Shown here one piece after another: positions 1-51,284 of a stretch of DNA of 51,284 bases. This DNA is from Parapedobacter tibetensis (GTDB taxonomy: Bacteria; Bacteroidota; Bacteroidia; Sphingobacteriales; Sphingobacteriaceae). Within the stretch, counting starts at the first letter, position 1, and the number at the start of each line of letters is the position of its first letter. Made by a program: the position numbers and the translations under genes. The notes under the pieces were generated by a model, which was not told where the DNA came from, searched no databases, and worked only from the letters and a program-made list of their open reading frames with translations. The DNA lies in the NCBI RefSeq assembly GCF_024704835.1, contig NZ_JAMXBE010000012.1, forward strand, positions 155,484 through 206,767, written 5' to 3'.

Positions 1-86
1 CTACCAATGACGCCAGAACTATGTTGTCAAAAGCGACAATTTGGAATGCACCCGAAGCCATAAACCCTTATGTAGATCGCAAACGG

Positions 87-105
87 AGCCTGCTTACCGC
101 AGGCT
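87..105 (-). terminator. Short hairpin at the end of the metallophosphoesterase gene
   Basis: AGCCTGC (87-93) and GCAGGCT (99-105) form a perfect 7-bp stem with a 5-nt loop. It overlaps the stop codon of the minus-strand metallophosphoesterase gene. Only a weak T-run (CCGTTT on the minus strand) follows, so it may be a weak terminator or merely an mRNA-end stabilising hairpin. Confidence 0.4.
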
Positions 106-1198
106 ATTCCATGTCTCCCAACACAAACGTAAATTCATCATGGCTTTCTGTGCGCCATGCCAAATGCCGTGTCGTTGGTGAAATGGCAAATAAGGGAGAA
201 AAGGTCTTCACGCTGATGGTTTTCCCATCGGGCAGGAATTCCAAATACCTGAGCCAGCCATCGCCACCATTGCCATGCCAGCCACCGCCTAGCGCTTGTG
301 CATTGAACACCATCTGGTGTACCGTCTTTCCCCCAGCATTGGTATCCGTGCGGAACCCGAGGTGGCCCAACGCATCATCCGGCTTGCCGATATGGCCGCT
401 AAACACCAGTTGGATATTTTTGGAAGGTTTCACCAATTTTTCCCAGATGGCCGCGCCATAGTTACCATCCGTGATGGGGTACCCTTCCTTGACAATGTGT
501 TCGCTGTCTGAATTTAAGTAGGAATGGGTCAACAAAATGACTGTATGGTCGGTATATTTTTCATCATTGATGGTCTGTAATGCCCAATTTAAGATGGTGT
601 CCCGTGGGGCAAATTCGATAAGCAAAACAAGGAATTTCCGCCCATGGGGTGAGGTAAATTCATAGGTAGCGTTTGTGAGTGTTGGATACCCTTCCGCATC
701 GATACTGACTTCCCTTAGCAATTTTTGCGATAGCGGATTCTTGTCTACCGGGAAATACTGGTTGTAGTTTGTACGGCGGTACTCGATGTTTTTCACTCCG
801 TAATCGTGGTTACCTGTAGCGGCCACATACGGCACCTTGCCATCCATCCGGCCGAATGCACGGGCGGTAGCTTCCCATTGCTGCTTACCCGGCTGGTTGG
901 CTTGGGTACCATTGGGGTTGAGCCAGTCATTATGTTCCACCAGATCCCCCATGCAGAGCACCATCTGGATATTCAATGGATCAATCTGCTCACTTACCCA
1001 TCCGGTCATCAGCTCCAATATGCCCTGATTGCGCTCGAATTTGACATAGCTTTGCACATCGGGAATGAGTACCATCGACCAGGAATCGGGGTTACTGAGT
1101 TTGGGTGGGGTGTATGTTTCTTGCTGGGCATGAGCGGTTAACAGCGAAAAACATAGGAAAACTAAAAATAGGCGCTGACACAAGAGCTGTTTCTTCAT
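104..1198 (-). CDS. Secreted calcineurin-like metallophosphoesterase
   Basis: The 364-residue product starts with a clear signal peptide (MKKQLLCQRLFLVFLCFSLL, Ala-His-Ala-Gln cleavage region near residue 25), so it is exported. The metallophosphoesterase ligand motifs appear in order: the Asp of LIPDVQSY near residue 47, GDLVEHN, GNHDY, the His of LLTHSYL and SGHIG. These bind a di-metal centre in the family, which hydrolyses phosphomonoesters or diesters. It is the last gene of the minus-strand run that begins with the sugar-utilisation locus, 106 bp after the MOSC gene. The substrate cannot be deduced; a role in releasing phosphate from a phosphorylated sugar or lipid is possible but unproven. 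Confidence 0.85.
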   Translation of the reverse strand: MKKQLLCQRLFLVFLCFSLLTAHAQQETYTPPKLSNPDSWSMVLIPDVQSYVKFERNQGILELMTGWVSEQIDPLNIQMVLCMGDLVEHNDWLNPNGTQANQPGKQQWEATARAFGRMDGKVPYVAATGNHDYGVKNIEYRRTNYNQYFPVDKNPLSQKLLREVSIDAEGYPTLTNATYEFTSPHGRKFLVLLIEFAPRDTILNWALQTINDEKYTDHTVILLTHSYLNSDSEHIVKEGYPITDGNYGAAIWEKLVKPSKNIQLVFSGHIGKPDDALGHLGFRTDTNAGGKTVHQMVFNAQALGGGWHGNGGDGWLRYLEFLPDGKTISVKTFSPLFAISPTTRHLAWRTESHDEFTFVLGDME

Positions 1199-1304
1199 GA
1201 AAGTATATTTTAAAAGTATGTTTTAGTAGTCTAACAGATTTAAATCACAAACATAGTATTTTCAACCGGAGATGACAAAACGGAAGAGATTAACGCTTCA
1301 TATG

Positions 1305-2135
1305 CTAAGGCATCATAAATCGATCTTCTGTATGCGTACTCAACACCTGCATGGTATCCCCTATGCGTACTACACCTGTTCCTTGATGAATCAGATTTTG
1401 TCCGAAAAGGATTTTCTTGTTCTTCGATCGGTAAGAAGCTAAGGTTTTCAAGGGTTCCTTTGCTTTTTTTGCCGTTTGTTGGTTGATCGTAGTCACTACG
1501 CAACGGGCACAGCGTTTAACGCCATAGAAATCAATATTCGATAGTTGAATATGTTTCATCAAATCTTCCTCAAAAGGATTCCCTCCTGTGAACACCATAT
1601 TTGGACGGAACCTATCCATGTTCAAGGGTTCCTCCATCCGACTGTTTAAATCATCCAGCGAGGCTTGGCCAATCATCAAAAAAGGATACCCATCTGCAAA
1701 AGAGGTAATAAATCCATCAGGAGCATAACGTTGGTCGACCTGACGATGAGTAGTTTCGGGCATGAAAACCAAGCTACATGTTATCCCCAATGCATCACTG
1801 AACCAGCTATCCAAATCAGGGTTTACCAGTATACCGATACAGGTATCGTTCCATACCTGCACAGGTAGCTCAACCTGAAGGGCAGGTTTGAAAGGAACGA
1901 TGACATGCCCTTTATCGGGATGTCTCACCAATAGACCCGCTTCCGTGATCTCCACGTTTAGCAAAGCCATGTGGGGGTATTCCCGCTGGGTAAGGAAGCG
2001 GTTATGTTCATCAATGAGCATCCACCGCCGATCGTATTCAAATCCACGGTCGGTAACCGCTGCGTGGGAAAGCGCTACACCTCCCAATGATTTTATGGGA
2101 TAGCTATAAAGTTCACTTATGGTCAGCATGGACAT
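1305..2135 (-). CDS. MOSC domain protein (YcbX-like, without ferredoxin domain)
   Basis: The 276-residue product has the MOSC N-terminal beta-barrel (ISELYSYPIKSLGGV near residues 6-20, then YDRRWMLID) followed by a MOSC domain. The conserved cysteine that can hold molybdenum cofactor-linked sulfur lies in KRCARCVVTTIN near residues 208-219. E. coli YcbX carries an extra C-terminal 2Fe-2S domain that is absent here, so this is the short form. MOSC proteins take part in detoxifying N-hydroxylated compounds or in Moco-sulfur transfer. Its start overlaps the 3' end of the glycerate kinase gene by 23 bp, which suggests translational coupling, though a functional link with glycerate is not obvious. 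Confidence 0.85.
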   Translation of the reverse strand: MSMLTISELYSYPIKSLGGVALSHAAVTDRGFEYDRRWMLIDEHNRFLTQREYPHMALLNVEITEAGLLVRHPDKGHVIVPFKPALQVELPVQVWNDTCIGILVNPDLDSWFSDALGITCSLVFMPETTHRQVDQRYAPDGFITSFADGYPFLMIGQASLDDLNSRMEEPLNMDRFRPNMVFTGGNPFEEDLMKHIQLSNIDFYGVKRCARCVVTTINQQTAKKAKEPLKTLASYRSKNKKILFGQNLIHQGTGVVRIGDTMQVLSTHTEDRFMMP

Positions 2136-3279
2136 GGGGGTATGAACTCCGTAAACCGGCGAGTAAATTTCCTAGTTGCATCGCAACCCTTGAAAGATTT
2201 TGAGAAGTAGTGGCCAAGGCTTCAGCCAAGGAAGAAGGCTCATTACCGATAGCCAACAATACATCAAAGTAGTGGCTGAGCTCATCGTCGATTTCCATCG
2301 GTATGCTGCCTGCCAGCCCGATAACCGATACACCAAAGCGTTTTGCCCGCTTGGCGACACCGTATGGTCCTTTGCCCTGTAGCGTTTGGCTATCAATGCT
2401 CCCCTCTCCGGTGATTACCCAATCGCTTTTTAATAGCGATTTGTCGAACTGGGTCAGTTCCAAAAAATAATCGATGCCGTTGACCAATTCGGCATTCAAC
2501 ACTCCTTTCAATCCGGCACTTGCCCCACCAGCCACCCCACCCGATGCCATCGTAGAAATAGCTGTCCCTGTTTCAGATAGGATAACCGCCGCATAATGTT
2601 GCAATATGGCTTCCAGTGTCTCGACCATTTCCGGGGTTGCCCCTTTCTGTGGACCGAAAATATGGGCCGCACCGTTTTCACCCAGCAACGGATTAGTCAC
2701 ATCACACAGAATCGTAAGCTCACACTCCTGTAATCGCTTATCCATGGCGGAACGGTCAATGGCATGCAGTTTCTGCAAACCAAACGGCAAATCCATAATC
2801 TCCTCTCCGTCCTCGTCCAAAAAGCAAACGCCCAATGCGGCCAGTATGCCGCTCCCACCATCAACCGTGGCCGATCCCCCCATGCCGACAATGATTTTTC
2901 TAGCACCAATTTCCAGTGCCGCCTTTATCAATTGTCCCGTTCCATAAGCGTTTGCGTGCAAAGGATCCAGCTCGTTTTGTTCCAACAAATGCAATCCCGA
3001 GGCATCGGCCATTTCGATGATCGCGGTCCGTCCATGATCAATCCATCCAAAGGAAGCGGAAATGGGTCTTCCCAATGGATCCTTGACAGGCGTGTTTACT
3101 ATTTTCCCCTGCAACCGATCACCAATCAATCGACAGGTGCCATTGCCGCCATCACCAACCGGGAAACATTCACATGTGCAGGAGAGCTTACTTGCCAAAA
3201 GACCACGTTGGATAGCTTTGGCTGCTTCCTTGGCATCAAGTGCATGCTTGAACGCATTAGGAGCTACAAGGATATGCAT
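2113..3279 (-). CDS. Glycerate kinase (GlxK/GarK family)
   Basis: The 388-residue product begins MHILVAPNAFKHALDAKEAA, the signature start of the glycerate kinase family. It contains the Gly-rich stretches GMGGSATVDGGSGILAALG near residues 127-145 and VITGEGSIDSQTLQGKGP near residue 290, both typical of this fold. The family phosphorylates D-glycerate with ATP, generally to 2-phosphoglycerate, feeding lower glycolysis. It lies 5 bp downstream of a D-2-hydroxyacid dehydrogenase gene, a classic neighbour that reduces hydroxypyruvate or tartronate semialdehyde to glycerate. Length is normal for the family. Confidence 0.93.
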   Translation of the reverse strand: MHILVAPNAFKHALDAKEAAKAIQRGLLASKLSCTCECFPVGDGGNGTCRLIGDRLQGKIVNTPVKDPLGRPISASFGWIDHGRTAIIEMADASGLHLLEQNELDPLHANAYGTGQLIKAALEIGARKIIVGMGGSATVDGGSGILAALGVCFLDEDGEEIMDLPFGLQKLHAIDRSAMDKRLQECELTILCDVTNPLLGENGAAHIFGPQKGATPEMVETLEAILQHYAAVILSETGTAISTMASGGVAGGASAGLKGVLNAELVNGIDYFLELTQFDKSLLKSDWVITGEGSIDSQTLQGKGPYGVAKRAKRFGVSVIGLAGSIPMEIDDELSHYFDVLLAIGNEPSSLAEALATTSQNLSRVAMQLGNLLAGLRSSYPHVHADHK

Positions 3280-3284
3280 ATGCT

Positions 3285-4244
3285 TTATTTATTGACCACA
3301 TTCATTGGTTTTCCATCGAAGTAAGCGGCCAAATTGTCCACGACCATTTCCATCAAACGGGACCTAGCCTCTTTCGTTGCCCAAGCAATATGGGGTGTAA
3401 TCAGGCAATTTTTGGCGGCAAACAACGGGTTTTCAGGTTCTGGGGGTTCCTTGGCTAATACATCAAGCCCCGCACCAGCTATCTTGCCACCGTTCAATGC
3501 CTCCGCGAGATCACCTTCCACGACGATGGGGCCACGGGAGGTATTGATGAGGAAAGCAGTTTCTTTCATTTTTGCCAAGGTGGCGGTATTGATCAAACCT
3601 TTCGTTTGAGGTGTAAGCGGGCAATGGATGCTGACCACATCCGACTGCGCCAACAAGTCATCCAATCTTGCCCATTGGAAATTCCTCCGGTGGGATTGAT
3701 CTGTTTCCGTCCGGCTATAGCCCAAGATGTTCATGCCGAATGCGGAGGCCACATCCGCTACCTGCTGGCCAATATCGCCGAAACCGATGATGCCCAAGGT
3801 TTTTCCCGAAAGCTCAATCAATGGGTAATCCCAGAAACAAAAATCAGGGGAGTTTGCCCATTTGCCTTCCACAACACTGTCGCTATGCCGTTGCACGCGA
3901 TGGCAAAGCTCTAATAGGAGTGCAAATGTCAGCTGTACGACTGATATGGTGCCATACCCCGGCACGTTGGTCACTACAATCCCTTGCTGCTTGGCATATT
4001 CGATATCCACGACATTGTATCCCGTGGCTAGCACACCAATATATTTCAAATCAGGTAGCTTTTCCAATAGCTCCGAATTCAAAGGCACTTTGTTGGTAAA
4101 CACCACTTCGGATCCCTTGGCCCGTTTTACTATTTCATGCACAGGTGTACGGTTATAAACTGTCAGTTCCCCATACCTTTCCAAGCCTTCCCAGCTTTGA
4201 TCTCCGGGATTCAGGGTGTGTCCATCCAATACAACGAGTTTCAT
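3285..4244 (-). CDS. D-2-hydroxyacid dehydrogenase (glycerate/hydroxypyruvate type)
   Basis: About 319 residues. The NAD-binding Rossmann loop GIIGFGDIGQQVA lies near residue 155. The catalytic triad of the family is visible as Arg in NTSRGPIV (about 239), Glu in AKEPPEPENP (about 268) and His in LITPHIAWAT (about 287). It reduces a 2-ketoacid to the D-2-hydroxyacid or the reverse. I chose the second Met (MKLVVLDGHTLN), which matches relatives better; an ATG two codons upstream (4250) is also possible. The adjoining glycerate kinase gene makes hydroxypyruvate/D-glycerate the most likely substrate pair. Confidence 0.92.
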   Translation of the reverse strand: MKLVVLDGHTLNPGDQSWEGLERYGELTVYNRTPVHEIVKRAKGSEVVFTNKVPLNSELLEKLPDLKYIGVLATGYNVVDIEYAKQQGIVVTNVPGYGTISVVQLTFALLLELCHRVQRHSDSVVEGKWANSPDFCFWDYPLIELSGKTLGIIGFGDIGQQVADVASAFGMNILGYSRTETDQSHRRNFQWARLDDLLAQSDVVSIHCPLTPQTKGLINTATLAKMKETAFLINTSRGPIVVEGDLAEALNGGKIAGAGLDVLAKEPPEPENPLFAAKNCLITPHIAWATKEARSRLMEMVVDNLAAYFDGKPMNVVNK

Positions 4245-4257
4245 TAGCATATAATTA

Positions 4258-5373
4258 TCAAAAAACCAAACATACCGGTGCCCCTACCGCAATGCGGTTG
4301 CCCGTATCTTCCAGCAGTCCCGTGTTAGCATCCCGCGCAAATACCACCACTTCATCCGTGTTTTGATTGGCTACCAACAAAAACTTTCCATCGGGTGACA
4401 GCGTGAAATTACGTGGCCCTTTGCCCAATACGGATTGATTCCCCACTTTCGTCAATTTGCCATCTGCTGTATTTACCCGATATATAGCCAATGTATTCGC
4501 ATCCCCCCTATTGGACGCATAGAGAAACTTTCCATCAGGGGACAGCTTGATGTCGGCAGCTCCGTCTTTGCCCGTAAACCCACTTTCATTCATAGCGATT
4601 TCCTGTATGGATACCCACCGATCTTCCTCCTGCTTATAAACCATCAAATGGGCTGTCATTTCTTGTACAAGATAGAGATATTTGCCATCGGAAGATGGAG
4701 CGATATGTCGTGGGCCTCCACCTGGTGCACTTTTGACAACCGGTTGCGCTGCGGGAGTGAGTGGTTTGTCTGTATGTTCAGGATGATAATGGTAGATATT
4801 GATTTTATCTGTTCCCAAATCCTGCACATATACCGTTTTTTCGTCTGGGCTGAAAAAAGCGGAGTGTACATGGGGGGCTTGCTGACGGTTTTTATCAGGT
4901 CCGCTACCTTCGTATTGGATCAGTTGTACCAGTTCGCCAAGCTTCCCGTCCTTATGTATCGGAAACACGGTCAAGCTACCTCCTGAATAATTAGATACAA
5001 ACGCATGGTTCACCCCAGGGTTGATGGCCACATGACAAGGGCCTGCACTTTGGGTCAACTGGGTATTCAACAAGGTCAATCTTCCTGTTTGTTCATCAAA
5101 TGCAAAAGCGCTTAACGCTCCCTTACCTTCTCCAAGCTCACTAACTGAATATGCAAACTTGCGATCGGGGCTGATGGTCAAAAAAGAAGGGTCAACCACT
5201 GTTACTTGGTTCTTAAGGGTTACTTTTCCGGTATTGGTATCGAAATCGTACACATAAATTCCCTCACTCTTACCGGTATGGGTATAGGTACCGATAAGCA
5301 GGTTAATTTTTTGGCCTTGTGCAGCTCCGGTGATGGATAAGCACAACAGCATCATGATGGTTTTTGTCTTCAT
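4258..5373 (-). CDS. Secreted lactonase-family seven-bladed beta-propeller (YbhE/Pgl type)
   Basis: The 371-residue product has a signal peptide (MKTKTIMMLLCLSITGAAQGQ) and then repeated blade motifs such as LSPDGKFLYASNRG, SPDGKFLLVANQN, SSDGKYLYLVQE and FSPDEKTVYVQDLG, about 45-50 residues apart. This is the lactonase family that includes 6-phosphogluconolactonase YbhE. A signal peptide means it would act on periplasmic, non-phosphorylated lactones such as a sugar aldonolactone, not on cytoplasmic 6-phosphogluconolactone. It sits between the large lipoprotein and the dehydrogenase gene in one minus-strand run, 7-56 bp apart. Confidence 0.88.
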   Translation of the reverse strand: MKTKTIMMLLCLSITGAAQGQKINLLIGTYTHTGKSEGIYVYDFDTNTGKVTLKNQVTVVDPSFLTISPDRKFAYSVSELGEGKGALSAFAFDEQTGRLTLLNTQLTQSAGPCHVAINPGVNHAFVSNYSGGSLTVFPIHKDGKLGELVQLIQYEGSGPDKNRQQAPHVHSAFFSPDEKTVYVQDLGTDKINIYHYHPEHTDKPLTPAAQPVVKSAPGGGPRHIAPSSDGKYLYLVQEMTAHLMVYKQEEDRWVSIQEIAMNESGFTGKDGAADIKLSPDGKFLYASNRGDANTLAIYRVNTADGKLTKVGNQSVLGKGPRNFTLSPDGKFLLVANQNTDEVVVFARDANTGLLEDTGNRIAVGAPVCLVF

Positions 5374-5429
5374 AAAAATCAGCTTGTAACGAAGCCAATA
5401 TTACAAAAATTATGGGACGCGACATAGTA

Positions 5430-7175
5430 TCATGGTAGTTTAGCTTGAAAATGGTAGTCAATCACGACACCGTCAGCCAATAGTTTATTGCCTTCTTGCG
5501 TTATTTCTGCTTCATGTGGCACATAGGCAAGCACGGCAGATTGATTGGGCAAAAGACGGATACGGGTTTGTCCGCTTATCCCGCTGGCCACAAAATGTCC
5601 TTGAACCGCATCATACAAGTCAACTTTTTTCCTTGAATTATTGCCTAACAAATCAATGGTTATCTCTTTGGCTTCATCGTAAGGGTTGTAATATAGATAA
5701 GATGGATAAGCGTTGCCTCTGAAAAAATCCGTCGCCAATAAATCTAATTTCAAGATGCCTTCTACATCGGTGGTTTGAATGATGCTGCCAAATATACCAA
5801 CATGAGCACTGCCATACACGCTGAACTGCGATGCATCCGGATTTTTACCTGGCACCCAATTTGGGCCATCACCCTGTGCCACTGGGGCAGGAATATGTGC
5901 ATATTTTTCAAAAGTCGATCGTTTCACCAGTCCTTCATAACCAATCACTCCTTTGGTCACAGCCGCGAGTTGCGGAATGGTCTGGTGTCCTTCTGGTATA
6001 TGCTCGGGATAAAACAGTCGGGCGGCGTTGGCGGCGTTGAGCATCCACTTGCCTATCGCTGAGGCATATGATTGATCATAGCGCACCATGGCCACCAGCG
6101 GCCATGCCGTATCAAACGTATTCATCAGGAATCCATATCCCCCATGATCTATCGTGCTGCCCACGATACCCGAAATATCAAAGCCATTCCAATTCCCCAC
6201 GAGGACACCCCAACCTTCGCGGCATACCGATGTGCCATCAAATGTCCATCCTAAAAACTTTTTCACGTCAAAATCTCCGCCCTGCTCGGCGTTGATTCGG
6301 GCAGCGGTATACGCGCCGAAGGGCATTAAGATTTCATAGAAGCGGTTTTCGGATTGATTTTCCAACGCTGAAAGCGCGCGCAAAGCCCCTTTCAAGTATT
6401 TCTCATCACCAAACCGCTGATAGGCCGCATACAATATCCACGCATGCCCCGCTGCGGCATCCTGCTGAGCACAAATCCAATTTTTTTGAGGCTCCATGGC
6501 CGAATAGTCGAAGTATGTCCAGTCATAATTGCCTGCCAACACGGAATCCGCTTTGTAAAATTGTTCGGCTATCATATAGGCGATGTCATCGAAACCTCTC
6601 TCATCGGGGTACCGGTCGTAAAGCGCATAGAACAATACATTGGGATATACATCATACCACCAGTCACGACCGTAGCCTCCTCCCAATAGGGCTACTTCGG
6701 GAGCGGTGTTGTTCATCATGATGTTCCAACCAGTCTCCTTGTTGAAATAGTTTTTGAGCATACCTACATAGTTGAGGCCATCTTGGTTGCTTTTGTCAAT
6801 GCCGACCAACGTAGCTCCCAATACACCGCCCATGGTGGCCAATGATTCGTGAAACATGCCGTTGTTGTTTTGCGGACCCTGCCGCGCATCGCCCATGGCG
6901 GTGTACAAGCCAACAACGGGTTGGTCAAAGTTCTTGCCGGTACTATCCCACCACACCAACGGCCAGTGCTTGCCCGTAGCTTTAAAATCATAGACCGTAC
7001 TGTCATAGCGTTGGCTCAGCGCCAACCAGTCGATAATATGGAGCGGTTGCGGAAGGTCAGCCATCGAGTCCACGCGTGCCAGGCTTTGCTGTGGCACGGG
7101 GATGCCCCGTACGGTTGGCCCCTGCTTGCAGGAAATGAATGGAAGGAGGAATAGTATAGCAAGGAAACGATTCAT
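5430..7175 (-). CDS. Lipoprotein of probable alpha/alpha-toroid fold, glycosidase-like, family not recognised
   Basis: About 581 residues. I prefer the start MNRFLAILFLLPFISC, which gives a clean lipobox with Cys at 16; an in-frame ATG nine codons upstream (7202) would lengthen the signal unnaturally. The body is rich in Trp, Tyr and Asp with helical-hairpin segments such as DARQGPQNNNGMFHESLA, GYGRDWWYDVYPN, NWICAQQDAAAGHAWILYAAY and EGWGVLVGNWNGFD. That pattern resembles alpha/alpha-barrel glycoside hydrolases and lyases. The last 100 residues look like a beta-sandwich (LYYNPYDEAKEITIDL, LPNQSAVLAYV). Placed after the GH130 and MFS genes, it may be the surface or periplasmic enzyme of the locus. 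Function is inferred only. Confidence 0.6.
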   Translation of the reverse strand: MNRFLAILFLLPFISCKQGPTVRGIPVPQQSLARVDSMADLPQPLHIIDWLALSQRYDSTVYDFKATGKHWPLVWWDSTGKNFDQPVVGLYTAMGDARQGPQNNNGMFHESLATMGGVLGATLVGIDKSNQDGLNYVGMLKNYFNKETGWNIMMNNTAPEVALLGGGYGRDWWYDVYPNVLFYALYDRYPDERGFDDIAYMIAEQFYKADSVLAGNYDWTYFDYSAMEPQKNWICAQQDAAAGHAWILYAAYQRFGDEKYLKGALRALSALENQSENRFYEILMPFGAYTAARINAEQGGDFDVKKFLGWTFDGTSVCREGWGVLVGNWNGFDISGIVGSTIDHGGYGFLMNTFDTAWPLVAMVRYDQSYASAIGKWMLNAANAARLFYPEHIPEGHQTIPQLAAVTKGVIGYEGLVKRSTFEKYAHIPAPVAQGDGPNWVPGKNPDASQFSVYGSAHVGIFGSIIQTTDVEGILKLDLLATDFFRGNAYPSYLYYNPYDEAKEITIDLLGNNSRKKVDLYDAVQGHFVASGISGQTRIRLLPNQSAVLAYVPHEAEITQEGNKLLADGVVIDYHFQAKLP

Positions 7176-7239
7176 TTTAGTTACGAATTTAATTTTAATC
7201 ATGTATTATTTTCACACTACGCTCACAATGGAAGCAAAA

Positions 7240-8538
7240 CTAGGCTTTCAGATTTCCCAACTTCCGGTCTTCCTCACTGCACTGAGGGTCCAACTCAAAA
7301 TCCTGATTGAGCTTCTCCGTAGTGTTGATCAGCCGCTTAGCGACAAAGATAGAACACAGTTGCAGCACGGCAATGATGATGATGGCGTAGCGCAGGGCGA
7401 TTTCCTCACTATAGTACCAAGCTAGGCCAATAAACGTCATTGCTCCGATGAAGCGGCCTGCATACAACCCCAGCTCATGGTTGAGAATGTAGGCAAACTC
7501 ATTGCGCTTCTCTTTTTTGGAAAGGAAGTCAATCACACTGAATTGGATGGGGAAATAAGCCAGGTCCAACAGGGGTTTGGCAATGAGCAGGAACAGCATG
7601 AACAGGAGGACACCGGTGGCATTATACAGCGCCCCATTGATGACTGCGGCGACGGTGAAGCAGATCAGCCCCATGCTAAAAATGAGCAAGCGATGGGATG
7701 GTTTGGTCAATCGGCCCACCGCATACATGATCACGGCCGCGACGATAGCTCCGATGGATTGCACGGTACCCAATGCGCCTTCATTGCCCACCAGCCGCAT
7801 GATCAACATGGCTGGTGCGGTTACCAGAAACCCTTGGGCCAACCCTTTGAGTGCGGCAAGTACCAGCATGTTTTTCCAAAGCCTGTGGAATTTGAAATAG
7901 ACGAATCGTCCTGGGGTGGGGTTGGTAAACGTACCCCGGAAACACATGATGGAAGCCAGGATGGTGATGATGAAAACCATTGCCGTGACAATGCGATAGG
8001 CCGTGTTCACATCGCCCGTTCCCTGTCCGCCAAATACGATGAACCAGCCGATGAATACCGGCACCACTACCGCGATGATGGTGTAAAAGAACGTTTCGAG
8101 GCCATAATAGTAATTGCGGTTGCCATTGTTGGTGATGGCGAGTGCCAGGTAGTCACGATTGGCCCAATAAAAGCCGAATGACATACCCATGGTCAGACCG
8201 GCAATGGCCAATCCGACGATGTCCAATGTTTTCAGCGACATCATGATCATCATGGACACGGCACTGAGCATCATGCCAATGGCATATAGTGTTTTGATGT
8301 TGATGCGATTGAGCAGGTAGCCATTGAGTAAGAACGTCAGTGGGATACCCGTATAAATGGTAAGCTGGTATACGACGACTTTCACCGGGTCATTCGAGCT
8401 ACGCATCACATAAGCGGCAACGAAAATATCAATGACGGGCAGCACGAAGGCGTAGATGAGGTTGGTCAATACCAGCACCCTGAAATTGAGCGGCTGCTGA
8501 TTGAAATGAGTGATTTCTGAACGGAGTTTTTGGAGCAT
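7240..8538 (-). CDS. MFS transporter, probable sugar/oligosaccharide uptake
   Basis: The 432-residue product is almost entirely hydrophobic segments consistent with 12 membrane helices, starting at LVLTNLIYAFVLPVIDIFVA near residue 23. A long hydrophilic centre (RGTFTNPTPGRFVYFKFHRLWKN) separates the two halves, as usual in this superfamily. MFS genes next to GH130 are common in Bacteroidota mannoside loci, where they carry the oligosaccharide across the inner membrane for cytoplasmic phosphorolysis. It lies 9 bp after the GH130 stop codon, so the two are probably co-translated. The substrate cannot be read from the sequence. Confidence 0.85.
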   Translation of the reverse strand: MLQKLRSEITHFNQQPLNFRVLVLTNLIYAFVLPVIDIFVAAYVMRSSNDPVKVVVYQLTIYTGIPLTFLLNGYLLNRINIKTLYAIGMMLSAVSMMIMMSLKTLDIVGLAIAGLTMGMSFGFYWANRDYLALAITNNGNRNYYYGLETFFYTIIAVVVPVFIGWFIVFGGQGTGDVNTAYRIVTAMVFIITILASIMCFRGTFTNPTPGRFVYFKFHRLWKNMLVLAALKGLAQGFLVTAPAMLIMRLVGNEGALGTVQSIGAIVAAVIMYAVGRLTKPSHRLLIFSMGLICFTVAAVINGALYNATGVLLFMLFLLIAKPLLDLAYFPIQFSVIDFLSKKEKRNEFAYILNHELGLYAGRFIGAMTFIGLAWYYSEEIALRYAIIIIAVLQLCSIFVAKRLINTTEKLNQDFELDPQCSEEDRKLGNLKA

Positions 8539-8547
8539 GGTATGCTT

Positions 8548-9603
8548 TTATGTTAATCGGGAAAGGACTTCCTGAATGGAAAAACGGGCGCCGCACACGA
8601 ATTCATCGGCGGCACCATAGTATATCGCAAGCTCATCGCCATCGACCACATGGCCATTGGTAAAGACCACATGGCCGAAAAACCCGCTGACTTCGTAGGG
8701 CGCTGTGGGTACCATGATGGGGTCGGCCGTACGGCCAAGGACCATGGAGGGGTCATTCAGGTCCAGCAACAACGCTCCTAAACAGTAGCGGTGTTGAGTA
8801 TCCGCCCCGTGGTAGATTTCCAGCCAGCCCGCTTCGGTTTTGATCGGAGCTGCACCTGCACCGACCCGTGCACTATCCCAAAAGCCTTTACGGGTGCGTG
8901 CAATGAGTTGGTGGTTGCCCCAGTGCAATCCATCGGGTGACTGGGCTAGCCAGATGTAATTGCCCCCGATATCGACGCTGCTGGGCCGGTGCAAGGCGTA
9001 ATAAAGGCCATTGATGCGTTCCCCGAAGATGGCGCAGTCTTTATTATGTGGGGGGAGTATCATGCCGTGCTGCTCGAAATGTTGCCAGTCGGTGGTGCTG
9101 CGCAGCCCAACCCCTACGCCGTTTGGAGACACGGAAGTAAATGTGAGGTAATACCGGTCGCCTAGTTGAGTCACCCGGCAATCTTCGATGCCAAAAGATT
9201 CCATCAGCCCTTCACCGGTGAGTTTGGGATAGCCCTCGGGTTCGTAAAACCGCACGCCATCGTCACTGCACAACAGGCGCAAGTGCGAGAGGGTGGTCAA
9301 GTAATCGGATCCTCGGTAGTTGATTACCCGGGGATCGCTGAGATCCAAATCCGAGTCATCCGTGGACAAATCGATGATCTCGATATCACCGTTTGCCTTT
9401 AATATGGGAAACGATATGCTTCCCGGCAGCTGGGGCGGCCGCTCGGCTACCCGAACGATGAGCCAGGTTTTTCCTTCATACCGGAACACGCCGGGATTGA
9501 GCAGGCAGGCGATCTCCAACCCCGCTTGGGAGGGTTGGAGGTCTTTTGGAGCCAGTAAAGGGTTTTCGGCGAAACGCCGTGAAATGTCCGTCGTCATCTC
9601 CAT
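8548..9603 (-). CDS. Glycoside hydrolase family 130 phosphorylase (beta-mannoside type)
   Basis: The 351-residue product has no signal peptide, so it is cytoplasmic. GH130 marks are the early NPGVFRYEGKTWLIVRV, the GIEDCRVT segment with the catalytic acid at Asp141, HRPSSVDIGGNYIWLAQSPD, and the terminal YEVSGFFGHVVFTNG and IYYGAADEFV. Characterised GH130 enzymes mostly phosphorolyse beta-1,4- or beta-1,2-mannosides, giving mannose 1-phosphate; a few hydrolyse. Length is typical. The 3-bp gap after the SusD gene and the 9-bp gap to the MFS gene make it part of the SusCD operon. The exact linkage specificity is not deducible. Confidence 0.9.
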   Translation of the reverse strand: MEMTTDISRRFAENPLLAPKDLQPSQAGLEIACLLNPGVFRYEGKTWLIVRVAERPPQLPGSISFPILKANGDIEIIDLSTDDSDLDLSDPRVINYRGSDYLTTLSHLRLLCSDDGVRFYEPEGYPKLTGEGLMESFGIEDCRVTQLGDRYYLTFTSVSPNGVGVGLRSTTDWQHFEQHGMILPPHNKDCAIFGERINGLYYALHRPSSVDIGGNYIWLAQSPDGLHWGNHQLIARTRKGFWDSARVGAGAAPIKTEAGWLEIYHGADTQHRYCLGALLLDLNDPSMVLGRTADPIMVPTAPYEVSGFFGHVVFTNGHVVDGDELAIYYGAADEFVCGARFSIQEVLSRLT

Positions 9604-9606
9604 GGC

Positions 9607-11097
9607 TTAATATCCTGGATTTTGGCTGATCGTACCCGCCGATTTGTCCACTTCGCCCTGTGGGATGGGGTAGAGATAGTTGCGATCCTGGAAATTTTTG
9701 CCCAATGCGGTCAAGACGTCTTTAGCCGTCCCCCAACGGCGAAGATCGTTGAAGCGATGCGATTCCACGCCAAGCTCCACGCGGCGTTCATGCATGAGCC
9801 AGCCTTTGACCTCCTCTTTATTCGTGCTGCCGGTGTTACGGGCAGGGAGAGTGCCTGCCGGTACAGCCGCACCATTGATCGTAGGCGTAGTGCGAGCCCG
9901 CTCCCTGACGTCATTGATCAGCGTTATGGCAGCTGTATATTGACCCAGCTCATTGTGGGCCTCTGCTTTCCATAGGAGCACGTCGGCCCAACGGATGTAG
10001 ATTCGGTTGACCGGGGAATCCTCGTTGCCTTTATAGATGGCCGTGGTAGCACCCAACAGTTTGTATACGTTTTGGGCGACAGGGTCTACGGTATAGGCAA
10101 GCCTTGGATCACTTGCTTCAAAAGCATTCATGAAATTTTGGGTGGGTGCTACAAAGCCCCAATTCTGGATAGCTGTAAGTCCACTCCCCCTTGCCGGAGT
10201 TCTGCTGGATTGGTGGTCGTAGGCAAAGATGACTTCATCGTCGGCAAATTCCTTGGTTACATCAAAACTGTCAAAATAGTTGGCATTAAGGTCGTAATAT
10301 CCGAGGGTTTCGAGCGCATTCACTTTATCAACCACTTCCTGCCATTGGCTATTGTACAGTGCCACTTTGGCCTGCATGGCCAGCACAGCGCCTTTGGATG
10401 CCCGCCATTTGTCGGTATTGTCCGAAAATTTACCGTCGGGCAAAAGGCTAAGCGCCTGACCCAAGTCGGTACGGATCTGCTGCCACACCATTTCTTTCGG
10501 TTCGCGTTTGGCCACTTCGTAAGCTTCCTCAAAGCTGTTGAGTGGTTTGAGCAGCAAGGGTACATCGCCAAAGTTGGTGACGAGATCAAAATAATTGAAA
10601 GCGCGGACAAAATAGGTTTCGCCCAAAAATCTGTTCCGGCGAGATTCACTCATTCCAATTTGCAACATGAGCTCGCTGTTTTCGAGTTGGTTAATCGCGC
10701 CATTAGCCCTTGAGATGCCTTCATAGGCGTAACTCCACACGCCGTTGAAACCGCCGTTATCTGCCGTAAAGTTAAAATTACCAATGTCATCCATCCAGGC
10801 CTGGTCTCCATCCGGATTCCATTTCTTATTGATATCGCCCGAAGTAATATCCTGGATGATGAAGTCGTTACGGATGACCAGTCCATTGTTCCAGTCCCAT
10901 TCGCCAAGGATGTTCAGCGTACTTGATAAGGGTACATAGGCAGAATTTACAGCAGATGTCACCGTATTCACAGAAGGTTGCGTGTTGATCACGTCTTCAT
11001 TAATAAGTCCTATAGGTTCCCTATCCAGATATTTACTACAAGCCGCAAAGCCTATGATGGCCATTATCGGGAATATGATCTTTTTCATCTTCATCAC
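9607..11097 (-). CDS. SusD/RagB family nutrient-binding outer-membrane lipoprotein
   Basis: The 496-residue product has a lipobox (IIGFAAC, Cys near 20) followed by the SusD start motif KYLDREPIG. Characteristic internal segments are AYEGISRANGAINQL and RFLGETYFVRAFNYFDLV. The typical C-terminus contains RIYIRWADVLLWKAEAHNE, HERRVELGVESHRFNDLRRW and YLYPIPQGEVDKSAG. It binds glycans at the cell surface as the lid on the SusC pore. It starts 2 bp after the SusC stop codon. Confidence 0.96.
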   Translation of the reverse strand: MMKMKKIIFPIMAIIGFAACSKYLDREPIGLINEDVINTQPSVNTVTSAVNSAYVPLSSTLNILGEWDWNNGLVIRNDFIIQDITSGDINKKWNPDGDQAWMDDIGNFNFTADNGGFNGVWSYAYEGISRANGAINQLENSELMLQIGMSESRRNRFLGETYFVRAFNYFDLVTNFGDVPLLLKPLNSFEEAYEVAKREPKEMVWQQIRTDLGQALSLLPDGKFSDNTDKWRASKGAVLAMQAKVALYNSQWQEVVDKVNALETLGYYDLNANYFDSFDVTKEFADDEVIFAYDHQSSRTPARGSGLTAIQNWGFVAPTQNFMNAFEASDPRLAYTVDPVAQNVYKLLGATTAIYKGNEDSPVNRIYIRWADVLLWKAEAHNELGQYTAAITLINDVRERARTTPTINGAAVPAGTLPARNTGSTNKEEVKGWLMHERRVELGVESHRFNDLRRWGTAKDVLTALGKNFQDRNYLYPIPQGEVDKSAGTISQNPGY

Positions 11098-11099
11098 AA

Positions 11100-14000
11100 T
11101 TAAAAGGTTACGTTTACACCAAAAAGAAAAGCGCGCGATTGCGGATAGGTACCCATATCCATGAGATCAGTCGATTCAGGATCTAGCCCGCTGTAATTGG
11201 TCACGGTAAATAAATTCTGTCCAGATACATACAGGTGAAGGTTTTGTACCCCCCAGTTGGCTTTCTTCAGCAGTTCGCCGAAGGAATAGCCAATCTCCAC
11301 GTTTTTCAGCCGCAGGTAGGAGGCGTCTTCCACATAGATGCTGGAAATGCGGCTGCTGCCATTGTTGCTGAAACTGACGCGGGGTATGCTATTGGTCGAT
11401 CCTTCGCCGTTCCAGCTACCCAGTACTGCCGTGCTGTGGTTAAAAGGTCGGGTATCATAATCCGTGATCTTTTTGCCATCGTTATACCGGTCTATACCCT
11501 GCACGCCCTGGAACATGAACGATAGATCAATGCCTTTATAATTGGCCGAAAAATTCAGCCCGTAGGTGAGGTCAGGTATCGGGCTGCCAATAAATGTCCG
11601 ATCAAAATCATTGATCATGCCGTCGTTGTTGAGGTCTTTAAAGCGGATGTCGCCCGGTACTTCTACGGCGTTACTAGTGCCAAAAAGGTGTGAACTGACT
11701 TCTGACGCATTCTGGTATATGCCTTCCATAACATAGCCATAATAGGCATCGAGGGGATGACCGGGTGTTATGCGGGAAATCGTATTATCAATGACCGGAA
11801 GGTTAGGATGCAGTGAACGGACTTCGTTAGTCAACGTGGCCAGGTTGGCATTAATGCTGTACTGGAATCCGCCTGCCGTACTATGCCGGTGCGTAATGCC
11901 AAATTCAAAGCCACTGTTGCGCACGTCACCGGCATTTACGGCGGTAGGGCTTACCTGACCAATAAATTGGGGTAAACGGATAGGTAGCAGGATATCTGAG
12001 GTGTTTTTAATAAAATAATCAGCCGTAAAGCTCAGACTATTGTTCCATAGCCCAAAATCAATACCGACATTATGCTGTGTTGTGGATTCCCAACGTAAAT
12101 TGGGATTACCATAACGCGTTCTTTTATATTCCTCTCCGTCTTTGCGGTATAAGGTCACGTAGTCATAGTTTGCCAGCGAGGCCTGGTTGCCCAATTGGCC
12201 GGTGCTGAGACGGAGGCGTAGGTCCGATATCCAATCAGCATCTTCCATAAAGGATTCACGGGAAATATTCCAGCCAGCTGACACGGAAGGGAAATACCCC
12301 CATTTATTATTCTCACCAAAACGTGAGGAGGCATCGGCTCGGAGGTTGGCGGTGAGCATATAGCGTCCGTCATATACATAAGTGGCTGTACCAAAAAGGG
12401 AGAACAACGACCATTCAGATCCTAAACCGCCATTCCATAGATTCAATTCGGAGCCTCCCAGATCTAGATAACGCAGGGCGGGATTTTCATATTCAAACCG
12501 CATCCGGGAGGCGTTGATGGAAGATCCGGAGTTATGGATAAATTCGGTTCCGACCAGTGTGCTGAAATTGTGTTTTTCCGCAAAGGTCTTTTCATAAGAT
12601 AAGGTATTGTTCCAAGTAACGGTAAAATCATCACCCCGGTCTTCATTCAGTGAGTTGGGTCGGTTTTGGCGACCTTGCCCCCGGTCGGGGTCATTTCCCC
12701 CACCGTCGTCGTCCCCGAAATTTCTGTAAAAAGCCTTGTTGTGGTTGAAATTGAGGTCAACACCCACATTCGTCCGAAATTTCAATGAGTTGTCGCCAAG
12801 TATATCCACTTCGGCAAAAACATTTCCGAACGTCTTGAATTGCTTCTGTGTATTATCGGTAAAATAGGCCAGTGCAATTGGATTCTGAGTGTTTTCATAC
12901 TTACTGTTCTGGAAGTTTCCCGGTCCAACGTAAAAGGGCAAGTCAGTAAAAGGGTCATCTGTCGTATATGTGGGATCGGAAGCATCCTTGTAAACAGATA
13001 GCACGGGCGGCCTTAGCAAAGCGTGTCGGATAATGCCCGGCGCATCTCCACGGGAAGACAGCGGATCACGCTGTTCATGGGAAAACTGTAAGTTGGTTCC
13101 CACTTTGATGCGTTTACTGAGCTCGCTGTTTAGGTTCACCCGGAAGTTCAATCGCTGATAACGGTCATTGTCATACACCACGATACCGTCTTGCTTGTAG
13201 TATCCTGCGGAAAGCAGGAACTGGGTCTTTTCGTTGCCTCCACTGGCGGTAACCTGCAGGTTTTGTGAATGTCCCGATTCAAAGAGTTCGTCAAGCCAGT
13301 CGGTATTGGCAAGGTCGGTGCGGCTCTTATCCGCAGTGTAGGGATTGGTGCCGGTATATCCGGCATTGTTCCAAGCCTCTTCCACCTTATTGAGGTATTG
13401 CTGGGTATTGAGCATCGTGGGCAGATTCGTCACCTGTTGTACGCCATTGAAGTAGTTCACGTCAATGGCGGTACGGCCGGCTTTCCCCTTTTTGGTGGTG
13501 ATCAGTACGACACCGGCCGCAGCGCGGGCACCATACATTGCCGCCGCAGAGGCATCTTTCAGAACGCTTATCGTCTCGATTTCCTGCGGATTGACGAAAG
13601 AAAAATTGGTGGAAGGTATCCCATCGATCACGTATAGGGGATTGTTATTGCCGATAGTACCCACCCCACGGATACGTATATCAATGGGGTCGCCTGGGGC
13701 GCCCGTGCTCTGCGTAACCTGAACGCCGGCAACCTGCCCCTGCAGTAGCTGGGCTACATCGGGCACCCGGCGCTTTTCGGCATCGTTCATGTTCACACTG
13801 CCTACTGCACCCGAAATGGTATTCCTTTTCTGTGACGTATAACCCACCACCACGACCTCATCAAGGTCATTGAATGAAGATTCTAGGATGATGGTTAGCG
13901 TGCTCCTACCCGCAAGGGGTATTTCCTGCGTGCTATATCCGATATACGATACGATAAGCGTGGCATCCGTGGAAGCGGAAAGCGAGAAAGCTCCAGCCGC

Positions 14001-14186
14001 ATCGGTACCCGTCTTTTGGGTGCCATTTTTTACTTCTACGGTGGCACCACTTAAGGGGGTGCCATCTGAAGAGGTCACTTTACCCGTGATGGTTTGTTGC
14101 GCAACTGCTGCTAAGGCCGTGCTACAGCCCAGTAGTATCCAAAGGAATAAGCTCCCGATGTTGAATACAAGTTTGATTGGCTTCAT
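11100..14186 (-). CDS. SusC/RagA family TonB-dependent outer-membrane transporter
   Basis: The 1028-residue product has a signal peptide, then a carboxypeptidase-regulatory-like domain (ITGKVTSSDGTPLSGATVEV, residues about 33-110). The SusC TonB-box/plug segment follows (DEVVVVGYTSQKR, then RRVPDVAQLLQGQVAGVQV and PLYVIDGIPS). The rest is a 22-strand barrel ending SRAFLFGVNVTF with the usual C-terminal aromatic. It actively imports oligosaccharide bound by the SusD partner. It is the first gene of the operon; a TACCTTTG -7 box lies about 40 bp upstream. Confidence 0.97.
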   Translation of the reverse strand: MKPIKLVFNIGSLFLWILLGCSTALAAVAQQTITGKVTSSDGTPLSGATVEVKNGTQKTGTDAAGAFSLSASTDATLIVSYIGYSTQEIPLAGRSTLTIILESSFNDLDEVVVVGYTSQKRNTISGAVGSVNMNDAEKRRVPDVAQLLQGQVAGVQVTQSTGAPGDPIDIRIRGVGTIGNNNPLYVIDGIPSTNFSFVNPQEIETISVLKDASAAAMYGARAAAGVVLITTKKGKAGRTAIDVNYFNGVQQVTNLPTMLNTQQYLNKVEEAWNNAGYTGTNPYTADKSRTDLANTDWLDELFESGHSQNLQVTASGGNEKTQFLLSAGYYKQDGIVVYDNDRYQRLNFRVNLNSELSKRIKVGTNLQFSHEQRDPLSSRGDAPGIIRHALLRPPVLSVYKDASDPTYTTDDPFTDLPFYVGPGNFQNSKYENTQNPIALAYFTDNTQKQFKTFGNVFAEVDILGDNSLKFRTNVGVDLNFNHNKAFYRNFGDDDGGGNDPDRGQGRQNRPNSLNEDRGDDFTVTWNNTLSYEKTFAEKHNFSTLVGTEFIHNSGSSINASRMRFEYENPALRYLDLGGSELNLWNGGLGSEWSLFSLFGTATYVYDGRYMLTANLRADASSRFGENNKWGYFPSVSAGWNISRESFMEDADWISDLRLRLSTGQLGNQASLANYDYVTLYRKDGEEYKRTRYGNPNLRWESTTQHNVGIDFGLWNNSLSFTADYFIKNTSDILLPIRLPQFIGQVSPTAVNAGDVRNSGFEFGITHRHSTAGGFQYSINANLATLTNEVRSLHPNLPVIDNTISRITPGHPLDAYYGYVMEGIYQNASEVSSHLFGTSNAVEVPGDIRFKDLNNDGMINDFDRTFIGSPIPDLTYGLNFSANYKGIDLSFMFQGVQGIDRYNDGKKITDYDTRPFNHSTAVLGSWNGEGSTNSIPRVSFSNNGSSRISSIYVEDASYLRLKNVEIGYSFGELLKKANWGVQNLHLYVSGQNLFTVTNYSGLDPESTDLMDMGTYPQSRAFLFGVNVTF

Positions 14187-14224
14187 TGGTTAAAATTTAG
14201 TTAAATATAGTTCAACTGGTAGGA

Positions 14225-14232
14225 CAAAGGTA
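14225..14232 (-). promoter_or_regulatory. -7 promoter box of the SusCD operon
   Basis: On the minus strand the sequence reads TACCTTTG, an exact match to the Bacteroidota -7 consensus TAnnTTTG. It would place the transcription start about 30 nt before the SusC ATG at 14186. No well-spaced -33 TTTG is visible, which fits an activator-dependent promoter. Confidence 0.55.
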
Positions 14233-14263
14233 TCCCATGACGCACCAACGCTACTGCACTATA

Positions 14264-14295
14264 GTTACATTTGAATGTACTGGGGTTACAATTTG
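14264..14295 (-). promoter_or_regulatory. Candidate operator for the hybrid two-component regulator
   Basis: GTTACATTTG (14264) and GTTACAATTTG (14285) are direct repeats with a 21-bp period, upstream of the SusC -7 box by about 31 bp. Two half-sites two helical turns apart is the usual arrangement for AraC-type DNA-binding domains such as the one at the end of the neighbouring HTCS. The assignment is inferred from spacing and position. Confidence 0.4.
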
Positions 14296-14310
14296 CGGTT
14301 TTATAGGCTC

Positions 14311-17300
14311 TTAAACTTGCACATATTGCCGGGAACGGTACTCATTTGGTGAACAATGGTATTGCTTCTTGAATTCACGGAAAAAATAGGATTGATTGTT
14401 GAATCCCGTGCGGTAGAAGATTTCGGCTACCGTAAGTTGAGTGGTGCTGAGTAGCTTGGTCGCATGTTGCAGGCGGATGTGTCGAATGAATTCAGCCGGG
14501 GTCATGCTGCTGATGGTTTTCAGTTTTCGGTAAAGCTGCATTTTGCTTAACGCGAGCGCCTCCTCCAGCATGGAAGCATTGAGCATGGGATTGTCCAACT
14601 GCTGTTCGATCACTTGTACCAAGGCCGATAAGAATTGCCCATGCTCTCGATCGATGCTGGCAGGAATACCACCGATATCCGTTTGTTTGAATAGCTGATG
14701 TAGGCGTTGCTGCTGTTCAAACAAATTTTTTACCCGTATGCGTAGGTGGCTGCTATGGAAAGGTTTGGCGATATAGGCATCTGCACCTACCTCATACCCT
14801 TCCGTGCGTTGCTCCATAGCACCTTTCGCGGATAAGATAATGAAAGGGATATGGCAGGTCGCTGGGGTGTTTTTGACTTTGTTGCATAGCGTCAGGCCAT
14901 CCATGCCAGGCATCATCACATCACTGATGATGAGGTCTGGGGCTTGTTTCTTGATGAAGGCAACGGCCTCCAATCCATCTCCAGCCTCATAGAGCACGTA
15001 CTGGTCTTTCAAAATATCACGCAATAAGTATCGGATCCCTGGTTCATCCTCCACAAGCAGGATGGTTTTTTTATGCGCCTCGGTGAGTGTCTCCAGCATG
15101 GCGATTTTATTATATTCAGTGGTGGCGAGCGCGGGTTCGCTACTGGTCACTGCCGTCATATTCTGGTACAAAAATGAAGGTCTGCTCTGGTTTCCGCCGT
15201 CTGCCGGAAGCTCATTAGGTGCCTGTTGGGCAGGGATGGGAATATCAAACTGGAATGTGATCCACCCTTGGTCTATGCTGGCACTGATATTTCCACCAAG
15301 CAGATTGACCAACTGTTTGGTAAAGGCTAAACCGATTCCCGTGCTGAATCGGTCGGCATTGGTCTTGTTGCCGGTTTGGAATTTAGTGAACATCCGTTCC
15401 AGTTCATCATTCCCCAATTCGCAGCCCGAATTGGCAACGGTGAGTTGCAGCAGCTGTTGATCGGCGTCAAACCGTACGCCCATCATGATATGTTCATGCT
15501 TGCCGGAATGCTTAAACGCATTGGAAAGGAGGTTAAATAGGATTTTCTCGAGTTTGTCGCGGTCGGTCGTGACCGTGAGGCCATCGGGGATCTGCCGTTC
15601 AAATGTGATGCCGAGCTGCTCGCTCAAAGGCACGAACAATTCGGTGAGGTTACCCAGCAGGGCTGAAACGTCTATGGTGTTGTAGTGTGCTTGCAGGTGG
15701 CCAGCTTCTGCCTTGCGAAATTCGAGGAGCTGTTGGACAAGGTAGGTGAGCCGAGATGCCTGTTGGTATAAGATGGATAGTAGATCCGAACGTTTTTTCG
15801 CTGGGCCTTGCTCTTGATCATGGTGTTGGAAGCGTTCAGCTGATCCCATAATGAGGGTAAGCGGTGTTTGCAGTTCGTGTGCGATGTTGGTGAAAAAGTT
15901 GAGCCGCTCTTGATGCAAGGCTTCATCTTTTTCCCTGAGTTTCTGTTCAAGCTTTAGGTGATGCCTGATCTCCAATTTATTTTTGCGGTTTTTGTAGAAT
16001 AGGTAGCCACCAGCGAATAACAGTAATGCATAACCGAGGAAAGCAGGCCAGGTCATCCAGAAATAGGGTTTTACGTGAAGGTGGAAAGCCACTTGCTCGG
16101 TGGTCCACACACCTTCTCCATTTGACCATTTGACGAGTAGTGTGTAGTTGCCCGGAGGGATATTGCTGTAGGATATTTTTCCATTTGTGCCAGCATAATG
16201 CCATATTTTGTCGTGGCCTGCCAATTGCCAAGTGTACTCGCATTTTTCCGCCCGCATGAAACTCAAAGCACGCAGTTCCAGTTCAAAAAAGTTGTCATTG
16301 CGGTGCACGGCGTAGTTTTCGGGGGTTCCACGGTCCGCTCGCAGCACGAGATATCCGTCGGGATTCAGGGGCTTGCCGGCAAACTGGAGGCCGGCCAACA
16401 CCAGGTTGGGTTGGCGTGTATTTTCACGGATATCTTGTGGAAGGAAATAATTGAGACCATAAATCCCCCCAAAATAAAGATAACCCTGCGAGTCTTTCCA
16501 TATGGCCCCATCACTGAATTCATTGCTCTGCAATCCGTCTGTTTCCTGATAATGGGCAATGCTGATATCTGCGGGGTTGATCTTTGCCAACCCCTTGTTG
16601 GTACTCACCCAAATATAACCCATATCATCTTCACTGATGGCATGTATAGTATTGTTGGGCAGCCCATTGGAAGTAGTAAGGCTTTTGAATTGGGGTCGTA
16701 TATGCCGGGTTTCTTCCAGCGAAATCCAGTTGAGGCCATAACTCGTGCCTACCCATAGTCGGTTTTTGCTGTCTTTATATAAGGATAACACATCATTGTT
16801 GGATAGGCTACCTTCATAGGTAAATGCTTTGAATGTCTTTATTTCCCCACTTTTCCGATTGAGCAGGCTGAGTCCGCCATATCGACAAGCTATCCAGAGA
16901 TCGTTGCCGTCACCCGGGCAAATGGCGTAAATGATATCATTGGCCAATCCACCTTCCTCACCGGAATAATTGTACTGTTGGATGAACGTCACTTGGGGGC
17001 GCCCGGAGGAGAGGCGTGAAAAGCGTAGGTGGAGCAATCCAAAGCCACTCGTACCCAACCAGATGGAACCATCAGGGTCTTCCCTGACGGCATATACCGA
17101 ACCAAAGTCGGGGCATTGCGCATGGCCCGGCAGATCTGCCCAGTTGAGAAACTGACTCGTACGCTGGTCATAAAGGCTCAGTCCTTTGCCATCCGTGCCG
17201 ATATACACCAGTTCATTGCTGCCTTGGCGAATGGTATACACCGAATTATTGCTCAGTTCTCCGTTGGCAGTGAGGTGTTTCCATGCGGGGGTTTTTGGAT

Positions 17301-18441
17301 AATCGTGATCGAAATCGGGGACGGAGGAAATGCCTCCGCCCTTGGTGCCGACCCATAGTGAGCCATCTATTTCGCAAATTGCCCGGACTGGTTTGTTTAC
17401 CCCTACATAAGCAGGGGAAAGGCTGGCAAAGGGAATCGTTTGTGGAGCGATTTTCAGGATCCCATTTCCATCTGTCGCAGCCCATAGTAACTGTTCGTTG
17501 CCAACTGACCAAGCAGTGACTTTCATGGTCTCCAGCGGTTCCAGATTGGCTGAGATCGATGCCTGCGGACCGAAATTGGCATTATAAACCAAATATCCTT
17601 GGCCAACCATCGCAACATAGTAATGCTGATTATACCAAGTCATCGCTTTAATGCCATATCCTGTAGATGCGACCGACTTGGGTTTCATCAGGTTCGCCCC
17701 TACCTGATACAGGGTCCCATCCGATGTGCTGAAAAAGAATTGGCCATTGACAAAAAACAAATCTGATATAGACCGGTCTTGCCCATTGTAAACATACACC
17801 GGCTTAAACTGTCGGTCAGACGTATGCTCGAAGGCATGGATCATACCTCGTCCGGATAAGACCCATAGCCGGTTGTGTGCATCAAATAGGATTTTATGGA
17901 TACGCTCTTGCACACCGGTTAAGCTAAGGGAAGCAAAGGTGTCTGCTTGCGCGTCGTAACAGGCTAAACCATGGGCAGCGGTACGGGCAAAGACCATGCC
18001 GCCGGTATCGACGGCAACTTCAAACTCTTGCTCACGAATACGATGCTGTTTGCTTCGCGTGTAAAAATAATGATGGAAACCCCCTGTCTTTTTGCTGTAC
18101 CGTGAAATGCCCTCCATGGTACTGATCCAGATGTTTTTGCGTTGGTCTTCTACGATATGCTGGATGATGTTGCTTCCGATACTTCCTTGGTCTCCATTGT
18201 TGTGGTCGTTATAATTGAAAACATGGAAGCCCTTCCCGTCATAGCGGTTAAGGCCATCCCATGTACCTACCCAAAGCATATCGTCTGAATCCTGAAAAAC
18301 ACAATTGACAGCACTGTTCGACAATCCATTACGGTTGTCTAATTGTTGTAAAATGTATGCTTCCTTTTGTGTATAGGCAGTGATTGGCGATACCAACAAT
18401 AAAAGTAAACCGGCAACGAAACAACGGCAATCGGTTGTCAT
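14311..18441 (-). CDS. Hybrid two-component system regulator (HTCS) of the SusCD locus
   Basis: The 1376-residue product is a one-protein signalling system. A signal peptide (1-23) precedes a periplasmic two-component propeller sensor of about 14 repeats (for example DMLWVGTWDGLNRYDG, GSIWLGTSGFGLLHL, NRLWVGTSYGLNW) to about residue 670. A Y_Y_Y domain near 690-790 and a membrane helix near 800 (MTWPAFLGYALLLFAGGYLF) follow. Next come HisKA with phospho-acceptor His855 (NIAHELQTPL), HATPase with GIGLAFTKQL, a receiver domain with Asp1174 (IISDVMMPGMDG) and an AraC helix-turn-helix in the last 100 residues. It should sense a glycan fragment in the periplasm and activate the divergon-like SusC promoter 124 bp downstream. 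Confidence 0.96.
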   Translation of the reverse strand: MTTDCRCFVAGLLLLLVSPITAYTQKEAYILQQLDNRNGLSNSAVNCVFQDSDDMLWVGTWDGLNRYDGKGFHVFNYNDHNNGDQGSIGSNIIQHIVEDQRKNIWISTMEGISRYSKKTGGFHHYFYTRSKQHRIREQEFEVAVDTGGMVFARTAAHGLACYDAQADTFASLSLTGVQERIHKILFDAHNRLWVLSGRGMIHAFEHTSDRQFKPVYVYNGQDRSISDLFFVNGQFFFSTSDGTLYQVGANLMKPKSVASTGYGIKAMTWYNQHYYVAMVGQGYLVYNANFGPQASISANLEPLETMKVTAWSVGNEQLLWAATDGNGILKIAPQTIPFASLSPAYVGVNKPVRAICEIDGSLWVGTKGGGISSVPDFDHDYPKTPAWKHLTANGELSNNSVYTIRQGSNELVYIGTDGKGLSLYDQRTSQFLNWADLPGHAQCPDFGSVYAVREDPDGSIWLGTSGFGLLHLRFSRLSSGRPQVTFIQQYNYSGEEGGLANDIIYAICPGDGNDLWIACRYGGLSLLNRKSGEIKTFKAFTYEGSLSNNDVLSLYKDSKNRLWVGTSYGLNWISLEETRHIRPQFKSLTTSNGLPNNTIHAISEDDMGYIWVSTNKGLAKINPADISIAHYQETDGLQSNEFSDGAIWKDSQGYLYFGGIYGLNYFLPQDIRENTRQPNLVLAGLQFAGKPLNPDGYLVLRADRGTPENYAVHRNDNFFELELRALSFMRAEKCEYTWQLAGHDKIWHYAGTNGKISYSNIPPGNYTLLVKWSNGEGVWTTEQVAFHLHVKPYFWMTWPAFLGYALLLFAGGYLFYKNRKNKLEIRHHLKLEQKLREKDEALHQERLNFFTNIAHELQTPLTLIMGSAERFQHHDQEQGPAKKRSDLLSILYQQASRLTYLVQQLLEFRKAEAGHLQAHYNTIDVSALLGNLTELFVPLSEQLGITFERQIPDGLTVTTDRDKLEKILFNLLSNAFKHSGKHEHIMMGVRFDADQQLLQLTVANSGCELGNDELERMFTKFQTGNKTNADRFSTGIGLAFTKQLVNLLGGNISASIDQGWITFQFDIPIPAQQAPNELPADGGNQSRPSFLYQNMTAVTSSEPALATTEYNKIAMLETLTEAHKKTILLVEDEPGIRYLLRDILKDQYVLYEAGDGLEAVAFIKKQAPDLIISDVMMPGMDGLTLCNKVKNTPATCHIPFIILSAKGAMEQRTEGYEVGADAYIAKPFHSSHLRIRVKNLFEQQQRLHQLFKQTDIGGIPASIDREHGQFLSALVQVIEQQLDNPMLNASMLEEALALSKMQLYRKLKTISSMTPAEFIRHIRLQHATKLLSTTQLTVAEIFYRTGFNNQSYFFREFKKQYHCSPNEYRSRQYVQV

Positions 18442-18548
18442 AACTTAGAAGCCTTTAGCCAAATATTTTACTAAAATATGAAGTTTATGGCTATAAAACA
18501 ATTTCTGCCTACGGCTATGACTTTCCTACGTGCTCAATGGTGCACCTT

Positions 18549-19610
18549 CTATGCCTTATCAATACCTAACAACCGTCTATTGCTATCTTCATCTGCCTGC
18601 GCCCCGGCAAAATCGTCGAAGGTCTTTTCGGTGACGCGAATGATATGATCCTTGATGAATACAGCACCTTCCCGTGCTCCGTCTTCTGGATGCTTAATGG
18701 CACACTCCCATTCCATCACGGCCCAACCTTTGAAGTCATAGGCGGTCAATTTGCTGAATATGGCCTTAAAGTCTACCTGCCCATCGCCCAGCGAGCGGAA
18801 ACGGCCGGCGCGGTCTACCCAACCTTGGTAGCCACCGTAGACCCCCTGCTTACCCGTAGGGTTAAACTCTGCATCCTTCACATGGAACATCTTGATACGC
18901 TCGTGATAATGGTCGATATAAGCCAAATAATCTAGCGACTGCAATACAAAATGAGAAGGGTCATATAGCAAACATGCCCTAGGGTGGTTGTTTGCCTTTT
19001 CCAAGAAACGCTCGTAGCTCACCCCATCATGTAAATCTTCACCGGGATGGATTTCATAACATACATCCACTCCATACTCATCAAATGTATTCAGGATGGG
19101 AAGCCACCGGTCGGCCAGCTCAGCAAAACCGGTATCTACAATTCCCTGCGGGCGTTGGGGCCAAGGATATACCATTGGCCAAAGCAATGCCCCACTAAAA
19201 GTGGCATGTGCGGTTAGTCCCAGGTTATGGGAGGCCTTGGCGGCATATTTCAGCTGTTGCACGGCCCAAGCGGTACGTGCCTTGGGATTATTATGGTACT
19301 CCGGTGGAGCAAAACTATCAAATAGTTGATCATAAGCAGGGTGCACGGCAACCAATTGCCCCTGAAGGTGGGTAGACAATTCCGTGATTTCCAACCCCAT
19401 CTCATTCACCATCCCTTTAATTTCATCTGCATAAGTCTTGCTTTCCGCGGCTTTTTGCAGGTCGAAATAATCGGTTGCCCATGTTGGGATTTGTACTCCC
19501 TTAAACCCTAATTCCTTTGCCCATTGGCAAATGGATTGGAGGGTGTTAAATGGTGGATGTTCTCCTAAAAACTGCGCTAAAAAAATACCTGGCCCTTTGA
19601 TTGTCTGCAT
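18549..19610 (-). CDS. Sugar phosphate isomerase/epimerase-like TIM-barrel protein
   Basis: The 353-residue product belongs to the xylose isomerase-like / AP endonuclease 2 TIM-barrel family. Probable divalent metal ligands are seen in CYEIHPGEDLHDG (Glu), LLYDPSHFV (Asp, His), FHVKDAEF (His, Asp) and AVMEWECA (Glu). Family members isomerise or epimerise sugars, inosose or hydroxypyruvate. There is no signal peptide. It lies 107 bp upstream of the HTCS gene on the same strand and is probably part of the same sugar-catabolic regulon. The exact reaction is not deducible. Confidence 0.82.
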   Translation of the reverse strand: MQTIKGPGIFLAQFLGEHPPFNTLQSICQWAKELGFKGVQIPTWATDYFDLQKAAESKTYADEIKGMVNEMGLEITELSTHLQGQLVAVHPAYDQLFDSFAPPEYHNNPKARTAWAVQQLKYAAKASHNLGLTAHATFSGALLWPMVYPWPQRPQGIVDTGFAELADRWLPILNTFDEYGVDVCYEIHPGEDLHDGVSYERFLEKANNHPRACLLYDPSHFVLQSLDYLAYIDHYHERIKMFHVKDAEFNPTGKQGVYGGYQGWVDRAGRFRSLGDGQVDFKAIFSKLTAYDFKGWAVMEWECAIKHPEDGAREGAVFIKDHIIRVTEKTFDDFAGAQADEDSNRRLLGIDKA

Positions 19611-19922
19611 AATTTCTAAATAAATTTGGTGAACTATAAAATACCTATTGACTGGTCTTTTTATTTTCTCAACGTCTCCAGCATGCTATCGTCGGCATTT
19701 CACCGCGCGCTAACGTTCCACAAAAATATCATTTATGTCAAAAAATGCATTAAATACCTCAATTATTTTACTTATTCCATTACCTTTAGCACCATTCCGC
19801 CATGCGGATTTATGTGGTTTGGATGTGTTAAAAATCGTTAAATCTATGCCGCATTGCCATCAAATATGTACATTAGCCTTCTAATATAAGCAGGTTGATA
19901 TCGTGTTGCATGGAAAAAAATA
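19611..19922. promoter_or_regulatory. Divergent intergenic region
   Basis: About 310 bp separate the minus-strand isomerase gene from the plus-strand lipoprotein gene, so both promoters must lie here. A TATTTTTG match to the -7 consensus is present on the minus strand (19728-19721). TACCTTTA is present on the plus strand (19781-19788). Neither has a convincing -33 partner, and no ORF or RNA gene was recognised. Confidence 0.3.
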
Positions 19923-20765
19923 ATGGTTAGGGTTTTTATATTGGCTATAGTTATCCTTACGTCCCTGTTTGCTGCGTGTCATTCGGGGAAACCACATCCG
20001 GTGGCACGGTCATATGATGCATTCCTCTACCCTGAGGATTTGCAGGGAGTAGTGCCTATTGGTATAACGGGAGATGACAGTACGCAGCTTGCGCAAGCCT
20101 ATATCGAACAATGGTTGCGTCAACAGGCATTGCTTTATCATGCGCAACGAAACATTAACATCAATACGGAACGTCTCGATAGGCAGGTGGAGGAATATAA
20201 AAATGGGCTTATCGTATATGAATACGAGCAGGCATTGGTAAGTCAAAAATTGGATACGGTGGTTACCGATGAAGAAATTGGTGAATATTACGGTACGCGA
20301 AAGGAGTTATTTTTGCTCAAACAACCCATTCTCAAGGTTTCTTATATCAAACTGCGGCCGGATGCGCCTGAATTGGACCGGGTGCAGCGATGGTTTCTTT
20401 CGACTGATTTCAAGGACCAGGATTTGCTTGAAAAATATTGCTCCATGTATTCTCCTCAGTATGTACTGTATGACACTTCATGGCATTACGTGAATGAATT
20501 GGTGAATAAAATCCCACTTTCCCGTATCGGAGAAGACAATTATGGCCAAACTGGACGAATTTTCGAAATAATTGAAAATAATGAATTATATCTGATAATT
20601 TTGCACGATTCAAAATTCAGGGATACCCGTTCACCTTTGTCTTTGGTGCATGACAACATCCGTAACCTGATTTTGAATAAACGCAAAATTGATTTAATCG
20701 CCCAAATGCAAAAGAGCATTGTAGACGATGCCCGCAAAAAAAACAACATAGAAATATATAACTAA
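19923..20765 (+). CDS. Periplasmic lipoprotein, SurA-N/parvulin-like, chaperone-helper candidate
   Basis: The 280-residue product has a lipobox (LFAAC, Cys19). A helical region with AQAYIEQWLRQQALLYHAQ resembles the N-terminal part of SurA/PrsA-type folding factors. VTDEEIGEYYGTRKELFLLKQPILKVSYIKL matches the start of a parvulin-type module, although the catalytic parvulin motifs are not evident. The stop codon overlaps the ATG of the next gene (TAATG), so the two are coupled. In Bacteroidota such lipoproteins precede SurA-like isomerases and probably act with them in outer-membrane protein biogenesis. Confidence 0.65.
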   Translation: MVRVFILAIVILTSLFAACHSGKPHPVARSYDAFLYPEDLQGVVPIGITGDDSTQLAQAYIEQWLRQQALLYHAQRNININTERLDRQVEEYKNGLIVYEYEQALVSQKLDTVVTDEEIGEYYGTRKELFLLKQPILKVSYIKLRPDAPELDRVQRWFLSTDFKDQDLLEKYCSMYSPQYVLYDTSWHYVNELVNKIPLSRIGEDNYGQTGRIFEIIENNELYLIILHDSKFRDTRSPLSLVHDNIRNLILNKRKIDLIAQMQKSIVDDARKKNNIEIYN

Positions 20766-22153
20766 TGAGTAAACATAGCTGCATTCTTCTGGTTTTGGCA
20801 ATTCTAAGTGCCTCCAAAATTGTTACGGCACAGTCCAAGGTCATCGATAAAGTGGCGGCAGTGGTGGGGTCAAATATCATCCTGCAGTCTGAAATCGAAA
20901 TGCAATATGCCCAGTACCTGGCCCAAGGCAACAAAGCCAGTTCGGATTTCAAATGCTACATCCTGCAACAACAACTCACGCAAAAGCTATTGGCGCAGCA
21001 AGCCGCCATTGATTCCATTGAAGTGGGTGAGGGTGAAGTTGACGACAACATCAACTCACGCCTGCGATACATGTCTAGCCAAGCAGGAGGGCAAGAGCGG
21101 CTCGAACGTTTCTTAAACCGCTCATTGCTTCAGTATAAGGAGGAAATGCGGCCGAGTATCTATGAGCAATTGAAGGCCAACAAAATGCAGCAAAATATCG
21201 TGTCTGGTATTGATGTTACCCCATTGGAAGTGAAACGATATTTCGGGTCGTTGGAAAACGATAGCCTACCCTATTTCAACACGGAAGTGGAGGTAGGTGA
21301 ATTGGTGGTTTATCCCAAACTAACCCGAGAGGAAAAGCAGCAGTTCCGCGACCGTGCCGAAGACCTGCGTAGGCAAGTTGCTGAGGGCGCGGATTTTGCC
21401 ACCATTGCACGATTGTATTCCCAAGACCCAGGTTCGTCACCTTATGGCGGCGATTTGGGCTTCAATACCCGTGAAGGCTTTGTGAAGGAGTTTTCGGCTG
21501 TGGCCTTCCGGCTCAAGCCCGGTGAACTCTCACCGGTATTTGAGTCTGAGCACGGATTCCATTTCTTGGAAGTGCTGGAGCGCCGGGGCGAAGAGGTACG
21601 AACACGGCATGTTTTGATACAGACCAAACCTACTTCCGCCAGTTTGCAACGCTCAAAAACCCATATAGATAGCATACATAGCCAAGTGATATCGAAGAAA
21701 CTTGACTTTTATACGGCAGCGACCATGTACTCCGACAATAAGGAAACCAAATACAATGGTGGCATGCTCCTCAATATGGAAAACCAACAGAACCGTACCA
21801 CATTGATACCTACCGACAAGCTTGATGCGTCCGTCTTCACGGCCATTGACACCTTACAGCCCGGCCAATATTCGCGTCCTGCCCAATTCACCGACCAAAT
21901 GGGCAAAACGGGATATCGATTCACTTATCTCAAATCGCGCACACCTCCTCACCAAGCCAATCTTAATCAAGATTACGCCAAAATCAAGGAGGCCGCTTTG
22001 GACGATAAAATCAATCGGAAACTGAGTGAATGGTTCGAAGGCAGACGGAAGGTAACGTACATCAACATCAATGAAGAATATCATGATTGTGATGACCTTA
22101 AGATATGGCTGAAAGATGCGGAAAAAATTGAACCCGTAGCTGCACAGGAATAA
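20765..22153 (+). CDS. SurA-like peptidylprolyl cis-trans isomerase (parvulin)
   Basis: The 462-residue product has a signal peptide (Thr-Ala-Gln cleavage near 23) and the SurA start IDKVAAVVGSNIILQSEIEMQ. A complete parvulin domain lies near residues 175-275, with FATIARLYSQDPGSSPYGGDLGF, FKEFSAVAF-type and LEVLERRG-type motifs. A second, less conserved parvulin region follows (VRTRHVLIQTKP onward, with YSDNKETKYNGGML). It assists folding of outer-membrane proteins in the periplasm. It is translated with the preceding lipoprotein through a 1-nt overlap. Confidence 0.9.
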   Translation: MSKHSCILLVLAILSASKIVTAQSKVIDKVAAVVGSNIILQSEIEMQYAQYLAQGNKASSDFKCYILQQQLTQKLLAQQAAIDSIEVGEGEVDDNINSRLRYMSSQAGGQERLERFLNRSLLQYKEEMRPSIYEQLKANKMQQNIVSGIDVTPLEVKRYFGSLENDSLPYFNTEVEVGELVVYPKLTREEKQQFRDRAEDLRRQVAEGADFATIARLYSQDPGSSPYGGDLGFNTREGFVKEFSAVAFRLKPGELSPVFESEHGFHFLEVLERRGEEVRTRHVLIQTKPTSASLQRSKTHIDSIHSQVISKKLDFYTAATMYSDNKETKYNGGMLLNMENQQNRTTLIPTDKLDASVFTAIDTLQPGQYSRPAQFTDQMGKTGYRFTYLKSRTPPHQANLNQDYAKIKEAALDDKINRKLSEWFEGRRKVTYININEEYHDCDDLKIWLKDAEKIEPVAAQE

Positions 22154-22211
22154 TGATGTCCTTTGCTTTTGGACGCTAGGCTACACGCTTATCGCTTACT
22201 GCACTAAAGCC

Positions 22212-23075
22212 TTATTGCTCAAACAGCATCTCAATAATTACCCGCCATTGAAAGTCGGGTTGCAGCTGCCAAATTCTAACGTAGTTGCATTTGAGGTGAT
22301 CACTCCCGGTAGCTACCGTAGCCGTTCCATACGAATAGGCCAATTCCCCGCTAGCGGAGCGGCTTGCCACAAGTGATTCCGCTTGGATAGCCAAATCCTG
22401 TTTCTTAACAAATTTAAGGATATTACTTTTACCTATGATCGGTATATTCCAAGGGAAATATAAACGCGCATCGTCTGCCAAAAATTCCTCGTAAGCAACA
22501 GCAGCGTTGGACTTCAATACGGCAGAAAGCAATTGGTCATTACTCGTCACGATTTCCTTCCGTTGTTGTATTCGTTCTTTCGTCCTGAATCTGGTGTAGT
22601 CCTTGTCATCGGGCTCAATATATTGAAGTTCCGGCTCCTCCTTTCCACCGTGATGCTCGATTTGCGCCCGTAGGTCAATCTTCCAGTTGCCCTTACGATC
22701 GCGCCGCCAAACCGTCAGATACTCTCCATATCGCTTTATTGCTCCCACACGCTGAAACGAGAGCGACCCCGCCGTTACGCCAAATTCCATGCTTTTTGCG
22801 ACCGCCGCAAAAGCAGGCTTCCATGTCAATACATCCGGAATGTTAGGGCGGTTATTCAGGTATTCCAGCGCGTTTACGGGTGAAGGGGTAAAGAAAGTCG
22901 AACTACGATCTACCACAGACAACAATGCCGTGTGCGGCCCTTCGTTAGCCGACAACCGTGCTGCGCTCCGGTCCGCCGACAACAGGCTTCCTACTTTACC
23001 CAGTACCTGCGCAAAAGTTTGGATTGAGAACGTGAGTAAACAAACAACTATACCACACCGAACAATATGTATCAT
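22212..23075 (-). CDS. Secreted protein with NTF2-like (SnoaL/DUF4440) domains
   Basis: The 287-residue product has a signal peptide (FSIQTFAQ). Two NTF2-like modules follow, each with a terminal WRRDRKGNWKIDL-type or IWQLQPDFQWRVIIEM-type strand (residues about 40-150 and 175-287). The second contains the common DDARLYFPWNIPIIGKSNILKFV pattern in which an early strand is followed by a loop to a helix. NTF2-like folds serve as small-molecule pockets or scaffolds. No catalytic residues can be assigned. It is convergent with the SurA-like gene. Confidence 0.6.
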   Translation of the reverse strand: MIHIVRCGIVVCLLTFSIQTFAQVLGKVGSLLSADRSAARLSANEGPHTALLSVVDRSSTFFTPSPVNALEYLNNRPNIPDVLTWKPAFAAVAKSMEFGVTAGSLSFQRVGAIKRYGEYLTVWRRDRKGNWKIDLRAQIEHHGGKEEPELQYIEPDDKDYTRFRTKERIQQRKEIVTSNDQLLSAVLKSNAAVAYEEFLADDARLYFPWNIPIIGKSNILKFVKKQDLAIQAESLVASRSASGELAYSYGTATVATGSDHLKCNYVRIWQLQPDFQWRVIIEMLFEQ

Positions 23076-23120
23076 TGACTATGAATTGATAACTGATTTT
23101 TAACAAGCACCTCCAACCAA

Positions 23121-24584
23121 TCAAATCTTATTCCAAAGTGTGCCTTCCTTGCTATCTTTAAGCTGAATGCCCATGGAACTGAGCCCTTCCCTTATGCGAT
23201 CTGATGTCGTGTAGTCCTTGTTTTGTTTGGCTTCATTCCTTAATGCGATGATCACCGTCATCAATTTTTCGAAATCCGCAGCCCCCGTATTGTCATCGAT
23301 AAGACCAAGTACATCATGAACAAAATGCTGCATCAATGTATTCAATTCGGCAAAGGATGATTCATCGAGCATGAGTTTGCCATCGTATACACTGTTGATG
23401 ATGCGTACTGCCTCAAACAATTCGGCAATCAACACCGGACTATTAAAATCGTCGTTCATGGCTGCATAGCAACGCTGCTTCAGTTCGCCAATGTTGACTG
23501 CTGATTTCTTCGTATTTATCTTTAATTTGGGCAATAAAGCTATTGCATTCATTAACCTTTTATACCCTCTATCAGCGGCATCAAGTGCTTCATTGGAAAA
23601 ATCAAGGGTGCTCCTATAGTGCGCCTGCAACATAAAAAATCGGACAGCCATGGGCGAATAGCCGCGGTTCAGCAACTGATGACTACCACTGAAAAGTTCG
23701 TATGGCAGGAAACCGTTTCCAGCCGATTTGGACATCCGCGTGCCGTTTACCGTAAGCATGTTTGTATGCATCCAATATTTGGCCGGATTGGTATGGTTAC
23801 AAGCCTGCGATTGGGCTATTTCATTGGTATGGTGTGTAGCAGCCAAATCCATTCCACCACCATGGATATCAAACTCCTCGCCAAGGTATTTGCTACTCAT
23901 TGCCGAACATTCGATGTGCCAACCCGGGAAACCTATACCCCAGGGCGAAGGCCAACGCATGATATGCTCTGGCTTGGCTTTAATCCATAGTGCAAAATCA
24001 AGCCTGCCCCGCTTATCATCCTGCCCATTCAGTTCGCGGGTATTGTCTAGCAAATCATCCAATTTTCGGTTGGTCAGTATGGTATAATCATGCTTTTTCA
24101 CATAGTTCTCTACATCGAAATACACCGTCCCATTCACTTCGTAGGCATATCCATTTTCGATGATCTGTTTTACCATCTCGATCTGGTCAGAAATATGGCC
24201 TGTGGCTGTGGGTTCGATACTTGGTGGTAAGGTGTTGAAAAGCCGTAAGACTTCATGGAATCCCAAGGTATATTTCTGCACAATTTCCATGGGTTCCAAT
24301 TGTTCCAGCTTCGCTTTTTTTGCGAATTTATCATCGCCTTCATCATTGTCGCCCTCTAAGTGCCCTGCGTCGGTGATGTTGCGCACATAACGCACTTGGT
24401 AACCCAAATGAAGTAGGTAGCGGAAAATCAAGTCAAAGGATACAAATGTACGGCAATTGCCCAAATGTACATCGCTATATACGGTAGGTCCACAGACATA
24501 CAACCCTACAAAGGGTGGGTTCAGCGGCTCGAATTTTTCCTTCCTTCTCGTTAATGTGTTGTATAATACCAACTGATTATCCAT
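23121..24584 (-). CDS. cysS: Cysteinyl-tRNA synthetase
   Basis: The 487-residue product is a class I synthetase. It has the HIGH-equivalent HLGN at 40-43, the Zn-binding Cys31 in YVCGPTVYSDV, GWHIECSAM with another Zn-binding Cys, the HGGGMDL segment and the KMSKS loop RMSKSAGN near residue 283. The C-terminal helical domain ends with the usual SDRIREGLSSMGIQLKD. It charges tRNA-Cys in the cytoplasm. Length is normal. Confidence 0.98.
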   Translation of the reverse strand: MDNQLVLYNTLTRRKEKFEPLNPPFVGLYVCGPTVYSDVHLGNCRTFVSFDLIFRYLLHLGYQVRYVRNITDAGHLEGDNDEGDDKFAKKAKLEQLEPMEIVQKYTLGFHEVLRLFNTLPPSIEPTATGHISDQIEMVKQIIENGYAYEVNGTVYFDVENYVKKHDYTILTNRKLDDLLDNTRELNGQDDKRGRLDFALWIKAKPEHIMRWPSPWGIGFPGWHIECSAMSSKYLGEEFDIHGGGMDLAATHHTNEIAQSQACNHTNPAKYWMHTNMLTVNGTRMSKSAGNGFLPYELFSGSHQLLNRGYSPMAVRFFMLQAHYRSTLDFSNEALDAADRGYKRLMNAIALLPKLKINTKKSAVNIGELKQRCYAAMNDDFNSPVLIAELFEAVRIINSVYDGKLMLDESSFAELNTLMQHFVHDVLGLIDDNTGAADFEKLMTVIIALRNEAKQNKDYTTSDRIREGLSSMGIQLKDSKEGTLWNKI

Positions 24585-24634
24585 GCGGGCGAAAATACAA
24601 ATTTAAAATGGTTGGTGACAACACCAAGCGTGTG

Positions 24635-25936
24635 TTACTTTTGTCGGAAATACACCTGTATGGGAACCCCTTCAAAATCGAAATTTTCCCGGAGTTTATT
24701 TTCCACGAAACGGGCATAAGGTTCTTTAATATATTGTGGCAAATTGCAGAAAAAGGCAAACATCGGGGATTTGCCCATTATTTGTGTGACATACTTGATT
24801 TTGATGTACTTTCCTTTGGTAGACGGTGGCGGGAAACTTTCGATGATGGGCAGCATGATGTCATTCAATTTCGACGTCGGCACCTTTTTCACTTTGTTTT
24901 CATACACTTTTGAGGCTGCTTCAATGGCCTTGAAGATTCGTTGCTTTTCGGTTACAGAGGTAAAAATAATGGGCACATCCGTGAACGGTGAAATTTTCTC
25001 GCGGATAAGCTCCTCGAAAACTTTGGTGGTTTTGTGGTTTTTCTCGATAAGGTCCCATTTATTTACCAATATAACCACCCCTTTCCGGTTTTTCTCCGCT
25101 AAGTGGAAAATATTGATATCCTGTGCCTCTATTCCTTCAGTGGCATCGAGCATCAGGATGACCACGTCCGATTCTTCCAAGGCCTTGATGGTGCGCATCA
25201 CGGAGTAGAACTCAATGTTTTCACGCACCTTGGCCTTGCGGCGCATTCCGGCCGTATCAATCAAGATGAAATCATGCCCAAATTGATTATAGTGTATCCG
25301 GATGGAATCCCTTGTGGTGCCGGCTACTGGCGTCACAATGTTGCGTTCTTCACCTACAAGGGCATTGAGCAGGGAAGATTTGCCCACATTGGGCCTTCCC
25401 AGGATGGCGTATCTCGGGCGTTCGTCGACCTCCTCCTCATCTTCTTCGAAATGCTTCACCACTTCGTCCAGCAGTTCGCCGGTACCAGAGCCCGTAATGG
25501 ATGACAAAGGATAGATTTCGCCCAGCCCGAAACTATAGAAGATACTGGCTTCCTGCTGTAAGAGCGGGTGGTCGACTTTGTTTACCACGACAAAAACCGG
25601 CTTCTTACTGCGCCGTAGCAAATCGGCAATCGCATCGTCCAAATCGGTAATGCCCGTGGTCACATCGACCATGAATAGGATAACGGAAGCTTCCTCGATG
25701 GCAATCAATACCTGCTCACGGATGGCTGCTTCAAACACATCGTCAGATCCATGCACATACCCTCCAGTATCCACCACCGTAAAATTCTTTCCTATCCATT
25801 CGCCCTGTCCGTAGTGCCTGTCGCGGGTCACGCCACTGTAATTGTCTACAATGGCTCTCCGGCTCTCCGTCAGCCGGTTATAGAGGGTAGATTTCCCGAC
25901 GTTTGGCCTTCCTACTATTGCGATGATGTTTGCCAT
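24635..25936 (-). CDS. der: Ribosome-assembly GTPase Der (EngA)
   Basis: The 433-residue product carries two tandem GTPase domains. The first has [14 protein letters not shown] at 8-21, DTGGYV and NKVD. The second has [14 protein letters not shown] near 180, [10 protein letters not shown] and NKWD. A KH-like C-terminal domain follows ([14 protein letters not shown] onward). Der is an essential 50S assembly factor. Length is typical, with a short gap (50 bp) to cysS. Confidence 0.98.
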
Positions 25937-26035
25937 ATTGAATTTTGTGCTATTGTGCCTAGCAACGAGAACCGTGGCCCTGTCGCCAATGAAGGTTGCA
26001 AAAATGCAAAGGTAAGGATAAGGAATGGTAAAAAC

Positions 26036-27553
26036 CTATATCCCCTTCAAATGCTTAAGAATATCTTCGAGATAAGCCCTATCGTTGGCTAGCCTTGGCA
26101 CCTTGTTCTGTCCGCCGAGCTTTCCACGTGCTTTCATCCAACGGTAAAATGTGCCCTGGGGTGCGTTGTGAATACTAGGAAACCGTAAGGCCATGTCGTT
26201 AAACCGCTTCCCATCATAATCTGAATTGATTTCACGCAAGGTATTATCCAACACCTTGCAGAATTTATCAAAATCATTCGGTTGTTCTTCAAATTCGATG
26301 ATCCACTCATGCGCACCTGCTTCGCAGTTCTTGAAATAAACCGGTCCAGCCGTATAGTCGCGGATGGTGGCTTGCGTTTCCGCGCAAGCCCGTTTCAGTG
26401 CATCGTCCGCATTATCCACAATTACCTCCTCCCCGAAGGTGTTGATAAACTGTTTGGTGCGTCCCGTAATTTGTATACGGTAAGGATGCAGGGTGACAAA
26501 CTTGATCGTATCACCAACCATATAACGCCATAAACCTGCATTGGTGGAGATAATCAAGGCGTAGTTCTTGCCCAGTTCCACCTGATGGAGGCCCAATGTT
26601 TTGGGATGCTCATCAAGTAGATTTTCCATGGGCAAAAATTCATAGTATATCCCGTAATCCAGCATTAGCAGCAAACTATCTGAATCCGACTGGTCCTGTA
26701 GCGCGAAATAACCTTCCGATGCATTGTAGTTTTCGAGGTAATACATGGCATCGGAAGGGATAAGTCTCTTGAATTGCTCAAGATAGGGCTTAAAGCTCAC
26801 ACCGCCATGGCTATAGAACTCCAGATTTGGCCATACCTCCAATAGGTTGTCCTTACCCGTCTTTTCCAGTATACGCTTGGCCAATACCACATTCCAGGTA
26901 GGCACCCCAGCAAGGTTAGTGACATTTTCCTTGATGGTGATTTCTGCTACATGCTCGATTTTTTCCTCAAAGTTGGGATTCAAAACAACGTCCAAGTTGG
27001 GGGTGCGATGAAATTCGGCCCAAAATGGTAGGTTACGCAAGATGATGGATGAAAGATCCCCATAATACGAATCCGAATGGAAATTATTTATTTGGGAGCT
27101 CCCTCCCAACACAACGGATTTCCCGGTCAGGATTTTCGTATTGGGCCGGTTGTGGCAATATACGGAAAGCATGTCTTTGCCTCCTTGATAGTGGCAGTCT
27201 TCAAGTGCTTCCTCGCTCACTGGAATAAATTTGCTGCGGTCGGCCGTGGTACCGGATGATTTGGCAAACCATTTAATATCCGACGGCCATAAAATATTTT
27301 GTTCTCCATGAATCATCCGGTCTATATAAGGCTTGAGGCTATCATAGTCCTGTATAGGCACACGTTCTTTGTAGGTCTCTGGTGTCAGGATGGAGTTATA
27401 TTCATATTTTCTGCCCCACTCAGTAGCTTCAGCCGTAGACAGCAAGCTCTGGAACCATTCTTCCTGCACCTCATGCGGATATTTCATAAAAAGCTCAATC
27501 TGATGAATGCGCTTTTTCATGATCCACGTAAAAATTGAATTGATAAGGGCCAT
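26036..27553 (-). CDS. GH3 auxin-responsive-promoter family acyl-adenylating enzyme
   Basis: The 505-residue product has the GH3-family ATP-binding motif FAKSSGTTADRSKFIPVS near residue 110. LEFYSHGGVSFKPYLEQF and YNASEGYFALQD are other family signatures. RYMVGDTIKFV and GRTKQFINTFGEEV are the later conserved blocks. The family activates carboxylic acids by adenylation and joins them to amino acids or other acceptors. In Bacteroidota the natural substrate is unknown. The final 100 residues (FDKFCKVLDNTLREIN, YRWMKARGKLGGQNKVPRL) are standard. Confidence 0.93.
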   Translation of the reverse strand: MALINSIFTWIMKKRIHQIELFMKYPHEVQEEWFQSLLSTAEATEWGRKYEYNSILTPETYKERVPIQDYDSLKPYIDRMIHGEQNILWPSDIKWFAKSSGTTADRSKFIPVSEEALEDCHYQGGKDMLSVYCHNRPNTKILTGKSVVLGGSSQINNFHSDSYYGDLSSIILRNLPFWAEFHRTPNLDVVLNPNFEEKIEHVAEITIKENVTNLAGVPTWNVVLAKRILEKTGKDNLLEVWPNLEFYSHGGVSFKPYLEQFKRLIPSDAMYYLENYNASEGYFALQDQSDSDSLLLMLDYGIYYEFLPMENLLDEHPKTLGLHQVELGKNYALIISTNAGLWRYMVGDTIKFVTLHPYRIQITGRTKQFINTFGEEVIVDNADDALKRACAETQATIRDYTAGPVYFKNCEAGAHEWIIEFEEQPNDFDKFCKVLDNTLREINSDYDGKRFNDMALRFPSIHNAPQGTFYRWMKARGKLGGQNKVPRLANDRAYLEDILKHLKGI

Positions 27554-27579
27554 TGATGGTCGGTGGTTAGTTAGTTGTA

Positions 27580-27694
27580 GATTTACGATTTTAGATTTTA
27601 GATTTTAGATTGCTAAGCAGTTGTCCAATTTTTGGGGAGTACTATACTAGAGTGGCCGGATAAATCTAAAATCGTAAATCTAAAATCGTAAATC
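27580..27694. repeat. AT-rich inverted repeat between lptB and the GH3 gene
   Basis: One arm (27580-27611) is built of GATTTAC and GATTTTA heptads. The other arm (27661-27694) is its reverse complement with 30 of 32 paired positions matching. The unrelated 49-bp centre holds no gene. It ends 2 bp before the lptB stop codon, so it may terminate lptB transcription. A related copy lies on the other side of lptB (28431-28520). Confidence 0.75.
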
Positions 27695-27696
27695 AA

Positions 27697-28431
27697 TCAT
27701 AATCTTTTTCTTCGTAACTCAAAATTCCGGCCAAGATAAAACTTACGCGCCATTTCGTTTACAGAAATTTCTTCAGGTGTTCCCGTAAGCATGATTTTAC
27801 CTTCCGTAAGCAGGTATGCCCGGTCTGTGATAGACAGTGTTTCCTGCACATTGTGATCAGTAATCAAGATTCCGATATTGCGGTGCTTGAGCTTGGAGAC
27901 GATGGTCTGTATCTCTTCTACCGCGATGGGATCTACCCCAGCAAATGGTTCGTCCAACAGAATGAAGTTTGGATTAGCGGCCAACGCCCGCGCAATCTCT
28001 GTGCGACGGCGTTCGCCTCCGGACAGCAAGTCGCCCCGGTTGGTGCGTACACGGTTCAAACCGAATTCTGCCAATAGTTCCTCCAGCTTTTCCTTTCGCT
28101 CAGCTTTGTCCTTATAATGGATTTCCAATACCGCCATGATGTTATTTTCTACAGACAGTTTTCGGAATACGGAGGCCTCCTGGGCTAGATAACCAATGCC
28201 CTTTTGTGCCCTTCGGTACATCGGATCTTCGGTAATCTCTTGGCCATCCAGGTATACGTGGCCCATATTGGGTTTAATGAGCCCTACAATCATGTAAAAG
28301 GAAGTGGTCTTCCCCGCACCGTTTGGCCCCAATAATCCCACGATCTCCCCTTGCGACACTTCGAATGACACATCATTCACCACGGTGCGTTGCCTGTATT
28401 TCTTGATGAGGTTTTCTGCTTTTAAAATCAT
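27697..28431 (-). CDS. lptB: LPS export ABC transporter ATP-binding protein
   Basis: The 244-residue product has the ABC ATPase motifs: Walker [15 protein letters not shown] near 36, Q-loop, signature [16 protein letters not shown] near 138, Walker [14 protein letters not shown] and switch His in [10 protein letters not shown]. The [11 protein letters not shown] and ERRR variants are specific to LptB. It powers LPS extraction from the inner membrane with LptF/G. Both intergenic flanks carry the AT-rich palindromic repeat. Confidence 0.95.
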
Positions 28432-28520
28432 AGTGATTTTAGATGTACAATTGTAGATTTTAGATTTACGATTTTAGATTTCGATTAAAAGAATCGTAAC
28501 ACTAAAATCTAAAATCACTA
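28431..28520. repeat. AT-rich inverted repeat between recJ and lptB
   Basis: TAGTGATTTTAGAT (28431-28444) and ATCTAAAATCACTA (28507-28520) are perfect 14-bp inverted repeats. They span exactly from the lptB start codon to the recJ stop codon. The inside holds the heptad series GATTTTAGATTTACGATTTT shared with the 27580-27694 element. It resembles a mobile or spreading intergenic palindrome family rather than a standard terminator. Confidence 0.7.
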
Positions 28521-30218
28521 AACTCTAATGTCCTTTAAATTCAACTGAAGATTGCGCTTATCGCGCCATACGTTCTCTTCGATGGTATAGCATATATCAA
28601 CAACCTTGCCTGTATTGATCACATCCACATAATCTGCCAGCCCAAAGCCTATGCAATCAAAACCGACTGTTCCTTCCTGCATAACGGTCATCTTAAGGTG
28701 GTTGCCCCCTACGATCATCGCCTGCCCACAGGCATATACCTTTTTACTAAGGAATAATGGCCCTTCATTTTGCGGGCCAAACGGTTCGAACTGTTTCAAA
28801 ATCCGGAAAAATTTAGCATCGATATCCGATAATGTCAATACCGCTTCGATATAAATTTCCTTTTGGAGCATACTTGGGCGGATACTTGCCGAGACCACTT
28901 CTTCAAAACGTTGTTGGAATGATTCAATATTTTCTGGCTTCATGGTCAGTCCCGCGGCATATTTATGCCCTCCAAATTGGTCAAGCAAATCGCTGCATGC
29001 GCTTAATGCCTCATACAGGTCAAAGCCAAGCACCGAACGGGCCGAACCGGCCACATGTCCATTGGTTTGGGTAAGTACTACGGTAGGGCGGTAATATTTT
29101 TCAGTAAGGCGTGATGCCACAATCCCGATGACCCCCTTATGCCAGTCGGGCTTAAATACCACGGTGGTTTTCCGTTGCTTAAGCACCTCGTCTGCATCAA
29201 TGATTGCCAATGCCTCTTCCGTGATGCGGAGGTCAAAATCCTTCCGTTGGGTGTTTTGCACATCGATGCTGGCACTGTATACAACCGCTTCCTGCAATGA
29301 TTTTGAAATCAATAACTTCACAGCGTCTTTAGCATGATCTATCCGCCCTGCTGCATTGATACGGGGGCCAATTTGGAAAACAATGTCATTAACTGTAAAA
29401 TGGCTGTTTTTATGGGTAGATAGATCGATCAATGACTGCAATCCACAGCAGGGATTGGTATTGAGCTTATGGAGGCCGTAGTGGGTCAGCACACGGTTTT
29501 CACCCGTAATGGGCACAATGTCTGATGCGATGCTCACGGCTACCAAATCAAGGTATTGATAGCAATCATTGATATCCATGTTGTTTTTCAGGATAAAGGC
29601 TTGGATGATTTTGAACCCAATACCACAACCTGAAAGTTCCTTGTATGGATAAGCGCAATCTTCACGTTTAGGGTCAAGCACAGCCACCGCGTCGGGCAAG
29701 CATTCGCCCGGAAGGTGATGGTCGCCTATGATAAAATCAATGTTCTGCTGGCGGGCGTAAGTAACTTTATCCAGCGATTTGATGCCGCAATCCAATGCGA
29801 TGATCAATGAAAAGCCGTTCTCGGCAGCATAGTCGATACCCTGGGTGGATATCCCATACCCCTCAATATAACGATCAGGCAAGTAATATTCCAAGCGTGA
29901 ATGGAATTGCCTGAAAAAGCTGTATACCACCGCTACTGAAGTAGTGCCATCCACATCGTAATCGCCATAAATCAGTACCTTTTCATTGTTGCCGATGGCC
30001 TGCTCAATACGGGCAATGGCTTTGTCCATGTCACGCATCAGAAACGGGTCGTGTAGTGAAGACAAATCAGGCCGAAAAAAGCGCTTTGCCTCTTCGAAGC
30101 TTCCGATACCCCTATTGACCAAAAGATTGGCCAACACGGCACGGATACCAAGTTCTACTTGAAGTTTTTGTGACGCTATCTGATTATGGCAAGAAGCTAT
30201 TGCCCATCTTTTTTGCAT
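28518..30218 (-). CDS. recJ: Single-stranded-DNA exonuclease RecJ
   Basis: The 566-residue product has the DHH-family motifs: YGDYDVDGTTSV near residue 84, DCGI near residue 145, DHHLPGE near 165 and a DHHA1 C-terminal GGHKYAAGLTM. These coordinate Mn2+ for 5'-3' degradation of single-stranded DNA in recombination and repair. Length is normal. Confidence 0.97.
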   Translation of the reverse strand: MQKRWAIASCHNQIASQKLQVELGIRAVLANLLVNRGIGSFEEAKRFFRPDLSSLHDPFLMRDMDKAIARIEQAIGNNEKVLIYGDYDVDGTTSVAVVYSFFRQFHSRLEYYLPDRYIEGYGISTQGIDYAAENGFSLIIALDCGIKSLDKVTYARQQNIDFIIGDHHLPGECLPDAVAVLDPKREDCAYPYKELSGCGIGFKIIQAFILKNNMDINDCYQYLDLVAVSIASDIVPITGENRVLTHYGLHKLNTNPCCGLQSLIDLSTHKNSHFTVNDIVFQIGPRINAAGRIDHAKDAVKLLISKSLQEAVVYSASIDVQNTQRKDFDLRITEEALAIIDADEVLKQRKTTVVFKPDWHKGVIGIVASRLTEKYYRPTVVLTQTNGHVAGSARSVLGFDLYEALSACSDLLDQFGGHKYAAGLTMKPENIESFQQRFEEVVSASIRPSMLQKEIYIEAVLTLSDIDAKFFRILKQFEPFGPQNEGPLFLSKKVYACGQAMIVGGNHLKMTVMQEGTVGFDCIGFGLADYVDVINTGKVVDICYTIEENVWRDKRNLQLNLKDIRV

Positions 30219-30334
30219 ATCTTAGCACGCTACGAACGCGTAAAGATACAGTTTGGGAAGGTATTTACCTAACATTGGGGATACCGGCTCCACCACTCAG
30301 TTTATAACGTACAAAGGTTCAACGCAATATAAAA

Positions 30335-31117
30335 ATGCAAGCATATTCCCTATACGAAGGCTCTTTTTCCGTAGACTCGTCGAAAAAATTCATTCCTTTC
30401 GATCCAACACAGCACGACAAGAAAGACCGCCCTGGCTCCCTATTCATCCATGTCCATCCTTTCCTCATTGAGTCAGCGGGCGGACTCCTCTTGCTGGATA
30501 CTGGCTTGGGATTCACCAACGAAGAAGGCGGACTTTTGCTACATGACAATATCCGCGAAAAAGGTTTTGACCCGAACGACATAAGGTATGTGCTTTTGTC
30601 GCACCTACATAAAGACCATGCAAGTGGTATGGTCACCGGCGAAAACGGGAATATCCGCTTGGCATTCCCCGAAGCCGAATATGTTATCCAGCGGGGCGAA
30701 TGGGAGGATGCATACAGCGGCAAATCCGATTCATATAAGACGGAAATCTTTGATATACTGCAACGAAGCGGCAACCTGTTGCTGGTAGAAGGCGATGGGG
30801 CATTGAATAACGAAATCCGTTACGAAGTTTCGGGCGGGCATACCGCACACCACCAGGTCTTCCACATCCGCACCGGAGGGGAGCATTTCTTTTTCGGGGG
30901 GGATGAAGCTCCCGAACCGGAGCAGTTCTTCAGAAATTTCGCTGCCAAATACGATTTCGACGGACGCAAGTCCATGACCCTCCGCCAGCAATACTGGGAG
31001 CAGGGATGCGCCGAGGATTGGGTATTCCTGATGTACCATTCTACCAATATCGCCATTGGGCGCCCCGAAGCGAAGGAAGATGGGGATTACCGATTGGTGG
31101 ATGCGGTGGGTAAATAG
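30335..31117 (+). CDS. MBL-fold metallo-hydrolase (lactonase-like)
   Basis: The 260-residue product has the Zn-binding HxHxDH motif at 90-95 (HLHKDH). Further ligands are visible in SGGHTAHHQ, FFFGGDEA (Asp) and LMYHSTNIA (final His). No signal peptide is present. The arrangement resembles N-acyl-homoserine-lactonase-type MBL proteins, but that specific function is not established. It is divergent from recJ, with a 116-bp gap. Confidence 0.85.
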   Translation: MQAYSLYEGSFSVDSSKKFIPFDPTQHDKKDRPGSLFIHVHPFLIESAGGLLLLDTGLGFTNEEGGLLLHDNIREKGFDPNDIRYVLLSHLHKDHASGMVTGENGNIRLAFPEAEYVIQRGEWEDAYSGKSDSYKTEIFDILQRSGNLLLVEGDGALNNEIRYEVSGGHTAHHQVFHIRTGGEHFFFGGDEAPEPEQFFRNFAAKYDFDGRKSMTLRQQYWEQGCAEDWVFLMYHSTNIAIGRPEAKEDGDYRLVDAVGK

Positions 31118-31147
31118 CACATTGAAGCCGCTTGCCGGCGTGATGCC

Positions 31148-31894
31148 TTATTTAATCACATCTCTGTTCAAAAAAAACAGTTCATACACAACGAAGCTAA
31201 CATAATAAGCAATCAACATGCATAACACTACCCTTAAAAACAGTAACCACTGGTTACGGTAAAACGGTGAAAAATACTGTTGGTAAAACCAAACGAAATA
31301 CACCCATGGGAGCGAAGCGCTAAAAAAGTAGTACACGGTTACAGCAGTATTTACAGTAGTGATAAAAATCCACGGAATGTAGTAAAAGGCTATCGTAATT
31401 AGCATCTCTCCAGCCGCCCGATACGCATTCAATACTAAATGCTCGGCATAATTTTGCCTGCTCTTTCTAAACATCAGCAAGCTTACCAATGACAACACTG
31501 GAATCAGGAGGAGCGAAATTAACTTGACCTTGCCACGGTAGAATTCTACACGTTCCTCCTGCATTTCGTTGTCCTCGAACGACACGATATCCGACGTATG
31601 GATACGGGCAAGTCCACTGATATAATAAGAGAGCGCAATCAGTATAAGAAGCATTGTAAAATAGTTAAAATGCCTGACGCGTTTCCCTGCTACATATTCC
31701 CGGATGCTATGTCCCGGTCTTAAAAGCAGTCCTTTGGCCGTAAAGAGTATCCCTTTGTCCAAGTGAAATATGCCGTGGATAAAATCGTGAGAGAAAATAT
31801 GCTTCAAAGAAAAACGATGGGTGGATGCCTTTTGGCCACACGCTGCGCAATAATTCCCCCGTATCTCGGCATTACAGTTTAAGCATTGCTTCAT
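31148..31894 (-). CDS. DUF3667-type membrane protein with N-terminal zinc ribbon
   Basis: The 248-residue product starts with a Zn-ribbon-like CLNCNAEIRGNYCAACGQ and the DUF3667 segment SHDFIHGIFHLDKGILFTAKGLLLRPG. Four or five hydrophobic segments follow (YFTMLLILIALSYYISGL, LISLLLIPVLSLVSLLMF, TIAFYYIPWIFITTVNTAV and a C-terminal pair). Function of the family is unknown. It is divergent from the RiPP precursor operon, with a 132-bp gap. Confidence 0.85.
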   Translation of the reverse strand: MKQCLNCNAEIRGNYCAACGQKASTHRFSLKHIFSHDFIHGIFHLDKGILFTAKGLLLRPGHSIREYVAGKRVRHFNYFTMLLILIALSYYISGLARIHTSDIVSFEDNEMQEERVEFYRGKVKLISLLLIPVLSLVSLLMFRKSRQNYAEHLVLNAYRAAGEMLITIAFYYIPWIFITTVNTAVTVYYFFSASLPWVYFVWFYQQYFSPFYRNQWLLFLRVVLCMLIAYYVSFVVYELFFLNRDVIK

Positions 31895-31982
31895 TTCTAG
31901 TTTAAATTTAGTGTTTCATGGGATTTTCGACAAAAAATCATTTTCTCAGTCTTTCTGGCATTTCTGTCAATAAATATAGAAA

Positions 31983-31990
31983 TAATTTTA
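31983..31990 (+). promoter_or_regulatory. Candidate -7 box of the RiPP precursor operon
   Basis: TAATTTTA matches the consensus TAnnTTTG except for its last base and lies 37 bp before the first precursor ATG. ATCATTTT (31937) and GGCATTTC (31957) about 20 bp apart are loosely like the half-sites of the later twin promoters. That upstream resemblance is weak. Confidence 0.35.
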
Positions 31991-32026
31991 CATCGTAATT
32001 AGTTACACAATTAAAATCGATTAATC

Positions 32027-32359
32027 ATGGAATTGACTAAGGAACAAAAACTGATGCAAACCATCATCAACAGAACATGGGAAGATGAAGGTTTTAAACA
32101 AGAGCTAATTGCCAATCCTATGGCTGCCATTGAGAAGTTAACCGGCGAACGGGTTGTAATACCAGAGGGGAAAACCCTGGTGGTACGAGACCAAACAGAT
32201 GAGAACACCATCTACATCAACATCCCGGCCGAGCGGAATTTCGACGATATGGAATTGAGTGAGGAGCAACTCGAAGCTGTGGCCGGGGGAAGCGCCTTAC
32301 TTGATATCATCATGGTGCTCCCACCGAAACTCACCACAATACCCGTAATTATACGGTAG
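32027..32359 (+). CDS. NHLP-family RiPP precursor peptide 1
   Basis: The 110-residue product has an 88-residue nitrile-hydratase-like leader (MELTKEQKLMQ, WEDEGFKQELIANPMAAIEK, RDQTDENTIYINIPAE). It ends in LSEEQLEAVAGG, the double-glycine site for a C39 peptidase. The 22-residue core starts SALLDIIMVLPP and contains one Ser, two Thr (15 and 16) and no Cys. It therefore cannot form a lanthionine on its own, though it can be dehydrated. It is the first of four tandem precursors on one strand, 61 bp before the next. Confidence 0.95.
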   Translation: MELTKEQKLMQTIINRTWEDEGFKQELIANPMAAIEKLTGERVVIPEGKTLVVRDQTDENTIYINIPAERNFDDMELSEEQLEAVAGGSALLDIIMVLPPKLTTIPVIIR

Positions 32360-32420
32360 AAACGACTTTTATATGATATCATTTAGTAATCTTTTTATAA
32401 ACAATTAAAATTATCGTATC

Positions 32421-32744
32421 ATGGAATTCACACAAGAGCAAAAACTAATTCAAACCATTGTCAACAAGGCGTGGGAAGACGAAGCGTTCAAACAAGAACT
32501 GGTTGCCGATCCGGTAGCCGCTATTGCAAAACTTACCGGTAAAACAATCGAACTGCCCGAAGGGAAAAAACTAGTGGTACGTGATCAAACCATCGGATCC
32601 GTCATCTACATCAACATTCCGGCAAAGCCAGAATTGGATGCGGAGCTGAATGAGGAACAATTAGAAGCCGTGGCAGGCGGGGTTATAGATGGGGGATGTT
32701 TCCCACTTCCCTTTCCTACGTTTCCCATATTTCGGTTATTATAA
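32421..32744 (+). CDS. NHLP-family RiPP precursor peptide 2
   Basis: The 107-residue product has an 87-residue NHLP leader, closely similar to precursor 1 (WEDEAFKQELVADPVAAI, RDQTIGSVIYINIPAK, EEQLEAVAGG). The core is 20 residues: VIDGGC then FPLPFPTFPIFRLL. It has one Cys, at position 6, ahead of its only Thr (13), and alternates Pro with bulky hydrophobics. It pairs with precursor 1 as the Pro-rich type. The RBS region is AT-rich without a clear Shine-Dalgarno, as usual in Bacteroidota. Confidence 0.95.
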   Translation: MEFTQEQKLIQTIVNKAWEDEAFKQELVADPVAAIAKLTGKTIELPEGKKLVVRDQTIGSVIYINIPAKPELDAELNEEQLEAVAGGVIDGGCFPLPFPTFPIFRLL

Positions 32745-32776
32745 TCAGTTAATAAACAACATAAAATCAAAAAATC

Positions 32777-33115
32777 ATGGAAGTTACACAAGAACAAAAG
32801 TTGAATGCTCAAGTCGTACAAAGAGCATGGGAAGACGCCCAATTTAAGAGTGAGTTGATGGCGAATCCAGTTGAAATAATGGAAAAATTAACGGGTCATA
32901 AGATTAATTTACCCGAAGGACAAAAAATGGTGGTAGTAGACCAATCAAATGAGTCTACAGTTTACTTTAATATTCCAAGAAAAGTAGACTTTGATACGCT
33001 GGAGCTGACTGAAGAGCAGTTGGAACAGGTAGCGGGTGGGATTACCCCAACATTTATAGCAGTTGGCTATGGCTTTGCTGTCGGAGTTGCGGTTTGGGCG
33101 GCAACCGGTGACTAA
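32777..33115 (+). CDS. NHLP-family RiPP precursor peptide 3
   Basis: The 112-residue product has an 88-residue leader (MEVTQEQKLN, WEDAQFKSELMANPVEI, TEEQLEQVAGG). The 24-residue core begins ITPTFIAVGYGFAV and ends with WAATGD. It holds Thr at 2, 4 and 22 and no Cys, and is rich in Gly, Ala and Val. Codon use is visibly more AT-rich than in precursors 1 and 2. It lies 32 bp after precursor 2 and 34 bp before precursor 4. Confidence 0.95.
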   Translation: MEVTQEQKLNAQVVQRAWEDAQFKSELMANPVEIMEKLTGHKINLPEGQKMVVVDQSNESTVYFNIPRKVDFDTLELTEEQLEQVAGGITPTFIAVGYGFAVGVAVWAATGD

Positions 33116-33149
33116 AGAACAAATAATGTAAATATAAAACTAAAAAAAA

Positions 33150-33506
33150 ATGAATATCACATTAGAACAACAGGAAAAAGGTGCAGAGTTGATGAAAACC
33201 CTTACCCAGAAGGCTTGGGAAAGTGCATCGTTCAAAGAGCAATTGGTAAAAAATCCTGTAGCAGCAATTGAGGAGGTTACGGGAAAGAAATTAGCAAACT
33301 TTGATGATAAAAGAGTAGTTGTAGAAGATCAAACGGATGAATCGGTAATCTATCTCAATATTCCGGCAAAAATTGATATAAATGAGCTTGAGTTAACCGA
33401 AGAACAATTGGAGACGATTGCCGGCGGAGTGACTCCTGCTGCATATGTTGCCGGTGTGGCTCTCGGTATTGGTGTATGTGCACTTGTTGATTATATGAGA
33501 GGTTAA
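33150..33506 (+). CDS. NHLP-family RiPP precursor peptide 4
   Basis: The 118-residue product has a 93-residue leader with a small N-terminal insertion relative to the others (MNITLEQQEKGAELMK). It ends in LTEEQLETIAGG. The 25-residue core begins VTPAAYVAGVALGIGVC and contains one Thr (position 2) and one Cys (position 18). A thioether would enclose a long ring if any forms. It shares the xTP start and Gly-rich body with precursor 3. A perfect hairpin follows 25 bp after its stop codon. Confidence 0.95.
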   Translation: MNITLEQQEKGAELMKTLTQKAWESASFKEQLVKNPVAAIEEVTGKKLANFDDKRVVVEDQTDESVIYLNIPAKIDINELELTEEQLETIAGGVTPAAYVAGVALGIGVCALVDYMRG

Positions 33507-33530
33507 AATTTAATTTCTTAACTTTACTAC

Positions 33531-33571
33531 TTTTTAAAACAACTACTCCTCATGGGTAGTTGTTTTAAAAA
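33531..33571 (+). terminator. Perfect hairpin between precursors and modification genes
   Basis: TTTTTAAAACAACTAC (33531-33546) and GTAGTTGTTTTAAAAA (33556-33571) form a perfect 16-bp stem with a 9-nt loop. It lies between precursor 4 and the small membrane protein gene. It would terminate most transcripts and, by leakage, let the enzymes be made at lower level than the precursors. Confidence 0.8.
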
Positions 33572-33606
33572 GTTTTCATCGTTCGGATCAACTTTTAGCA
33601 TGAATT

Positions 33607-33792
33607 ATGAGTAATAGAAATTTAAGTTTACCTTTTATCATAGTCGCTATAATATTAGGAATCACAATATATAAAGATTTCGATTTCAATACATTTACGT
33701 TCAAAGAAACGTGGTTGGATGTCGTATATATTGTTACGTTTATCTATGTCTTGATTATTCTGTTTAAGAAGAAGAAAAAAGTAGATAAATAA
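33607..33792 (+). CDS. Small two-helix membrane protein
   Basis: The 61-residue product has two hydrophobic segments (LPFIIVAIILGITIY near residues 8-22 and VVYIVTFIYVLIILF near residues 39-53). It ends with a Lys-rich tail KKKKKVDK that would stay cytoplasmic. It sits between the precursor hairpin and the dehydratase gene. No family was recognised. Size and placement suggest an immunity or accessory protein for the peptide product, but nothing in the sequence shows this. Confidence 0.6.
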   Translation: MSNRNLSLPFIIVAIILGITIYKDFDFNTFTFKETWLDVVYIVTFIYVLIILFKKKKKVDK

Positions 33793-33825
33793 TTTAGAAG
33801 CGATGAATAATCGTTACGCACCCGT

Positions 33826-35379
33826 ATGGAAAACAGTACAGAATATTTGGTCAGAAATGAGCCTGACAAGATTCCGTTTGTCGATATACTGCTGTCTTAT
33901 GCTGAGCGTTTCTTATATGACCTGGAACAGATAAATGCATCCAATGAGTTAATCGACAAACTTCATCTAACTCTTTTGCAGGAGCTCAGTTTAGTTGCGG
34001 AAATAACGTTGCAAGAGGAGTTAGCATATTTTAAAGGCAATGAAACAGGCACCTATCAGGAGTTTGTAGAAACAACCAATTTAGTATTGGCAGTTAAATA
34101 CCCCGTCCTGGATAACATCTTAAAAACCATTGCAAATAACTATTTAAAACATATACAAAATATATTTTCAAATTTTAGTAAAGACTTTTATGTTATTGCA
34201 GAAGTTTTCTCTTTAGAAACTAATAAAAATATCATCATTGAGGACATAGACACAGGCCTTGGTGATGGGCATCGTGGAGAAAGTACTGCCTTAATTACGT
34301 TGGCTGATGGTACAAAGCTGATATACAAACCCAGGAATATTGATGTAGCGATTTCATACAACCAATTTATCGACTGGGTTAATCGCAAATTAACTACCGA
34401 TCTGAAAACGATAAAATGTCTGAACTGCGGGAGTTACGGCTGGCTGGAGTTTATTCCTTATCGGGCAGCCAAGTCTCCCGATGAATTGCAGGAGTATTAT
34501 TACAAAGCAGGAATACTCTTAGCAGTTACCCTCCTTTTGGGAAGCAAAGACTGCCATTATGAAAACATCATCGCATCGGGAAGTAATCCGGTTATTGTCG
34601 ATCACGAAACGATCATCCAGCCGGTCCTTTCAAATCAATCCATCCGGACGTGGGATGATCAGCACAACGTGCCTCATTTTTCGGTGCTGGAAAGCATGTT
34701 GATCGTTAGCCGACACACAGGTATTCCTTTAGCGTATGCCGGATATGGTAGCAAAGGAAATGTTGAAGCTATGGATTTAGCGAAGAAAGTAATTGACCCG
34801 AATACCATTGATTCTAGGAGAAATACCCGTTTTGTTTTCAGGAAACTGGTGAAAGATAACGTACCATTATATAAGGATACCCATGTGTTTGCTAATGCTT
34901 ACAAGAATTCTTTTATAGCCGGTTTTTCAGCCACCTACGATGTATTTATGGATTCGAGAGAAGAGTTAATATCTTGCAATTCCCCAATACAATTCTTTGA
35001 TAATCGGAAAATCCGTTATGTATGGAGACCCTCTTTTGTATATTTCAGCATCTTGAAGTACATGCGAAGTGCGTCTTTTATGTCGAGTTTTGAGACATAC
35101 CGATCAAAATTGTATGAATTGATGTCAAAAGCTTATCAGAAAGGAAATTTTAGCGATTATAAATTTATCCTCAAATGCGAGATGGAGCAACTATTAGCTG
35201 GCAACATCCCTTTATTTAATCTTGACAGTTTAGCTTGTCATTTAGAAGAAGATAAGTCATTTAAAATCTTCAGGTATCATTGTATTGAAAACATTAAGCG
35301 TAGGGTTCGTTCCTTATCGATTCATCACAAAAACGAACAAATCGAACACATTACAAAATGGCTGACGACAATCAGATGA
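33826..35379 (+). CDS. Stand-alone LanM-type lanthipeptide dehydratase domain (DUF4135), no cyclase domain
   Basis: The 517-residue product covers only the dehydratase half of a class II LanM, whose usual length is 900-1100. Kinase/elimination residues known from CylM are recognisable: Asp147-Gly-His149 (GLGDGHRGES), Lys168 (LIYKPR), Asp242-Cys-His244 and Asn247 (SKDCHYEN), Asp259-His-Glu261 (VDHETI). Arg397 is followed six residues later by Ser403 where LanM enzymes usually have Thr. After that the protein ends without LanC-type zinc ligands. It should phosphorylate Ser/Thr of the core and eliminate phosphate to give dehydroamino acids. An in-frame stop at 33808 supports this start. Base composition is more AT-rich than in the flanking housekeeping genes. 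Confidence 0.88.
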   Translation: MENSTEYLVRNEPDKIPFVDILLSYAERFLYDLEQINASNELIDKLHLTLLQELSLVAEITLQEELAYFKGNETGTYQEFVETTNLVLAVKYPVLDNILKTIANNYLKHIQNIFSNFSKDFYVIAEVFSLETNKNIIIEDIDTGLGDGHRGESTALITLADGTKLIYKPRNIDVAISYNQFIDWVNRKLTTDLKTIKCLNCGSYGWLEFIPYRAAKSPDELQEYYYKAGILLAVTLLLGSKDCHYENIIASGSNPVIVDHETIIQPVLSNQSIRTWDDQHNVPHFSVLESMLIVSRHTGIPLAYAGYGSKGNVEAMDLAKKVIDPNTIDSRRNTRFVFRKLVKDNVPLYKDTHVFANAYKNSFIAGFSATYDVFMDSREELISCNSPIQFFDNRKIRYVWRPSFVYFSILKYMRSASFMSSFETYRSKLYELMSKAYQKGNFSDYKFILKCEMEQLLAGNIPLFNLDSLACHLEEDKSFKIFRYHCIENIKRRVRSLSIHHKNEQIEHITKWLTTIR

Positions 35380-36557
35380 ACATTTTAACTATACCCTACT
35401 TTGCTGGTGGACTCTCGCATTTGATTCCGCTGTATGTTTTACATCATCGGTGGTTAAGCAATATTGCCGGAATCAACAATCAGTTTTTGGTTAATAGTCG
35501 CGCACAGAAATTCCTCGTGATGCACGGCATACGCTGTATGCCTTTAGCTTATGATTTTGAAGAGCATCTGCTTACGTCCGATCATGCTTTGCGGACAAAA
35601 GCGTATGTCATGGAAATGGAAAATAGGGCTTTTGGTATGGCAAAGCCATCGTTGATTATCGAAGATACTTCTTTTTTTACTCCGCTGATCGCTGAGAAAA
35701 ACCAACTGCCAAGAATTTCAATTCAGCGAACCGGGATTTTTAGATCAATTGATAAGCGATTTAGAAACAGTAGTCATGTACATTCACTACAGAAAGGCGG
35801 TTATATTCAAAAATCTGATTTCTTTTCAGATCGGAACAATTTAGAGGTACCTACATTTAATGATTCCGATTCGTACTTTTTGCAACAATACGCAAAACCA
35901 AAAGTTAAGATTATTCCTGGAATACCTACAATCGAACGTTTACCGGAGAACATGGAAGATCGGGAATCCTATTTCTATTCCGGGCCGCTGATTGTTATGG
36001 ATAAACCTTCGAAGAATCTATCGAATAGATTGGATGAATTTCTAGATATCAATAAACAAAAACCAATTGTTTTTATCACTACCGGTACAATAGACAAAAC
36101 GCCGATAGCAAATTTTATAGCGTTCTTTGCAAAGCGCAACTACGCTGTTATTACGACCTGTGATTGTGAAATAAACGAAACCTACAAGCGAGCGGTTTTT
36201 TATAATAAACTGCTTCCCCTAAACTATATATGCGGGATTTCAAATTTAGTGATTCATCAATGCGGTTCAGGAATGTACCATTACCCAATAATGAACAGGG
36301 TACCTTCCTTAACAATAGGTACTCAATGTTACGACCGAGAAGACATAGCACTAAGGTTACAGGAACTTGGTGTTTCTGGTCACATACCTCACCCAAATGA
36401 TAATCCTAACTATTGGAATATTTTTCTCGAAATGGTGAATAAATTTGAGAAAAATATATTAACAGATTATGACATGATGGACAAACTACAAATTGAAATA
36501 AACGAAACCATGTCAAATTTTAAAATGGAAAAAGTTATTCAATACGCCTTGGCATAA
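35376..36557 (+). CDS. GT-B glycosyltransferase-like protein (UGT/MurG fold)
   Basis: The product is 393 residues from ATG 35376, which overlaps the dehydratase TGA as ATGA, a translational-coupling arrangement. An in-frame ATG at 35358 is also possible. The N-terminus MNILTIPYFAGGLSHLIPL is a GT-B entry, and FITTGTIDKTPI resembles the strand-loop before the nucleotide-sugar site. VIHQCGSGMYHYPIMNRVPSLTI followed by DREDIALRLQELGVS matches the C-terminal donor-binding region of family-1 transferases (HxGxGT..., NA..L). The key Asp/Gln pair is not certain, so it could be a non-catalytic relative. Its position suggests glycosylation of the modified peptide. Confidence 0.72.
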   Translation: MNILTIPYFAGGLSHLIPLYVLHHRWLSNIAGINNQFLVNSRAQKFLVMHGIRCMPLAYDFEEHLLTSDHALRTKAYVMEMENRAFGMAKPSLIIEDTSFFTPLIAEKNQLPRISIQRTGIFRSIDKRFRNSSHVHSLQKGGYIQKSDFFSDRNNLEVPTFNDSDSYFLQQYAKPKVKIIPGIPTIERLPENMEDRESYFYSGPLIVMDKPSKNLSNRLDEFLDINKQKPIVFITTGTIDKTPIANFIAFFAKRNYAVITTCDCEINETYKRAVFYNKLLPLNYICGISNLVIHQCGSGMYHYPIMNRVPSLTIGTQCYDREDIALRLQELGVSGHIPHPNDNPNYWNIFLEMVNKFEKNILTDYDMMDKLQIEINETMSNFKMEKVIQYALA

Positions 36558-36573
36558 AAGCGTATGTTCCTAA

Positions 36574-36651
36574 TATAGTACTCCCACAACCGTTATCCTC
36601 CTTACCGCATGTTTTCTAACCGGAGTTGGAATCGGTGTCCCATACAAATAA
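36574..36651 (+). pseudogene. Possible decayed fifth core-peptide remnant
   Basis: A 25-codon open stretch directly after the GT gene reads YSTPTTVILLTACFLT then GVGIGVPYK and a stop. It has an in-frame stop immediately upstream (36571) and no start codon or leader. It resembles the cores of precursors 3 and 4: an xTP start, a Gly-rich GIGV stretch and a similar length. It could be a chance reading. Confidence 0.3.
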
Positions 36652-36728
36652 TCATTCCACCCCCGCAATTATACTGAAAACCTACGCGGATATAAGTCAC
36701 GCATTAAGACAACATTTCAACCATACTA

Positions 36729-36751
36729 ACTTAGCTTTTGCAAAGCTAAGT
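36729..36751 (+). terminator. Perfect hairpin after the dehydratase-GT genes
   Basis: ACTTAGCTTT and AAAGCTAAGT form a perfect 10-bp stem with a 3-nt loop. There is no U-tract after it. It is probably a 3'-end stem of the dehydratase-GT transcript, although a regulatory role cannot be excluded. Confidence 0.45.
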
Positions 36752-36893
36752 AATGGTAATCGCCATGAATATATTGACACAGGCTAAACATAGTCTAAAA
36801 TACCTGATTACAGGGATTTTTTCTACAAAATAACCTTCGATACTTGATATATATAATATTGACTACCAAAGCTTCAGCAAGAACCCCATAGCT

Positions 36894-36924
36894 TGTCAGT
36901 TTTGACAGTTTAGTGGTCAGTTTT
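36894..36924 (+). promoter_or_regulatory. Operator A of the RiPP locus
   Basis: TGTCA-GTTT-TGACA (36894-36907) is a palindrome. GTCAGTTTT at 36895 recurs at 36916, exactly 21 bp on. The same layout is found at 38305-38334. A further GACAGTTT lies at 36904. The 21-bp period fits an AraC-type regulator. Confidence 0.65.
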
Positions 36925-36941
36925 ATACCATTATTCATAAG

Positions 36942-36949
36942 TAGTTTTA
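36942..36949 (+). promoter_or_regulatory. -7 box of promoter A
   Basis: TAGTTTTA differs from the consensus TAnnTTTG only in the final base. It begins 18 bp after the end of the second operator half-site, the same distance as at promoter B. It points towards the AraC-type regulator gene. Confidence 0.5.
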
Positions 36950-37325
36950 ACAATACAAAAATAATCAAGTTAAAAAACCCAATATGATAATCAAGTTATT
37001 AAAAAACACTTGGAAACATGAAGTTTTGAGGATTTGACATCACATTAGGTAATGATGCTGACAAAATAAAATTAGGGCAGCAGGTGGTTTGTGGTGTATA
37101 GGCAGCAGGTTTCTTTCCTCATCAAAAAATTGACAAATGCTTAATCTATTAGAGATGTTAGCGTAAAGGATTTTACGCAAGCTTGGAAAGTAAAACACCA
37201 ATTGAAACAACCACACAACACAAAAAGAGTTTTCTTAAATCAATACACAGGACACCAAACCATTAAATGAATAAGGAGTAGCGAACAAAAATGTAGAACA
37301 ACATCATCACATCACAAACAAGCTT

Positions 37326-37976
37326 ATGGATAGCCAAAATACCCTTACAGACTTGAGATCATCAGACACCCTGTTGAAATTGGTCGACAGCATTAAGAAC
37401 CCGCTGTCATCCATTATAGCAGCCAATGACGTAGCTACTAAACGAACCCGGAATCATCATTCCCATAAGACAGCAGCAGAGGTGACTTTACAAAACAGCA
37501 AGATGATTGCAGATTTAATCGATGAAGTTGTTAAACATGCTTCAACGCGCCACGTTCAAAAACAGGCTCCGTTGATATTTGAATTGTATGAAACGCTCCC
37601 TCACGTCCAGGCTATGTGTTCGGATAGCATTGACCCCAAAAAGATTTCCAAGACCGATCAAACCTGGCTAATGAATTTGGAACATGTAGTTTTCGAAGAG
37701 ATAAAGAAAAGCCAAATCAACTTGTTTAGCTTGGCATTCGAAGTCTCCGTAAGTGAACGTCAATTGCACCGTAATATCAAGAAATTCCTTTCCCTAACAC
37801 CAAACAAATACATACGGATATTAAAGTTGCATAAAGCTAAAAATCTGCTAGAAGATTATGCGTATAGGACGATAGCAGAAGTAGCCTATGCCGTAGGTTT
37901 TAGTGATACTTATTATTTTTCAAAAATGTTCCACAACCAGTATGGTATCATGCCCAGGGAGTTGCTTCCCAAATAG
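37326..37976 (+). CDS. AraC-type transcriptional regulator with HisKA-like N-terminus
   Basis: The 216-residue product ends in a two-part AraC helix-turn-helix (LFSLAFEVSVSERQLHRNIKKF and RTIAEVAYAVGFSDTYYFSKMF, residues about 132-203). The N-terminal 75 residues (LVDSIKNPLSSIIAANDVA, then LQNSKMIADLIDEVV) resemble the HisKA dimerisation helices of HTCS sensors. Asp21 stands where the phospho-acceptor His would be, and no HATPase or receiver domain is present. This looks like a shortened HTCS. It lies downstream of operator A and is the obvious regulator of the peptide locus. Confidence 0.85.
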   Translation: MDSQNTLTDLRSSDTLLKLVDSIKNPLSSIIAANDVATKRTRNHHSHKTAAEVTLQNSKMIADLIDEVVKHASTRHVQKQAPLIFELYETLPHVQAMCSDSIDPKKISKTDQTWLMNLEHVVFEEIKKSQINLFSLAFEVSVSERQLHRNIKKFLSLTPNKYIRILKLHKAKNLLEDYAYRTIAEVAYAVGFSDTYYFSKMFHNQYGIMPRELLPK

Positions 37977-37995
37977 GTAGGACTAAAGGCAACTC

Positions 37996-38253
37996 GTGCA
38001 TTCAGCTTTGGAACTGACAAAAAGACAACGGCAAAGCCAACAATTGATCGCCTATCTGATTAAGGTTTGTTGGAAAAACCCAACCTTTAAAAAGCGGTTT
38101 ATTGCATCCCCCGTAGAGACCATTGAAAAAGTAACCGGCAAGCCAAGCCATTTGCCGGAAGGAATGCGGGTAGTAGTGGAAGATCAGTCCGATTCTTCAA
38201 TCATCTATTTAAACATCCCAGCAAAACCACCCGGTATTTCTATGCTCAAATAA
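37996..38253 (+). CDS. Leader-only NHLP paralogue without cleavage site or core
   Basis: The 85-residue product starts with GTG (37996); alternatively TTG at 38008 would give ELTKRQRQ, lining up with the start of precursor 1 (ELTKEQK). It aligns along the whole NHLP leader (FIASPVETIEKVTGKP, LPEGMRVVVEDQSDSS, IIYLNIPAKP). It then stops at PPGISMLK, lacking the acidic ELTEEQLE helix, the Gly-Gly site and any core. It cannot yield a peptide product by itself. It could regulate or bind the exporter or modifying enzymes as a free leader, or be a decaying precursor. Confidence 0.75.
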   Translation: MHSALELTKRQRQSQQLIAYLIKVCWKNPTFKKRFIASPVETIEKVTGKPSHLPEGMRVVVEDQSDSSIIYLNIPAKPPGISMLK

Positions 38254-38304
38254 AAGCTTCGGTTACCGAAGCAAACCATTAAAGTCACTACCATATATCG
38301 TATT

Positions 38305-38334
38305 TGTCAGTTTTGACAGGTTTCTTGACAGTTT
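38305..38334 (+). promoter_or_regulatory. Operator B of the RiPP export operon
   Basis: TGTCA-GTTT-TGACA (38305-38318) is identical to operator A. GTCAGTTT (38306) and GACAGTTT (38327) are 21 bp apart, as in operator A. It precedes the export gene run and would co-regulate it with promoter A. Confidence 0.7.
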
Positions 38335-38352
38335 CACATTCGCTTATCTACC

Positions 38353-38360
38353 TACATTTG
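38353..38360 (+). promoter_or_regulatory. -7 box of promoter B
   Basis: TACATTTG is a perfect match to the Bacteroidota -7 consensus TAnnTTTG. It begins 18 bp after the second operator half-site. Transcription would start about 55 nt before the cyclic-nucleotide-binding-fold gene. Confidence 0.65.
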
Positions 38361-38421
38361 AATGGAGTAAAAAACGGTTATGGTATCGTAACCCCTTTGG
38401 AAATCATTAACATGGAGACGA

Positions 38422-38943
38422 ATGAAACGCGTACTTTTTTTATTAGGCCAACTGAATGATCTGGACATCGAATGGATGATCAACAACGGTCATAAAGCAT
38501 CCGTAAAAGCCGGGGATGTATTGATCCACAGGGATGAGGAGATTGAAAATCTTTACATCGTACTCGCTGGACAACTCTCCATCCGAGACGGTATTACCAA
38601 CATTAATGAGATTGCTACAGTTGGCGCAGGTGAGATTTTAGGAGAAATGTCCTTTTTGGAAACCAGGCCTCCATCTGTATCCGTAATGGCAACGGTGCCC
38701 TGCGAAGTCTATGCGATTTCCCGTACGTTGATCGCTGAACGCATGCAACTCGATATCCAGTTTAGAGCCAATTTCTATTATGCACTGGCACTCTTTCTAT
38801 CCAATAGGTTGCGTAAAACCACGGACCAATTGGGATACGGCATACCAGAAGAAGCAGACCTCATAGACCATAACATTCTTGAAGGTGTCGCACAAGCAGG
38901 GGCTAGGTTTGACCAGATCCTAAAGAAATTCGCTGAGGTATAA
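38422..38943 (+). CDS. Cyclic-nucleotide-binding-fold protein of the NHLM export operon
   Basis: The 173-residue product is a single CNB domain (VKAGDVLIHRDEEIENLYIVLAGQLSI, residues about 28-54) without a DNA-binding domain. The phosphate-binding cassette is GEMSFLETRPPSVSVMA (74-90). At the position where cAMP receptors usually have Arg contacting the cyclic phosphate there is Pro84, so cAMP binding may be weak or lost. Stand-alone CNB proteins commonly accompany NHLM exporters. An adenylate cyclase gene lies at the end of the same gene run. Confidence 0.85.
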   Translation: MKRVLFLLGQLNDLDIEWMINNGHKASVKAGDVLIHRDEEIENLYIVLAGQLSIRDGITNINEIATVGAGEILGEMSFLETRPPSVSVMATVPCEVYAISRTLIAERMQLDIQFRANFYYALALFLSNRLRKTTDQLGYGIPEEADLIDHNILEGVAQAGARFDQILKKFAEV

Positions 38944-39004
38944 TAAGCTGGATCACTCCTTTTTTACGGTAAGAATAGGTGTTCACCTTACGCCAAACCA
39001 CGTT

Positions 39005-40582
39005 ATGAATTTGAAAACAGGTATACACTTTTGCATCTTTTTATTGGTTTTACCATTTGGTACGTTTGGCCAGTCGGCTATTGAGGGAGATTTAATCATG
39101 CTATCCGAATTGACGTTATCAAAGAGTCCACTTATCCAAAGAAATGCGTTGGAAATCGACCAAGCTGAGGCCAATCTGCGTACACAACGGAGCACTTTCG
39201 ATTATCAGTTGTCATCTGGTATCAATGCCAGCAGGAACAACCTTACACCTTTTAATGCAGATCCACGTCAGCAATTTTTGACGTCCAATTTAAAAACCAA
39301 TAACCTTGATTTCTATGTGGCCATGCAAAAAAAGCTACGCACTGGGATGGTAGCCGATATTAGCACTAATTACTCTCGGGTATATGACAACTTCCCATTC
39401 AACACATACAATGAAGAGGTAGGGCCAAATGTTTCAGACCATGCTACATCGACTACCCTTTCCCTTACACAGCCTTTATTAAGGGGCAACAGTGTAAAGG
39501 TAAACACCGCATTTGAAAACGCTGCCAAACTGGATGTGGAAAGCGCTTATCAAAATTTCGAATTAAATGGGGCTTTTGAAGTGCTGCAGATGGGAACAAC
39601 CTACTGGCAGTATTTGGGAGCATTCAGAAGTTTGGAAATCTTCCGGGAAAACGAAGACCGGGTCAGAAATGTCCTGGAAATCACCCAAGAACTCGTTAAA
39701 GCGGATAAAAAACCGGCAAGTGACCTCGTGCAAATCAAGGCCGACCTCGCTGAGCAGGAACGGCAGACAACTGTGGCTCTTCAAAACTTGTACAACGCAC
39801 GGGTAAATTTGGGTAGGGCCATCGGGCTAAACGAGGCACAAAGTAGATCCATAGGAAATCCTACAAATGACTTTCCAGCCATTGTAGCGTCACGATTCAA
39901 TGAAGAGGTCGACGTTGAATCTATGATGGCATTGGCCAGGAACCGTAGAAGTGACATCCAAGCATTTCAAAATACTCAAGATGCCCTAGCACTTCAGCTT
40001 TCAGCCACTAAGAATGCCGTGTTGCCGATATTGGACCTAGCTGGCTTTTATACCTATGGAGGAGCGGCTGTAGGTGGTGGCGTGGATCGCTTTTTTAACA
40101 CGTTTGGAAACAGGCAAGGACGCAACCACATAATAGGCCTAAGCCTTACATTTTCATTGCCGGTCAACAATAATTTAGCCCTCGCCAATCTAGCAAAAAG
40201 CAAAATCGCCTTGACCGACCAGAACATATCCTATGAAAATCTATTGAGAAACATCGATTTGAATGTTAGCATCGCATTAAACAACCTTGAAAACAGCGTG
40301 TCGATACTTGAAAAAGCTAAAGAAACACTGGAATACTACCAAGAGGTATTCGACAATGAGCAGGTAAGGTTCCAGAATGGTCTGACCACCCTACTGAACC
40401 TCATTTTGTTTCAAGAGCGCCTGACCTTCGCGCAATTGGAATACCTAACGGCACAACAGCAATTTGCTGTATCCATCATCAATCTTCGATATGAAACCGG
40501 CACACTCATTTCGATGAAGGCAGGCAAAGAAATACAATCGATTGAACGAACAGCATTTTATACAATACCTAGTATTCATTAA
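39005..40582 (+). CDS. TolC-family outer-membrane efflux protein
   Basis: The 525-residue product has a signal peptide (LPFGTFGQ) and two repeats of long coiled-coil helices and barrel strands (SLTQPLLRGNSVKVN near 160, TFSLPVNNNLALANLAKSKIAL near 380). ITQELVKADKKPASDLVQIKADLAEQER is the typical helical hairpin. It forms the exit duct for the peptide exporter. It lies 61 bp after the CNB gene and 12 bp before the adaptor gene. Confidence 0.93.
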   Translation: MNLKTGIHFCIFLLVLPFGTFGQSAIEGDLIMLSELTLSKSPLIQRNALEIDQAEANLRTQRSTFDYQLSSGINASRNNLTPFNADPRQQFLTSNLKTNNLDFYVAMQKKLRTGMVADISTNYSRVYDNFPFNTYNEEVGPNVSDHATSTTLSLTQPLLRGNSVKVNTAFENAAKLDVESAYQNFELNGAFEVLQMGTTYWQYLGAFRSLEIFRENEDRVRNVLEITQELVKADKKPASDLVQIKADLAEQERQTTVALQNLYNARVNLGRAIGLNEAQSRSIGNPTNDFPAIVASRFNEEVDVESMMALARNRRSDIQAFQNTQDALALQLSATKNAVLPILDLAGFYTYGGAAVGGGVDRFFNTFGNRQGRNHIIGLSLTFSLPVNNNLALANLAKSKIALTDQNISYENLLRNIDLNVSIALNNLENSVSILEKAKETLEYYQEVFDNEQVRFQNGLTTLLNLILFQERLTFAQLEYLTAQQQFAVSIINLRYETGTLISMKAGKEIQSIERTAFYTIPSIH

Positions 40583-40594
40583 AACGATAGCGGT

Positions 40595-41854
40595 ATGTCT
40601 ACACCATTTTTTAGAAAAGCGGCATTGGAAAAACTCTCCACACCAGAGAAATTGGACCAACTGATCAAAGTCACCGAGCCGAGGGCTTGGGTTACCCTCA
40701 CAGCCATCGCCGTTCTTTTAGCGACAGCAATTGCGTGGTCGTTTTGGGGGAACGTAAAAACCAAACTTAACGTGGTAGGCGTATTGTTGGGCGGTGAAGT
40801 TCATGAAGTGGTGTCTACATCGCAAGGCCAACTCATCAGTTTGAAAGTGAAGATCGGTGACCAAGTCAAGGAGGGTGACGTCATTGCCAAGATCGAACAA
40901 CCGCAAATATCCCAGCAAATCGAGGAAGCCAAAGCACTCTTGGTTGAGCAGCAGTTTGAATTGGAGCGGTTGAAATCCTTTGGGTCACAAGATTCCAAGT
41001 TGCAAAATGAATTTATCCGCCAACAGCAATCAAGTATCCAATTGCAAATCGGAACCCAAAGAAAGACACTGGAATTTCTCAGAAATCAGCTCGATACCGA
41101 AAAAGACCTACTCAAGAAGGGGTTGATTACCACCTCCCAAGTAATCAATACAGAACAGCAGATTGAAGGAGCCATCAACCAAATCGAGAACTTAAAAGCG
41201 CAATCAGCACAAACTTCTTCACAAAAACTAAACCTGGATTTTGATTCTGGCCAGCGAGTCAACTTAGTCAAACAGCGTATTGCACAAACCGAAAGGAATA
41301 TTGAGCAGCTACTGGAGCGATACGACATACAATCCAACATAAAAAGCCCTTATAAAGGCGAAGTAGTAGAAGTGTTGACCGATGCAGGGATCATGGTGGC
41401 ACAAGGGGCACCGTTGTTCAAACTCAAAAATCAGGATGAACTTACAGGTGATTTGCGCGGGGTACTTTATATACCGTCTCAGGATGGGAAAAAAATAAAA
41501 GTTGGCATGGAAGCATTGGTAGCGCCGTCAACCATACAACCTCAAGATTTCGGGTTCATGAAGGGTACGGTTACCTATGTATCGGATTTTCCGATTACCC
41601 AAAAAGGCATGATGACTTCGGTCAAAAATGACCAATTGGTTCAAAGCCTATTGGGGGTAGGAGCGCCGTTTGAAGTTCATGTAAAATTTGAAAAAGACAC
41701 CGCCGCTTATAGCGGTTTTCGATGGACTTCAGCTAATGGCCCCAAAGTGCAAATCAAAGAGGGCACATCATGCCTGGGAAAGGTAACCGTCAAATCAGAA
41801 CCGCCCATTACCATTGTTGTTCCAGCGCTTAAGAAATTCTTTGATCTATATTAA
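40595..41854 (+). CDS. HlyD-type membrane-fusion protein (NHLM secretion adaptor)
   Basis: The 419-residue product has an N-terminal membrane helix (AWVTLTAIAVLLATAIAWSFW near 30-50). It has split lipoyl motifs (VVSTSQGQLISLKVKIGDQVKEGDVIAKIEQPQ near 72-103, and IKSPYKGEVVEVLTDAGIMVAQGAPLFKLK near 248-276) and a long coiled coil between. It bridges the ABC exporter and TolC. It is 12 bp before the peptidase-exporter gene. Confidence 0.93.
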   Translation: MSTPFFRKAALEKLSTPEKLDQLIKVTEPRAWVTLTAIAVLLATAIAWSFWGNVKTKLNVVGVLLGGEVHEVVSTSQGQLISLKVKIGDQVKEGDVIAKIEQPQISQQIEEAKALLVEQQFELERLKSFGSQDSKLQNEFIRQQQSSIQLQIGTQRKTLEFLRNQLDTEKDLLKKGLITTSQVINTEQQIEGAINQIENLKAQSAQTSSQKLNLDFDSGQRVNLVKQRIAQTERNIEQLLERYDIQSNIKSPYKGEVVEVLTDAGIMVAQGAPLFKLKNQDELTGDLRGVLYIPSQDGKKIKVGMEALVAPSTIQPQDFGFMKGTVTYVSDFPITQKGMMTSVKNDQLVQSLLGVGAPFEVHVKFEKDTAAYSGFRWTSANGPKVQIKEGTSCLGKVTVKSEPPITIVVPALKKFFDLY

Positions 41855-41866
41855 ATACCGCTAAAC

Positions 41867-44086
41867 ATGATAAGTAATGTCTTGAAGCTTAAGAAACATG
41901 GCCATCGCGTAAAGACACCGACGGTACTCCAAATGGAAGCCGTTGAATGCGGTGCAGCAGCATTGAGTATCATGCTAGGGTATTTCGGCAAATTTGTCCC
42001 TTTGGAAAAATTGCGAATTGCTTGTGGCGTTTCCAGAGATGGCCTCAAAGCTACCAACCTATTAAAAGCTGCCAGGGAGTACGGATTGGAAGCCAAAGGT
42101 TATGCCAAGTCCATTGAGAAGCTCAAGGAAATGGAGATGCCTGCTATCGTTTTTTGGAATTTCAATCATTTCCTAGTCATTGAAGGGTTTACAAAAGATA
42201 AAGTCTACCTGAGTGACCCTGCACAAGGACGGTATCAGGTCAGCCATCAAGAATTTGACGAAGCGTTTACCGGTGTTGTAATGACCTTCAAACCCGGCGA
42301 GGGGTTTGAAAAAGGAAATGAAAAGACTGGTTTAATACCATCCTTAGCTACCCGGATTTCCAGTTCCAAATCAAGTGTTATTTTCATTATCCTGGCTAGC
42401 TTATTTTTGGTTATCCCGGGGCTCATCATCCCCTCATTTACCCAAGTTTTTATCGATCGGTATTTGGTCAATCAAGTTACTGGGTTTGTGATGCCATTAC
42501 TGTTGGTCATGGGTGGCATTCTGTTAATCAATTCAGCTTTGGTATACATTCAGCAATACTATCTACTCCGATTGGAAACCAAGCTTGCCTTAACCACCTC
42601 CAGTAAATTCCTGTGGCATGTATTCCACTTGCCCATTGCCTTCTTCACGCAACGATACAGCAGCGAAATTGGCAATAGGGTAACACTAAACGACAAGGTG
42701 GCGAGGCTCCTGAGTGGTGAGCTTGCCACGGCATTCCTGAATGTCATTGTTGTAATTTTTTACGCCATGTTGATGTTTTCATACGATGTGGTCCTAACCA
42801 CGATAGGCATTGCAATGGCGGCCATTAATGTCTTTGCTTTAAGACTTGTCTCAAGAGCGCGAAAAGACGGCAACCGGCGTCTCATCAATGAAAATGGCAA
42901 GCTGCTCGGCACCACCACCTCTGGAATAAGTATGATAGAGACCTTGAAGGCCTCCGGGAGAGAAAATGATTTCTTCATGAATTGGGCTGGTTACCTAGCC
43001 AAGGTAATCAATGCACAGCAGGAATTGGGCTGGCTGACCATCAAATTGAATATTATCCCGCCATTGCTCACCTCGTTGACCACAACCTTGGTTTTGGGCA
43101 TTGGTGCGATGCGCGTGATGGATGGCCATATGACACTGGGTATGCTGGTCGCCTTCCTGTACCTGATGAACAACTTCATTCGTCCCGTCAACCAACTGGT
43201 CTCTGTTGGCAGTTTACTGCAAGAGACCGACGGCGACATGAACCGGATCGATGATGTCTTGAATTATGGGATATCAGAGGAGTTTACCCAGCAAGAGCAC
43301 TCAAACCCTATAGATACAACAGCAAACGAACAGCGCGAAGAAGAAGCAGCTGAAAGCACCGCTAAACTTATCGGGCATGTAGAAATCAGAGACCTGTCTT
43401 TTGGTTACACGACAACGATGCCCGCGTTGATAGCCGATTTTAATTTGACACTAAAGCCGGGCCGTAGGGTAGCATTGGTTGGCGGTTCCGGCAGTGGAAA
43501 GTCTACCATTGCACGCTTGGTAGCCGGCCTCTATACCCCGTGGTCAGGATCGATACGATTCGATGGGAAGGCAAGGACCGATATCCCGCGACATTTCGTC
43601 AATGAATCCGTGGCAGTTATTGATCAAGAGGTATTAATGTTTAAGGGTACTGTAGCAGAAAACATTTCCTTTTGGGACACCAAAATGCCGGAAAGCCAGA
43701 TCATAAAATCTGCCCATGATGCTGCGATCCACGAAACCATAGCCGCCCGGCACAGTGCCTATGATAGCGAAGTGGCCGAACGTGGCACAAACTTCAGTGG
43801 TGGACAACGCCAGCGGCTGGAAATCGCCAGAGCACTCTCGCTCAACCCATCGGTTTTGATCATGGATGAAGCAACCAGTGCACTAGACCCTACATCGGAA
43901 AAATCGGTCATGGACAATATCAAAAGAAGAGGCTGCACTTGCCTGATTGTGGCACATCGACTAAGTACGATCAAGGATTGCGATGAAATCATCGTGCTGA
44001 AATTCGGAAAGATTGTAGAACGGGGAACACATACTGAATTGCTAGCCCAAAACGGGCTGTATGCCGATTTGATCAGTTCAAAATAA
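41867..44086 (+). CDS. NHLM peptidase-containing ABC exporter (C39 domain)
   Basis: The 739-residue product starts with a C39 leader peptidase: Cys28 in QMEAVECGAAAL, His101 in WNFNHFLVIEG and Asp117 in LSDPAQG. A six-helix membrane domain follows (about 165-450), then an ABC ATPase with Walker A GGSGSGKST near 538, signature FSGGQRQRLEIARAL near 643 and Walker B VLIMDEATSALD. It should cut precursors after the Gly-Gly site and export the core. It is 10 bp before the second exporter gene. Confidence 0.96.
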   Translation: MISNVLKLKKHGHRVKTPTVLQMEAVECGAAALSIMLGYFGKFVPLEKLRIACGVSRDGLKATNLLKAAREYGLEAKGYAKSIEKLKEMEMPAIVFWNFNHFLVIEGFTKDKVYLSDPAQGRYQVSHQEFDEAFTGVVMTFKPGEGFEKGNEKTGLIPSLATRISSSKSSVIFIILASLFLVIPGLIIPSFTQVFIDRYLVNQVTGFVMPLLLVMGGILLINSALVYIQQYYLLRLETKLALTTSSKFLWHVFHLPIAFFTQRYSSEIGNRVTLNDKVARLLSGELATAFLNVIVVIFYAMLMFSYDVVLTTIGIAMAAINVFALRLVSRARKDGNRRLINENGKLLGTTTSGISMIETLKASGRENDFFMNWAGYLAKVINAQQELGWLTIKLNIIPPLLTSLTTTLVLGIGAMRVMDGHMTLGMLVAFLYLMNNFIRPVNQLVSVGSLLQETDGDMNRIDDVLNYGISEEFTQQEHSNPIDTTANEQREEEAAESTAKLIGHVEIRDLSFGYTTTMPALIADFNLTLKPGRRVALVGGSGSGKSTIARLVAGLYTPWSGSIRFDGKARTDIPRHFVNESVAVIDQEVLMFKGTVAENISFWDTKMPESQIIKSAHDAAIHETIAARHSAYDSEVAERGTNFSGGQRQRLEIARALSLNPSVLIMDEATSALDPTSEKSVMDNIKRRGCTCLIVAHRLSTIKDCDEIIVLKFGKIVERGTHTELLAQNGLYADLISSK

Positions 44087-44095
44087 TATCAGCGT

Positions 44096-47011
44096 ATGTC
44101 AGAAAGAAAAAAAATCAGTTTGGGCGCAAACAACTCCTTGGTCTTGGGGAGCCATGATAAATGCTGGATGGTTGTCGCGGGTGAAGTGGATGTGTTTTAT
44201 GTGAGTGTTGACGAAAATGGAAACTACTGCAGCCAGCTACATCACCTATATAGCGCCAAAAAGGGAGAAATTCTATTCAGCCTATTAACACGCCCGCTGG
44301 AACGCGGCATCAAACTCGTTGCGCAAGGAGCTGAGGCCAAGCTCATCGAATTGGATAAAAACCAATTGATGAATGTAGACCATAAGTTTCTAAAATTCTA
44401 CATCAATAAATGGATACAGAAATTATCCGAAAAACTGATTCAAGAAAACATTCCCCGTGTTTATAAGCCGTTAAAGGAAGGTATGGACATCATGTTATCA
44501 GAACATGAAATTGCTTATCCTCCCAAGGATATCGTGTGGTGCAGTAAAGTCGAGGGAGATGTACTTAAATATGCAGGTTCCATTTCATACGATTCCACAG
44601 CGCAATATCCCTATCCATTCCCTGTAGGCCGTAACCTATGGATAAAAGCTTTGGGTAACGATGTCAAATTGAAAGTGCTGGATACAAGGGCAGTAGTAGC
44701 AGATGATATTTTTTTCATGCTCGCGTTGAACGACATCCAAGAATACTTCTATAAGCAGGTAATTGACGTTGAAAAGTCGGCGAAAACTAAGGAAAAGGAT
44801 CGGATCGTCAATAAAATATATGCCGATGATGAAACCCTGAATACCACATTGCAGGAACTGGGAGCCATTGTGGACAAAGACCGCTCAAAGAAACGCAGCT
44901 TCACCCACACACCCAAGACAACCCAAGACGATTCCGTCTTAGCCACCTGCCAACTTATCGGAGAAACCGTCGGGTTTAGGTTCATAGCGCCGAAATTGAT
45001 GGAATCCTATACAAATAGTCCAACCCGTCAACTATTTGCCATTGGGCAATCTTCCAACGTTAGAATCCGAAAAGTGATTTTACGGGGCGCCTGGTGGAAG
45101 GAAGAAAACGGACACCTATTGGCCTTTACCAAGGATGAGAAGCAACCTGTAGCGTTGCTCCAAAGCAAAGCGAACACCTATACCCTGAAGGATGTCCGAA
45201 CGTCTGTTGATATTCCCATAAACGAAGACATTGCCCAGTCACTTGAGCCGGTAGCCTATATGTTCTTTTTTGCATTTAATGGCAAAATGGCGTCGATCAA
45301 GAAAATCTGGAATTTCGCCGTCCGCGGTGTGCAACAAGATGCTGGCTATTTAGTCCTGGCGGCTTTCATAGGAAGTCTATTAGGGCTATTGGTGCCCGTC
45401 CTATCGGGGGTTATGTTCGATGATGTGATTCCAACGGCCGACCGAACAATGTTGGTTGAAGTTTTTGCAATCATGCTGATGATCGGCATCATAACAGCAC
45501 TACTACAGTTGATCCAAGGTGTTTTACAGCTTAGGGTAGAAACCAAATCCAACCTGAACCTCCAAGGGGGGCTCATGGACCACCTGCTGCGCCTACCGGT
45601 ATCCTTTTTCAGGAAATACACGGCGGGGGACTTAACCAATAGGGCGCTCAGCATTAACGCCATACGGCAAATCCTTTCGAATACCGTGATAACATCTGTG
45701 TTAAGCGGTACATTTTCGCTCGTCAATTTAGGTTTACTTTTCTATTATAATACGCGCCTGGCTTGGATAGGGGTCGGTTTGGCAGCTATTGCGATCATTT
45801 TTGTCGCTAGCATTGGATGGTTGAAGTTGGCCTACGACCGAGATATCTCAACCAAACAAGGCAATATCCAAGGCTTCTTATTTGAATTTCTTTCCGGAAT
45901 CACCAAAATACGGATTACAGGAGCAGAGAAACGCATATTTTCGCTTTGGGCCAATCAGTTTTCGACATTGAAGAAACTTGGATTTAAGTCAGGGAGTCAT
46001 CAAAATCGCATTCAGGTATTTAATGAATCCTATCCCCTACTCACCAATATCTTCTTCTTTTCGTTTATCTACTATACCGTCAGCAACGCCACATCAGCAA
46101 ACGCCGCAATGATTTCTGTAGGTGCATTTATGGCATTTATCACGGCCTTCAATCAATTTCTGTCCGATGCCTTGAAGATGAGTTTATCTTTGATTTCCTC
46201 TTTAAATGTTGTGACACTATATGAACGTGTAAAACCCATCTTGGAAGAAACCCCTGAGTCGACGGATCACAATGCCGACCCTGGGGAATTAAGTGGAGCG
46301 ATTGAATTGAATTCCATTTCGTTCAGGTATCACGAAAACCAGCCGTTGATATTGAAGGATATTTCGCTCAAAATTAAACCGGGGGAAATGATTGCTTTTG
46401 TCGGCCCATCCGGTTCCGGAAAATCAACCATCATGCGGATATTATTGGGTTTTGAGGAGGCCGAAGCTGGCTCGGTCTATTATGACGGAAATGCCTTTGA
46501 CTCGTTAAATAAAGATCTCGTACGCCAACAGGTCGGTGTGGTCTTGCAACATGGCTCACTCATGCCGGGCAGCATTTATAAAAATATCATAGGCAATTCC
46601 GAGCTCAGTCTTGATGCTGCATGGGAAGCGGCAAGGATGGCCGGAATGGAAGAAGATATAAAAGCGATGCCCATGGAAATGCATACCGTGGTAAGCGAAG
46701 GCGCCGGAACGTTTTCCGGGGGCCAGCGGCAACGCCTAATGATTGCCAGAGCTATCGTGCATAAACCGAGGTTGATATTCATGGATGAAGCAACAAGTGC
46801 TCTGGACAACAAAACCCAAAGTATTGTTGCCGAAAGCCTGGATAACCTACAAGCAACGCGTATTGTAATTGCTCATCGGTTGAGCACAATTGCCAATGCG
46901 GATCGAATATACGTACTCGATCAAGGTTCAATCGTAGAATCAGGCACTTATCAAGAACTCATGCACAATGGAGGGCTTTTTTCAAATATGGCCAATAGGC
47001 AAATTGCTTGA
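44096..47011 (+). CDS. Second NHLM ABC exporter with N-terminal sensor-like domain
   Basis: The 971-residue product has no C39 domain. It has a long N-terminal soluble part (residues about 1-410) whose first 90 residues (ISLGANNSLVLGSHDKCWMV, AKKGEILFSLLTRPLER) resemble a cyclic-nucleotide/cupin-type barrel. The membrane domain begins near LVLAAFIGSLLGLLVPVLSG, and the ATPase has Walker A GPSGSGKST near 770, FSGGQRQRLMIARAI near 875 and FMDEATSALD. It is the NHLM partner that probably forms a heteromeric exporter with the preceding protein. Its stop codon abuts the next ATG. Confidence 0.94.
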   Translation: MSERKKISLGANNSLVLGSHDKCWMVVAGEVDVFYVSVDENGNYCSQLHHLYSAKKGEILFSLLTRPLERGIKLVAQGAEAKLIELDKNQLMNVDHKFLKFYINKWIQKLSEKLIQENIPRVYKPLKEGMDIMLSEHEIAYPPKDIVWCSKVEGDVLKYAGSISYDSTAQYPYPFPVGRNLWIKALGNDVKLKVLDTRAVVADDIFFMLALNDIQEYFYKQVIDVEKSAKTKEKDRIVNKIYADDETLNTTLQELGAIVDKDRSKKRSFTHTPKTTQDDSVLATCQLIGETVGFRFIAPKLMESYTNSPTRQLFAIGQSSNVRIRKVILRGAWWKEENGHLLAFTKDEKQPVALLQSKANTYTLKDVRTSVDIPINEDIAQSLEPVAYMFFFAFNGKMASIKKIWNFAVRGVQQDAGYLVLAAFIGSLLGLLVPVLSGVMFDDVIPTADRTMLVEVFAIMLMIGIITALLQLIQGVLQLRVETKSNLNLQGGLMDHLLRLPVSFFRKYTAGDLTNRALSINAIRQILSNTVITSVLSGTFSLVNLGLLFYYNTRLAWIGVGLAAIAIIFVASIGWLKLAYDRDISTKQGNIQGFLFEFLSGITKIRITGAEKRIFSLWANQFSTLKKLGFKSGSHQNRIQVFNESYPLLTNIFFFSFIYYTVSNATSANAAMISVGAFMAFITAFNQFLSDALKMSLSLISSLNVVTLYERVKPILEETPESTDHNADPGELSGAIELNSISFRYHENQPLILKDISLKIKPGEMIAFVGPSGSGKSTIMRILLGFEEAEAGSVYYDGNAFDSLNKDLVRQQVGVVLQHGSLMPGSIYKNIIGNSELSLDAAWEAARMAGMEEDIKAMPMEMHTVVSEGAGTFSGGQRQRLMIARAIVHKPRLIFMDEATSALDNKTQSIVAESLDNLQATRIVIAHRLSTIANADRIYVLDQGSIVESGTYQELMHNGGLFSNMANRQIA

Positions 47012-48184
47012 ATGAAATCCATGGCTGGCTTAACAGAAAGATACGAGTTGTTGAAGCGTTATACGACTAATCCGTTGGTAATAAAAGCGGTTCTTGGCTA
47101 TACTCAAAACAAGTTTACACCGAAATCCCGGAATAGTCATTTCCTATCATTTCCACTACCCGATGAATCTTATGTCTCTTCTTGGGCTAAGTATGAAGAA
47201 GAATCTGAGAAAAATGGCGTGTTTTCGACATTGAAATCCTACTTGCCCCAATTGCAATTTCCCATCAAGCAAGGCATTAGCCTATCAGACGAATACCGGG
47301 CGGCCACGTTAAGCGGGACTACAATGAATAATAAGGCATCCCAAGCTGGCCTTATACTCAATGATGCCGAATCTTTAACGCTTCAAATCCATCAAAGCAT
47401 AGCCGGTAAAATACCGGTACTCACCACGGCCAATGACGATGATTTTTGCAGTCTTATTCAGGCACTATCGCATAAAAACGAACCTGTGGTAATACCCAAA
47501 TCAATGGGTGCAGCACTCATTAAAGGCATCAATAACTGGGGTCGGATCAAGGCGCTGCGGCAAAAATGGCAAATGGAGAATCCTTTTGGCAATTGGAAAG
47601 CAACGTTTTCAAGTGTTGTATTGCCCCAGAAGTCGAACTACCAAGACAACATTATCATTTTAAGCAGAAAGCCATATAGTGGCGTCTCATCCCAACAACT
47701 CGGCATCCCAAATGAACAATGGTTAGCACAATCTATGGAAATCAGGTTGGCTCATGAATGTACACACCTCTTTACCCTCCGTTACTACGGGCACATGGCG
47801 AATAATATGCATGATGAGTTGCTGGCCGACTATATGGGCATCACCGAAGTGTTGGGCAAATTTAATGCAGATTGGTTTTTGAAATTCATCGGATTGGAGA
47901 GGTACCCACAATACCGTGCCGGCGCAAGGCTGGAAAACTATCTTGGAAAACCTCCAATGGCAGCGGAAGCCCTTGAAATACTCAAAACAATACTGGTAAA
48001 AGCAACCAAGCATGTTGCCTTGTTTGATGAACATGTCGGCACACCATCCGACATGATGGATAAGGTACAACGTCTCTTAAGCCTATGTTCAATGGATTTA
48101 GTGGAAATGTCGAGCGAACAAGGTACTGAAAGGCTTATCGCCGCATATAACAGCATGCAAATTAACGTACTAAGTAATGGTTAA
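47012..48184 (+). CDS. Putative zinc metallopeptidase in the NHLM operon
   Basis: The 390-residue product has an HExxH motif, His248-Glu-Cys-Thr-His252 (RLAHECTHLFTLRYYG). A downstream acidic motif DELLADYMGI (268-277) could supply the third zinc ligand. No signal peptide or membrane segment is visible, so it is cytoplasmic. The N-terminal 200 residues are not recognised. It starts directly after the exporter stop codon and overlaps the cyclase gene by 8 bp. It may trim the leader or core, or degrade failed precursor, but this is inference. Confidence 0.7.
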   Translation: MKSMAGLTERYELLKRYTTNPLVIKAVLGYTQNKFTPKSRNSHFLSFPLPDESYVSSWAKYEEESEKNGVFSTLKSYLPQLQFPIKQGISLSDEYRAATLSGTTMNNKASQAGLILNDAESLTLQIHQSIAGKIPVLTTANDDDFCSLIQALSHKNEPVVIPKSMGAALIKGINNWGRIKALRQKWQMENPFGNWKATFSSVVLPQKSNYQDNIIILSRKPYSGVSSQQLGIPNEQWLAQSMEIRLAHECTHLFTLRYYGHMANNMHDELLADYMGITEVLGKFNADWFLKFIGLERYPQYRAGARLENYLGKPPMAAEALEILKTILVKATKHVALFDEHVGTPSDMMDKVQRLLSLCSMDLVEMSSEQGTERLIAAYNSMQINVLSNG

Positions 48185-50150
48185 TGTGAAGACTGAACGG
48201 TTATTGAAAGAGGTGAATAGTGTGCTCGGCCATGTATCCAACGCGTTAGAAGCCGAGCGAAGTTCGTTTTTCTTGATCAATAGACCGTTGTCAATCTTGG
48301 AAAGCATCGTTGCACAAGGTATTGAAAACCTCACATTAAGCATACCAATCGGAACGGGTATCGTAGGACGCGTGGCTGAAAGCGGCGTAGCTATTCTGGA
48401 AAATGATGTCCAAAGTTCTCCGATATTTGACCATTCCGTGGATGTGCAACTGAATTTTACCACGAAATCAGTGGTGTGCGTACCTGTATTTGATGACATA
48501 GGAAATACTATCGGAGCGTTACAATGCCTTAATTCAACACGTGGCGAGTTTGAGGAAAAAGACATCAGGGTTCTGGGCAGCTTCGCCCATACCATTGGTG
48601 CAATCGTTAAGAGCACGAAGCTTTATCACGCCAGTGACCAGCTCAAAAATAGCTATTCAACACTTTTAAATGTTTTCGGAGCGGTTACTTCTGAATTTGA
48701 TTTGGACCACCTGATTCCGTTGATTATGTCGAAAGCAGCCCAGATAACCCAGGCCGATCGCAGCTCGCTGTTTTTCTTGGACGACGATACTGGCGAATTA
48801 TGGACCAAGTATGCAAAAGGCCTTGAAACAGAAACTATACGGACCAAAAAGGGAATTGTAGGCTTGGTAGCAAAAAGTGGCAAGCCCTGTATTGTGAATA
48901 ATCCTTACCAACACCCTCATTTCGATGCGTCCATAGATTTGAAAACAGGATACAAAACGGCATCTATTTTAAGTATCCCTATTTTCCGTTCTAATAACCA
49001 GATTTTGGGTGTTATTCAGGCCATCAACAAAATCGGTGGTCCGTTTAAATTGAGTGATTTATCAATCCTCGAAGGCTTCGCAAGTCAAATTCGGATTGCT
49101 ATTGAAAATGCCCAACTTTTCAGACAGATCAATGGTATGAAAAACTACCTGAATATCCTGGTTGAAAACCTGGACAATGGTATCGTGACCATTGACAAGG
49201 CCGACAAGATTCAAACCGTGAATAGTGCTTTTTACAGGATATTTGGTCTAGACCGCAATCAATCCCTTGGCAATAGAAAAATCAACAATCTTGACACCGG
49301 GCTATTTTCGCTGTTAAGCCACAGCCACCATACCATGGCAACCGGCAAGAAACATTATGAGTACGGCCTTGAATTTATGACCGAAAAATCCAAAAATATT
49401 GTCACCAACTTAAGTATTCTCCCCATGCAAGATACCAATGGCGCCATCATCGGGGCAATAAATGTGTTTCATGATGTCACCAAGGAAAAAAGAATACATG
49501 CTAATTTAAGCAGATACATCCCCCAACACATTGTCAATGAGGTTATAAATAAGGATGACCTTTCCATTTTACAGAGTAAAAATAGAAAATGTAGCATCCT
49601 ATTTTCTGACATACGGAATTTCACGAAACTTACAGAAGAATTGGGAGCGCCCCAAATTGTTGAGTTGTTGAATCGGTATTTTGATGCCATGGTAACTTCC
49701 ATCCATAAACATCATGGAATTTTAGACAAATTCATCGGGGACGCGGTTATGGCGGTGTTCGGTGTGCCTTACACCAACTCCAGCGATGCAGTAAATGCCA
49801 TCACGTGTGCGTTAGATATGTTTAGGGTAATTGAAGAAACCAACAAAAATCAAAATGGTAATGTCGAATTAAATATCGGGATTGGCATTAGCACCGGATA
49901 TGTGGTTTCCGGCAATATCGGTTCTGAGAAAAGATATGAATACACCGTAATCGGCGACCCTGTAAATTTGGCGGCAAGGCTTGAAAGTGAAACCAAGAAA
50001 TACGGTGTGAAAATATTAATATGTGAAAACACGTACCAGCAAGTTTCTACTGAATTTGAATGTAAAGCGATTGACACCGTACTGCTTAAAGGGAAACAAC
50101 ATCCTGTGAAAATATATACCGTTTTAGGACATAACACGGAGAAACCATAA
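48177..50150 (+). CDS. GAF-GAF-PAS class III adenylate cyclase
   Basis: The 657-residue product has a GAF domain (about 20-150), a second GAF (about 165-320), a PAS domain (about 325-440) and a class III cyclase (about 445-650). Catalytic residues are visible: metal ligands Asp478 (FSDIRNFT) and Asp522 (GDAVMAVFG), adenine-selecting Lys518 and Asp594 (YTVIGDPVNLAARLE), Asn597 and transition-state Arg601. It should make cAMP from ATP, switched by the GAF/PAS ligand. It overlaps the peptidase gene by 8 bp, so it belongs to the RiPP export operon. Confidence 0.95.
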   Translation: MVNVKTERLLKEVNSVLGHVSNALEAERSSFFLINRPLSILESIVAQGIENLTLSIPIGTGIVGRVAESGVAILENDVQSSPIFDHSVDVQLNFTTKSVVCVPVFDDIGNTIGALQCLNSTRGEFEEKDIRVLGSFAHTIGAIVKSTKLYHASDQLKNSYSTLLNVFGAVTSEFDLDHLIPLIMSKAAQITQADRSSLFFLDDDTGELWTKYAKGLETETIRTKKGIVGLVAKSGKPCIVNNPYQHPHFDASIDLKTGYKTASILSIPIFRSNNQILGVIQAINKIGGPFKLSDLSILEGFASQIRIAIENAQLFRQINGMKNYLNILVENLDNGIVTIDKADKIQTVNSAFYRIFGLDRNQSLGNRKINNLDTGLFSLLSHSHHTMATGKKHYEYGLEFMTEKSKNIVTNLSILPMQDTNGAIIGAINVFHDVTKEKRIHANLSRYIPQHIVNEVINKDDLSILQSKNRKCSILFSDIRNFTKLTEELGAPQIVELLNRYFDAMVTSIHKHHGILDKFIGDAVMAVFGVPYTNSSDAVNAITCALDMFRVIEETNKNQNGNVELNIGIGISTGYVVSGNIGSEKRYEYTVIGDPVNLAARLESETKKYGVKILICENTYQQVSTEFECKAIDTVLLKGKQHPVKIYTVLGHNTEKP

Positions 50151-50443
50151 CTTCTATTTTCCCATCTCGAGTGCAACTCAGCATTCGAGCAATTCCTTAT
50201 TATAATTTATGTACGCCTGTACGAATACGAACAACCAAATGTCCGTTATCGAACAGTGCTCAACTCGCCTAATAAATTTATTTCACTGAAATACAGCCTG
50301 TTAATTTTTTGGAACGGTAATGTAATATACTGGCATGAAACAATGAGCAGCGGGTCGGCATTGCGGGAATCCCAAGATAAAAGAAGGCTGTCTCGAAAAA
50401 ATGGATTTAAAAATTAACAGATAAAAATTAAAAACAAAACATC
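50151..50443. other. Intergenic region before the coiled-coil gene
   Basis: About 290 bp. No gene or clear terminator was seen. GGCTGTCTCGAAAA near 50388 resembles the ends of some IS elements, but no partner end or transposase is present. A promoter for the downstream gene must lie here. Confidence 0.4.
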
Positions 50444-51040
50444 ATGAAAAATTTAGTATTAAGTGCGCTAGTCTTTGCAACAACAGTAGGAAACAGTATG
50501 GCGAACACCACCATGGAGACCGCTACTTACGAAATCGCAGACAACACCGAAATCAGGGATGAACAAAAACGCATCGACGCTTTCAAACAACAGCTTGCCT
50601 TCCATCAAAGGAATGTAGATGTGTTCTGGAATCAGTACAATCTGGAAGAAACACGGATAAAAAATAGCCGTGGGAGCCATACCGATCTGGACAGTGATAA
50701 GGCTTTTTTTCTAGGTGTCTACCAACAAGACATCGCTAAGGGCATACGTGTGGAGGAAAGCAAAAAGGCTATGACAGAAATAGAAGCCACATATGCTCAG
50801 AAGCATGCCGAAAGGGAAGCCTATGAAGGCAAGCGGATTGCCCTATTACAGGCTCATTTGAAGGCCGAATTGAAAAAAGAGCAGAAAAAATTTGAAAAGG
50901 TAAAGAAAAATAACGCGCAGCTCGTAAACGATGAAACGCTATCACTCTTACATGAGGTAGCGCAGTATTTTGCCCAATCCATCAAACGGGTAGAAAAAAT
51001 GGCTGCAAACGACGACCAAGAAGCTATAGTAGCGTTATAA
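50444..51040 (+). CDS. Secreted Lys-rich coiled-coil protein, unknown function
   Basis: The 198-residue product has a signal peptide (MKNLVLSALVFATTVGNSMA). It then has helical, charged sequence predicted coiled coil (IRDEQKRIDAFKQQLAFHQR, EESKKAMTEIEATYAQKHAE, LKAELKKEQKKFEKVKKN). No family was recognised and there are no Cys residues. It lies downstream of the cyclase gene after a 293-bp gap and probably has its own promoter. A periplasmic scaffold or protective role is conceivable. Confidence 0.7.
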   Translation: MKNLVLSALVFATTVGNSMANTTMETATYEIADNTEIRDEQKRIDAFKQQLAFHQRNVDVFWNQYNLEETRIKNSRGSHTDLDSDKAFFLGVYQQDIAKGIRVEESKKAMTEIEATYAQKHAEREAYEGKRIALLQAHLKAELKKEQKKFEKVKKNNAQLVNDETLSLLHEVAQYFAQSIKRVEKMAANDDQEAIVAL

Positions 51041-51074
51041 GTGTATTCGTTTTAGACCTTGCATAACATAATTA

Positions 51075-51106
51075 AGCGGGCGGCCCGATGACTAGGGCCG
51101 CCCGCT
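51075..51106. terminator. Strong GC-rich bidirectional terminator
   Basis: AGCGGGCGGCCC (51075-51086) and GGGCCGCCCGCT (51095-51106) form a perfect 12-bp stem with an 8-nt loop, followed by GTTTT. It lies between convergent genes (50444 on plus, 51121 on minus) and can end both transcripts. Confidence 0.85.
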
Positions 51107-51120
51107 GTTTTGCATAAGGC

Positions 51121-51284
51121 CTACTGGCGCCTGCGTAGCCAGTGCTGTAGCAGCAGGGTCACTATGAAGCTCACCACCGCACCGAGGGCAGCGAACACGA
51201 TGGTCTTCAGCACATCATGTATGCCCAACTGGCCAATGATGCAAATGACTTCCCTAAGATTAGTTATGGTTAATAGTGGAAAAA
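51121..51284 (-). CDS. 3' end of a small membrane protein (partial)
   Basis: A minus-strand reading frame open to the window edge ends with the stop at 51121. It encodes a hydrophobic helix (TIVFAALGAVVSFIVTLLL) followed by a positively charged end QHWLRRRQ. The pattern suggests a short single-helix membrane protein. The start lies outside the window, and no family was recognised. The terminator at 51075-51106 follows its stop codon. Confidence 0.5.
   Translation of the reverse strand, partial: FPLLTITNLREVICIIGQLGIHDVLKTIVFAALGAVVSFIVTLLLQHWLRRRQ

Follow-up and report, generated by a model that had tools for sequence, protein, structure and literature searches.

A proteusin-type gene set with a cyclase-less LanM dehydratase and a candidate two-peptide product in Parapedobacter tibetensis

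LanM enzymes are known for building rings. Two members that lack a cyclase, PoyF and EmbM, are already described in the available part of PMC9505594, and the preliminary description of the locus presented here as an undescribed system was therefore too strong. PoyF, from the polytheonamide (proteusin) pathway, shares with this locus a cyclase-less LanM domain and, by our proposal, a substrate with an NHLP leader and a single dehydration near the N-terminus of the core. In the dehydrazole pathway, CcaM likewise belongs to the DUF4135 enzymes and has an NHLP-like peptide as its substrate (available part of PMC10676384). A literature search whose coverage of subscription papers was thin found no description of the present gene set, and the likely target proposed below, position 2 of two paired cores, is new.

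Composition of the gene set

The window, by which we mean the whole stretch of 51,284 nucleotides that was analysed, encodes four precursors, a full LanM dehydratase domain with no cyclase, a partner protein with a GT1 fold and an NHLP exporter that includes a peptidase, as established by sequence and structure comparison. The gene set extends to about position 50150, where it includes regulators and exporter genes. Its features are as follows.

32027..32359, + strand: NHLP precursor 1, core SALLDIIMVLPPKLTTIPVIIR; TIGR03793 62.4 bits; Gly-Gly present
32421..32744, + strand: NHLP precursor 2, core VIDGGCFPLPFPTFPIFRLL; TIGR03793 62.8 bits; Gly-Gly present
32777..33115, + strand: NHLP precursor 3, member 1 of a conserved pair, core ITPTFIAVGYGFAVGVAVWAATGD; TIGR03793 64.5 bits, TIGR03949 27.8 bits
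33150..33506, + strand: NHLP precursor 4, member 2 of the conserved pair, core VTPAAYVAGVALGIGVCALVDYMRG; TIGR03793 48.6 bits, TIGR03949 22.4 bits
33607..33792, + strand: small membrane-type protein, 61 aa; related short ORFs in 8 further loci
33826..35379, + strand: stand-alone LanM-type dehydratase, 517 aa, no cyclase; DUF4135 E 3.8e-89
35376..36557, + strand: glycosyltransferase-like protein with GT1 fold (GT-B); start revised from 35358
37326..37976, + strand: AraC-family regulator; PF12833 5e-19
37996..38253, + strand: NHLP leader-like ORF with no Gly-Gly site or core; GTG start; TIGR03793 32.5 bits over positions 3-63 of 77, below cut-off
38422..38943, + strand: cyclic nucleotide-binding protein; PF00027 4e-16
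39005..40582, + strand: TolC-type outer membrane protein; PF02321 8.6e-35
40595..41854, + strand: NHLP-system HlyD adaptor; TIGR03794 324.5 bits, cut-off 156.2
41867..44086, + strand: NHLP export ABC transporter with peptidase; TIGR03796 1055.9 bits, cut-off 853.3
44096..47011, + strand: second ABC transporter subunit; PF00005, PF00664; 60.7% identical relative in locus L035
47012..48184, + strand: DUF7005 protein; PF22541 1.7e-139
48177..50150, + strand: GAF-PAS-nucleotide cyclase overlapping the DUF7005 gene; PF00211 8.5e-35, PF01590 6e-32

The four NHLP precursors proposed earlier hold up well, as evident by the fact that three exceed the cut-off of the leader model TIGR03793 (50.9 bits), the fourth falls only 2.3 bits short, and all four carry a Gly-Gly site. 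Together with the exporter and its peptidase, whose TIGR03794 and TIGR03796 scores lie above cut-off, these leaders are the features expected of a proteusin-type set. The adjacent precursors 3 and 4 both pass the cut-off of the class IIb bacteriocin model TIGR03949 (21.5 bits), as do 6 of 10 relatives scanned, with the other four remaining below it. Neither this conserved pair nor Ser/Thr at position 2 as a likely target figured in the preliminary description.

Position makes the 61-aa membrane-type protein a possible immunity protein; no relatives of its ORF were found in 10 other loci that we inspected. On a Spirosoma oryzicola plasmid, the gene at the place of the second ABC subunit is annotated as an NHLP export permease/ATPase.

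The dehydratase and the absence of a cyclase

The dehydratase ORF covers 376 of the 378 positions of DUF4135 and aligns to positions 6-519 of the 932-position LanM model, which confirms that it corresponds to the dehydratase half of a LanM; no LanC domain was found C-terminal to it. An assembly frameshift or a truncated LanM is ruled out because the dehydratases of relatives have a similar length and end. This is the only DUF4135 protein in the genome. Structure comparison, using a model with a pLDDT of only 64.7 that is poor at residues 240-345, indicates the same dehydratase fold and active site as in the class II lanthipeptide synthetases LicM2 and CylM; unlike these enzymes, the window protein lacks a LanC domain, and the alignment stops at synthetase residues 621/622. 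Fourteen dehydratase-only proteins form one clade (support 100/98) that is separate from 15 long LanM-type proteins, with the very divergent L079 left out of this tree; in another tree it sits on a long branch outside the clade. The clade occurs in at least five families, namely that of the window and four others, and related gene sets are present in other families of Bacteroidota.

The earlier statement that the window encodes no cyclase agrees with a profile search of the genome's contigs, which gave no PF05147 (LanC) match on contig C4, where the window lies, and with a six-frame reading of the window for LanC motifs, in which none were seen. It had also been suggested that a separate LanC be sought elsewhere in the genome. 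Two PF05147 matches do exist, but both lie on contig C56 beside split LanB genes, in a class I cluster, and a LanC in the same regulon was therefore rejected. In its annotated half (49000-98507), the S. oryzicola plasmid has an entry for LanB but none for LanC.

Lanthionine rings might nonetheless be made by the class I LanC acting in trans or by a non-enzymatic route, and some relatives carry a Cys at core position 5 (STPFC, STPLC) that could close on residue 2. We consider ring formation quite improbable, however, given that cores 1 and 3 of the window have no Cys, that the C56 LanC sits beside a split LanB, and that 5 of 13 dehydratase-only genomes tested yield no LanC match.

A second alternative is that the enzyme only phosphorylates its substrate, yielding a phosphothreonine peptide in the manner of EmbM and phospeptin. 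The window enzyme retains eight of nine CylM phosphorylation and elimination residues and carries Ser at the place of T512, where the mutation T512A abolishes elimination by CylM (available part of PMC4550811), so a phosphorylation-only outcome is possible. This place is occupied by Thr in 25 of 27 DUF4135 rows compared, and by Thr in 13 and Ser in two of 15 dehydratase-only rows (L079 included). EmbM offers a precedent, being described in the available parts of PMC9505594 and PMC9259500 as a LanM with no cyclase whose phosphorylation sites are Thr3 and Thr4, and the window Thr lies early in a short core, a position also reported in EmbA. However, the change from Thr to Ser is conservative, and among the nine dehydratases linked to a glycosyltransferase (GT) gene, all retain D252, H254, K274, D347, H349, N352, D364 and R506 (of which CylM requires D252, H254 and R506 for elimination) and eight, the F. 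limi orthologue among them, have Thr at T512. Phosphorylation without elimination therefore appears rather unlikely, though it is the strongest of the alternatives that we weighed.

Position 2 of the paired cores and the glycosyltransferase-like partner

Core 3 of the window carries Thr2 and no Cys, and Thr2 is the sole Ser/Thr of core 4. Ser/Thr is found at position 2 in 17 of 18 pair peptides from the nine GT-linked dehydratase loci (S. sordidisoli core 4 has Ile2), and in none of the six pair peptides from three loci in genomes devoid of DUF4135. Neither group has Ser/Thr at core positions 8-10. For 17 of 20 dehydratase-locus cores with Ser/Thr at position 2, none of 20,000 residue shuffles reached the observed number, the maximum being nine. 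These counts leave out L031 (judged to share its F. limi contig with L034), L042 and L043 (in which we recognised no pair peptides), L082 and L083 (partial DUF4135 in frames of 752 and 665 aa) and the very divergent L079, and treat genomes G1288 and G788, which look alike, as one.

PoyF, a LanM dehydratase domain that acts on Thr1 of an NHLP peptide (available part of PMC9505594), suggests another outcome, in which dehydration at position 1 would give an unstable enamine and, once the leader is removed, an alpha-keto group as an N-terminal cap. Some relatives do have Ser/Thr at position 1, but this holds for no more than 6 of the 20 pair peptides, and the pair cores of the window begin with Ile1 and Val1, making this cap very improbable.

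The association between the dehydratase and Thr2 could also reflect shared ancestry rather than function, with the dehydratase acting on other precursors of the set. The loci are related, and on the GT tree genomes with and without the dehydratase can be contrasted independently only twice, which is too few for significance; the contrast run entered Thr2 as equal to the dehydratase trait (equal locus-level values in 12 rows), and thus it counts contrasts only. Moreover, in dehydratase-only loci with no GT, just half of the adjacent pair peptides (5 of 10, as judged by eye) carry Ser/Thr at position 2 (L077 0/2, L078 0/2, L095 2/2, L096 2/2, L097 1/2). Against shared ancestry stands the strong enrichment at position 2 and the closest contrast, between F. 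hydrophilum, which has the dehydratase, and G734, which does not and one of whose GT copies is its sister (support 100/99). Both pair cores of G734 lack Thr2, whereas Flavobacterium precursors 1-4 retain 7 of 7 Ser/Thr common to the two references. Two details of this contrast count against a functional link: precursor 7 has lost one of five, and core 3 could be short of three residues instead of having exchanged Thr for Leu. We regard shared ancestry alone as an improbable explanation.

The relatives of the GT-like protein begin at MNIL, which makes 35376 its probable start, where start and dehydratase stop overlap in an ATGA. Structure comparison identifies a GT-B fold of GT1 type, and the GT-B assignment first proposed is upheld. 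Its identity is settled at the level of fold only, and the sequence evidence is weak: no Pfam family scores above cut-off, identity to the natural-product GT1 enzymes CalG1, GtfD and VinC is 15-17%, the matches to MGT (0.036) and EryCIII (0.1) and to UGT-like neighbours by profile comparison (E 0.055) are marginal, and a PDB profile search returned VinC alone (E 2). Its RiPP context also differs from that of these enzymes. A PHROGs search gave nothing for this protein or the 61-aa protein, and a plasmid search with the GT found S. oryzicola only.

Whether the GT travels with the dehydratase, as had been asked, receives a divided answer: 9 of 14 dehydratase-only proteins have it at their locus, but 4 of 13 closely related GT loci have no dehydratase. 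Three possible targets were considered. Action on Thr2 is not favoured because GT loci without Thr2 occur. No residue common to the pair cores was found, with core 3 of L040 having no Ser, Thr, Cys, Tyr, Asn or Trp. The PTFP-type motif in relatives of precursor 2 is unsupported, since PSPTFP also occurs in the GT-less L077.

Proposed product and comparison with known systems

As judged from sequence, we find it somewhat probable that this proteusin-type set makes a two-peptide bacteriocin-like pair with one dehydrobutyrine at position 2 of each peptide and no rings. The stand-alone dehydratase would bind the NHLP leaders and use ATP to phosphorylate Thr2 in the cores of precursors 3 and 4, and elimination of the phosphate would leave one dehydrobutyrine before Pro3. 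No ring would be expected to follow, given that core 3 is free of Cys and that the set encodes no cyclase. The exporter peptidase would then cleave after Gly-Gly to release two short, hydrophobic, glycine-patterned peptides, which may act jointly on target membranes. The GT could add a sugar to one peptide, or to something made with the peptides, and the 61-aa protein may confer immunity.

More tentatively, and with less than an even chance of being right, these loci might represent a previously overlooked family of two-peptide bacteriocins in Bacteroidota that spreads horizontally. Its lineage of cyclase-less LanM enzymes would have become a single-site dehydratase that installs Dhb at core position 2 (X-Dhb-Pro) of both peptides; with a sugar added by the GT1 protein, the products would be pore-forming pairs that are dehydrated, perhaps glycosylated and free of rings. 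If a conserved cyclase-less clade does go with such a pair, a single dehydration would by itself be a product feature worth having. Genomes with and without the dehydratase provide a natural contrast that yields a precise prediction, namely one site in two peptides, and the gene set is also a candidate source of a glycosylated proteusin.

Class IIb two-peptide bacteriocins (lactobin A/cerein 7B, TIGR03949) likewise comprise two neighbouring short peptides with Gly-Gly leaders that score above the family cut-off. However, the window set has NHLP leaders and modification enzymes, and its relatives do not all reach that cut-off. CcaM requires a fused zinc-independent cyclase-type domain and has YcaO partners, according to the available part of PMC10676384. 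EmbM resembles the window enzyme in lacking a cyclase and, by our proposal, in acting on a short core with an early Thr, with core 3 likewise being free of Cys; in the accessible descriptions, however, its substrate has a Nif11-type leader and its elimination residues are reported missing, whereas the window enzyme keeps D252, H254 and R506 and replaces T512 with Ser. PoyF, compared here by its partly available description only, targets Thr1 and works alongside radical SAM and methylating enzymes, while the window set would use a position-2 site and combines several distinct precursors, two of which form a pair, with a GT1 partner.

The gene set and its surroundings

As proposed in the preliminary description, four NHLP precursors, a stand-alone dehydratase and a coupled glycosyltransferase-like protein (GT) are all present in the window, with the GT start overlapping the dehydratase stop as ATGA. 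The GT start was placed on the basis that relatives begin with MNIL.

32027-33506, four NHLP precursor genes
33607-33792, 61-aa membrane-type protein
33826-35379, dehydratase, 517 aa
35376 (start), GT-like gene
37996-38253, NHLP leader-like ORF that starts with GTG and lacks both GG and core; it lies between the genes for the AraC regulator and the cyclic nucleotide-binding protein
rest of the set, to 50150: AraC regulator, the leader-only NHLP ORF just listed, cyclic nucleotide-binding protein, TolC, NHLP HlyD adaptor, NHLP peptidase-transporter, second ABC protein, DUF7005, GAF-PAS-cyclase

At the place of the leader-like ORF, some relatives carry a leader with a TDYESLYDSLR-type tail. The export genes are flanked by the cyclic nucleotide-binding protein (38422-38943) and the GAF-PAS nucleotide cyclase (48177-50150), and because both gene kinds recur in several relatives, this arrangement suggests cyclic nucleotide control of the set. 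Precursor 2 belongs to a class with a Pro-rich Thr motif in the core (PTPTFP, PSPTFP or PTFP), also found in related loci L033 (6551-6904), L034, L030, L037, L040, L041 and L077.

From the precursors through the dehydratase to the GT, G+C content is 0.37-0.41; the regulator and exporter genes have 0.44, and the DNA upstream of the set has 0.475. This shift, together with the lack of DUF4135 in the eight same-genus genomes listed, fits a recent acquisition of the set. A second GT copy (47% identical; own-genome contig C4, 91980-93155) lies ~100 kb away. It belongs to a cluster that also encodes N- and C-terminal LanB proteins and contains a short GG ORF with a core beginning TTVPCG.

By sequence, precursors 3 and 4 belong together as a conserved pair. 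Each scores above the 21.5-bit cut-off of TIGR03949, the class IIb bacteriocin model (27.8 and 22.4 bits), as do six of the ten relatives scanned (both peptides of L033, L030 and L038). Two others match below the cut-off (first peptide of L029, 20.6; L040, 19.7), and two give no match at E 0.01 (second peptide of L029; L077). Core 3 is identical (STPFCAIGYGFVVGIALWSATHE) in Hymenobacter rigui (L036) and on a Spirosoma oryzicola plasmid (L029), which suggests recent exchange between families.

A dehydratase-only family

DUF4135 occurs in 12 of 399 genomes of the family, the other 11 instances lying within 939-1105 aa frames. The alternative that an assembly frameshift had shortened a LanM was weighed against the relatives. 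A GT-based scan of a collection holding one genome per species (84,980 species) yielded 11 named loci, seven of which contain a 511-531 aa dehydratase; an eighth GT-linked dehydratase is on the S. oryzicola plasmid and the ninth is that of the window. Two further scans added L077, L078, L079 and L095-L097, giving 15 dehydratase-only proteins. A branch supported at 100/98 separates fourteen of these (L079 was excluded from this count) from 15 LanM-type proteins of 899-1105 aa. Judged from these similar relatives and their single branch, the short cyclase-less dehydratase is no artefact. Whether the GT travels with it differs between loci: it does in the nine GT-linked ones, but L077, L078 and L095-L097 have no GT. 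Accessory enzymes vary across the same kind of NHLP set (L077:12124-13386, L041:11309-12532, L029:13326-13937, L033:12428-13093) and include a JmjC-type oxygenase and a methyltransferase, together with a FeeM-like protein matched weakly, below its cut-off.

A separate LanC, sought in the rest of the P. tibetensis genome, is present, but its PF05147 matches sit within a class I lanthipeptide-type cluster (contig C56, 300585-309142: split LanB, full LanC and partial LanC). PF05147 has no match in five of the 13 dehydratase-only genomes tested (F. limi, H. rigui, G1236, G699 and G668). It lies inside 1002- and 1025-aa LanM frames in Aquimarina and Chryseobacterium Leaf201, marks one LanC elsewhere in each of the genomes of Rudanella, G1212 and G1299, and gives one partial match in S. 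sordidisoli (25.2 bits) and two, below the cut-off, in F. hydrophilum. The dehydratase-only sets L095 and L096 encode two similar Cys-containing cores (KTVPIGSCQFLSCFG), lantibiotic-like by eye; no LanC was seen within either locus, and each genome has one elsewhere.

Core position 2 as the candidate site

Among 20 pair peptides from ten dehydratase loci, 17 carry Ser/Thr at core position 2 (17/18 in the nine GT-linked loci, 0/2 in L077), versus 0/6 from three loci without dehydratase. By locus, the counts are 9/10 versus 0/3 (Fisher p 0.014, relatedness ignored). For Chryseobacterium Leaf201, precursors and enzyme are on different contigs, both near contig ends, and one cluster was assumed. 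Dehydratase loci without GT, scored by eye, give 0/2 (L078), 2/2 each for the near-identical L095 and L096, and 1/2 for L097, whose post-GG cut is ambiguous by one Gly; with L077 the total is 5/10.

In the closest contrast, genome G734 has two GT copies, one sister to the F. hydrophilum GT (100/99), and no dehydratase. Its pair cores begin VLP and ILP, versus ITP in F. hydrophilum and F. limi, and the position 2 codons are TTA and TTA versus ACT and ACC in F. hydrophilum. A three-residue loss from G734 core 3 is also possible in the MAFFT alignment, with Thr2 gone either way. At shared positions, G734 keeps 7/7 Ser/Thr in precursors 1-4 and 4/5 in precursor 7 (Flavobacterium numbering), and it also retains the C-terminal Ser of core 3; the GG of its precursor 6 escaped this automated comparison, and that core was checked separately. 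Tenacibaculum provides a second independent contrast (100/98). Dehydratase presence needs three changes on the GT tree, and the independent contrasts number two pairs, at which significance is out of reach.

The sole Ser/Thr of window core 4 is Thr2, with one Cys fifteen residues on, so any action on this core, if the enzyme acts on it at all, would fall at Thr2. Core 3 of the window has no Cys. Position 2 of the pair cores is the likely target of the dehydratase.

Relation to known cyclase-less LanMs

The claim of an undescribed system goes too far, as cyclase-less LanMs are already known. PoyF acts at Thr1 of an NHLP substrate (PMC9505594), whereas the site in the window set is probably position 2. 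EmbM phosphorylates Thr3/Thr4 (PMC9505594; PMC9259500). The favoured product of the window set would be X-Dhb-Pro with no rings; the main rival is a phosphothreonine peptide. According to Haft et al., LanM-like enzymes adjoin NHLPs in Nostoc and Azospirillum, and a Microscilla NHLP is accompanied by export genes (PMC2887384). As described by Walker et al., precursors were sought within ≤7 genes of a LanC-domain protein, and Cys-free LanM-associated precursors in some clusters were not scored as lanthipeptides (PMC7268733); with this design, the survey would probably tend to miss the cyclase-less dehydratase and pair family. Relative to these systems, the new elements are the two-peptide pair, the link to position 2 and the GT1 partner.
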